DNA from: Ignavibacteriaceae bacterium
GTDB taxonomy: Bacteria; Bacteroidota; Ignavibacteria; Ignavibacteriales; Ignavibacteriaceae
Length of the DNA stretch: 38,984 bases
Direction of reading: 5' to 3'
Assembly: GCA_013360295.1 (NCBI GenBank)
Contig: JABWCL010000039.1
Location: forward strand, 1 to 38,984
Positions 1-38,984 of the stretch are shown here, in pieces (the stretch's first letter is position 1; each line of letters begins with the position of its first letter). Made by a program: the position numbers and the translations under genes. The notes beneath the pieces were generated by a model. It was not told the DNA's origin. It was given only the letters and a program-made list of their open reading frames with translations, and searched no databases.

Positions 1-2325
1 CCTGTAAAGATATACCCCGGAAGTGAGGCTTGAAGCATCGAAGTTAATGTTGTGAGTGCCGGCGCTGAATTCCGAACCGGCGAGGATCATAACCTCATTG
101 CCGAGTATGTCATATACCTTCAGAGATACTTTTGAATCCGCCGCAAGGCTGAAACTAATAGTGGTCGCGGGATTAAACGGATTCGGATAGTTCTGGCTAA
201 GGCTGTAGTCTGTTACTACCCCCGCCACTGCTTCTACCTGCTTTGAGGTATTCAGGCTTCCGTCATAGTCCTCCTGAACAAGCCTGTAGCTGTACTTTCC
301 CTGCCGCGTTAAATGATCAATATATTTATATACAGATCTGATTGTGGCCGTACCGGCGCCTTTAACAAACGCAATGCGCTCCCAGATTCCTGCTCCGCCG
401 CTCCTTTCGACGTGAAAGCCTTTGTTGTTGGTTTCAGTTGCGGTTATCCAATTCAGAATAACATCGTTCCCGGTCACCGAGGCGCCGAAAGATATCAATT
501 CCACCGGAACCGGGGTGAATGAGAAACGGTAAACCGTCCCGGAATAACCGGACGCAATAAACGAAGACGGCCCGCTCCTGTACATCGCCGTCAGGTCTTC
601 GCCGTAAAGTGAGTTTGCAACTACAACCATCTGCCCCTGCGTGTTCATTCTGAGCACCAGGCCGCCCTGGGCGACCGCCCATACTTCTCCCGGGCCAAAG
701 TATAGCACATCGTGCACAACTTTCCCCTGAAGCGCGATCGTGTCGCTGATCAGTGTTAGCGTATTGAAACCGTCTGTTGTTTTGTAAATTGCACCGTTCT
801 CGCCGCAAACATAGCCGTTCAGGTTATCAACGAGATATATCCCCGTCATCTGCCCGGAAGGCTGCGCCAGTGATCCGTGGCTCCAGGTCGTGCCGTTTGT
901 AGTGGCAAATAATCTCTGGCCGGATCCTGAAGCAAACCCGGTAGTCGTGTTCAGCATTTTAATGTCATACAGGGTGGTCGTTGTAAAAGTTGCCTGGGTC
1001 TGCCAGTTACTTCCGCCGTTTGTCGTATATAAGATATTGCCTTCATTGGTAACCGTGTAGCCCTCGTTCGAATTAAAGAAGAAAAGCTTGTATAACCTTG
1101 TGGTGGATGTGCCGATACTCTTATTCTGCCAGGTGTTACCGGCATCGGTGGAAACGAAATAATTGCCTGCCCTGCCGCAAACATAAAAGTTATTTCCGGA
1201 CATATAGGCATCATACATAATATTACCCAGGAGGAAAGTTTTCGCTTTCCAGGTAACACCGTTATCTGTCGAAAGGTGGACTCCTCCCCTGTCACCAACA
1301 ACTGCAATCCTGTTCCCGTCCTGGAAAATTCCGTAGAAATCGCGGTAGTCATTGGTAAAGACATTCCATTCTGTGCCGTTTACGGATTCTGCGATCGTGC
1401 TCTTGTATGCTCCGGCAATAATTTTCCCGCCGGCTTTTATCGAGGTTCTTATCACTTCTGTTGTAAAAGCAGGTAATGCGGTCCAGGTGCTACCCCCGTC
1501 AGTGCTTTTATATCCCATTCCGGAAGAGCCGAGAATCATCAATTCATTTTCAGAAAAGGTTTCAATGGTATAGATAGCCAGGGTAGTCGGGGAAGTAAGA
1601 GCGGTGAATGTGACACCGTTATCAACGCTTTTTAGAATTGAGCCCGCTGTCCCCGCGGCATAGAACACGCTTGCCGAGGCTCTTTTAATTGAGTAAAGTG
1701 TTGAGGTAGCCGGAGTAGTGCTCAGCGTCCAGGTAGCTCCGCCGTCGGTGGTCCTCACGATTCTCTGGCTTGAGCCCGCGACCCAGCCGGTCAGTTCATT
1801 ATCCCAGTGCATATCATACATCGTGTTTGTCTGTCCGGTAACAAGCGGTATCCACGTTTCCCCCGCGTTGGTGGTTTTCAGCACCTGAGTGGAACCCGTC
1901 GCGCCGCCGCAAGCATAAGCAATATTCGCGGAGAGGAACTGCACTTCATTGTATCCGCCGGAGTAAATGGAAGAATCTGTCTTATTAACCCAGGTAACTC
2001 CGCCGTCGGTGGACCTGTACATCTTACCGCCGCTCCCGACAACTATTCCCGTATTACCTGAAAAGCTAATTCCGTTAAGGTTATCTGAAGCATTGAACAT
2101 CGCCTGCTCAAGTATCTGCCAGTTTGCGCCAAGATCGGTTGACTTAGCGACGAAGCTCCTTGCGCTAAGGTCGTAACCACAGAGATAAAGCGCGCTGCCG
2201 GTGTAAGTGAATTGCCTTATATCTCCCCTGAATGTAGGCTTCCTTAGAACTTCCATTGTGGGCGCCACCTGCGCGTAGGCAGTAAGCGTAGTTAACAGCA
2301 CAAATAGTAAAATTGATTTTTTCAT
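1..2325 (-). CDS. T9SS-exported Asp-box beta-propeller protein, C-terminus cut by window edge
   Basis: Open frame of 775 codons with no stop before the left edge. It has a signal peptide (MKKSILLFVLLTTLTAYAQ). About ten Asp-box (BNR) motifs of the form S/T-T-D-G-G-x-T-W follow, for example STDGGVTW, TTDGGATW, STDNGVTW and TTNGGSNW, as in YCF48/HCF136- or sialidase-like propellers. An FN3-like domain lies at about residues 605-700 (starts VPVELISF). A type IX secretion sorting domain begins near residue 705 with QNYPNPFNP and YDILGNEV and reaches SGVYLYR at the edge, so only some 15-20 residues are missing. A GGAG sits about 7 nt before the ATG. The protein is probably passed through the outer membrane and anchored or released; its ligand is unknown. 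The repeats support a propeller fold, not an enzymatic role. Confidence 0.85.
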   Translation of the reverse strand, partial: MKKSILLFVLLTTLTAYAQVAPTMEVLRKPTFRGDIRQFTYTGSALYLCGYDLSARSFVAKSTDLGANWQILEQAMFNASDNLNGISFSGNTGIVVGSGGKMYRSTDGGVTWVNKTDSSIYSGGYNEVQFLSANIAYACGGATGSTQVLKTTNAGETWIPLVTGQTNTMYDMHWDNELTGWVAGSSQRIVRTTDGGATWTLSTTPATSTLYSIKRASASVFYAAGTAGSILKSVDNGVTFTALTSPTTLAIYTIETFSENELMILGSSGMGYKSTDGGSTWTALPAFTTEVIRTSIKAGGKIIAGAYKSTIAESVNGTEWNVFTNDYRDFYGIFQDGNRIAVVGDRGGVHLSTDNGVTWKAKTFLLGNIMYDAYMSGNNFYVCGRAGNYFVSTDAGNTWQNKSIGTSTTRLYKLFFFNSNEGYTVTNEGNILYTTNGGSNWQTQATFTTTTLYDIKMLNTTTGFASGSGQRLFATTNGTTWSHGSLAQPSGQMTGIYLVDNLNGYVCGENGAIYKTTDGFNTLTLISDTIALQGKVVHDVLYFGPGEVWAVAQGGLVLRMNTQGQMVVVANSLYGEDLTAMYRSGPSSFIASGYSGTVYRFSFTPVPVELISFGASVTGNDVILNWITATETNNKGFHVERSGGAGIWERIAFVKGAGTATIRSVYKYIDHLTRQGKYSYRLVQEDYDGSLNTSKQVEAVAGVVTDYSLSQNYPNPFNPATTISFSLAADSKVSLKVYDILGNEVMILAGSEFSAGTHNINFDASSLTSGVYLYR

Positions 2326-2435
2326 TAATGACTCCGGATTGAGTTTCTTGAATAAAATTAAAAAATATCTGCTCATTAAAATTACGAAAAAACGACTTAT
2401 CACACCCCGATAATTAACAATCCGCCGCTGGCCTT

Positions 2436-3377
2436 TCAGATCTCAAGATTCTTATTTACCGGTATCCGGACGTAAAACGTATTCTTAGCTTTATTTTTCA
2501 AGGAAGCGGCACGTATCCAGGGGTTAAAATACCTTAATGCCTTATACGAAATTCCTTCCGCTTCGGCAAAATCAACCCAACTATCCACCGTACCGGATAC
2601 TTCCACTTCATAAAACTTCAGGGGCTTATACAAGTCGCTCTCACGGAATTCTATTCCGAATGTTTCCGGATTCGAGAAAATAAGTTTGAATGAAAGAATC
2701 CTGAAGATAAAACGTGATGTCTCCTGATTCATATGCAGGTTATAAAAATCCGCACGGCGCTGTTTTTCAATGAAGGACGAGAGGTTCGGAACGCCGACAT
2801 TATATGACGCTGCCGCCATAGTCCAACTGTTGAAGCGGGAGTAACTATTTCTTAAGTAACTGCAGGCGGCTTCTGTTGATTTAATGATGTGGTAACGTTC
2901 ATCAATTTCATCATTCACTGTCAGTCCGTATCGCTTAGCAGTTTCTTCCATAAACTGCCAGTAACCGGCGGCGCCCGCGGGAGAAACAACTTCGCTCAGT
3001 TCACTTTCTGCCAGCGCCATATATTTAAAGTCATCCGGAATATTATTTTTCTTTAATACCTCTTCGATATCCGGGAACCATCTGTTCGCGCGTTTATACG
3101 CGAGTATGGTCGGTCCGTGCCTGAATGTAGTTACGATGATCTCGCGGTCTAACCGCTCCCGCACTTCAAAGTTTTTCATCGGTACCGGTTCGCCCGCGAA
3201 TTCCAGTTTATCCGGCAGTTGAGGGAGTGTAATTACAGGGGAGTAAAACACTGTCTGCGGAGGCGCGGGCGGCTCCTGGGCGTTTACTTTCTGTTTGTAC
3301 ATCATTCCTGCCGCGAGCGCTAACACACCAACGGAAAGGACAATAATCGTAACTGATATAATTAGTTTTTTATTCAT
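2436..3377 (-). CDS. Membrane-anchored lytic transglycosylase (SLT/MltD-like, GH23)
   Basis: It is predicted to cleave peptidoglycan glycan strands in the periplasm, forming 1,6-anhydro ends. An N-terminal hydrophobic segment (about residues 5-25) serves as anchor or signal. The SLT domain spans about 90-235, with the family ES motif in MALAESELSE (catalytic Glu about 125), then AAGYWQFMEETAKRYGL and AAASYNVG, all standard for this family. The end (about 258-307) looks like a degenerate LysM peptidoglycan-binding module (GISYKALRYFNPWIR, then YVRIP). Numbering is from a GTG at 3380; the ATG at 3377 is preferred as start because no Shine-Dalgarno favours the GTG. The start lies 4 nt after the pepA stop, so it is co-transcribed with pepA and the DHH phosphoesterase gene. 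Family assignment is secure; the exact MltD/Slt subtype is not. Confidence 0.88.
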   Translation of the reverse strand: MNKKLIISVTIIVLSVGVLALAAGMMYKQKVNAQEPPAPPQTVFYSPVITLPQLPDKLEFAGEPVPMKNFEVRERLDREIIVTTFRHGPTILAYKRANRWFPDIEEVLKKNNIPDDFKYMALAESELSEVVSPAGAAGYWQFMEETAKRYGLTVNDEIDERYHIIKSTEAACSYLRNSYSRFNSWTMAAASYNVGVPNLSSFIEKQRRADFYNLHMNQETSRFIFRILSFKLIFSNPETFGIEFRESDLYKPLKFYEVEVSGTVDSWVDFAEAEGISYKALRYFNPWIRAASLKNKAKNTFYVRIPVNKNLEI

Positions 3378-3381
3378 CACA

Positions 3382-4893
3382 CTACTGCTGTTTATTTTTC
3401 AATGCAAATTCACGGTCAATAAAATCATAGACAAGCCTGACGCCAAAACCGGTCATATAAACCGAAGTATAGTTTTTTAACTTATTCGGCATTGAAGGCC
3501 CAGCGATATCAAGGTGCGCCCAGGGGATATCCTCATCCACCCATTTCTCGAGGAATTTTGCCGCTGTAATCGCGCCGCCCCACCTTCCGCCGAGATTCTT
3601 CACGTCAGCCACTTCGCTTTCAATCTGTTTGTTATAGTCTTCCCACATCGGCATCCGCCATAAACGCTCGTGCGTTACTGATGATGAATGAAGAAGCCCC
3701 AAAGCAAGACTGTCGTCATTACTGAACAGTCCCGCGGTGAACTCACCCAAAGCAACAACACAGGCGCCGGTAAGCGTCGCGAAGTCGATTATGTGTCCGG
3801 GTTTCAGTTTCGATACGTAATGCAGCGCGTCTGCGAGCACGATCCTCCCTTCGGCATCAGTGTTATCAACTTCAATTGTTTTGCCTGACGAGGTGGTCAC
3901 TATATCGCCGGGTTTCAGCGCGTTTCCCGAGGGCATATTCTCTGCCGCGGCAATAACTCCGGTGATGTTAACGGGAAGTTTATTTAACGCAGCGGCGTAT
4001 ATTATTCCCGCCGTAACTGCGGCACCGGACATATCCGCTTTCATCAGCCACATATCAGCAGCCGGTTTTAATGATATGCCGCCGGTATCAAAAGTGATCC
4101 CTTTCCCGACGAGAGCGAGGTCAGTGTCATCCGCGCTTCTTCCCTTATACTCCATAATAATAAACCGTGGCGGATTAACGCTCCCCTTCCCTACTGCTGT
4201 CAATCCTCCCATTTTTTCCTCTTCAATTTTCTTTTCATCATAAACCGTGATATTAATCCCCGTTCCTTCAAAAGTACTCATTATCATAGCTGCGAGCGAG
4301 GCAGGAAAAACAACATTCGCCGGTTCATTTTCGAGGTCGCGAACGAATCTAACCGCGGTCATTAATCGCTCACGGGAACTGATAAGTTTTTCGATGGCAG
4401 CATTTTCATAACTGATATACACATTAACTTCTTTTACTTCCTTATCAGCCGATTTATACTTATCAAACTTATAACCCGCGTAGAGAGCGCCTTCAATAAT
4501 TGAGTTAAGATAATCTTCCTCGCGGTCAAAAGTATCTTTTACGGATGCAAAGGGGGATGGCTCAATTATGATATTCTGCACTTCATTTTTTTCTGTTCCG
4601 CCGACAAGTCCGCATATACCATTCCGGAAATAATCCCTGTCAAAAGTTTTTGATTTTTTGATCACGGTGATCAGTACTTCATCAAATACTTTAATTCCGT
4701 ATACCTTTCTCTGCAGGCTGCCGCCTTTAGCCGAAAGTTTTGTCACCTCTTCGCTTTTAATATATGGCTGCAGTGAAGAGCAGAACATTTCAACTTCTTC
4801 CGCGGGGGAATCGCTGAAAAAGTATTTTACATAAATTGTATTCGCGGATGTTCCCGCGCTGCCGGTATATTTAAAAGCATTAATTTTCAGCAT
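3382..4893 (-). CDS. pepA: Leucyl aminopeptidase (cytosol aminopeptidase, M17)
   Basis: A two-metal cytosolic exopeptidase releasing N-terminal amino acids, usually hexameric. At 503 residues it has the family's normal length. The M17 signature NTDAEGR is at 344-350. Expected metal ligands are K264 and D269 (VGKGITFDTGG), D287 (KADMSGAA), D346 and E348; the catalytic residues K276 and R350 are present. The C-terminal domain is complete up to MTGFGVRLVYDFI. The ATG directly follows the stop codon of the upstream DHH gene with no spacer, which suggests translational coupling. All active-site residues are intact, so activity is expected. Some PepA proteins also bind DNA; nothing here tests that. 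Confidence 0.95.
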   Translation of the reverse strand: MLKINAFKYTGSAGTSANTIYVKYFFSDSPAEEVEMFCSSLQPYIKSEEVTKLSAKGGSLQRKVYGIKVFDEVLITVIKKSKTFDRDYFRNGICGLVGGTEKNEVQNIIIEPSPFASVKDTFDREEDYLNSIIEGALYAGYKFDKYKSADKEVKEVNVYISYENAAIEKLISSRERLMTAVRFVRDLENEPANVVFPASLAAMIMSTFEGTGINITVYDEKKIEEEKMGGLTAVGKGSVNPPRFIIMEYKGRSADDTDLALVGKGITFDTGGISLKPAADMWLMKADMSGAAVTAGIIYAAALNKLPVNITGVIAAAENMPSGNALKPGDIVTTSSGKTIEVDNTDAEGRIVLADALHYVSKLKPGHIIDFATLTGACVVALGEFTAGLFSNDDSLALGLLHSSSVTHERLWRMPMWEDYNKQIESEVADVKNLGGRWGGAITAAKFLEKWVDEDIPWAHLDIAGPSMPNKLKNYTSVYMTGFGVRLVYDFIDREFALKNKQQ

Positions 4894-5895
4894 TTATTTA
4901 ACTCCGTTCATTTTAATCATTTCAATCGCGTCCTGTATTACCTGTTCGAATACATCAGTATATTTATTCTCACGAAGACGGATTCCCGCGGCGTTTATGT
5001 GCCCGCCGCCGCCATACTTAGCCGCAAGTTCATTAACAGGTATTTTCCCTTTTGAGCGAAGACTGACCTTGCACCCCTTAGCAAGTTCAATAAACTTCAC
5101 TCCGATCCTGACTGAGGCCAGCGACATAATGAAGTTGACGAAGCCTTCCGTATCGGCTTCATCTATACCGTAACGGTTAAGCGAACCGGCAGTTACAACC
5201 ATCACCCCCACTTCGTTATTTTCGCCATACAGTCTTATTGAGGCAAGCGCTTCGCTTAGCAACGAAAGCTTACCAGGAGTGTTCTGATCATAAACTGCGG
5301 CAAAGACCTTGACCGGTGAGACACCTATTTCGATAAGTTTCGCGGCGATGTGATGAACTTCTGGGGTAGTCCGTTCGAACCTGAATGATCCTGTATCAGT
5401 CATTATCGCCGTGTAAAGGTTTACCGCGATATCATAATCAATTTCCACGATCTTTGTATCCTCAATAAAATTATAGAGAATGTGCCCTGTCGCCGAGAGG
5501 CTGGTATCAACAAAAAGGTGCTGAAAAACCGGTTGTGGATTCTGATGGTGGTCTATGCAAACGTTGATGCCCGCGCGTTTGCTGAATTCCTCCCCCATCC
5601 TGCTCAGCCTGGATGGAGTATTAAAATCAATGGCAATAAAGACATCCGCGTCCCTTATCGGCGCGGAGTGGCGTTCCGGGTTAAATAATTCGATAATATT
5701 TTCAGGATCCAGGAAAGAAAGGAAATAAGGCGTGGGGCTGTAATTGATAACCCTCACCTGCTTATCAAGTTTTTTAAGGATCAGGTACATCGCCATCACC
5801 GAGCCGATCGCGTCGCCGTCAGGGTTGACGTGAGTCGTCAGGATAAAGGAATTATTATTAGCTAAAATATTTTTTAAATCTGAATAAACGGACAT
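4894..5895 (-). CDS. nrnA: DHH/DHHA1 phosphoesterase, NrnA-like (oligoribonuclease / pAp phosphatase)
   Basis: Predicted cytosolic manganese-dependent phosphoesterase that degrades short RNA oligomers (2-5 nt) and/or dephosphorylates pAp. All DHH motifs are seen: HVNPDGDAIGS (H22, D26, D28), AIDFNTPSR (D90), IDHHQNP (D115-H116-H117) and TDTGSFRF (D167). The DHHA1 substrate-binding motif GGGGHINAAG is at about 295-304. The 333-residue length fits NrnA and is much shorter than RecJ. It is the first gene of a run with pepA and the transglycosylase. NrnA-type enzymes replace Orn where Orn is absent; whether this organism lacks Orn cannot be seen here. The oligo-RNA versus pAp preference cannot be decided from sequence. 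Confidence 0.88.
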   Translation of the reverse strand: MSVYSDLKNILANNNSFILTTHVNPDGDAIGSVMAMYLILKKLDKQVRVINYSPTPYFLSFLDPENIIELFNPERHSAPIRDADVFIAIDFNTPSRLSRMGEEFSKRAGINVCIDHHQNPQPVFQHLFVDTSLSATGHILYNFIEDTKIVEIDYDIAVNLYTAIMTDTGSFRFERTTPEVHHIAAKLIEIGVSPVKVFAAVYDQNTPGKLSLLSEALASIRLYGENNEVGVMVVTAGSLNRYGIDEADTEGFVNFIMSLASVRIGVKFIELAKGCKVSLRSKGKIPVNELAAKYGGGGHINAAGIRLRENKYTDVFEQVIQDAIEMIKMNGVK

Positions 5896-5999
5896 TTAAT
5901 TTTGCGGGAAAAATTTGAAAAACTATATGCTTCATATAAAGCAGAGGATCTGTTTTAATTATGCTAAACTAAAGAGCAAAAAAATTCTTTACCGCCTTT

Positions 6000-6029
6000 A
6001 TCCTTTCCCTTCAACTGAAGGGAAAGGAT
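6000..6029. terminator. Perfect 14-bp inverted repeat, possible terminator after korB
   Basis: Arms ATCCTTTCCCTTCA and TGAAGGGAAAGGAT are exact reverse complements separated by AC. They lie 67 nt past the korB stop and 105 nt before the nrnA-like ATG. On the minus strand a run of seven T's follows only after about 13 nt (plus-strand A's near 5980-5986), so it is not a textbook intrinsic terminator. It could equally be an operator, a repeat element or an mRNA-stabilising hairpin. Confidence 0.45.
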
Positions 6030-6095
6030 GCGGAACGGTTCAAAATAATGATTGTTAAATAACTTTATTTTAATCCGGAAAAATTCCCCGGAGTT

Positions 6096-7133
6096 TTATT
6101 CAACAGTCCAGGTGTTGCCGCTCATAAAGAGCTTGTCAAGGTCACCTTTACCTTTAACTTTAATATATCCTTCGATCTGGTCGTGTGTGTCACCGTCGTA
6201 GGTTGATTTTTCGATCTGCCTGAAAACTCCGAAGGGCACGGGGAATCCTTCCATCTCCGTGAAATGGGAAAGGATTGTCGCACGCGCCGGATTCCGGTCA
6301 AATTCATCGTGAACCCATACGTCGTTGACAGAATACTTTCCTTCGCTCAGGTCAACCACTTTCGGATTAAATCCGTCAAGCACGATACCTTTGTCATTAG
6401 CTTTTCCGAAAACGAGCGGTTTGCCGTGTTCCATTATGATTATGTTATCGGCCTTACGGTCTTTTTCGGTAAAATCAAGGAATGCGCCGTCATTGAAAAT
6501 ATTACAGTTCTGATAAATCTCGATGAACGCAGTGCCTGAATGTTTTGCGGCTCTCTGCATCATCGCCTGAAGATGTTTCGGATCACGGTCGATAGAACGC
6601 GCGACGAACGTAGCATCCACTCCCAGGGTCACGGCGATCGGATTGAAAGGATAATCAATACTTCCGAACGGAGTGCTTTTAGTCTTTTTACCTTTTTCCG
6701 ATGTCGGTGAGTACTGACCTTTAGTCAGTCCGTATATCTTATTATTGAAAAGCAGTACCTTAAGGTCCATATTCCTTCTGCAGGTATGGATAAAGTGGTT
6801 ACCACCGATACTAAGACAGTCGCCGTCACCGGTTGCTACCCATACTGAAAGATCAGGATTGGCAATCTTCACTCCGGAAGCGATGGCTAATGCCCTGCCG
6901 TGAATACCGTGGAAGCCGTAAGTGTCCATATAGTAGGGAAAGCGGCTTGAGCATCCGATTCCGGATACCCATACAAATTTCTCTTTAGGAATGCCAAGAT
7001 CGGGTGACACTCTCTGCATCTGCGCGAGGATGGAATAGTCTCCGCAGCCCGGACACCATCTTACATCCTGTGAGGACGCAAAATCCTTTGCAGTCAGTTT
7101 ATGGGTTTCGATTACACTGGTTTTGTCACTCAT
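6096..7133 (-). CDS. korB: 2-oxoglutarate (2-oxoacid):ferredoxin oxidoreductase, beta subunit
   Basis: This is the TPP-binding subunit of the enzyme that interconverts 2-oxoglutarate + CoA and succinyl-CoA + CO2 with ferredoxin. Seen: WCPGCGDYSIL (C27, C30), GIGCSSRF (C61) and a later QNCN (C210), the expected four [4Fe-4S] ligands; the TPP/Mg motif GDGDCLSIGGNH at 102-113; and NNKIYGLTKGQYSPTS at 130-145. At 345 residues it is of typical length. Its ATG overlaps the korA stop by 4 bp, so the two subunits are coupled. The sequence resembles KorB more than pyruvate PorB, but substrate preference is inferred. Such an enzyme can run the TCA step oxidatively or the reductive cycle, and its presence implies ferredoxin-based, oxygen-sensitive metabolism. 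Confidence 0.93.
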   Translation of the reverse strand: MSDKTSVIETHKLTAKDFASSQDVRWCPGCGDYSILAQMQRVSPDLGIPKEKFVWVSGIGCSSRFPYYMDTYGFHGIHGRALAIASGVKIANPDLSVWVATGDGDCLSIGGNHFIHTCRRNMDLKVLLFNNKIYGLTKGQYSPTSEKGKKTKSTPFGSIDYPFNPIAVTLGVDATFVARSIDRDPKHLQAMMQRAAKHSGTAFIEIYQNCNIFNDGAFLDFTEKDRKADNIIIMEHGKPLVFGKANDKGIVLDGFNPKVVDLSEGKYSVNDVWVHDEFDRNPARATILSHFTEMEGFPVPFGVFRQIEKSTYDGDTHDQIEGYIKVKGKGDLDKLFMSGNTWTVE

Positions 7134-8965
7134 TTCTTTTCTCCTAACATTTGTATGATTTTCTGTTCGATATCGGAAGCCTTGAACGGCAATCCTCTTA
7201 CGACGTTGTAGCTGTGAACATCAATCAGGTATTCCATCCTGATCAATTTCGCGAGCTGGCCGAGGTTGATTTCGGGAATAAGTATCTTTTTGAAGCTCCT
7301 GAGCACCTTCTCAAGGTTGCCCGGGAAAGGATTCAGGTGGCGTAAATGAGCCTGTGATACTTTGTAACCAACCTTTGTCGCTTTTGTAACAGCTTCAGTG
7401 ATAGCTCCGTAAGTGCCGCCCCATCCGAGAACAAGCAGTTCACCGCTCTGGTCGCCGCGCACTTCAAGATCGGGAATATCCTGTTGTATTTTATTGATCT
7501 TATCCTGGCGCATATTGATCATAAAGTGATGATTATCAGGATCATAACTAACGTGACCGGTAATATGAGCTTTTTCAAGTCCGCCGATCCTGTGCTCGAG
7601 ACCGGGCGTTCCGGGTTTAGCCCAGGGGCGTGAAAGGTTTTCATCCCTTTCGTAAGGATGAAACTCTTTATCAGCCTTCGCAAAATGAACCGGTATTTCC
7701 GGAATGGAATCTGCGGGCGGAATTTTCCACGGCTCAGATCCATTGCCAAGATAACCGTCGGTAAGCATAATGACGGGAGTCATATATTTGATCGCGATGC
7801 GCGAAGCCTCGACAGCCATATCAAAACAGTCGGCCGGTGTTGCTGCAGCAAGCACGCAGACAGGGGCTTCTCCGTTCCTTCCATAGACTGACTGAAGAAG
7901 GTCAGCCTGTTCGGTCTTTGTCGGCAGTCCGGTGCTCGGTCCGCCGCGCTGAACGTTAACAATAACGATCGGAAGTTCAGTCATAACAGCAAGCCCAACG
8001 GCCTCAGTTTTTAACGCGAGTCCGGGTCCGCTTGTGGTGGTAATTGCCAGTGAGCCCGCGTAGGCAGCGCCGATAGTTGCGGCAATGGCAGCTATCTCAT
8101 CTTCCGCTTGGAATGTCTTAACGCCGAAATTCCTGTGGCGGCTAAGTTCGTGAAGAATATCCGAAGCGGGAGTAATAGGATATGAGCCAAGGAACAAAGG
8201 AAGATTGCACTTTACCGAGGCGGCAATAAATCCTAAAGCAGTGGCTTCATTACCTGATATATTCCTGTATGTACCGGCAGCAAGTTTCGCTGGTTCAATG
8301 TGAAACCTCGAGGTGAATAATTCGGTGTTCTCACCAAAATAATATCCGGCCATCAGCGCCTTTTTGTTCGCTTCGAGGATAAGCGGAAGTTTTCCGAACT
8401 TCTCATCTATCCAGTCAACCGTCGCTTCGATTGGACGGCTGTATAGCCAGTACATTAACCCGAGCGCGAAAAAGTTTTTGCAGCGTTCCTTTTCCTTAAT
8501 TGAGATTGAAACAGATTCGAGCGCGGACATAGTCAGCTGAGTTAGGGGAACCTGAACAACTTCAAATCCTTCCAGTGAGTCATCTTCGAGCGGATTCACG
8601 TCATAGTGAGCCAGTTTAAGGTTTTTGGCGTCAAAAGCTGATGTGTTCACGATTATGGTTGCGTTTTTCTTAAGGTCTTTCAGGTTAACTTTAAGCGCCG
8701 CGGGATTCATCGCCACGAGTACATCGGGGCTGTCGCCGGGAGTCTGAATATCAGAATTACTGAAATGAAGCTGAAAACCGGATACTCCGTAGAGAGTTCC
8801 GGCGGGGGCGCGGATTTCAGCAGGATAATCGGGAAGCGTACTCAGGTCATTTCCCGCCAGTGCAGTTGAATTTGTAAATTGCGATCCGGTAAGTTGCATA
8901 CCATCGCCGCTGTCGCCGGCAAAGCGTATGGTAACATCTTCCAGGATTAATACATCTTTTTCCAT
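7130..8965 (-). CDS. korA: 2-oxoglutarate (2-oxoacid):ferredoxin oxidoreductase, gamma-alpha fused subunit
   Basis: Partner of KorB. The N-terminal gamma domain (about 10-200) contains FAGDSGDGMQLTG (17-27) and DYPAEIRAPAG. The alpha pyrimidine-binding domain starts near 240 with GSYPITPASDILHEL (260-274), AEDEIAAIAATIGAAYAG, TTSGPGLALKTE (310-321) and QRGGPSTGLPTKTEQADLL (339-357). The C-terminal domain (about 500-600) has LGWGGTYGAI and the HLNPFPGN motif. The 611-residue gamma-alpha fusion is the common bacterial KorA form. No ferredoxin or delta subunit gene is adjacent, so the electron carrier must be encoded elsewhere. The ATG has no strong Shine-Dalgarno, as is frequent in this phylum. 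Confidence 0.93.
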   Translation of the reverse strand: MEKDVLILEDVTIRFAGDSGDGMQLTGSQFTNSTALAGNDLSTLPDYPAEIRAPAGTLYGVSGFQLHFSNSDIQTPGDSPDVLVAMNPAALKVNLKDLKKNATIIVNTSAFDAKNLKLAHYDVNPLEDDSLEGFEVVQVPLTQLTMSALESVSISIKEKERCKNFFALGLMYWLYSRPIEATVDWIDEKFGKLPLILEANKKALMAGYYFGENTELFTSRFHIEPAKLAAGTYRNISGNEATALGFIAASVKCNLPLFLGSYPITPASDILHELSRHRNFGVKTFQAEDEIAAIAATIGAAYAGSLAITTTSGPGLALKTEAVGLAVMTELPIVIVNVQRGGPSTGLPTKTEQADLLQSVYGRNGEAPVCVLAAATPADCFDMAVEASRIAIKYMTPVIMLTDGYLGNGSEPWKIPPADSIPEIPVHFAKADKEFHPYERDENLSRPWAKPGTPGLEHRIGGLEKAHITGHVSYDPDNHHFMINMRQDKINKIQQDIPDLEVRGDQSGELLVLGWGGTYGAITEAVTKATKVGYKVSQAHLRHLNPFPGNLEKVLRSFKKILIPEINLGQLAKLIRMEYLIDVHSYNVVRGLPFKASDIEQKIIQMLGEKK

Positions 8966-9002
8966 TAAATATTATTCCATTATTAAAGAAACATTATTGC
9001 TT

Positions 9003-9034
9003 AAATATATAAAACCTTTTCGTCACGATAAAGG
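9003..9034 (-). terminator. Probable intrinsic terminator after dsbD
   Basis: Read on the minus strand, a hairpin with arms CCTTT(A)TCG and CGAAAAGG lies about 14 nt past the dsbD stop. It is followed at once by the T-rich tract TTTTATATATTT. It would end the alpha-2-macroglobulin/pbpC/nadE/dsbD transcription unit before korA. The stem is short and AT-rich, hence moderate confidence. Confidence 0.5.
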
Positions 9035-9047
9035 ATTTAACCCAAAT

Positions 9048-10817
9048 TTACTTTACCATTTCGAGTTTTTTAACAAATTCCTCCGGGGGTAAAAATCCGG
9101 TGATCCTCTCCACCTCTTTCCCGTCGGTACCGATAAGCAGCACCGTAGGAACTCCAACTATTTTAAATTCCTTGCGCAGCGCCTCAACCTCAGCGGAATT
9201 TGACTTCGTCAGATCTGCCTTGAATGCTTTGTATTCACTTGTCATTTCAATAACACGGTCATCCGTGAAGGTAAAGCGGTCAAGTTCCTTACACGGGATA
9301 CACCAGTCGGCATAAAAATCAATAATGATTTTATCATTTGAAGCGAGCGCTGCCTTAAAATCCTTATTGTTATATTTTTTCCACTGAACAGAATTGTATT
9401 CCGTCGGGATTACAAGATAAACAGCAACCGCAATTACTATCACCGAGAGGATATACTTGAATACCCTGAATCCGCTCAGTTTATTACCGTGTTTTTCAAA
9501 AAAGATCAGGTAAATTCCCGAGAAGAACATAAATGCCGGGAGAAGGTAGCCTGATATTGATTCCGGGAAGAGGGGAAGGAGGAAATACAGCGCCATACCC
9601 AGCATTACAAAACCAAAGATGATCTTCACGGATTCCATCCAGCTTCCCGCTCTTGGGAGAGCTTTTATCTTGCCGGAGAAAATTGCAAGTACAAAATAAG
9701 GGGTGCCTAATCCAACCGCGAGGAAGAAGAAAAGAAGGAAACCGCGGAAAGGATCGCCGAGAGCCGCGACATAGGTAACCAGCCCGAGAACAAAAGGCCC
9801 GATACAGGGCGCGGCAATAATACCCATTGTAAGCCCCATAAATAAAGCGCCCAAAAGCCCGCCTTTCGATTCACTGGCTTTCTGCATTAATGCGTCAGGT
9901 ACTTTAATTTCGTATAGGCCAAACATACTAAGAGCTAGCGCGACCATCACAAGCGCCACAAATATTATGACGACGGGATTCTGAAGCAAAGCACCGAATA
10001 CAGCCCCGCTTAATGAAGTCACCACACCGATAATTGAATAAGTCACAGCCATTCCCAGCAGGTACATCAGCCCCATAAGCGCGAGCCTGCCGGTGCTCCC
10101 TTCGCTCTGGCTCCCAAAAAATCCGATAGTAATAGGAATGAGCGGGTAAACGCAGGGAGTTAAGTTAAGCGCGAGACCGCCTAGGAATACCAGCAGAAGA
10201 CTGAGTATCAATCCGCTCTTTTCAAGCTGGTTTTGCAGGTCATCCTCTCCGCTATTAACTTCAGCGGGAGCAGAATAACTGAGATCGAGGTCTTTGAAGT
10301 CTTCCTGGTTTATTTCATTTATTACTTCTGATTTATTTACGACGGTGATCTGAAGTGTATCGTATACTTCAGACGGCGCCAGGCAGGTGGAATTATCACA
10401 AGCCTGATAATTTAGTTGAATGATAAGATTGTAGCTTCCCTCAGCGATACTGTCAGGGAGTTTAACTATTCCGCCAAAAACCACGTCGCCTTCATAAACA
10501 GATAGCGGCGTATCAGAAAAATCGAGTTTGATATCTTTTGCTTTCGGGAACACTGTTTTTATAAGCGTTATGCCGTCATCGCTTTTCACGACAAGCTCGG
10601 TAGGGATCAGGAAATCTTCTTTAGGCTTATCGGAATTTATGTGCCACACCTCTTTAATTCTGGCTTTTACCGCTAGCTTTACTTCGGTGCCTGCGGGTGC
10701 TCGGTCAAAAGAGAGAGAGCTTTTTATGGTTACGATATCTTCCGGCGGCATCGGCTGAGAATATGTAACCGAAACGGCTAATAAAAGAAGAAATAAAAAT
10801 AAAATGTTTCTATTCAT
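9048..10817 (-). CDS. dsbD: Thiol:disulfide interchange protein DsbD
   Basis: It moves electrons from cytosolic thioredoxin across the inner membrane to periplasmic reductases. An upstream ATG at 10829 gives 593 residues. The ATG at 10817 (589 residues) is preferred because GGAG sits 6 nt before it, it overlaps the nadE stop as ATGA, and a signal peptide follows directly. In 593-residue numbering: periplasmic alpha domain about 28-165 with the redox pair C144/C149 (ACDNSTC, one residue tighter than the E. coli spacing as I recall it); membrane domain about 205-475 with TPCVYPLIP (C226) and APCIGPF (C342); C-terminal thioredoxin domain with ADWCIPCKELD (C510, C513). All three cysteine pairs are intact. 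Clients probably include cytochrome c maturation or oxidised envelope proteins; none is encoded next to it. Confidence 0.95.
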   Translation of the reverse strand: MNRNILFLFLLLLAVSVTYSQPMPPEDIVTIKSSLSFDRAPAGTEVKLAVKARIKEVWHINSDKPKEDFLIPTELVVKSDDGITLIKTVFPKAKDIKLDFSDTPLSVYEGDVVFGGIVKLPDSIAEGSYNLIIQLNYQACDNSTCLAPSEVYDTLQITVVNKSEVINEINQEDFKDLDLSYSAPAEVNSGEDDLQNQLEKSGLILSLLLVFLGGLALNLTPCVYPLIPITIGFFGSQSEGSTGRLALMGLMYLLGMAVTYSIIGVVTSLSGAVFGALLQNPVVIIFVALVMVALALSMFGLYEIKVPDALMQKASESKGGLLGALFMGLTMGIIAAPCIGPFVLGLVTYVAALGDPFRGFLLFFFLAVGLGTPYFVLAIFSGKIKALPRAGSWMESVKIIFGFVMLGMALYFLLPLFPESISGYLLPAFMFFSGIYLIFFEKHGNKLSGFRVFKYILSVIVIAVAVYLVIPTEYNSVQWKKYNNKDFKAALASNDKIIIDFYADWCIPCKELDRFTFTDDRVIEMTSEYKAFKADLTKSNSAEVEALRKEFKIVGVPTVLLIGTDGKEVERITGFLPPEEFVKKLEMVK

Positions 10818-12457
10818 TTTCTGCTCCATTTTTGTACTATAGGATAGCGCCTGCCATACCCGAATGCTTTATAGGATACCCGGAGTACCGGCGCTGCCTG
10901 TTTACGTTTAAATTCATTTCTGTCAACCATCGAAAGAACCCGCCGAACAAGCTGCGGATCGCCTGTCAGTTCGCCTATCTCGTTCAGTTCTTTGTTTTCT
11001 TCGAGGTACATTTTCAATATCTTATCAAGTGTTTCATATACAGGAAGAGAATCACTGTCCTTCTGGTTATGCCTTAACTCAGCGGAAGGCTCTTTCTCTA
11101 TGATCTCCCGGGGAATAATCTCCTCATCCCTGTTAATAATTTCAGCTACGCGGTAAACATCCGTTTTATAAAGGTCGCCTATCACGGCAAGCGCCCCGCA
11201 CATATCACCGTAAAGTGTCGCGTAACCCGTTGCGATTTCGGATTTATTCCCTGTGGTAAGAAGTAAATATCCAAACTTATTTGAAAGCGCCATCAGGTAT
11301 AATCCGCGTATCCGCGACTGAAGGTTTTCTTCGGTAATGTCCGCCGCTTTTCCTTCAAACGCCGGCTGAAGGACATCGGTAACGGATTGGAAGACAGGTT
11401 CAATGGATATTGTTTTATAATTTATTTTTAAGTTTTCCGCGAGTTTTACAGAATCTGTTATGCTTCCTCCGCTGGAATACTGTGAGGGCATAAGCACCGC
11501 CATAACATTTTCAGCCCCAAGCGCCTTCACCGCCAGATATACTACGAGAGCGGAATCCATCCCGCCGCTAAGTCCAACCAGGACCTTTTTGAAATTCAGT
11601 TTGCGGCAATAATCTTTGATTCCCAGTTCCAGGGCATCGTGTACTTCTTCGGCAAAATCCCTCTCGATTGGATGAATGGAGGACGCTTTAGATTCGGTAT
11701 CAATTAGGAAAAAATCTTCCCTGAAGAATGCCCCTAATCCCAGCAATTCCCCCTTCCTGTTATAACACATACTCGCACCGTCAAAAATCAGATCGGTCTG
11801 CGCGCCAGCGCAGCCGGTGTAAACCAGATCAGCATCATACTTCATCGCGAGGCGCGATAGCATTTCGTGTTTTTCTTCTCTTTTCCCGTAAGAGTATGGG
11901 CTGGCGGAAATATTGATCAGGAGATTCGCACCTTTTTTCATTAACTTTTCAATGGGGTCTTCGGGATAGAGCCTGATCTTCCAGTAATCCTTATCGTTCC
12001 AGATATCCTCGCATATCGAGATACCGAGGTTTCTCCCTTTGAATTCAACAACAAAAGTTTCTTTAGCCGATTCAAAATAACGCATTTCATCGAAAACGTC
12101 ATAGTTAGGTATGAGGGTCTTATGCTGTATCAACTGCACTTTTCCGCTGTGGCAGAACCACGCTGAGTTAAAAATGTTAGTGCCGATGTTATCATTATCT
12201 TCGTGGAGTGAGCCAAATATAAGCCCGGTATTACTATTGGTGTGTTCAGCAAGTTCGAGCGAAGCCTTCTCAGCGTACTCCCTGAATTCCCGTTTCTCCA
12301 CAAGGTCGAGCGGCGGATAACCAAGGAGGGACAACTCCGGGAACACGGCTAAATCAGCACCCTCCCCGGAGGCGAGGGTGTACAATCTCTTTATTTCTTC
12401 TTTATTGCCGTCTATATCGCCTATTATGGGATTAGTCTGGCAAACAGCAATTCGCAT
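10814..12457 (-). CDS. nadE: Glutamine-dependent NAD+ synthetase
   Basis: It catalyses the last step of NAD synthesis, amidating nicotinate adenine dinucleotide with ammonia taken from glutamine. The N-terminal nitrilase-type glutaminase domain (1 to about 265) carries the catalytic triad E41 (FPELSLLGYPP), K113 (HKTLIPNYD) and C149 (SICEDIW). The C-terminal synthetase domain (about 275-547) carries the PP-loop GLSGGMDSAL (S297-S302), then TGNKSEIATGYATLYGDM and SAELRHNQKDSDSLP. Length 547 is normal for the two-domain form. It overlaps dsbD by 4 bp at the preferred dsbD start. It follows pbpC after 67 nt, so it is likely in the same transcript, although its function has no evident link to the envelope genes. 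Confidence 0.95.
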   Translation of the reverse strand: MRIAVCQTNPIIGDIDGNKEEIKRLYTLASGEGADLAVFPELSLLGYPPLDLVEKREFREYAEKASLELAEHTNSNTGLIFGSLHEDNDNIGTNIFNSAWFCHSGKVQLIQHKTLIPNYDVFDEMRYFESAKETFVVEFKGRNLGISICEDIWNDKDYWKIRLYPEDPIEKLMKKGANLLINISASPYSYGKREEKHEMLSRLAMKYDADLVYTGCAGAQTDLIFDGASMCYNRKGELLGLGAFFREDFFLIDTESKASSIHPIERDFAEEVHDALELGIKDYCRKLNFKKVLVGLSGGMDSALVVYLAVKALGAENVMAVLMPSQYSSGGSITDSVKLAENLKINYKTISIEPVFQSVTDVLQPAFEGKAADITEENLQSRIRGLYLMALSNKFGYLLLTTGNKSEIATGYATLYGDMCGALAVIGDLYKTDVYRVAEIINRDEEIIPREIIEKEPSAELRHNQKDSDSLPVYETLDKILKMYLEENKELNEIGELTGDPQLVRRVLSMVDRNEFKRKQAAPVLRVSYKAFGYGRRYPIVQKWSRK

Positions 12458-12524
12458 TTCTTAAAAAAGTTTATTCAGAATAATTTAGCCTGTAAGATAA
12501 AAAGAGATGTAATAATAAAAGCAA

Positions 12525-14852
12525 TCAATAATAGGACACTTTTATTTCAACCGAGGCGCTGCGCCCCCGGTCGTCAATGCAGGTGATCTTAATGCGTTTA
12601 TTTTGCGGTTTCAGGAAGAGTTTTCCGCCGGGGAAAGTGGTGTTGAAGAAAACATTATCCACGTACCAGAATAACCTGCTTACCCCCTCTGAAGCCACAG
12701 CCTGAAGCATTAATTCACTCCCCTCTGAAGCCTCGACCAGGTAATCAAAATCAGGTGACGGGGATATTATTTTCGGCGCGCCTGCGACAGAACGTGAGGC
12801 GCAATCTGGATTATGGGGCGGCGGTAGGTCAACGGTTCTGCCATTTTCCTTCATCCAGTGCAATAATTCCTGTTCGTAAATCCTGTACGTTTTATAGATG
12901 TAACCGTCGTCGGGCAAACAGTCATAACAATACATATATTTCCCGTCCGCGGTCACAGGGAATTCCCGTTCAGCGTCGCAATGATCATTACGCGAAACGT
13001 TTACAATGTAATAATCGTTCGTCAGTTTAGTGCACAGCCTCCCCGGCGTTTTACCGGAAGCTGCACATACATCCCTGATCTGTACTGATGGCGGTTTACT
13101 AAACCGGACCTGCGGTTTTCCGGAGGAGATTGATTTAAATATCTCAAACAGCAAAGGTGTGGCGATTTCAGCACCGGTGAGATAAGGTGATCCGCTCCCG
13201 TCGAAATTCCCCGCCCAGACTCCCACGGTATAATTATTGTCATAACCTATAGCCCAGGCATCCTTCTTGCCAAATGAGGTGCCCGTCTTCCACGCAATGC
13301 GGGATAATCCGGCGATATCTTCCATATATACGGGCAGGTCAGGGCGCACATTTGAAGAGAGTATATCTGAGATCAGAAAAACCGCCCCTTCGGAATAAAT
13401 CTTCACGCGGGGAGAAAGCTTTTGACCTTCATAATAACGGATGTCGGAATGGTATCCTTTTGCCGCGAATACTGCGAACAGGTTCGTGAGGCTTCTTAAT
13501 GTTACGCCGCAGCCTCCGAGGATCAGCGATAAGCCCAGTTTTTTTCTCTGGGATTTTATTTCATTTGCACCGGCGCGTTCTATCAGATCTATGAATCCCG
13601 AAACGCCCGCATCCTGCAGGGTTTTAACCGCCGGAATATTTAAGGAATTCAGCAGTGCTTCCCTCATCGTTACTTCGCCCCGGAACTCCATATCAAAATT
13701 CTCAGGAATGTATCCTCCAAAATTTGACGGGATGTCATTCATTTTCATTCTGGGGGTGATAATGCCAAGATCAAGAGCGTACGCATACAGTGACGGCTTT
13801 AGAGTCGAGCCGGGCGAACGCAAGGCCTCAATTCCGTTTACCTGTCCGGCGGACTGATCATCCGTAAAATCCGCGGAGCCGATATACGCGGCTACTGAGT
13901 TATCGCGGTTGTCCAGAATAAGCACTGCGGCATTGCTCATCCCCTTTGCCTTGATCCTGCTGACATACTTTTTAACAATTTCTTCAGTGGTGGACTGTAT
14001 TCTAAAATCAATGGTTGTTTTTATAATGTCTTTACCGGTTCTTTTTGTGAAGAGGTAATCGCTCAGGTGCGGCGCTTTTTTTTCTATCTGCAGCCGCCCG
14101 GTATGTATTGGTTCCTCGAGGGCATCTCTTATCTGCCCGGAAGGAAATACATCCTCCTCCTCAAACTTCTTCAGCCAAAAAGCTCGTTTTTTGACGATCT
14201 GATCGCCTCCCCTGTCCAGCCTTAAAGAATTAGGATCGTTGGGTATGACGGTCAATGTTACTGCTTCCGCCAGACTGAGTTTCTCAGGGGGTTTACCAAA
14301 ATAAATAAATGAAGCCGCCTTTACCCCCTCAATATTTCCTCCGAATGGAAGGAGGCTTAGGTAGGAAGAAAGAATTTCATCCTTCGAATAATGCAATTCG
14401 AACTGAACCGCTTTAACAGCCTCACGCAGTTTTGAAATATAGTTCCTTGGCGCGGGGTCAAGCATTCTCGCCAGTTGCATTGTAATGGTGGACGCGCCTA
14501 TCCTTCGGTCACCGGAGAATGTATTTACAAATAACGCACGAGCGACAGAAATAATGTTTACTCCGGGATGATAATAAAAGTACCTGTCTTCCTTTTCAAG
14601 TATAGCCATTATAAGTTCCCCGGATACTTCACCCGCTTCCGAGCGGAGCCGCCATTTTGAATCGGGAGTAAGATAAGCGCTGAGGAGATTCCCGTCTTTA
14701 TCGGTAATAACCGTCGAGAAACGTGGGAGAGGCGGAGGGGGGAACAGGCGGTCAAGAACTATAATAACGAAAAGAAATCCCACCGCGTAAAGCAGCAGGA
14801 TTTCTTTTCTAGCGCTGACAAACTCCTTAATAGATAATACGTACTTAGACAA
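12525..14852 (-). CDS. pbpC: Penicillin-binding protein 1C (bifunctional transglycosylase/transpeptidase)
   Basis: An inner-membrane peptidoglycan polymerase. It has an N-terminal membrane helix (about 17-36) and a GT51 glycosyltransferase domain with EDRYFYYHPG (E88), RIGASTITMQLARML (117-131) and NYISKLREAVKAVQ. The transpeptidase domain has SPGSTLKPSLYAYAL (nucleophile S349 in STLK), the SLN triad at 403-405 and KTGTSFGKKDAWAIGY (KTG 522-524). A C-terminal Ig-like PBP1C domain (about 680-775) ends LKPQNKRIKITCIDDRGRSASVEIKVSYY, with SGKTPGRLC and the YCYDCLP motif before it. Only 9 nt separate it from the upstream macroglobulin gene. This pairing is conserved in many bacteria and is thought to couple trapping of attacking proteases with wall repair. 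All active-site motifs are intact. Confidence 0.95.
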   Translation of the reverse strand: MSKYVLSIKEFVSARKEILLLYAVGFLFVIIVLDRLFPPPPLPRFSTVITDKDGNLLSAYLTPDSKWRLRSEAGEVSGELIMAILEKEDRYFYYHPGVNIISVARALFVNTFSGDRRIGASTITMQLARMLDPAPRNYISKLREAVKAVQFELHYSKDEILSSYLSLLPFGGNIEGVKAASFIYFGKPPEKLSLAEAVTLTVIPNDPNSLRLDRGGDQIVKKRAFWLKKFEEEDVFPSGQIRDALEEPIHTGRLQIEKKAPHLSDYLFTKRTGKDIIKTTIDFRIQSTTEEIVKKYVSRIKAKGMSNAAVLILDNRDNSVAAYIGSADFTDDQSAGQVNGIEALRSPGSTLKPSLYAYALDLGIITPRMKMNDIPSNFGGYIPENFDMEFRGEVTMREALLNSLNIPAVKTLQDAGVSGFIDLIERAGANEIKSQRKKLGLSLILGGCGVTLRSLTNLFAVFAAKGYHSDIRYYEGQKLSPRVKIYSEGAVFLISDILSSNVRPDLPVYMEDIAGLSRIAWKTGTSFGKKDAWAIGYDNNYTVGVWAGNFDGSGSPYLTGAEIATPLLFEIFKSISSGKPQVRFSKPPSVQIRDVCAASGKTPGRLCTKLTNDYYIVNVSRNDHCDAEREFPVTADGKYMYCYDCLPDDGYIYKTYRIYEQELLHWMKENGRTVDLPPPHNPDCASRSVAGAPKIISPSPDFDYLVEASEGSELMLQAVASEGVSRLFWYVDNVFFNTTFPGGKLFLKPQNKRIKITCIDDRGRSASVEIKVSYY

Positions 14853-14861
14853 ACGTCCCTG

Positions 14862-17800
14862 TCATTTAACCGCAAGGACCGGAATATCTTTCACGTATAC
14901 TCTTCCCCTGCCGTTCACCGACGTGAACTCCTTATCATACATCGCGTTAGCGCTTATTGCCGGAAGCCTGAAACTCCCCTTATTCACCGCGCGAAGGATA
15001 TAATAATAATCCTTTTTAGCGCCTGCTTCAATGTTTGTATATAATACCATACGGTCATCACGCACATCAAGGTATTGCGGCATCAGGGTTGACTGCGGGC
15101 TCCAGTTAAGCCCTTCCAGCCGGCTGAGCCTGGGATTTTCAATTTCGAATCCCGCGGGGACTATATCCGTGACCGCAATGTTCTCTGCCCCGGCACCAGC
15201 CGCACTCAGACTGATATTGCAGACGATCAGCTGCCCCTGATAGAATAAATTATCAGTGATCATTCTCCCCGATTTAAGATCGTAATAATTTCTCCTGACG
15301 CTTAAATAGGAGTCATACTCTGAAGCGGCAGATTTCCTTATCCCTTCACTGCTCCAGAAATAATACACTTCTCCTTTCCCTTCTCCTTTCAGTTTCAATT
15401 CACCCGAGGAGAGGTCTTTCCCGGTTACTACGAGGTCTTCACCGGTATATGAATATATCTCTTTCTGTCCGGAGAATACTCTCACTTTCATATTATTCTC
15501 CGATACACGCGAAGCAGCTTTCCCGAGAGCAAGAAATACAAATGCCGCTTCCTGGGTATTGTAATACTCCCCGACTGAAGACGAAATATGCTTGATCATC
15601 AGCGGTATCTGTTTATTTGAAGGATCTGAATCGAGCAATATGTTCAGCATAAGCGCGTCTGCCCTGAGGGGTGAATCAAAATTGGCGAAGTTGCGCTCGT
15701 TTTCCAGTCCCGGTTTGTACTGCTTCGGCAGCAGTTCATAGAATATGCTCCACTTGCCGGATTTAGCAAACGCACCGGCGAGAAGGTATTTTGAATCCAT
15801 AGTGAGAAGGTCGGGACGAGCCTTATAATAATTCATTATATTCGGTTCACTCTTTCCGGCAAGCGCAAGCACATATAACGAATAGAGAATTTCTTTCACG
15901 GCAGTCTTCTTGTAAGTTTTTGTCACACCGGAATATATGACACGGTCATATAACTGCGGCTGTTTCACCTTTTCGGAAAGATATTTTAGAAGCCGTTCCT
16001 GCACTTTTTCGTTAACACTGAATCCTGCCTGTTTCGCCTCGGTGAGGAAATGAGCGGCATACACGCTGCTCCACCAGTTAGAATAATCCCCTCCGTTCCA
16101 GTAAGTCATTGAGCCGTCATACATCTGCATTGACTCTACTTTTCGTATCGCTTCCTTCACGTAATAAACTGAATTATTGTTTTTATAATATTCCGGATAA
16201 GCCGCTTTCGCGAGGTGGCTAAAATATAACTGCGGAAATGCTTTAGATACGGTCTGCTCCAGGCAACCGTGAGGGAAACCAAGCAGCGATTTAATCTGCC
16301 TCGAAAATTTGATCGCGGGGAACCTGCTGATCTTTAATTCAGTCGTAACCGTATTGCTCCAATAATCCGAAGGCATCTTTATCCTTGCTTCCTGCCCCGG
16401 TTTAATCGTACCGCTGCCTGACTGCACGGAATATGGGTTTGCCGGTTTCACAGGTAAATAGATTTCTTCCTTAACCTTAGCGAATCCCTCCGCCGCGAAC
16501 GTGATCTTCGCTTCACCTATTCCGCCTGTAGCCTTAAACGCGTATTTAATCCTGGAGGAACCGTTGGGCTGTATTTTCACCGCGTGGCTGGCGCGGCTCA
16601 TCAATTGCACAGGCCCGCTCACGCCGATATTCAGGTTCACGTCAGCGGCCGTGTTAGTTGTATTAACAATGTTAAGGATCCCTTCAAGCGAGTCCTCGGA
16701 TGAAATCGTCCGCGGTATTTCGGGTTCAAGAATAAGGTTATCCGCCACCTTCATATTTTTTTCGGATGAACCAAATCTGCCGTCCTTATACGCGACTGCC
16801 ATAAACCGTATATCGCCGTTATACTGCGGCACCTGCACCCTGATCTTAACCGTGCCGTCTCCGGCAGTGCGCTTGATGCCGCTCCAGTATGTTACAAGTT
16901 TAATCCGCTTTGAAGTAATCGGATTTATCCTCCGCTTCATCTGCTCCGCCAGCATCATATCACCGCCCGGTGAAGAGTGGAATGCGCGCAGTTCCGGCAG
17001 GAGAAGTTTATAAAGATTGTATGAATCAACATTTAACTGGCGCTTAGCATATATGCCGGAATAGGGGTCAGGAGTCCTGAAGTCCTTTATCTGTAAAATC
17101 CCCTCATCAACAGCAGCCAGCGTGATGTGGACGCCGCTTTCTCCGCCGGCTTTCACGGTAACGTCAACAGTTGTGTTGGGTTTGATTTTCGCGGGTGCGG
17201 AAATTGAAACGGGTATTTTATCTGATGGGCGTTCTACTTTCAGCGATTTTATACCGTGCGCGACGAAGAAAGGGGATTCCTGATCAATCGTATGTTTTCT
17301 GTATAAGGTAACGTTAAGGTATACGTTAGGCTTGTATTCATCACGGATATCAACATAAATTTCTTTCGACTTTTCCTCAAGGTCATAATAACGGCTGGAA
17401 ATGACTCCGTCCCGCTCCAGGGTTACGAGCGCCCTCCCTGAAAATGGGGCAGTAATCAGGATTTTCGCTTTCTGTCCGGGGTTGTAAGATTCCTTATCGG
17501 TCACGATCTCCACTCTTCCTTCTTTATCCACCTGGAAAGAAGATGCCGTGGAAATTCCGTAACCGTATGAGTAAATCGTTTTCGAAACATAATTTGCCGA
17601 ACCATTTTTCGATACTCTTATTTCATATTCACCTGATTTTGAAGGCACAAAGGAAAATGTTTTTACCCCCCCCGCCAGATCGATATCTTTTTTAGACTCA
17701 ATGATCTCCTTCTTCTGAGACGTGTAAGTGAACCTGCCGTTATAATCCTTCCGCAGAACTGTCTGCCATTCCTTTCTTATCACGGTTACAGTACCGGAGT

Positions 17801-20315
17801 ATGAAGGAGCGAAGCGGGACTCATTATCAACGGCGGCAATCTTAAAATCTATCCTGCTGTTAACATCAAAATAATATCCGGGAGAATAGAGCCCGATGAA
17901 ATACTCGTCGGGAAGGATCGTAAATGTTGTAAGACGGTTCACAGCCCTCCCGGTCAGGTCAAATACGCTGACCCACGCGGTAGCCTCTACCGTGCAGTTA
18001 AACACCGAAACTTCGGGAGTTGTATAGACAACCGTAGCTTTCCCCTCTCCGTCAAGATATCCTGAGAATGAAAAATCCTCGAAAGATTTCCATCTCGAAT
18101 CGAGTTCACCAAATGTGTATCCTTCAAATTTCTTGGATGAGAAAATCTTTGGACGGAGTTTTACATTCATGTCAAATTTCATCTCCGCCGCCTTCGCCCC
18201 GAAAAGATATTCCGCGTCAATCGTTACAGGCACATTCATACCCCGCTGAACATATTTCTTCTCTGCCTCCACCTTTACTCTTAGTTTCTCGGGCATAAAC
18301 TCTTCGACATTAAAAAGGTAATTATCCAGCAGTGTTCCGCTGCCCGATGTTACCTCGCATACATAAATACCCGTCTGGGCATAATCAGTAAGTTTATAAG
18401 CAATCTCGAATGATCCCTGTTCATTCAGTAACTTATTGTATTCTTCGAGCACTCTTCCGCCGGGACCAAGAATTTTGCAAATGACCGGCTGGTCTGCCAC
18501 AACCCTGTAAGTTGAATTCCTGACAATTCCGCTTATAAAAACAGATTCGCCGGGACGATAGATATCGCGCCCTGAATAAAGGAACACATTATAATTCTCC
18601 GGATTTACCAGTTTCCCTGTTATATCATACCTTGAGTAATCAATCCTGCTTTCATCAAGATAGAGGTAATTATAATCAGTCTTAGTTTCCGCAGCGATGA
18701 TAAAGGGCTTTTTATCTTTCAGTTTCTCCGCGGTTCCGCGAAATGTCACCATACCATCACGGTTGGTTGTCCCTTCAAACACTGTCTGATTCAGTGAAGT
18801 AAATATTTTTACGTTCGCTCCGTTCACGGGTGATGCACCTGATATCGAATTTAAGAAAACAACTATTTCATCCTTTCCCGCTTTAGTTATTATGCCGAGA
18901 TCTGTATTGCTTAATACCTTTGTATCGCTTGCCCACGAGCCGTCAGTTGACCGGGTAGTTATTACGTATATCCCCTTATCATCGCTCTTCATCTTCTCTT
19001 TCAGGTTCACGGTAAACCGCTCGAGCCAGTTTCCCCTGTTCTCAAGTTTGATCCCTCCTGAGTAAATCTGTTCACCGAGGTTGTAAGTATTGTAATAAGG
19101 ATAATAATAATCTTCCCCCTGATTAAAATTATATGCATTCTGCGTGACAAAAGCCACTATGTTTTCTTTATTCACTCTTATTATCTCAAGCTCTGCATCG
19201 GAAATATTCACAGCGTTTATTTCGATATTGTTCAGTCCTTCGCGGGAGAGATATCTTCCCTTTTTATCCGCGAAGTTAATCGCGGGTTCAATGTCCGTCA
19301 TTGATAATTCCTGGTCATAATCCTCTTTTAACTCACCGCCGAACAAGCCCGGCATACCTTTTTTCAGCATCAGTTTTACCTGCTGTGCCGCTGAAAAATC
19401 GGTTTCCATCCGGAGAATATTACCGTCTGAGCTGAACCGAATTTCACCTGTTGAAGGGCTTGTTCTTGCCGTGTCAATCACCTCATTAGTTTTTGTAATC
19501 AGGACATAGTTTTTCGCTTTATTTTCCTGCACAGGCTGAGTAAACGCGACTTCAATCCATCCTCCCGTCCCGTCATATCCCGTGGCTGTTCCTTTTACCC
19601 GGAGTTCCTGTATTCCCGGGAGCGTCTCTTCAAAACTAACTTCTTTTTCAAGTTCACCCTTTCCGTTTGCCGGCCGGAGAGATGATTTTACTGCCGCTCT
19701 GAGTTTTAGCTCCTTATCAGTCTGCTGTAGTATTCCAAGGTCAACAATTATTTCTGATGTATTCTCCTCGTTCACAATTCTGTAGGCGGGAAGCTGTTTT
19801 CCTTCAAGGAATAGTGACAGATTTTGCTTAAGCGCCGCGGGGCTTACGGGATATGAGAAGCGAAGTTTTAATTCCGGCGCTAACTTGTAGTATTCATTGG
19901 GAATGTTTTTCCAGTATAGCTGTGAAGAGAGAAGTGTAAATGACGGTGTGTGAAAATTATAATCATCAAAGTCGGAAGAGTACTGCGAGTTTTCAAGAAC
20001 GAGGTCTGTGATTTCAGCTTCGTATTCGCTGACCGGTTCTAGTTCTTTATCCGGTACAAAAAATAGCTTATTCTGCGAAAGCCATTTATACTTTCCGGCG
20101 ATACGCGGTTCAAACCGGATATATTCCTTGTCAACCCATTCGCCGGTCATTTCGTGACTTACCAGGTCCCGGCTGAATTCAATCGTTATCACGGTTGACG
20201 TCTTCACTTCCCCCTGCGCGGAGAAGTTAATAACCTTCACTTTATTTGACTGTGAGCATCCTTGCAGAAAAAAGAATGATGCTGTTAATAACAGGGCAGG
20301 AAGCAGTTTTTTCAT
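14862..20315 (-). CDS. Bacterial alpha-2-macroglobulin lipoprotein with thioester motif
   Basis: A large periplasmic protease trap, 1817 residues. The lipoprotein signal ends FFFLQGC with lipidation at C20; residue 21 is Ser, which fits export to the outer membrane if the E. coli +2 rule applies. A long array of MG-type beta domains fills about 30-1250 (for example RPGESVFISGIVRN in an MG domain). The thioester motif GCLEQ has C1351 and Q1354, within the alpha-helical terpenoid-cyclase-like domain (about 1330-1600). The C-terminal domain has VPAGFEIENPR and a final beta domain ending VNGRGRVYVKDIPVLAVK. Retention of C-x-E-Q suggests covalent trapping of proteases, as for E. coli YfhM. A bait region cannot be pinpointed. 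It is first in the operon with pbpC; AGGATT lies 5 nt before the ATG. Confidence 0.93.
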   Translation of the reverse strand: MKKLLPALLLTASFFFLQGCSQSNKVKVINFSAQGEVKTSTVITIEFSRDLVSHEMTGEWVDKEYIRFEPRIAGKYKWLSQNKLFFVPDKELEPVSEYEAEITDLVLENSQYSSDFDDYNFHTPSFTLLSSQLYWKNIPNEYYKLAPELKLRFSYPVSPAALKQNLSLFLEGKQLPAYRIVNEENTSEIIVDLGILQQTDKELKLRAAVKSSLRPANGKGELEKEVSFEETLPGIQELRVKGTATGYDGTGGWIEVAFTQPVQENKAKNYVLITKTNEVIDTARTSPSTGEIRFSSDGNILRMETDFSAAQQVKLMLKKGMPGLFGGELKEDYDQELSMTDIEPAINFADKKGRYLSREGLNNIEINAVNISDAELEIIRVNKENIVAFVTQNAYNFNQGEDYYYPYYNTYNLGEQIYSGGIKLENRGNWLERFTVNLKEKMKSDDKGIYVITTRSTDGSWASDTKVLSNTDLGIITKAGKDEIVVFLNSISGASPVNGANVKIFTSLNQTVFEGTTNRDGMVTFRGTAEKLKDKKPFIIAAETKTDYNYLYLDESRIDYSRYDITGKLVNPENYNVFLYSGRDIYRPGESVFISGIVRNSTYRVVADQPVICKILGPGGRVLEEYNKLLNEQGSFEIAYKLTDYAQTGIYVCEVTSGSGTLLDNYLFNVEEFMPEKLRVKVEAEKKYVQRGMNVPVTIDAEYLFGAKAAEMKFDMNVKLRPKIFSSKKFEGYTFGELDSRWKSFEDFSFSGYLDGEGKATVVYTTPEVSVFNCTVEATAWVSVFDLTGRAVNRLTTFTILPDEYFIGLYSPGYYFDVNSRIDFKIAAVDNESRFAPSYSGTVTVIRKEWQTVLRKDYNGRFTYTSQKKEIIESKKDIDLAGGVKTFSFVPSKSGEYEIRVSKNGSANYVSKTIYSYGYGISTASSFQVDKEGRVEIVTDKESYNPGQKAKILITAPFSGRALVTLERDGVISSRYYDLEEKSKEIYVDIRDEYKPNVYLNVTLYRKHTIDQESPFFVAHGIKSLKVERPSDKIPVSISAPAKIKPNTTVDVTVKAGGESGVHITLAAVDEGILQIKDFRTPDPYSGIYAKRQLNVDSYNLYKLLLPELRAFHSSPGGDMMLAEQMKRRINPITSKRIKLVTYWSGIKRTAGDGTVKIRVQVPQYNGDIRFMAVAYKDGRFGSSEKNMKVADNLILEPEIPRTISSEDSLEGILNIVNTTNTAADVNLNIGVSGPVQLMSRASHAVKIQPNGSSRIKYAFKATGGIGEAKITFAAEGFAKVKEEIYLPVKPANPYSVQSGSGTIKPGQEARIKMPSDYWSNTVTTELKISRFPAIKFSRQIKSLLGFPHGCLEQTVSKAFPQLYFSHLAKAAYPEYYKNNNSVYYVKEAIRKVESMQMYDGSMTYWNGGDYSNWWSSVYAAHFLTEAKQAGFSVNEKVQERLLKYLSEKVKQPQLYDRVIYSGVTKTYKKTAVKEILYSLYVLALAGKSEPNIMNYYKARPDLLTMDSKYLLAGAFAKSGKWSIFYELLPKQYKPGLENERNFANFDSPLRADALMLNILLDSDPSNKQIPLMIKHISSSVGEYYNTQEAAFVFLALGKAASRVSENNMKVRVFSGQKEIYSYTGEDLVVTGKDLSSGELKLKGEGKGEVYYFWSSEGIRKSAASEYDSYLSVRRNYYDLKSGRMITDNLFYQGQLIVCNISLSAAGAGAENIAVTDIVPAGFEIENPRLSRLEGLNWSPQSTLMPQYLDVRDDRMVLYTNIEAGAKKDYYYILRAVNKGSFRLPAISANAMYDKEFTSVNGRGRVYVKDIPVLAVK

Positions 20316-20380
20316 TGGGAATCCTAATAATTTTCTGTTCTAAATTAATCAAGATTCCCCAAAAATCGTAATGGTGGCTG

Positions 20381-22273
20381 TTATTTTGTCAGTAAAAGTT
20401 TTCCAGTTTCACGTTTATAATCAGTGCTTATCCTGTAGAAATAGATTCCTGAGGAGATGTTTCCGGCAGAGGAAAGATCCACAGTTTCCACGTACTCCCC
20501 GGCCGGCTTTTCTCCCAGGTTCTTTTCATAGATCAGTTCACCGAGAAGGTTGAAAATTTCCATCCTTACAGTCGAAATACCCCCCAGACTATAGGGTATG
20601 CTGACAAAGGGTGATGAGATGCTCACCGGATTTGGGAAACTCTGTTTAAGCATCCTTCCCGCTCTGTCTCCGGTGAAGTTCTCTTCTTCCCGTTCAACTG
20701 AAGTTATTACCACATCCGGCGATTTCTTCCTGTTTATAAGCGCCATTGCGGCATCTGCTATTATATATTTCCCCGCTTCCGGCATAGAGTTATCAATCTT
20801 TATGACTTTTCTCCTCCCTTTGGTCTGGTAAACCGAACCGAGTTTAACCCAATTGGTATTGGCGTTATCCCTCAAATTCAGAACAACAGAAGATGAGTCG
20901 TTCTGAGAATAGATAGTGTACTTTGCCGTTGAACTGAAAGCGAAATTCGGGATCAGATAAACATATACGTCAAACCACGCGTCAAAATCTATATCCATAT
21001 ACCACTCAAATGTACTGAGGGATGTATCATTCGTCCAGTAAAGATTGGGATTATAACCCTGCACAGGAACTTTAATCCAGTTTCCGGTCCGCCTTGTCAG
21101 GAGCGAATCATCTTCATTGACGATCTCAGCTTTCGGACGGAAGATAGTCCCGTTCCTGTATGGGAGCAATGCGGGTTCGGAATAAAATCTGTTCTTTATT
21201 GTATCTCCGAGTGCATTATTATTAGCAGTGAAAGCTTCATAAAAGAAAAAGCATTCCCCTTTTACGTTTTGCTGCCGGTTATAATTAACCGCGCTCACCA
21301 GGTAATCAGCGGGTATCAGGAATGACCCTGCCTTGGCAAGAACTCCCGCGTAAAAAATATTTCTTTTTGAGGGAGTTACCTGGTTATATGAATTATTGAA
21401 TTCATTTACGTAACCGAAATACGAGTCACGGTATAACTGCGGAATAAAATTCTCTGCTATCCCGGAATCAACCCACGTTTTAGAGTCCTGGAGATAATTA
21501 TCAAATCCCCACGGATAAACACTCGGCGCGGAGGAGATCAGGAGGTAGTCCCCTCTGACTTTAACTGAATCTTTCAACCGGCGGTAGAACTGGCTTAATT
21601 TATTCGCACGCCATCTCTTCCAGCCAAGATCATAATAGTTAGCGGGAGGATTATTATTGTTGTTCTCAGATTTGTAAACTGCAACTGTCGCGGAATCATA
21701 TCCCCCTTCGATTGGCATAGCAGGAAGCCTGTCATCTCCCTGAACACCGTCTACATCATAATTATCAATTACTTCGTTATGGAGGGCGATCATAAAATCC
21801 TGGACCTCAGGATTAATCCCTGACATCCAGTCAAATCCATTCTTAACCACAAGCGAACCGGCGCTGTTCTTTAATGCCCAGGAAGGCTTGCCTGCTATCA
21901 GGTGTCCCCCGTTAAGTGAGTAAGAAGAAGCAAAGCCAAACTCAAACCAGGGAACAACTTCCATCCCGTGTTTATGAGCCTCAAGTACGATCTTCTTCAG
22001 AGGATCCCTCCCCGCGAAAGTCGGCCATATCGGTTTCTGAAAGATGCTATCCATAACCCTGCTCGGATAAAGTGTATATCCTTTGTTCCACACAACAGGA
22101 AATACGAGGTTAAATCCGCGGTTAGCCAGGAACGTCATCGCGTCTTCAATGTTCTTATCCGAAAACAGAACGTACGAATCCACGTTTGTTATCCAGACGG
22201 CACGGAGTTCCTGCTTTACCTGAGTAAATACATTTATCGATAAGCAAAAAATAAAGATTAATACGTATTTCAT
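20381..22273 (-). CDS. GHL10-family glycosidase-like protein with golvesin-like and T9SS sorting domains
   Basis: Signal peptide (about 1-18), then a GHL10/DUF187 TIM-barrel domain (about 22-370). Conserved stretches are RAVWITNVDSYVLFS, VVWNKGYTLYPS, GRDPLKKIVLEAHKHGM, WFEFGFASSY, DVDGVQGDDRLP (175-184), SAPSVYPWG and FIPQLYRD. A golvesin/Xly-like beta domain follows at about 395-515 (NTNWVKLGSVYQTKG, then YIIADAAMALI). A T9SS sorting domain (about 545-630) has QSFPNPVSISS, MEIFNLLGELIYEKNL, SSGIYFYRI and GKLLLTK. E. coli DigH (YddW), as I recall a relative, cuts denuded peptidoglycan, so a wall-glycan or other glycan substrate is plausible but unproven. It is a paralogue of the gene across the repeat cluster. 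It may share a promoter with the macroglobulin gene 65 nt downstream. Confidence 0.85.
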   Translation of the reverse strand: MKYVLIFIFCLSINVFTQVKQELRAVWITNVDSYVLFSDKNIEDAMTFLANRGFNLVFPVVWNKGYTLYPSRVMDSIFQKPIWPTFAGRDPLKKIVLEAHKHGMEVVPWFEFGFASSYSLNGGHLIAGKPSWALKNSAGSLVVKNGFDWMSGINPEVQDFMIALHNEVIDNYDVDGVQGDDRLPAMPIEGGYDSATVAVYKSENNNNNPPANYYDLGWKRWRANKLSQFYRRLKDSVKVRGDYLLISSAPSVYPWGFDNYLQDSKTWVDSGIAENFIPQLYRDSYFGYVNEFNNSYNQVTPSKRNIFYAGVLAKAGSFLIPADYLVSAVNYNRQQNVKGECFFFYEAFTANNNALGDTIKNRFYSEPALLPYRNGTIFRPKAEIVNEDDSLLTRRTGNWIKVPVQGYNPNLYWTNDTSLSTFEWYMDIDFDAWFDVYVYLIPNFAFSSTAKYTIYSQNDSSSVVLNLRDNANTNWVKLGSVYQTKGRRKVIKIDNSMPEAGKYIIADAAMALINRKKSPDVVITSVEREEENFTGDRAGRMLKQSFPNPVSISSPFVSIPYSLGGISTVRMEIFNLLGELIYEKNLGEKPAGEYVETVDLSSAGNISSGIYFYRISTDYKRETGKLLLTK

Positions 22274-22543
22274 AATTTCTGAAGATTACACACTTTTAAG
22301 AGTGACATAATAAATTAAAAAAATATATTTTGAAAAGGAGAAAAAAAGGATGGATAATAATCCTCCAAATTTTATCTTAATATAACAATTCCCCATACAT
22401 CTCTATGGTTAAGATCAATCCCGGTAATGCTGGGGGTAGTTAAAAGTTATGCTGACACCGACCACTTTAATTTATATAAGTTATAATCCGTATAGGTACC
22501 TGGAATTGTTTTATTCCGGGTTTTAATCTGACATTACTATGAA
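22274..22543. other. Gene-free spacer upstream of the T9SS GHL10 gene
   Basis: First 270 bases of a 633-base gene-free stretch. It is AT-rich, with no convincing ORF, RNA gene or strong terminator. It must hold the promoter of the downstream minus-strand gene, but I could not identify a TAnnTTTG box. The remaining part (22544-22906) is repeat sequence, listed separately. Confidence 0.5.
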
Positions 22544-22568
22544 TGTAACACAGGATATTTTCCTGTGC
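22544..22568 (+). repeat. Solo REP-like palindrome (copy 0)
   Basis: A TGTAA head precedes a hairpin with arms CACAGGA and TCCTGTG and a TATTT loop. It is identical over 25 bases to the start of the next repeat unit at 22582. It stands alone, without the partner palindrome that closes the two longer units. Confidence 0.75.
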
Positions 22569-22581
22569 GAATACTAAAAAA

Positions 22582-22723
22582 TGTAACACAGGATATTTTC
22601 CTGTGCCGGCGAAGTACAACTGTACGCACTAATACAAGATCCCGAATTTGTGAAATCACAAAATTATTTTACATTCGTGACACTGTTAACCCCCCGCAGG
22701 TAAATAACCTGCGCTACATCTTT
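22582..22723. repeat. REPIN-like repeat unit 1 (two inverted palindromes)
   Basis: A 142-bp unit. It opens with the same palindrome as 22544-22568 and closes at 22695-22718 with CGCAGGT / AAATA / ACCTGCG followed by CTACA. The closing element is the reverse complement of a variant of the opening one: TGTAG directly before the stem, same 7-5-7 layout. Two stem pairs differ between the variants, and both changes are compensatory. The spacer carries a small TGTGA-AA-TCACA hairpin. It resembles REP/REPIN elements mobilised by Y1 RAYT transposases; no RAYT gene is in the window. Confidence 0.75.
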
Positions 22724-22734
22724 ATATCACCCTC

Positions 22735-22894
22735 TGTAACACAGGATCCCCCGTTAGGGACAGGTATTTTCCTGTGCCGGCGAAGTATAACTGTATCCAC
22801 AAATAAAAGCTCCTGAATTTGTGAAATCACAGCATTATTTTACATTCGTGCCGTTGCTAAACCCCCGCAGGTAAATAACCCGCGCTACATCTTT
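22735..22894. repeat. REPIN-like repeat unit 2, with 18-nt insertion
   Basis: Second copy of the unit at 22582-22723, starting 12 nt after it. Head, spacer hairpin and tail (22866-22884) are retained with scattered substitutions. It has one 18-nt insertion inside the loop region of the opening palindrome, containing CCCCCGTTAGGG. In the closing palindrome a T-to-C change turns an A-T pair into a G-T wobble when read on the minus strand, so the stem still forms. It ends 12 bases before the stop codon of the GHL10 lipoprotein gene. Confidence 0.75.
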
Positions 22895-22906
22895 TCTAAC
22901 CTGATA

Positions 22907-24034
22907 TCATTTCAGCAGCAGATCAGGAAATTTTGCCTTTTCCTTGTAAATCTCCTTCCAGAAGGTTTCACCGTATTTCTTCAGCCCTTCATAAAAAAAG
23001 AAAACTTCACCGTTTATTCCGGCTTTCCTGTTGAGTTCAATCATCTGGCGCAGGAACTTTTCATCAGGCTGGTATTTCCCGACTTTAATCAGCACACCCG
23101 GGAAAAACTTCCCCATATTTTCCTGAGGCACCTGTTTGCCGACGATCTCATCAAGGAGTTCTTTATAGGCTTCAATATTATAACGGTATAACTGAGGGAT
23201 CACCAGTTCAACGCTTCCCTGCTGAACCCACGCTGGCCAGTCCTGAAGATACTCTTCCTTTGCCCAGGGATGAATACTAGGGGACATAGATACAATTACA
23301 TTCTTATTAATGCTCTTAACTTTGTCATAAATATCTTTGGAGTACTTTGTAAGCAGGTCAGCACGCCACTGGATCCAGTCCGGATCGCGGAAATCATTCG
23401 GAGGTGTATTCCCGTTATGGGCCTTTTTGTATAATTCAACTGTGTAGGGGTCGTATCCGCCTTCAACGGGAAGCGCGGGGAGCCTGTCGTCACCCTGAAT
23501 ACCATCTATATCATAATTGGCCACGACTTCAGTAATTAAGGAGAGCATAAATTCCTGCACTTCAGGAAGGAACGCGTTCATCCATTCGAAATTACCTTTA
23601 TCAAGGAGTTCCCCTTTCCTGTCCATCGCCTTCCACTCAGGGTACTTAGCAATAATATGGCCGCCGTCACGATTGTACGATGCCGCGAAACCAAACTCAA
23701 ACCAGGCGATTACTTTCATATTTCTTTTATGCGCCTCTTCTATCAATTCTTTCAGCGGATCCCGCCCGGTGTAGAGTGTATCCATTTCAATTCCGAAATG
23801 TTTTTTCATCGTCGCGCTGGGATATAGTGTATAACCCTTATTCCACGTTACAACAAAAATAGTATTAAAATTCAGCCGGTCCAGAAGTTCAACCGCCTCA
23901 ACGATCCTTTCCCTCGAAAGCAGAACATCACTATCCACGTTTGTGAGCCATACTCCGCGTACTGCTGATACAGGCTGCGCGCACGAATTGAAAGAAAGCA
24001 GAATTAACAGAATTAACGGGAACAGGGTTTTCAT
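22907..24034 (-). CDS. GHL10-family glycosidase-like lipoprotein
   Basis: 375 residues, essentially one GHL10/DUF187 barrel. The N-terminus is a signal peptide ending SFNSC; C18 is a probable lipidation site, although F at -3 is unusual, so simple secretion is possible. Motifs match its paralogue at 20381-22273: RGVWLTNVDSDVLLS, WNKGYTLYPS, GRDPLKELIEEAHKRNM, WFEFGFAASY, DIDGIQGDDRLP, SPSIHPWA and VIPQLYRY. It lacks the golvesin-like and T9SS domains of that paralogue. A GAGGATT precedes the ATG. It lies 9 nt after the upstream barrel gene and is the last gene of the TonB-receptor operon. Predicted to hydrolyse a glycan in the periplasm or at a membrane surface; the substrate is unknown. Confidence 0.85.
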   Translation of the reverse strand: MKTLFPLILLILLSFNSCAQPVSAVRGVWLTNVDSDVLLSRERIVEAVELLDRLNFNTIFVVTWNKGYTLYPSATMKKHFGIEMDTLYTGRDPLKELIEEAHKRNMKVIAWFEFGFAASYNRDGGHIIAKYPEWKAMDRKGELLDKGNFEWMNAFLPEVQEFMLSLITEVVANYDIDGIQGDDRLPALPVEGGYDPYTVELYKKAHNGNTPPNDFRDPDWIQWRADLLTKYSKDIYDKVKSINKNVIVSMSPSIHPWAKEEYLQDWPAWVQQGSVELVIPQLYRYNIEAYKELLDEIVGKQVPQENMGKFFPGVLIKVGKYQPDEKFLRQMIELNRKAGINGEVFFFYEGLKKYGETFWKEIYKEKAKFPDLLLK

Positions 24035-24043
24035 TTCAATCCT

Positions 24044-24751
24044 CTAAAGTTTTATGTGAATTGATACTTTTGTATCGAGCATCTGGAACACACTTACATT
24101 CTCTTTATCGAGCGCAAGGGCAGGCCACAGTTCCCCGATAATCCCCTTGAAATGCGAACTTACTGTGATCGCCACAGGTTCAACTATCGGTATCTCAAAT
24201 TTTAATCCCGTATAAAATCCTCCGCTCCAGTCCATCTGTTTATTCTCAGGCACGTCGAGGTACTCCACGAATGCCGGAACTCCGCTGCCGGTCGTATCGG
24301 CAAAGAGGGAGTCCTTTACAGTACCCCGCAGGTTCTCCCATCTGTAAACACCGAAGCCGACTGAAGCCTGTGCTTTTAGAAAATCAAAATCAAGGAAATC
24401 GTACGTAAGGTTAGCAGTTAATCCGTATGCTTTAAGGTCCATCACAAGGCTCTTTAGCGGTATGCCAAAGTCCTTCTGCTCGCCGGCTACCGTGTACCTC
24501 CTCCTTACATTCATCTTTTCCTGGTTTTCTTCACTGAAGCGGATGTATTCAAACCTTCCTGACCAGTTCCAATCGGAATTCGTGCGCTCTCCCGCCACGA
24601 TCGACAAGCCGTAGCCGGGGTCATACCGGTCGCTGAGCGTACCCAGTGGAATTATATAGGATGCTTCTGCCCCGACAAAATATTTCTCCTGGGCATACTG
24701 TATCTGAGTTGTAACTGCAATTAATATGAGTGTTATAAATATCTTTTTCAT
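24044..24751 (-). CDS. Hypothetical outer-membrane beta-barrel protein
   Basis: 235 residues with a signal peptide (KKIFITLILIAVTTQIQYAQ). The mature part has alternating strands rich in Gly, Tyr, Trp and Phe: KYFVGAEASYIIPLGTLSD, AYGLTANLTYDFLDFDF, ASVGFGVYRWENL and GGFYTGLKFEIPI. These suggest an OmpA/OmpW-like 8- to 10-strand outer-membrane barrel. I recognise no named family. It follows the next barrel gene by only 3 nt and precedes the GHL10 lipoprotein by 9 nt, so it is an operon member, perhaps a pore or scaffold of the same surface complex. Confidence 0.7.
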   Translation of the reverse strand: MKKIFITLILIAVTTQIQYAQEKYFVGAEASYIIPLGTLSDRYDPGYGLSIVAGERTNSDWNWSGRFEYIRFSEENQEKMNVRRRYTVAGEQKDFGIPLKSLVMDLKAYGLTANLTYDFLDFDFLKAQASVGFGVYRWENLRGTVKDSLFADTTGSGVPAFVEYLDVPENKQMDWSGGFYTGLKFEIPIVEPVAITVSSHFKGIIGELWPALALDKENVSVFQMLDTKVSIHIKL

Positions 24752-24754
24752 ATG

Positions 24755-25471
24755 TCAATAAAGAAATGTTATTCCGAGTTTTACGCTTAATGCATCATTG
24801 AAAACGAACTGGTCAAAACCAAACTTACCGGGTGTTCTGAATATATGTCGGAATTCAGAGCCCGCGCTTATATCTATGTAATCGCCTATGCTATAGTCAA
24901 TAGTCAAACCCATTGTCACGAATATTGGGTTACCGATTTTATTCGTGGCGAAGTTCCTGTAACTGTATTCAAATGTGAATGTGCTGTCGAACCTTTTCTG
25001 CCACTCCTCCTCAAGATACATCCGGCGTGTGTAGAACATAAGCCCGCCGCCGATCTTCGGAATGATCTTTAGTCCGTCTGTTATTTTCACTCTGTGTGAA
25101 AGAGTGAGATAGACCGGATATACATCCATTTTCTGAATGGGATTTAGAGAAACAGCCAGCCCCGGGCGTTCTATCAGGTCGGAGGCAATTCTGTTTTTGT
25201 ACCTGATTTCCCAGAAATCCCAGTTCCATCTCGCGAGGGCGCTATCCTGCTGTATGCTGAATAACTGGTAACCGAAATTAAAATCAAGATCGGAGTCTTC
25301 ATCAATCTTGAATGAGATTTTTAATCCTCCGCCGACGGCATCAATTTTATTTACGTTAAGCCTTTTAACATTGGGCATTGAATAATCGCTGAAGAACTGG
25401 ACTGACCTTACTTCCTGCGCGAGGAGTGAAGCCGTAATGAATAATACAAAAAGTAATACTGTCTTTTTCAT
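24755..25471 (-). CDS. Hypothetical outer-membrane beta-barrel protein
   Basis: 238 residues with a signal peptide (KKTVLLFVLFITASLLAQ). Amphipathic strand patterns follow: GGGLKISFKID, LDFNFGYQLFSI, VYLTLSHRVKI, IPKIGGGLMFYTRR and FVTMGLTIDYSIGDYIDISAGSEF. The protein ends LGITFLY, an aromatic C-terminus of the kind used as a Bam signal. It is not clearly homologous to the barrel encoded just downstream, though size and layout match. It lies 13 nt after the PorV/PorQ-like gene in the same operon. Function unknown; outer-membrane placement is inferred. Confidence 0.7.
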   Translation of the reverse strand: MKKTVLLFVLFITASLLAQEVRSVQFFSDYSMPNVKRLNVNKIDAVGGGLKISFKIDEDSDLDFNFGYQLFSIQQDSALARWNWDFWEIRYKNRIASDLIERPGLAVSLNPIQKMDVYPVYLTLSHRVKITDGLKIIPKIGGGLMFYTRRMYLEEEWQKRFDSTFTFEYSYRNFATNKIGNPIFVTMGLTIDYSIGDYIDISAGSEFRHIFRTPGKFGFDQFVFNDALSVKLGITFLY

Positions 25472-25484
25472 TTCTGCCCTCCTC

Positions 25485-26420
25485 CTAAAATAATCCGGTT
25501 GAAACGGTTAATCGAAGCACATTCCCGAGCCTGCCGTAATTAGCCAAAGCGAAGTCAGCGGCAACCGGGAAGTTGAAATCTGCCTTCACTCCCAGCCCTA
25601 TGCTGTAAGTTTCCTCATCATAAAGGAATTTGTAACCTCCGCGAAGGTATAGCATATTCATATAATTTATTTCCAGCCCTGTATTAATCCGTTCATCGCC
25701 GTCGTTGGGATGTATCGCTTCCAGCAATCCTGTGATATTCATATCCATAAACGGTTCAGGAAGAATTTCGGAGGCCAGGCCTAACTTAAAGACCGTCGGC
25801 ATCTTAAAAGGATCGTTTACGTACTTGGCGTCCGTCCCGAAGTTCTGCATTACCGCGGCTATCCTCAAAGAACCTAATCCGGTATAATAAAGCACGCCGC
25901 CGTCAAAAACGATATTTGATGCTTTGTAAACATCAATACCTTCTTCGACATACTTAGCCTGGATACCAAACGAGAACTTATCAGTAAGCATCTTCGAGTA
26001 TGAGACCGCGGCCGCGAGCGCTTTCGCGTCGAATGTTCCCACGACTTCAAAGAATTTCTGGCTTGTGGTTACAACTGTTTTCTGCATCGAGCCGAAATCC
26101 ATCGCAACTATACCAACGCCAAATACGCCGTAGGGAGTATTATAAGTATACGTGGAAGAATAGTGAGTAATATCCGCGATATACGCCGCGTATGATACCG
26201 AAAACGAGTGCTCCTGTGAAACGAACCCCGTTCCGGCAGGATTGACAAAGATCGCGTCACTGTTAAGATCACTTAACGCGATTGAGGCTTCCGCGAGTGA
26301 AGCGGTACGCGCGCTGGCGGGCACACCGAGGAAAACAAATCCGGCGGTGGCTTTTTTGTTAAAATCCTGCGAGAATGTAACTATATTAATAAGGGCAAAA
26401 ATTATTATTAACTTTTTCAT
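25485..26420 (-). CDS. PorV/PorQ-like outer-membrane barrel protein
   Basis: 311 residues. After the signal peptide (about 1-18) comes the hallmark start of the PorV/PorQ (UPF0164) family: FVFLGVPASARTASLAEASIAL followed by SDAIFVNPAGTG (residues 28-64, in two parts here). The rest is alternating barrel strands, ending LRLTVSTGLF with a terminal Phe. In T9SS, PorV carries cargo from the translocon to the attachment complex. In Ignavibacteria many paralogues sit beside a TonB receptor and an exported protein, as here. It lies 3 nt after the T9SS-type protein gene. Whether it is the housekeeping PorV or a dedicated partner of its neighbour cannot be told from sequence; the operon setting suggests the latter. 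Confidence 0.8.
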   Translation of the reverse strand: MKKLIIIFALINIVTFSQDFNKKATAGFVFLGVPASARTASLAEASIALSDLNSDAIFVNPAGTGFVSQEHSFSVSYAAYIADITHYSSTYTYNTPYGVFGVGIVAMDFGSMQKTVVTTSQKFFEVVGTFDAKALAAAVSYSKMLTDKFSFGIQAKYVEEGIDVYKASNIVFDGGVLYYTGLGSLRIAAVMQNFGTDAKYVNDPFKMPTVFKLGLASEILPEPFMDMNITGLLEAIHPNDGDERINTGLEINYMNMLYLRGGYKFLYDEETYSIGLGVKADFNFPVAADFALANYGRLGNVLRLTVSTGLF

Positions 26421-26423
26421 TTT

Positions 26424-28517
26424 TTACCTCACTACCGCAAATTTGCCGATTTTGGTTCCGACCTTCGAGTCGACGTGGTATATATACACCCCGCTTTCTA
26501 TATATTGTCCGTAATCCGTCACCTGGTTCCAGGATACGACAGCCCCTACCCCCTCATCAACATTTATTGTTTTTACAAGATCTCCTCTTACCGTGTAAAT
26601 CCGTATCACGCACGGATTGGGAATATTAACAAACTGTATCAGGTCTGTTTCACCCGGTGAAGCCACTCCCTTGCCGAGCACAAACGGATTAGGCACAACG
26701 AGCACCTTATCAAGGTTCGCCAGCGGCGGTATTGTAGTCGTAAACCTTGTTATCTTTTTATTGGCGTATACCGATGATTCAAGTCTCGGGACGCGGTTAG
26801 TGTTGCCCGTTTCCGGGAACCTTGCCGTTGCGTCCACCGTCCAGGCTGCTTTCCCGGTATCAAAAGCTGTTAAAGCGTAGTAATAGGATCTTCCGATAGA
26901 GGCGGTCGAATCAACAAAACTGTACTTTTGGGTCGTGGAATTGAATCTGACCGGGTCACCTCTGTAAACAACTCCAATCGAATCCCACGGTCCGATCGGG
27001 AGATAATCGCTTCGATAAACTTTGTATCCGATTAAGTCAAGTGTTCCGTCATCGGGATCAGGAATCGCTTCGGTTTCATTTCCCCAGGAGATAACGTTCG
27101 CGACAAATCCTTCCGTCTCTTTGTAATAATCAACTGTAAACACAGGAGCCGCGGGCGGATCAGGGTGATTGAAGCCGTTGCCTTTAAGGTACTGATCGAA
27201 AGTGAATTTTGCTTTATCCGCCGATTCCTGGAATGACTTCAAACCGCCGGCACCAATCTGCGTAAGCGCGTTTTTATCAAGGGCAAATTTATAATCAGCT
27301 CCGTCAACAATCTCCGCCACCGCGATGACGACCGAATCGCCGGGAAGAATATTCCACGGGCCTAAAGACATCATAGACCACATCCTCGATCGCTGCATAA
27401 ATACGGTATCAGCAGAATTGGCAACATAATTTGGAGCCACCGAGGGGTTCTTTATTAATTCATACTGCGACTCTTCGGTGTTCTTATTCGAAAGCGGCCC
27501 TCCGAAGTCAAACGCGTCATCACCGGCGCTCCAGCCGTAGGCATTCACAACCGTTGATTGTCCGTTTTTATTGGGCGAGGAGTAAACAAGCCTCAGCCCA
27601 ACATAACCTGGGGCAAGCCATTCACCTGAAGGCTGTCCGTTAACTATCCTTCCGAGTGAATTCGAAAATCCGTAGCTTGGTTCGACTTTGGAAGTTTTCA
27701 GAAAATCTCCCGCCCTCCCCCATATCATTCTTCGGGCAATATCATAAAAGAACCAGGTGTTTTTAGCGCCGGGAGTCTCGGTCGGGAAAAGCACGTTCCA
27801 CGCCCTTGAATTTGAGTGAAGAGCATAATTAAGCATCGCGTAGAAATCGTAGAGTGTATCGGGGATCGTCTTCGCGCGGTCAGTATCTCCCTGAGTGACA
27901 AAATAAGTTTTTAATTCCGGGGAGATGTTCTTAATGACATAACGGTAGAGTACATAATTTTCATTACGCATCGAACCACTCCACTGGTGGGCTGACCTTG
28001 TCATCCTGACCGGCAGTTGCCGCTGAATGCCGAATTCATCGCTGTATAGTACATTATATTCCCAGCTGCTTTCGATCACTTCTTCGCCATTCTTCGCGTC
28101 TTTCTTCAGCCAGTAGTTCTCACCGTTCTTAAACAGGTGCGTGTTTTTGGTTATTTTATATTTAGCACTGTTATCAGGCGCGATCGTATTTCCGGCAATT
28201 GACCAGTCTTCAACAACGAGCACGCTGTCGGGCGCTTTCTTTGCACCTACAATAAACCCTCCGGTTATCATATAAGAAGGAGCGCCGCCGATATTTTCGG
28301 TTATCCAACTCGGTTCAAATCCCGGCCAGTCAAGACCGATTCCTATCCTTCGCCAGTTATTAAAACTCGGGCCGATCTTTCCGTTAAATATGCTTTGCCA
28401 TAATTTCCCCCGGTTAAAATTCAGCGCCTGTGACTCGAACTGAGCGTAGAGTGTTTGCTGTAAGAATACTACAGTGAATAAAGCTATAATGTAAGTTGTC
28501 ATTCTTTTCATTTTCAT
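26424..28517 (-). CDS. Secreted surface protein with FN3-like region and T9SS-type C-terminus
   Basis: 697 residues with a signal peptide cut near A25. The N-terminal part (about 27-440) is a conserved-looking unknown domain with WPGFEPSW and SGSMRNENYVLYRYVIKN. An FN3-like region (about 450-570) includes IGYKVYRSDYLPIGPWDSIG and SYYYALTAFDTG. The last ~90 residues form a sorting-like domain: VVPNPFVLGKG, CVIRIYTVRGDLVKTI, YIESGVYIYHVDSK and IGKFAVVR. It lacks the usual NYPNPFNP spelling but keeps the overall layout. GGAGTA is only 2 nt from the first ATG and 8 nt from the third codon, also ATG (28511), so the true start may be 28511. It sits between a TonB receptor (9 nt) and a PorV-like gene (3 nt), so it is probably surface cargo working with them. 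Confidence 0.75.
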   Translation of the reverse strand: MKMKRMTTYIIALFTVVFLQQTLYAQFESQALNFNRGKLWQSIFNGKIGPSFNNWRRIGIGLDWPGFEPSWITENIGGAPSYMITGGFIVGAKKAPDSVLVVEDWSIAGNTIAPDNSAKYKITKNTHLFKNGENYWLKKDAKNGEEVIESSWEYNVLYSDEFGIQRQLPVRMTRSAHQWSGSMRNENYVLYRYVIKNISPELKTYFVTQGDTDRAKTIPDTLYDFYAMLNYALHSNSRAWNVLFPTETPGAKNTWFFYDIARRMIWGRAGDFLKTSKVEPSYGFSNSLGRIVNGQPSGEWLAPGYVGLRLVYSSPNKNGQSTVVNAYGWSAGDDAFDFGGPLSNKNTEESQYELIKNPSVAPNYVANSADTVFMQRSRMWSMMSLGPWNILPGDSVVIAVAEIVDGADYKFALDKNALTQIGAGGLKSFQESADKAKFTFDQYLKGNGFNHPDPPAAPVFTVDYYKETEGFVANVISWGNETEAIPDPDDGTLDLIGYKVYRSDYLPIGPWDSIGVVYRGDPVRFNSTTQKYSFVDSTASIGRSYYYALTAFDTGKAAWTVDATARFPETGNTNRVPRLESSVYANKKITRFTTTIPPLANLDKVLVVPNPFVLGKGVASPGETDLIQFVNIPNPCVIRIYTVRGDLVKTINVDEGVGAVVSWNQVTDYGQYIESGVYIYHVDSKVGTKIGKFAVVR

Positions 28518-28526
28518 TACTCCTTC

Positions 28527-31500
28527 CTAAAACCCGATTCCAAGAGTAAAGAAAACCTGCCGCGGTATATTTTTATACGTCTTGAACGCGGCGATCCTGT
28601 AACTCTTCAATTGTGTTTCAGTCTTGTCTATCGGATTATCCATCGTTATCCCCTTTTCAACCCAGAAGTTAAGGTCATCGGCGCTGAGCGGGGTGAGCCA
28701 GCGGTTATTGAATACGTTCATTACCCTTACGCCAAAAAGCAATTTGCGGCCGCTCGGGAACTTGAACTCACGTATAAAATTAAAATCGAAATTTGATTCG
28801 AGCGGGTAACGCCTGTTATTGGTAATTCCGCTTACATCAAAGGTGGTGACGTAAGTAAACGGCAGGCCTGTTTGCGCGGCGTAGGTCAATCCCATCACGC
28901 TGTTTTCAAGCAGGTAATAGTTCATAAATCTCGGGCCTTCTCCCTCTCTCATAATGTACTGAACGAGCGCCCTGAATGAATGCGTGCGGTCGCTTCCGCT
29001 TAAAAATTCACCGGTGAAGTTCCTTGCTTCGCTCCTTGTATTTTCCGGATAAATATAAGCCTGTCCGTAATTTCCCTCAGTGGTCTGCGAAAGCGTGTAG
29101 CTAAGCCTGTATGACCAGTTAGTTACATTTACCTTGTCAAGTACGACTTCAAGTCCGGTAGTGGAGCCGAAAGCATTGTTATTATAAGATGTGTAAGGAT
29201 ATAGAGGGATATCATCCGACGTATAGCCTACGACGCCTCCCTGCGGTCCGAGTGATCCGGTGAAGGAAGCGTAACGCTGAGTTCCGACCTGGCTCACTCT
29301 GTCATTATAATAGAGCGCTATATCGAGCCTGTGGCTGTCTTCGATAAGCTGCTGTAAACCGAACTCATAATTAATTGTCTTCTTAAAATCAAGATTAGGA
29401 TTACCTCGAACCAGCCATCCCTGGTCAGTCCTCTGAGAAAGCGCCTGGGTGAAGATCGGCATAGAGGCAAAGTGCCCATACTGAATTCTGAACGCGGTGC
29501 TCTCTCCGATAGGGAAGGAAATACCAACCCTCGGCATCAGGATAAATTTAGTTGATGAAGATTCGGTAAGCGGATTGCCGTAAGGAGAATCCAGTTTCCC
29601 CGGACCGTTTATCCCGGGATAAAACGGATTAAAAGGGTCAATCGGTGACTGGCTCTGGAAGTTATACATTTCCCCCCTTAAGCCAAGGTTGGCGATCATC
29701 CCCTCATATTCCATCTTGTCCTGAATATAAAACGCAAGATTAAGCGGATAGGCGTGATAATACTCAGCGTAACCGCTGCGCACCACGTAAGTATTCGCAG
29801 TAAAAGAAGAGTTCACGGCGTGGTTGAAAAGATCCCAGTAATTGACTCTTATTCCCGCTTTGAACAGGTTCGTGGGGAGCACCTGGTTTGTGTAATCAAC
29901 GCTGAGGCTTGTGGTGGTGTTACGTGAATCCTGATAATAATTTGTTGATAAATTGAACGGGCGCCTGAAGAGTGAGCCTTCCCACCAGGCACCGTCGCGA
30001 AGCACGAACCCTCTCGCGTCAAGCGATGAATCAAGCCTGTCATTTTCCTGGGTATTCCCCGCAAGATAAAGATAGGGGAGCTGGTAAATTTCATTCTGAG
30101 TGGTCAGCGTCGCCTCAATAAAGGAAAGATTATTAATCGTATAGACATAGTTAATACTCTGCGCGATCGTTTGTTCTGTCCTCACGGGATCAACAGTGAC
30201 AAGATATTTAGTGGATGCACCCGAGGGTACAAATGCAATTCCCGACCACCGGATATCATCTGAACCGCTCCAGATTCCTCCGCGGTACTTCTGGAAAGAA
30301 CCCATATACTTTATCTTATGGTCTTTGATTGGCTGATATGTCAGATTCAGAATATAATTCTGATAAACCTGGATTTTCTCCGGGGTTGGGAGGCGCGTAG
30401 GGTTAGCTCTGTATTCACCTGAGAAATAAAAACGGAGAGTCTGCGGATCCTGCCCCAGCGGGCCGCCAATTCCGATAAGATATCTGTTATATGAGTACTT
30501 TGTATAATCATAAACTCCGAGCACGTTATCATCCGCGGGTGAGTGGTTTTTTACCCAGAGGTCATATGCCCACTGGATCTCCCTGTCAACAACCTGGTTC
30601 CACAAGGCAGTGTCGGCAGATGTCGCAGAGGCCGATTTATATTTATCATACAGCCAGTTGTAACGGTCTTTGTTACTCGACTTATCCAAAAGCCCCAGGT
30701 CCCTGATAAAACTTTCCTGGTTGCGCTGCGCGTACCAGTAATTAATATCCCCCCACCTCTGCCATTCGAAACTGTTCCTGTTATAAAGATATTCGCCGAA
30801 ATGATACTGCCCCGCGGGACGGTGTTCCATTCTGAATTCACCGCTGATCTTCGGAGTTCCTTCCTTCAATATTACTTTTACCACACCTGCCTGCGCGTTA
30901 CCGTACTCGGCAGAGAAACCGCCGGTGATGAGCTGAAGCTGCTGCACGCCGAGGGGGTTAACGTCATATTTCCAGGAATTGTTCGCTTTCTCCGATCCCG
31001 GTGTGGATGCGGGTCCGCCTGTAGAGGTATTAACCTGCTCAACACCATTGATCTGGAAGTTCACCTCGTACGCTCCGGAACCTCTTACAGTATAAGTACC
31101 CGTTGCCGTTTTCTGAAATCCCGCCGAAAGGTCAAGAGTGCCTCTTAATCCCTCAATTGGCGCGGCTTTGATCTGCGACTCCGATATTGTGGTGGAGGTT
31201 GAAGTCTGGTCTTTAATGATCTTCGGGCGCTCAGCGGTTATTACTACCTGCTCGGTTTGTATCGCGACATCCGATATCTTAAAATTCACTTCCACTGTCC
31301 GGTCAACAACAACATATACGTCTTTAACGGTGAGTTTATTGTAGCCGATCATACTTGCGGTTACCCGGTATTCACCGGCGGGTATGTTTATAACAATGTA
31401 ACGCCCGTTTACGTCGGTAACTCCACCGAGCCTCGTTCCTTCAATGATGACATTGGCGCCGATAACAACCTCGCCGGTGGATGCATCAGTAACCTTACCG

Positions 31501-31604
31501 GTTATTTTGCCGGTCTGGCTCTGAGGAAAAAGGATAATGGAAAATAAAATGAAAAAAGAAAACAGGCGTAAGTAAGAAAAGCTGAAAGTATTTGTGGTAT
31601 GCAT
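28527..31604 (-). CDS. TonB-dependent receptor with carboxypeptidase-regulatory-like N-terminal domain
   Basis: 1025 residues. Signal segment about 10-28. The CarboxypepD_reg-like domain is at about 32-105 (GKITGKVTDASTGEVVIGANV, then GGVTDVNGRYIVINIPAGEY), followed by a linker and plug (about 115-250: QVVITAERPKII, TVRGSGAYEVNFQINGVEQV, GGFSAEYGNAQAGVVKVILKEG). The 22-strand barrel ends QVFFTLGIGF with the expected terminal Phe. The layout is of SusC/OmpA-linked type, but no SusD is present; an exported T9SS-type protein takes that position. It heads a six-gene minus-strand run with gaps of 3-13 nt reaching 22907. The imported or exported ligand is unknown. A TAACTTTG promoter-like box lies about 30 nt upstream; no clear Shine-Dalgarno is seen. 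Confidence 0.88.
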   Translation of the reverse strand: MHTTNTFSFSYLRLFSFFILFSIILFPQSQTGKITGKVTDASTGEVVIGANVIIEGTRLGGVTDVNGRYIVINIPAGEYRVTASMIGYNKLTVKDVYVVVDRTVEVNFKISDVAIQTEQVVITAERPKIIKDQTSTSTTISESQIKAAPIEGLRGTLDLSAGFQKTATGTYTVRGSGAYEVNFQINGVEQVNTSTGGPASTPGSEKANNSWKYDVNPLGVQQLQLITGGFSAEYGNAQAGVVKVILKEGTPKISGEFRMEHRPAGQYHFGEYLYNRNSFEWQRWGDINYWYAQRNQESFIRDLGLLDKSSNKDRYNWLYDKYKSASATSADTALWNQVVDREIQWAYDLWVKNHSPADDNVLGVYDYTKYSYNRYLIGIGGPLGQDPQTLRFYFSGEYRANPTRLPTPEKIQVYQNYILNLTYQPIKDHKIKYMGSFQKYRGGIWSGSDDIRWSGIAFVPSGASTKYLVTVDPVRTEQTIAQSINYVYTINNLSFIEATLTTQNEIYQLPYLYLAGNTQENDRLDSSLDARGFVLRDGAWWEGSLFRRPFNLSTNYYQDSRNTTTSLSVDYTNQVLPTNLFKAGIRVNYWDLFNHAVNSSFTANTYVVRSGYAEYYHAYPLNLAFYIQDKMEYEGMIANLGLRGEMYNFQSQSPIDPFNPFYPGINGPGKLDSPYGNPLTESSSTKFILMPRVGISFPIGESTAFRIQYGHFASMPIFTQALSQRTDQGWLVRGNPNLDFKKTINYEFGLQQLIEDSHRLDIALYYNDRVSQVGTQRYASFTGSLGPQGGVVGYTSDDIPLYPYTSYNNNAFGSTTGLEVVLDKVNVTNWSYRLSYTLSQTTEGNYGQAYIYPENTRSEARNFTGEFLSGSDRTHSFRALVQYIMREGEGPRFMNYYLLENSVMGLTYAAQTGLPFTYVTTFDVSGITNNRRYPLESNFDFNFIREFKFPSGRKLLFGVRVMNVFNNRWLTPLSADDLNFWVEKGITMDNPIDKTETQLKSYRIAAFKTYKNIPRQVFFTLGIGF

Positions 31605-31634
31605 ATCAGTTCTTGATAGTTTTTATTCTTAAAT

Positions 31635-31671
31635 CAAAGTTAATGAAATTTTATGAGATTAAGAAAACAAA
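31635..31671 (-). promoter_or_regulatory. Candidate Bacteroidota-type promoter for the TonB-receptor operon
   Basis: On the minus strand TAACTTTG (31642-31635) matches the phylum -7 consensus TAnnTTTG exactly. A TTTG (31671-31668) lies upstream at a spacing of about 25 nt, longer than the usual ~19-23. The transcript would start near 31629, leaving a short leader before the ATG at 31604. Pattern match only. Confidence 0.4.
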
Positions 31672-31784
31672 GGCTTATTAGCGGCTTATAGATGATGTTC
31701 AAATTCCGCAAAAACTCAAAAAAAATTATCATTCCGCTGAAATTGTTTAAATTTCAAAGAATAATATTATAATATTGGAAAGAA

Positions 31785-32630
31785 ATGACACAGTATAAAG
31801 AAATTACCCTCACCGCCTCCCCGTTCGACCCTGAGATCATAGCAGGAATTGTATGGAAATATAACCCACAGGGAGTGGAGGAAACAGAAAACGGGCTGAA
31901 AATATTCGCCGGAATTGAGGATGAATTAACCCTTGAGATACTTCATACGGAGTTTGAAGCTCTTAAAAGCAATAATTTAATATCTGATTTTGAGTTAACC
32001 GAAATCATACGTGATACTAAGAACTGGAATAAGGAGTGGGAAGATAACCGGGAGATTATCAAAGTGGGTAAAAGGTTTGTAATTCGTCCCAGTTTTAAGG
32101 ATTATACTCCCGAAAGCGGCGAGATTGCGCTTACGATAGATCCCAAGATGTCATTCGGCACCGGCGAGCACGCTACAACCAGGCTTGTAATGGAGATGCT
32201 CGAGGAAATCGTAAAAGGAGGAGAGAGAGTGCTTGACGTGGGTACGGGAACAGGTATCCTTGCCATCGCTGCGGTAAAACTCGGGGCGGCTTCAGCGGTC
32301 GGTGTAGATAATGATGACTGGTGCCTTGAGAACGGAATTGAAAATATCACCCAGAACGGCGTGGCAGATACCGTAAAAATACTTACAGGCGAGTTAAAAG
32401 ACATTCCCGCGGAGAAATTTGATATTGTACTTGCAAACATTCAGAAAGATGTCCTGATTCAGCTTGCGGGGGAATTCGGCGCTTACATTAAACCGGACGG
32501 ATTCCTTGTTCTCTCCGGCATTCTTACGGGAGATGAGGAGGATATAATAAATAAATATTCATCACTTGGCTATTCACTCCATAAAACCATCTATATGGAT
32601 GAGTGGATATGCATAGCAATGAAGAATTAA
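31785..32630 (+). CDS. prmA: Ribosomal protein L11 methyltransferase
   Basis: It trimethylates lysines and the N-terminus of ribosomal protein L11 using S-adenosylmethionine. At 281 residues it is a typical length. The N-terminal L11-recognition domain spans about 1-70 and the Rossmann methyltransferase domain about 110-281. Seen: DPKMSFGTGEHATTRL (119-134), motif I DVGTGTGILAIAA (151-163), acidic GVDNDDW (173-179) and LANIQKDVL (216-224; NIL or NIQ is usual here). It is the only confident plus-strand gene, divergent from the TonB-receptor operon across 180 bp. Its stop codon lies inside AAGAATTAAGAATTC, which resembles the TTAAGAA heptamer array downstream. Confidence 0.95.
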   Translation: MTQYKEITLTASPFDPEIIAGIVWKYNPQGVEETENGLKIFAGIEDELTLEILHTEFEALKSNNLISDFELTEIIRDTKNWNKEWEDNREIIKVGKRFVIRPSFKDYTPESGEIALTIDPKMSFGTGEHATTRLVMEMLEEIVKGGERVLDVGTGTGILAIAAVKLGAASAVGVDNDDWCLENGIENITQNGVADTVKILTGELKDIPAEKFDIVLANIQKDVLIQLAGEFGAYIKPDGFLVLSGILTGDEEDIINKYSSLGYSLHKTIYMDEWICIAMKN

Positions 32631-32655
32631 GAATTCTTAGTTATAAGGACATTAC

Positions 32656-32880
32656 AAATAACTTTAAGCAACCTGCAAATATAGCTTGCGTTATTTGCTA
32701 TGATGGACCACAGATTACACAGATGTAGCGGATGACCGCGGATTTGCAGAAGTAGGGGAGCGGGCTTGCCCCTCCCGACGGTGTTACTGAGGCGTATGAT
32801 TGATTAACTTCCGGAATTATAGTTATAACCTAAACATCCCCTTCTCGGTAGCGTTATATATTTAGTTAAAAGGTTAGTAT
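32656..32880. repeat. Intergenic tandem repeat, unit A (225 bp)
   Basis: First of two adjacent copies; both open with AAATAACTTTAAGCA. Shared blocks include GATGACCGCGGATTTGCA, a GC-rich imperfect inverted repeat (GGGGAGCGGGC then TTGCCCCTCCC), GACGGTGTTAC, GCGTATGATTGATTAAC and CCCCTTCTCGG. The copy also contains CCACAGATTACACAGATG, a word type seen in intergenic repeats of many environmental bacteria. No ORF is supported. This and the next two entries account for the gene-free stretch 32631-33162. Confidence 0.8.
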
Positions 32881-33092
32881 AAATAACTTTAAGCAGCCTA
32901 AAAATATAGGCTGTGATGGGCCGCCGATTACGCAGATGCCACGGATGACCGCGGATTTGCAAAAGCAGGGGAGCGGGCTTGCCCCTCCCGACGGTGTTAC
33001 CGGGCGTATGATTGATTAACCTCCGGAATAGATGTTATAACGTAAACAACCCCTTCTCGGATTCGTGTTATATTTGCAGTTAATAGTTTGTA
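32881..33092. repeat. Intergenic tandem repeat, unit B (~212 bp)
   Basis: Second copy, directly abutting unit A and clearly homologous along its whole length, with substitutions and small gaps. It has its own perfect hairpin near the start (AGCCTA, 6-nt loop, TAGGCT) that unit A lacks. It keeps the GC-rich block and the GATGACCGCGGATTTGCA core, and runs straight into the 7-bp array. Confidence 0.8.
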
Positions 33093-33162
33093 TTCTTAAT
33101 TCTTAATTCTTAATTCTTAATTCTTAATTCTTAATTCTTAATTTTTAATTCTTAATTTTTAA
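33093..33162. repeat. Heptanucleotide tandem array, ten units of TTCTTAA
   Basis: Exactly 70 bases: seven perfect TTCTTAA units, then TTTTTAA, TTCTTAA and TTTTTAA. The array ends at the base before the GTPase stop codon. Since 7 is not a multiple of 3 and the minus-strand unit TTAAGAA contains TAA, such an array closes reading frames. The length is likely variable between strains (slippage). Confidence 0.92.
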
Positions 33163-34149
33163 TTACAAATGCAGTTCAACCACGTCCAGGTCATCGAGTT
33201 TATGATCACGTGAGACTGACTGCCCGCTGAATACATTCGTTCCCCACACTTTCGCAAACTTGAGGTGCTCGTAAAAATCCTTATGCACTCTTGCGGCAAA
33301 ATCATTAATCGTGCTCCCCTCTTTCAGAATAAAAGGTTTGTTCATATCCGCGGGTTTCCCGGGCATTTTAGAGTAGACCCTTATAAGTTTAAGAACAGAC
33401 ACCGATGCTTTGAGCAGCTTATTTATATTCAGTCCTTCCATTGCCGAAACGGGAATAAGTTCCCATTCTTCGTGCAGCAGTTCATCCAGTGTTTCATAAT
33501 CTTTGTCAATTTCGGAATTGTCGTCTTTATTAACGGCAATGAGCATCGGTATGATAAACGGCTTTTTTTCCAGTTCGGGCACTGCCTGTGTTGGGGCAAA
33601 GATGCGGCTTCGGTTCAGAGTTTCCAGGGCGTTTTGAAACTGCTCAATGGGATTGCCAAGCAGGTCAACCACTATTACGAGCAGGTCGGCTGTACGGAGG
33701 AGGTCTATAAGTTCCGGCTCGATGTATTCCCTGTCAAGCGGCGGAGTATCTACGAATTGGAGGTGATACTCCTCGAATAATGCTGTTCCCGGCAATGGCG
33801 CCCAGGTGGTGAAGGGAATATCACTAACCTCAGGTTCAGCGTGAGTAAGTTTCCTTAATAGCGATGACTTTCCGGTATTGCTTGCACCGCACAGAACAAT
33901 GCGGGCATCCGCGCCTTCCTTTTCGATATGAAAGTCAGAGAAGTGTTTTGCGGTTTTTTTCGCCGCCATCGCCGCGGTTTTAAGCTTTGCGAGTTTAGAC
34001 CTGAAGTCAGCACGCAGTTTGTCCGTCCCCTTATGCTTGGGGATGACGCTGATCAGTTCCTCAAGATATTTTGCTTTTTCCTGTGGATCGGAGGCTTCCT
34101 TATAAAGCCGTTCTACCCTGAAATACTCAGGAGGAAGATTTGCGGGCAT
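33163..34149 (-). CDS. OBG/DRG-type GTPase with C-terminal TGS domain
   Basis: 328 residues, cytosolic. An N-terminal helical region (about 8-60) contains EYFRVERLYKEA and LISVIPKHKGTDKLRADFRSK (split here), typical of DRG-like proteins. GTPase motifs: G1 GASNTGKSS (88-96), G2 Thr in FTTWAPLPG, G3 DTPP (134-137, where DxPG is the norm), G4 NKDD (207-210) and G5 SAMEGLN (235-241). The TGS domain (about 268-328) has INDFAARVHKDFYEHLKFAKV and ends LDVVELHL. Family members bind ribosomes or RNA in stress and growth control; the target is unknown here. It stands alone between two repeat-rich spacers, and its stop codon abuts the heptamer array. Confidence 0.85.
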   Translation of the reverse strand: MPANLPPEYFRVERLYKEASDPQEKAKYLEELISVIPKHKGTDKLRADFRSKLAKLKTAAMAAKKTAKHFSDFHIEKEGADARIVLCGASNTGKSSLLRKLTHAEPEVSDIPFTTWAPLPGTALFEEYHLQFVDTPPLDREYIEPELIDLLRTADLLVIVVDLLGNPIEQFQNALETLNRSRIFAPTQAVPELEKKPFIIPMLIAVNKDDNSEIDKDYETLDELLHEEWELIPVSAMEGLNINKLLKASVSVLKLIRVYSKMPGKPADMNKPFILKEGSTINDFAARVHKDFYEHLKFAKVWGTNVFSGQSVSRDHKLDDLDVVELHL

Positions 34150-34211
34150 CTGACAAAAAAAATTAATGAATCAAATATTTGGGTTAAAAATAAAAAAACA
34201 AAACCTCATCT

Positions 34212-34230
34212 AAAAGCCCGTTCTGCGGGC
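34212..34230 (-). terminator. Terminator-like hairpin
   Basis: On the minus strand GCCCG-CAGAA-CGGGC is followed by TTTT. It overlaps an alternative 6-bp hairpin (GTTCTG/CAGAAC). It lies about 140 nt beyond the stronger terminator at 34371-34397 and 62 nt upstream of the GTPase start, so it may be a second stop for read-through, or belong to a repeat fragment. Confidence 0.5.
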
Positions 34231-34316
34231 AGAACCCTGATTCCAGTACCAATATAAAGTAAGCTTATGAATCGGTACGCCCTGAACGGCAGTTCCCGCT
34301 GGTCTGCATTAATAAT

Positions 34317-34352
34317 AATCTGCGTAAATCCATAAACATCCGCGTCATCGGC
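34317..34352 (-). repeat. Diverged fragment of the 32656-33092 repeat family
   Basis: Read on the minus strand, GCCGATGACGCGGATG matches GCCGATTACGCAGATG of unit B at 14 of 16 positions. The following GGATTTACGCAGATT resembles GGATGACCGCGGATT at 11 of 15. It is in the opposite orientation to units A and B, on the other side of the GTPase gene. Confidence 0.45.
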
Positions 34353-34370
34353 GTTCCATCTTTCGAAAAC

Positions 34371-34397
34371 AAAAAAAGGCGCGTCCCCGCACGCGCC
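34371..34397 (-). terminator. Strong intrinsic terminator of the large exported-protein gene
   Basis: On the minus strand GGCGCGT-GCGGGG-ACGCGCC is a perfect 7-bp GC-rich stem followed directly by seven T's. It lies about 30 nt after the stop of the gene at 34426-37470. Confidence 0.9.
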
Positions 34398-34425
34398 TGA
34401 ATTATTACTAATATCAATTAACCAT

Positions 34426-37400
34426 TTACAATTTATCATTAATCATTACGCTTGGCAGGTGTGATGCGTTGAAGTTTACGCTATAACTCCCCGCCGGCTT
34501 TGTTTCATTTACAAGCGTAGTTATCTCCCTGCCGAGTATGTCATATACCTTTAGCGATACTAGTCCAGCTTCCGGTATCTGGTACTTTATTGACGTCTCA
34601 GGATTATAAGGATTAGGGTGATTTTGAAATAGCGCATAGTCTCTTACCTCGGTTCTTGAATTATATGTTATACGCTTTCTTGTTCCCTTCGCAAATGCCC
34701 GGTCCGCAGCATATTTTTGAGAAAGAGAAAATGAGGGTGATATATTCTCATCAATAACCAATCTCAATCGGCAATTTTGAGATCCTATTCCCGCGGCTGT
34801 TACCTCATACTGGATATTTTCATATCGGTTAAGATTAGCTATCGTATAATTCACATTGTCATACTCACCAAATATTGTGTTACCGTCTGCGGAAATCAAC
34901 TGCACTTTGAAACTCAGAAACCCTCCATTTTCAAAGATTGTCCTTGCTGCTGATGAATTTAGCACGCCATACTGAACACTGTAGTAAAGTGTTGAATTAT
35001 CGCTCAGCTGGAACGGTTCAGTAATCATATATGAGCTCAGGTTATCTTTCGTATCAAGCACAATACTGTCTGGCAGGGTGACAAATTCAGCTTCAATCCC
35101 GTCTATCTCAATATCGCCGAATGAGAAATAGAATTGGGACGAGTCTTTATACACTACTCCCTCTCTGGCTGTTTTAATCTGCAATACTGTTTCTTTATTA
35201 AGCCCCAAACTCTGTATGCTGCCTGATTGGTTTATCGTATAGGGCAATGCGCTCGCCCCCAATGCAAGCCCGAACATTGTTCCGGTGTTTGTGATACCGT
35301 TATTAATCTGGATATTCCTTCCGGTTATTCCCATATTTTTGATATTAGAGGGATTTAGGGTATGATTAATACATTTATTCGATTGGCCGTTGTTCTCTCC
35401 CCACCCTATTACGTAACCTATCGAATACCCGCCGGAACCGCACGGATTAACGCAGGAATTGATATTAACCGAACTCACCTCGCTTCCGAATACCCAGGTC
35501 TGGTAGAGATTTGTGGGATCAACAAAAACGCACCTATACTCTTCGTCTAGTCCTTGCTCTTTTCTTATTTTTTCTAAGCCGCGTTCTTCTTCCATATCAT
35601 TTTTCCTGTATCCAACCCAGGTAAGGCGGGCGCCCTGTCCTGATCCATTATAAATACTTGTTATTGATGGATTTGTATTTTTTGTGAATCCTCTTCCGTT
35701 TGAGGCCACTTTATAACCACTGAACGCTATTCCGTTTGAATTGCCGTTAATCATATAGTGCCTTATTTCCGAATTCTCCGCGGATATATTCTGCTGCCAG
35801 GCCAAAGCATAAAAACTTTCGGAGCAGTCATCCCCGTGCAGAGTGGGATTAACTGAATTTACGTCGGTATAAGGTATGCTTCCCTCACTGATGTTTGTAA
35901 CTCCATTTGGCCCTATACTAAAATATTTATATTCTAATCCGGGGAACTTCGGAAATATTCCGTTATTATATTTTCGTTCCCAAACCAATATCGCTTTACC
36001 GTTATATCCCCATTCAATCACTGGATTCGCATTTGTTGAATAATATTCCTCATTTTCGTATATCATCTCAACACTGTGACTTAGAACATAGCCATTATTG
36101 GCATAAAACCTTTTTAAGTATATTTTATATCCGGTACCGGCTTCCTGCTGATACACTATTGCAGTAGAATTTCCGAAACAATCTATCGAAGGTAACTTAC
36201 CATTGCCCTCGTTTAACGGCATTCCTCCGTTCATTATCTGCCAGGTTACTCCCTGATCTGTGCTTATCTCATACCATACCTTATTCATACTGGTATAGAC
36301 CGTATGTAGTGTCCCATCGATTGTTCTGACAAATTTACGCTGGCCTTTAGATTCATAAGCATCGCCTGAACTTGAGTGATGCGGGTATTTAAATAGCGCA
36401 GTAGATGTCTCATTATTCTGTGGGTAAATCGTTCTCGGATTATTTACATTCCCATCGCTCCATCCGGCAAACAGATAGGTTCTGTTGTTTACGGTTTGTT
36501 GTGCCTGCGCAGATATTTGTCCGCTGTTTTGTTCTACAATTTGAGTTTGTATCCCCTGGTTTACCAGATAGTCAAACTCTGACAAATCATCAATTCGTAA
36601 GATATCAAACCTCTTCCTCAATCTAGCTTCATAAGATCCGGCACTTGCAGTAAAACTAACTGTTTGATCATTCGAGAAAAAATCATCATTATAAGACCAA
36701 TAACTTTTATTAATAACTCCGCTATGCCAAACTCTTGTATGATTTTGAATGTCAGTTTGTGGTGAAATTGCTTCAAGAGTTACCTGAGAACCAGCATTTC
36801 TCGTAAACTGATATGGCGTAGTCTGAGTTTGACCATCGACATTCATAAGTCCCATCGTACTGTTACCGCTATTATCATAAAAATTGTTTTTTACAATCAT
36901 TTCAAAGGGTAAATCATACCGAACATGAAATATAATTTCTATATAACCATTTGTATAAAGGTTATTTGTCGATTGTCTGGCTCCGATGTGAAAATAGCCA
37001 AGGGATCGGTTTTGCAAGACTAATGAAGTGACGTCATTTTCTATCCCTGAATTATGCGGTACTTGAAATAGCGTACCCCCGATTTCGGCAAAATACCAAC
37101 AATCTCCGAGATTAGAGATGTTTAGATTATCAGGTATGCTTATTATTTTTGAATCACCGCTGCTCCAGGCACCCCTCCATACTTCAATTGACGCTGAAAT
37201 ATTGTATGCATTCTGAGGAATGACGGAGACATCAATCGAATATTTATATACGGTATGTGCATCATAATATTTATACTCAACCGGATTAGTGTTAGGAATG
37301 ATCTCCCTCCAAAATCCATAGTTCTTTACACCAAGTACATATTCTTCGATTCCAGTCAATGTATTATACTCTCTTGTGACTTTAACCTTAGCGGTAGGAG

Positions 37401-37470
37401 CAAGTGCCTTATGGTACATTTGTGCAGCCAGAGGTACTGAAAATAAAAATAGAAATAAGAATGATTTCAT
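34426..37470 (-). CDS. Large exported protein with Asp-box motif and truncated T9SS sorting domain
   Basis: Start chosen at the ATG at 37470: a signal peptide (KSFLFLFLFSVPLAAQ) follows and AGGAGTT lies a few nt upstream. An in-frame extension to 37524 adds 18 unlikely residues. The product is 1014 residues. The middle part has an Asp-box (ISTDQGVTWQ) and propeller-like segments such as GKAILVWERKYN and ESFYALAWQQN, so a sialidase-like propeller is possible. The last ~65 residues are a T9SS sorting domain: FQNHPNPYNPETSIKYQIP, VSLKVYDILGREITTLVNE and PAGSYSVNFNASHLPS. It then breaks off into VMINDKL and stop where SGVYFY and a basic tail are expected. The tail appears replaced by AT-rich sequence, so export or anchoring may be impaired. 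The gene may be recently decayed. Confidence 0.8.
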   Translation of the reverse strand: MKSFLFLFLFSVPLAAQMYHKALAPTAKVKVTREYNTLTGIEEYVLGVKNYGFWREIIPNTNPVEYKYYDAHTVYKYSIDVSVIPQNAYNISASIEVWRGAWSSGDSKIISIPDNLNISNLGDCWYFAEIGGTLFQVPHNSGIENDVTSLVLQNRSLGYFHIGARQSTNNLYTNGYIEIIFHVRYDLPFEMIVKNNFYDNSGNSTMGLMNVDGQTQTTPYQFTRNAGSQVTLEAISPQTDIQNHTRVWHSGVINKSYWSYNDDFFSNDQTVSFTASAGSYEARLRKRFDILRIDDLSEFDYLVNQGIQTQIVEQNSGQISAQAQQTVNNRTYLFAGWSDGNVNNPRTIYPQNNETSTALFKYPHHSSSGDAYESKGQRKFVRTIDGTLHTVYTSMNKVWYEISTDQGVTWQIMNGGMPLNEGNGKLPSIDCFGNSTAIVYQQEAGTGYKIYLKRFYANNGYVLSHSVEMIYENEEYYSTNANPVIEWGYNGKAILVWERKYNNGIFPKFPGLEYKYFSIGPNGVTNISEGSIPYTDVNSVNPTLHGDDCSESFYALAWQQNISAENSEIRHYMINGNSNGIAFSGYKVASNGRGFTKNTNPSITSIYNGSGQGARLTWVGYRKNDMEEERGLEKIRKEQGLDEEYRCVFVDPTNLYQTWVFGSEVSSVNINSCVNPCGSGGYSIGYVIGWGENNGQSNKCINHTLNPSNIKNMGITGRNIQINNGITNTGTMFGLALGASALPYTINQSGSIQSLGLNKETVLQIKTAREGVVYKDSSQFYFSFGDIEIDGIEAEFVTLPDSIVLDTKDNLSSYMITEPFQLSDNSTLYYSVQYGVLNSSAARTIFENGGFLSFKVQLISADGNTIFGEYDNVNYTIANLNRYENIQYEVTAAGIGSQNCRLRLVIDENISPSFSLSQKYAADRAFAKGTRKRITYNSRTEVRDYALFQNHPNPYNPETSIKYQIPEAGLVSLKVYDILGREITTLVNETKPAGSYSVNFNASHLPSVMINDKL

Positions 37471-37513
37471 AAGAACTCCTTTTTTAACAAAAAAATGTTT
37501 ATTTTTAAAAACA

Positions 37514-37572
37514 GAATAGCCCATTTCATTAATTCGAATGAAATACTAGGTGACCAGCCTTAAGGACTATTC
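37514..37572 (-). ncRNA. Candidate structured RNA element (leader or complex terminator)
   Basis: On the minus strand GAATAGTCC (37572-37564) pairs with GGGCTATTC (37522-37514): nine pairs, one G-U. Inside, ATTTCATT/AATGAAAT forms an 8-bp hairpin, and AGG...CCT around GGTCACC may form a third arm. The tract TGTTTTTAAAA follows. It lies between the propeller lipoprotein gene and the start at 37470, so it is either an unusual terminator or a 5' leader. No known riboswitch was recognised. Confidence 0.4.
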
Positions 37573-37583
37573 TTAATTTAATT

Positions 37584-37607
37584 GAGACGGTGTTCCAGCA
37601 CCGTCTC
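37584..37607. terminator. Perfect 9-bp hairpin between lipoprotein and exported-protein genes
   Basis: GAGACGGTG-TTCCAG-CACCGTCTC. The T-rich flank (TGTTTTAAT) is on the plus strand. On the minus strand, where transcription is expected, the stem is followed by AATTAAATT, not a T run. It lies 27 nt after the lipoprotein stop, so a terminator role for that gene is likely by position but not canonical. Confidence 0.55.
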
Positions 37608-37633
37608 TGTTTTAATAAGCTATTACTCCATAT

Positions 37634-38701
37634 TTAATTGATTAATTTTCCGTGATAAATCAAACTCAAACCCGTTTGTGGTTCATATACTATAAAAAAT
37701 ACCTCCGTCTCGAATATAGCTGCCCCCATAATTTGTGGGAAGGGTAAAGAAAAACGGTCGGTATAATAGAATAAGTACGCTATGTCACTCCCGTTGTAAT
37801 GTGCCAAGCCGTCTGTCATAAACAAAAATATGTCTTTTGAACTCCTGCCCCAAATCCTTTGATAAAAATTGGGTGAGTTTACTTCAACTATTGTTTTAAA
37901 TTCTGTCCCTGCCCTTTTTGCAATTTGCTTTCCCAACACAAAATAAACATCACCATTCACTAAACTTATATTTGATTCGGTACCCTTATCCCAGATACTG
38001 CCTTGAATATATTTAAAGTTGCTGCCTGAATATTCATAAATCAAGGTACTATCACGATATAATCCATTCCACATCCTTCCCAGTGACAAATAATGCTTTT
38101 TGCTATAGTCATCGTAATAAAATTTTTTAATTATTCCTTTTACGTTTCCCATATTAACTTTAACCCACTTATTGTTCTTATAATTTACCATATAACTATT
38201 GTTGAGAAGGCCATTACTATCCGATGAAGCGCCAAATGAATAAATATTTTTATTATTCTCCCCCCAAATGCCATTGAATCGTATAAATATACTGTCATTC
38301 CTAAAATTGGTTAATTCTTTCAATGTTTTCCCGTCATAATGCCAGATATCAGTTTCCCCGGCAATATAAACATCATCACTTGCAAAACCCCAAACTCCTC
38401 CCGGTGAAAGAGGGCGGGGGATGCCATCAGTACTCCATTTTTTTCCGTCAAAATGAAAAATAGTTTTATCCATATCACCCGGAACGGTTGTAACCCAAAC
38501 GTCAATTGGAGAAATTCCCCAGATTCTGAATGCTGTGTTAAAAGGACAATCTAAGGTATCAACTTTCCATATATAGTCTCTTTTTCCGGGGGTGTCTGCA
38601 ATTGGTCCCGTGATATTATGGTCACAACTATTCAATACTGTTAAAGCAGTAATTAAAATTATTGTTGCTGTCATAAATTGTATCTTCACTTTAGTAAGCA
38701 T
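37634..38701 (-). CDS. Lipoprotein with WG-repeat beta-propeller
   Basis: 355 residues. The lipoprotein signal ends TVLNSC with lipidation at about C26; an internal Met10 is an alternative start closer to the hydrophobic core. Four or more repeats start with W-G-x-S-x-x-D-[VI]-[WYF]: WGISPIDVWVT, WGFASDDVYIAG, WGENNKNIYSFG and WGRSSKDIFLFM. These are often paired with hydrophobic-HYDG-type strands (IFHFDGKKW, IWHYDGKTL, LAHYNGSD). The pattern indicates a Kelch/WG-type propeller on the cell surface or in the periplasm; no enzymatic motif is seen. Its ATG directly follows the stop of the upstream FN3-like gene, so the two are coupled. Ligand and function unknown. Confidence 0.75.
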   Translation of the reverse strand: MLTKVKIQFMTATIILITALTVLNSCDHNITGPIADTPGKRDYIWKVDTLDCPFNTAFRIWGISPIDVWVTTVPGDMDKTIFHFDGKKWSTDGIPRPLSPGGVWGFASDDVYIAGETDIWHYDGKTLKELTNFRNDSIFIRFNGIWGENNKNIYSFGASSDSNGLLNNSYMVNYKNNKWVKVNMGNVKGIIKKFYYDDYSKKHYLSLGRMWNGLYRDSTLIYEYSGSNFKYIQGSIWDKGTESNISLVNGDVYFVLGKQIAKRAGTEFKTIVEVNSPNFYQRIWGRSSKDIFLFMTDGLAHYNGSDIAYLFYYTDRFSLPFPQIMGAAIFETEVFFIVYEPQTGLSLIYHGKLIN

Positions 38702-38984
38702 TTACAACCTATAAAAAGTGAACTTGTTTTCTGGCTGGTGAAATACTCGCAAAGTCATTTCATCAATTAGCGTGGTATCAGGCGGTAATTCGGCAAAGTG
38801 CCAGATGGTACGGTCGTTCCGGTTAAGCGCAAAGCTAAATCCGCTTCCGAAATTGGCTGTCTTAACGTTAAGCCAGGCTTCGGTGCAGGAGGCGTCTTCA
38901 ATAGTAAAGGAGAATTCAGGTTTAGGGTCAGGCGCAGTCGGCTGCTTGCAGGCAGGGACTGCCAAAAGTATGAGGAGAAAAAGT
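38702..38984 (-). CDS. Short FN3-like lipoprotein, N-terminus beyond window edge
   Basis: Open to the right edge: residues LFLLILLAVPAC at the edge are the end of a lipoprotein signal with lipobox VPAC, so only a few codons are missing. The mature part is about 80 residues with an FN3-like look: FSFTIEDASCTEAWLNVKTA, then DRTIWHFAELPPDTTLID and ENKFTFYRL, then stop. In related organisms I associate this SCTEAWL domain with the front of longer WG-propeller proteins. Here it ends and the next gene begins at once with its own lipoprotein signal, so it may be a truncated or split member. A TTG at 38965 would be a false start inside the signal peptide. Confidence 0.65.
   Translation of the reverse strand, partial: LFLLILLAVPACKQPTAPDPKPEFSFTIEDASCTEAWLNVKTANFGSGFSFALNRNDRTIWHFAELPPDTTLIDEMTLRVFHQPENKFTFYRL

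Follow-up and report, generated by a model that had tools for sequence, protein, structure and literature searches.

At positions 22907–31604 of the window, the 38,984-nt stretch of Ignavibacteriaceae DNA under study, six open reading frames (ORFs) lay on the minus strand, separated by just 3–13 nt (9, 3, 13, 3 and 9 nt in order of transcription). The ORF coordinates confirmed this compact six-gene cluster as given in a preliminary description of the DNA. A second gene of the GHL10 family (GHL10b) is the seventh gene of the unit, which extends the earlier six-gene reading (Table 1). Promoter-like and terminator-like sites at the cluster were no more frequent than in shuffled sequences, and the Bacteroides-type promoter pattern was no commoner than chance. 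As neither scan improved on shuffles or chance, it is from the spacing only that the cluster genes are suggested to form one transcript.

Table 1 Features of the cluster (feature, position in the window, strand, length and predicted properties)
TonB-dependent receptor	28527..31604	-	1025 aa; CarboxypepD_reg, Plug and outer-membrane barrel domains; energised channel for import (predicted)
Cargo, surface protein	26424..28517	-	697 aa; supersandwich + FN3-like + T9SS/PorZ-like C-terminal domain (predicted)
PorV/PorQ-family outer-membrane barrel	25485..26420	-	311 aa; predicted dedicated cargo anchor
Small predicted outer-membrane barrel 1	24755..25471	-	238 aa
Small predicted outer-membrane barrel 2	24044..24751	-	235 aa
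GHL10a, glycoside-hydrolase-like	22907..24034	-	375 aa; PF02638; possible lipoprotein
Repeat-bearing gap, GHL10a/GHL10b	22274..22906	.	two repeat pairs
GHL10b	20381..22273	-	630 aa; PF02638, Golvesin_C, T9SS sorting tail; seventh cluster member

The proposed TonB receptor was borne out, with CarboxypepD_reg, Plug and beta-barrel domains all found (PF07715, 32.3 bits, cut-off 23.9; PF14905, 36.2 bits, cut-off 27). It had no SusC/RagA match at E ≤ 0.1 in NCBIfam, a library that includes the SusC/RagA models TIGR04056/04057, and an S-layer model was the sole listing. The 311-aa barrel matched the PorV/PorQ family model (NF033709, 169.4 bits, cut-off 90) and fell below both equivalog models, those of PorQ (NF033711, 108.1 bits, cut-off 220) and PorV (NF033710, 56.9 bits, cut-off 250). 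Another PorV-family copy (NF033709, 320 bits) adjoined PorU on contig 34; that the cluster gene is distinct from this PorU-linked copy supported the earlier suggestion of a dedicated PorV-like partner.

The 697-aa cargo protein was modelled from a 70-member alignment (pLDDT 91.7, pTM 0.88), which superseded a poor earlier model from 11 orthologs (pLDDT 54.6). The predicted structure, from which the domain limits are taken, consists of a supersandwich domain (residues ~25–450), an FN3-like domain (~460–560) and a T9SS/PorZ-like C-terminal domain (~600–697). When a second structural aligner was applied to the predicted model, the supersandwich aligned with cellodextrin phosphorylase over 276 residues (Z 19.9, 3.6 Å), and the 50 structural matches listed were sugar phosphorylases, GH116, GH15, GH65 and similar enzymes. 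Foldseek returned whole-chain TM scores of at most 0.26 by query among the matches listed, with PorZ first, so that the supersandwich call depends on the second aligner. An (alpha/alpha)6 catalytic domain was absent from the model, in which only beta-strand domains follow helix 418–447. There was no SusD fold among the structural matches listed for the model, which proves no absence, and a PDB sequence search with the 11-ortholog cargo profile gave no match at E ≤ 1. Because supersandwich domains are present in enzymes of many specificities, the fold by itself is no proof of glycan binding.

The cargo had been described as a secreted protein with a sorting-like tail, and a tail of this kind is present in most of the 70 family members, with matches to TIGR04183 (50 members), PorZ (49) and PorU (44) at E ≤ 0.01; the window protein itself stayed below threshold for TIGR04183, the T9SS type A tail (17.1 bits, cut-off 23). 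The type B C-terminal domain, TIGR04131, was not among the seven families listed for these 70 members at the same E-value. Of the type IX secretion system (T9SS), the translocon SprA (1003 bits) and the sortase PorU (976 bits) were found in the source genome. Within the order, 40 of 164 genomes had a single match to the cargo profile and the other 124 had none. Across the phylum, 129 of the 296 genomes sampled had matches to the cargo-family profile, many of these matches spanning the C-terminal third only. Two cargo-family members scanned against Pfam matched no family.

Neither of the two small proteins (238 and 235 aa) reached the cut-off of any Pfam or NCBIfam family, the second having a sub-threshold match to BBP2 in Pfam. 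All 45 orthologs of the first ended in Tyr, and all 41 orthologs of the second ended in Phe, Leu or Trp. Their earlier description as unrecognised small barrels stands as regards the lack of a family, and the C-terminal residues lend the barrel label indirect support, by which both may be outer-membrane barrels. Both GHL10 proteins scored far above the PF02638 cut-off of 27.9 bits (GHL10a, 238.9 bits; GHL10b, 184.9 bits), and GHL10b additionally carried Golvesin_C (PF25275, 54 bits) and a TIGR04183 tail (32.8 bits, cut-off 23). The preliminary description of GHL10a as a glycosidase-like lipoprotein was supported as to family; a lipobox-like pattern near the N-terminus occurred in just 7 of 35 GHL10a proteins, and the FNSC motif of the window protein, picked out by eye, lies outside that pattern. 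Lipoprotein status is accordingly not conserved and is at most plausible for the window protein. The nearest solved sequence relative of GHL10a was Cwp19 (5oq2, E 4.7e-16), whose putative active-site Asp196 aligned with D183; Gln295 and Tyr297 were kept, and Tyr197, Arg132 and Ser368 were not.

GHL10b followed GHL10a within 50 nt in 23 of the 27 loci having both as neighbours, and the spacing was 633 nt in the window versus 110 nt in a genome of the same genus. The gap in the window contained a pair of 130-nt repeats that are 88% alike and a pair of identical 27-nt repeats; pieces were also found on contig 25 when 381 kb of source-genome loci were compared. On the 3' side of the operon lay an alpha-2-macroglobulin-like gene, recognised by eye, and a gene of PBP1C type.

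Conservation of gene order was assessed in 113 loci, which were reduced to 60 distinct ortholog loci by collapsing duplicates with identical last 200 cargo residues; ten loci with no parsed cargo (L079, L082, L127, L163, L175, L180, L194, L207, L216 and L219) and L240, whose cargo is truncated by a contig end, stood outside the counts. The receptor was upstream of the cargo in 55/55 testable loci and the PorV-type gene downstream of it in 50/54. Two of the four loci scored as lacking PorV (L148 and L151) had a gap of ~1 kb with no assigned gene at its position, and may carry a copy that is broken or was not parsed. Small barrel 1 was present in 43/50 testable loci, small barrel 2 in 39/47, GHL10a in 33/45 and GHL10b in 22/33. 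Loss of gene order among relatives had been named beforehand as one result that would count against a joint system; the order was kept across the 60 loci. The idea of a conserved multi-component unit held for the receptor, cargo and PorV genes, which recur together, and not for the six-gene set, since both small barrels and GHL10a are absent from some lineages.

The core of the cluster is this triad of TonB receptor, T9SS-type surface protein and PorV/PorQ-family barrel. Eight triads, the window copy included, and one rearranged version were found in the source genome, with cargos of 638 to 1200 aa. A PorV-family gene was found at a distance of 7 kb or less from ten of the 29 TonB plugs in this genome, where ~1.2 were expected, one of the ten plugs (contig 30) not belonging to a triad; distance limits of 4, 7 and 10 kb gave 1, 10 and 10 plugs, the low figure at 4 kb arising because a triad is longer than that. 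The triad was also present in 15/15 selected paralog loci of the order (L225–L239, chosen as long partial matches and not at random) and in 16/20 loci outside it (L250–L269, one per family of the phylum, taken from the families among the profile matches listed, with families having weaker, unlisted matches unrepresented). The latter count was made over all ORFs, as longest-ORF calling took antisense frames in high-GC loci. Since gene order is kept in distant relatives, the arrangement is not due to chance.

Pairwise distances among receptor, cargo and PorV proteins were correlated over 30 triads (r 0.83–0.88; 0/2000 permutations each); L227, L229, L250, L251, L258, L261, L262, L267 and L268 were left out of this set because of partial or overlapping ORFs. 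Within the eight same-genome triads the correlations were r = 0.67, 0.63 and 0.68 (5, 94 and 23 of 5000 permutations, respectively). The last 330 residues of the cargo co-varied with PorV.

The locus had been likened to a Sus-like one in which SusD is replaced. No match to either SusD model (PF07980 and PF14322) was obtained in the source genome, a Bacteroides control being positive, and no SusD model was listed for the six cluster proteins in Pfam or NCBIfam. This part of the comparison was sustained; the receptor, having no SusC/RagA match in NCBIfam, makes the locus Sus-like in logic and not in membership. Replacement as a strict rule did not hold. Among 223 genomes outside the class, 52 had both the cargo family and SusD, 17 the cargo family only, 90 SusD only and 64 neither, a co-occurrence above expectation (odds ratio 2.2, p = 0.016), whereas within the class SusD was found in 7/60 genomes with the cargo family versus 6/13 without it (p = 0.009). 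Strict mutual exclusion was rejected, as the in-class trend reverses outside the class. A genome was taken to have the cargo family when its profile matched at E ≤ 1e-20, a level at which many matches span the C-terminal third only, so the figures inside and outside the class include proteins alike in the tail region as well as full-length members.

Genes for glycan metabolism were seen near a number of triads, having been selected by eye and then checked against Pfam, with no tally over all loci. GHL10 occurred in 9 of the 20 loci from outside the order. Single chosen triad loci had GH9, GH35, GH38, GH106, ROK, PfkB, SSF or ABC permease genes nearby, while NanE, GH94, DUF5009, NamZ, GH38, SSF, GxGYxYP, GlcNAc 2-epimerase and NAGPA were found around orthologs. 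We infer that the substrate is a glycan. An amino-sugar glycan is the leading guess, and a weak one, based on the occurrence of NanE, GH94, DUF5009, NamZ, GlcNAc 2-epimerase or NAGPA within ~20 kb in some relatives.

Taken together, we consider it fairly probable that the cluster encodes a SusD-independent, TonB-energised system for surface glycan capture and uptake, in which a T9SS-exported protein sits on its own PorQ/PorV-like barrel. The type IX secretion system, of which SprA and PorU are encoded in the genome, would carry the cargo across the outer membrane, and the PorZ/PorU-type C-terminal domain of the cargo would be retained and held on the surface by the adjacent barrel. The supersandwich domain, lacking a catalytic barrel, would bind an oligosaccharide and hand it to the TonB receptor, the role that SusD plays for SusC; this step is suggested by fold, gene order and co-variation. 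Receptor, cargo and PorV-type barrel would form a complex, with the receptor transporting the glycan. GHL10a and GHL10b may cut the polymer, outside the cell or in the periplasm, and small barrels 1 and 2 may serve as accessory outer-membrane parts.

Cell-wall housekeeping is a rather unlikely alternative, in which GHL10 enzymes would cut the glycan strands of peptidoglycan and the receptor would retrieve the fragments for turnover or recycling. It shares the importer part with the best explanation and differs in substrate and role. The cargo is unmatched in 124/164 genomes of the order, which would be odd for a housekeeping function, and single paralog triads adjoin GH9, GH35 or GH106 genes; on the other side stand a NamZ gene close to one relative's operon and the alpha-2-macroglobulin-like (by eye) and PBP1C-type genes after the window operon. 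DigH of E. coli is a GHL10 protein. According to one paper DigH hydrolyses denuded strands, the word GHL10 being absent from that text (PMC12288456). Cwp19, the nearest solved GHL10 sequence, is titled a lytic transglycosylase (PMC6016235). GHL10 membership does not fix the specificity, however: the Cwp19 structure paper gives the substrates as not determined (PMC5765458), and a starch-using glycosidase is named in connection with a paper mentioning GHL10 (PMC9967864).

A surface adhesin or coat module, with a structural or adhesive cargo anchored by its PorV-type partner and a receptor that moves or energises assembly and imports no glycan, appears improbable. Triad cargos do vary from 638 to 1200 aa, as surface proteins may, and type B adhesins of F. 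johnsoniae are steered by cognate shuttle barrels according to one report (PMC12618676). However, the neighbours checked, themselves a choice made by eye, were glycosidases, sugar kinases, regulators and transporters, and the predicted fold of the cargo is that of sugar enzymes.

PorV/PorQ proteins are FadL-like barrels, and the PorV-family gene might encode a conventional FadL-type channel through which a hydrophobic compound passes, its cargo neighbour being incidental, but this is very improbable given the pairing with a tailed cargo in eight same-genome triads, 15/15 paralog loci and 16/20 far loci, and the co-variation of PorV with the last 330 cargo residues, which is hard to credit to accident.

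The preferred reading, a glycan importer, places the cluster beside several known systems. As in SusCD importers, a TonB receptor and a predicted outer-face partner are clustered with glycosidases; in contrast to them, the receptor has no SusC/RagA match in NCBIfam, the genome has no SusD by two models, and the receptor's partner combines a T9SS-type tail with a predicted supersandwich fold. Sus loci carry further binding lipoproteins, and at their site some distant relatives' triads are followed by a TIG-domain protein; the helper profiles for TIG proteins (seeds L226, L259, L260, L263 and L264) and propeller-like proteins (seeds L226, L258, L260, L263 and L264) match at those loci by construction. 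As in the N-terminal supersandwich of GH94, GH116, GH15 and GH65, the predicted fold extends over ~276 residues (Z up to 19.9), whereas in the cargo an FN3-like domain and secretion tail take the place of the (alpha/alpha)6 catalytic domain. GHL10a shares PF02638, the aligned Asp196/D183 and the kept Gln295 and Tyr297 with Cwp19, and differs from it in being clustered with a TonB receptor and in the three residues not kept.

The likeness to PorZ:PorQ and PorU:PorV of P. gingivalis lies in a surface protein with a PorZ/PorU-like tail whose gene adjoins that of a PorV/PorQ-family barrel. Here, in contrast, gene order links the pair with a TonB receptor, the pair exists in several copies, and the predicted surface domain is a supersandwich instead of two beta-propellers or a sortase. 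Anchoring of PorU and PorZ by PorV and PorQ has been suggested (PMC5562754), and their C-terminal domains are stated to stay uncleaved (PMC11285876). Type B CTD adhesins of F. johnsoniae with an SprF/PorP-like shuttle also have a cargo gene followed by its own barrel gene (PMC12618676), but the present barrel is of the PorV/PorQ family, a TonB receptor is included and the families listed for the 70 cargo-family members comprised no type B domain. In that paper, known type A substrates are said to share one PorV and to have no dedicated partner, which counts against a cargo-specific anchor. No description of the receptor/T9SS cargo/PorV triad was found among the matches listed in the open-access literature (titles and abstract openings).

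We tentatively raise the possibility that the triads represent a second class of TonB-dependent glycan importers, one that does without SusD, in many Bacteroidota lineages, with a non-catalytic, T9SS-delivered supersandwich protein as the lid that binds the substrate, a dedicated PorQ/PorV-like barrel as its permanent anchor in the membrane and the T9SS as assembly route. If true, this would suggest a route of oligosaccharide uptake for Bacteroidota lineages in which SusD proteins are scarce or absent, would assign a function to a large, unnamed family of cargo proteins (129/296 sampled genomes, many by matches to the C-terminal third) and would mean that the T9SS serves as an assembly route for nutrient importers.

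The preliminary description had proposed a six-gene outer-membrane operon, and all six open reading frames were confirmed in position and orientation: they lie on the minus strand, separated by 9, 3, 13, 3 and 9 nt. The first product was identified by Pfam and NCBIfam as a TonB-dependent receptor, the third belonged as proposed to the PorV/PorQ family (169 bits against a cut-off of 90; 108 with the PorQ model and 57 with the PorV model), and the sixth was, as anticipated, a GHL10 protein (Pfam; GHL10a). For the 697-residue second protein, proposed as type IX secretion system (T9SS) cargo, a T9SS tail was matched only below threshold in Pfam and NCBIfam, and the two small predicted barrels matched no Pfam or NCBIfam family above its cut-off. 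A second GHL10 protein (GHL10b), which carries a T9SS tail as well as a Golvesin_C domain, was found downstream of the six. The window makes up one entire contig; its genome, of 4.46 Mb, is rated 100% complete.

Locations of features, with gene recovery in relatives (present/testable, 60 distinct loci) and neighbouring gene pairs separated by 50 nt or less
Feature	Location	Strand	Gene recovered	Pairs, with gene below
Receptor	28527-31604	minus	55/55	53/57
Cargo	26424-28517	minus		50/53
PorV-type gene	25485-26420	minus	50/54	41/41
Barrel 1	24755-25471	minus	43/50	41/41
Barrel 2	24044-24751	minus	39/47	27/34
GHL10a	22907-24034	minus	33/45	23/27
GHL10b	20381-22273	minus	22/33	
Repeat-bearing gap	22274-22906			
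Alpha-2-macroglobulin-like/PBP1C pair	12525-20315			
1032-aa protein	34426-37524			
Gap-repeat pieces	contig 25 (L084), 12724-17016			
SprA homolog	contig 30, 24428-30820			
PorU	contig 34, 38399-41719			
Tandem cargo paralogs	L254, 4770-11568			

GHL10a and GHL10b are separated by a gap containing two 130-nt copies 88% alike, two identical 27-nt copies and a terminator-like stem on the minus strand; among 381 kb of the genome compared, pieces of this gap were also found on contig 25, and a dispersed repeat element seems to have parted the operon here. GHL10b is followed after 65 nt by genes for a 1817-aa protein, alpha-2-macroglobulin-like by eye, and a PBP1C-type protein (Transgly, Transpeptidase, BiPBP_C), a pair missing from the same place in a genome of the same genus.

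Cargo matches were obtained in 40/164 genomes of the order, one per genome (E ≤ 1e-30), and in 49/391 genomes sampled from the class, two of which had two matches. The 49 named loci encoding a relative were mostly labelled Ignavibacteria, its subgroups or Kryptonia, and several just Bacteroidetes/Bacteroidota; the closest relative came from an Ignavibacteriales MAG (89% identity). One of these loci (L192) was labelled Bacillota, perhaps through a binning error. Operon counts were based on 60 distinct loci from 113 examined, 10 of which were unparsed. A ~470-aa T9SS-tailed protein, absent from the window, was encoded upstream of the receptor in 27/40 testable loci. Nothing but this protein, the receptor, the cargo and the PorV-type gene was present at three Kryptonia loci (L188, L189, L195) and at L205 and L213, which share their layout; L160 likewise had neither barrels nor GHL10 genes. 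These loci suggest a core of receptor, cargo and PorV-type gene.

This triad recurs. Thirteen PorV-family genes scored above cut-off in the window's genome, and eight, including the window's, were the third gene of a triad with order and strand kept; the contigs given for the eight are 5, 18, 25, 43, 47, 68, 70 and 72, and contig 1 carries a rearranged version. With the tail profile of the window's family, the seven other triad tails scored 36-73 bits, compared with 13-28 bits for other matching proteins in those loci. The triad was present in 15/15 selected paralog loci of the order. Outside the order (20 loci, one per family), receptor and cargo were adjacent in 17, with the PorV-type gene in 16; one of the four loci lacking it was cut by a contig end. 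In nine of the 20, the same-strand cluster further includes a protein similar to the L263 TIG-domain protein, together with a propeller-like and a GHL10 protein (Pfam-checked at one locus, L263), so a link between triad and GHL10 extends beyond the order. The cargo-family profile matched 129/296 genomes sampled from the phylum (E ≤ 1e-20), many matches covering the C-terminal third only. At L254, three tandem cargo-family paralogs were found with no receptor or PorV-type gene within the 16 kb fetched.

Pairwise distances of cargo (last 330 residues), PorV-type barrel and receptor were correlated across 30 triads (r = 0.83 to 0.88; matched or exceeded in 0/2000 permutations). Within the window's genome, the eight paralogs gave r = 0.67 for cargo and PorV (5/5000 permutations), 0.63 for receptor and cargo (94/5000) and 0.68 for receptor and PorV (23/5000); since these come from one genome, species history cannot be the cause.

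A cargo model built from 70 sequences was confident (pLDDT 91.7, pTM 0.88). At 8-12% identity, residues 25 to about 450 matched a supersandwich plus linker helix as found in cellodextrin phosphorylase (Z 19.9), GH116 and bacterial glucoamylase (18.6 each) and chitobiose phosphorylase (16.5); according to the aligner, a model that lacks a clear match usually reaches a best Z of 7 to 8. In Foldseek the top rank went to PorZ, ahead of the phosphorylases of chitobiose and cellobiose, and whole-chain TM-scores were low. The model contained no helical catalytic barrel after the supersandwich, which is followed by an FN3-like domain and then by a C-terminal domain of seven strands. Among the 70 members, the tail matched PorZ in 49 (best E 5.3e-10), TIGR04183 in 50 (8.6e-6) and PorU in 44 (5.6e-6). 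At least two type IX secretion parts, an SprA homolog (1003 bits) and PorU (976 bits), are present in the genome, PorU adjoining a PorV-family copy that is not part of a triad. The tail of the 1032-aa protein, whose T9SS match covers positions 3-55 of 75 and ends abruptly, may be truncated or frameshifted.

From this anatomy we infer the four steps of a SusD-independent glycan capture and uptake. The barrel proteins PorV and PorQ have been proposed to retain PorU and PorZ at the cell surface of P. gingivalis (PMC5562754), and the C-terminal domains of PorU and PorZ stay rather than being removed (PMC11285876). As a PorZ-like tail here adjoins a PorQ/PorV-like barrel, the analogy suggests that the cargo would be permanently anchored, not shuttled. 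A surface sugar-enzyme domain lacking its catalytic part, next to a TonB receptor and glycosidases, further suggests a binding lid.

As to substrate, the nearest solved sequence relative of GHL10a is Cwp19. The putative active-site residue of Cwp19, Asp196, corresponds to D183 of GHL10a in the alignment; GHL10a also retains Gln295 and Tyr297 of Cwp19, but not Tyr197, Arg132 or Ser368. Near the operon in relatives we found NanE and DUF5009 (sequence clusters in seven loci each, one Pfam-checked apiece), GH94 directly upstream of the receptor (two relatives), NamZ (one relative), and GlcNAc 2-epimerase and NAGPA (one checked locus each, 10 kb or more away). None of these amino-sugar genes lies within the window. 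A conserved cluster divergent from the operon (L161, L170, L172, L177, L186 and others) may be a new amino-sugar catabolic route: at 13 loci each it encodes a 491-aa protein without a Pfam family and a hydantoinase/oxoprolinase-like protein, an FAD oxidoreductase being encoded at 11 and NanE at 7.

As to the proposal that SusD had been replaced, the window's own genome encodes 29 TonB plugs and gave no match to PF07980 or PF14322 (Bacteroides control positive). SusD is not missing from the whole class, PF07980 occurring in 13/73 sampled genomes, and SusCDE is reported for Melioribacter roseus (PMC3534657). Within the class, SusD was rarer with the cargo family (7/60 genomes versus 6/13 without), but outside it the two co-occurred (both in 52/223, odds ratio 2.2, p = 0.016), which argues for an alternative that could coexist with SusCD. 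The system would be Sus-like in working logic and falls outside the SusCD family. The operon noticed earlier is real and the finding larger than described, with gene order kept in relatives and the triad recurring. The literature searched contained no description of this importer-like design, of which the window's operon is one member, the design being widespread rather than a local oddity.
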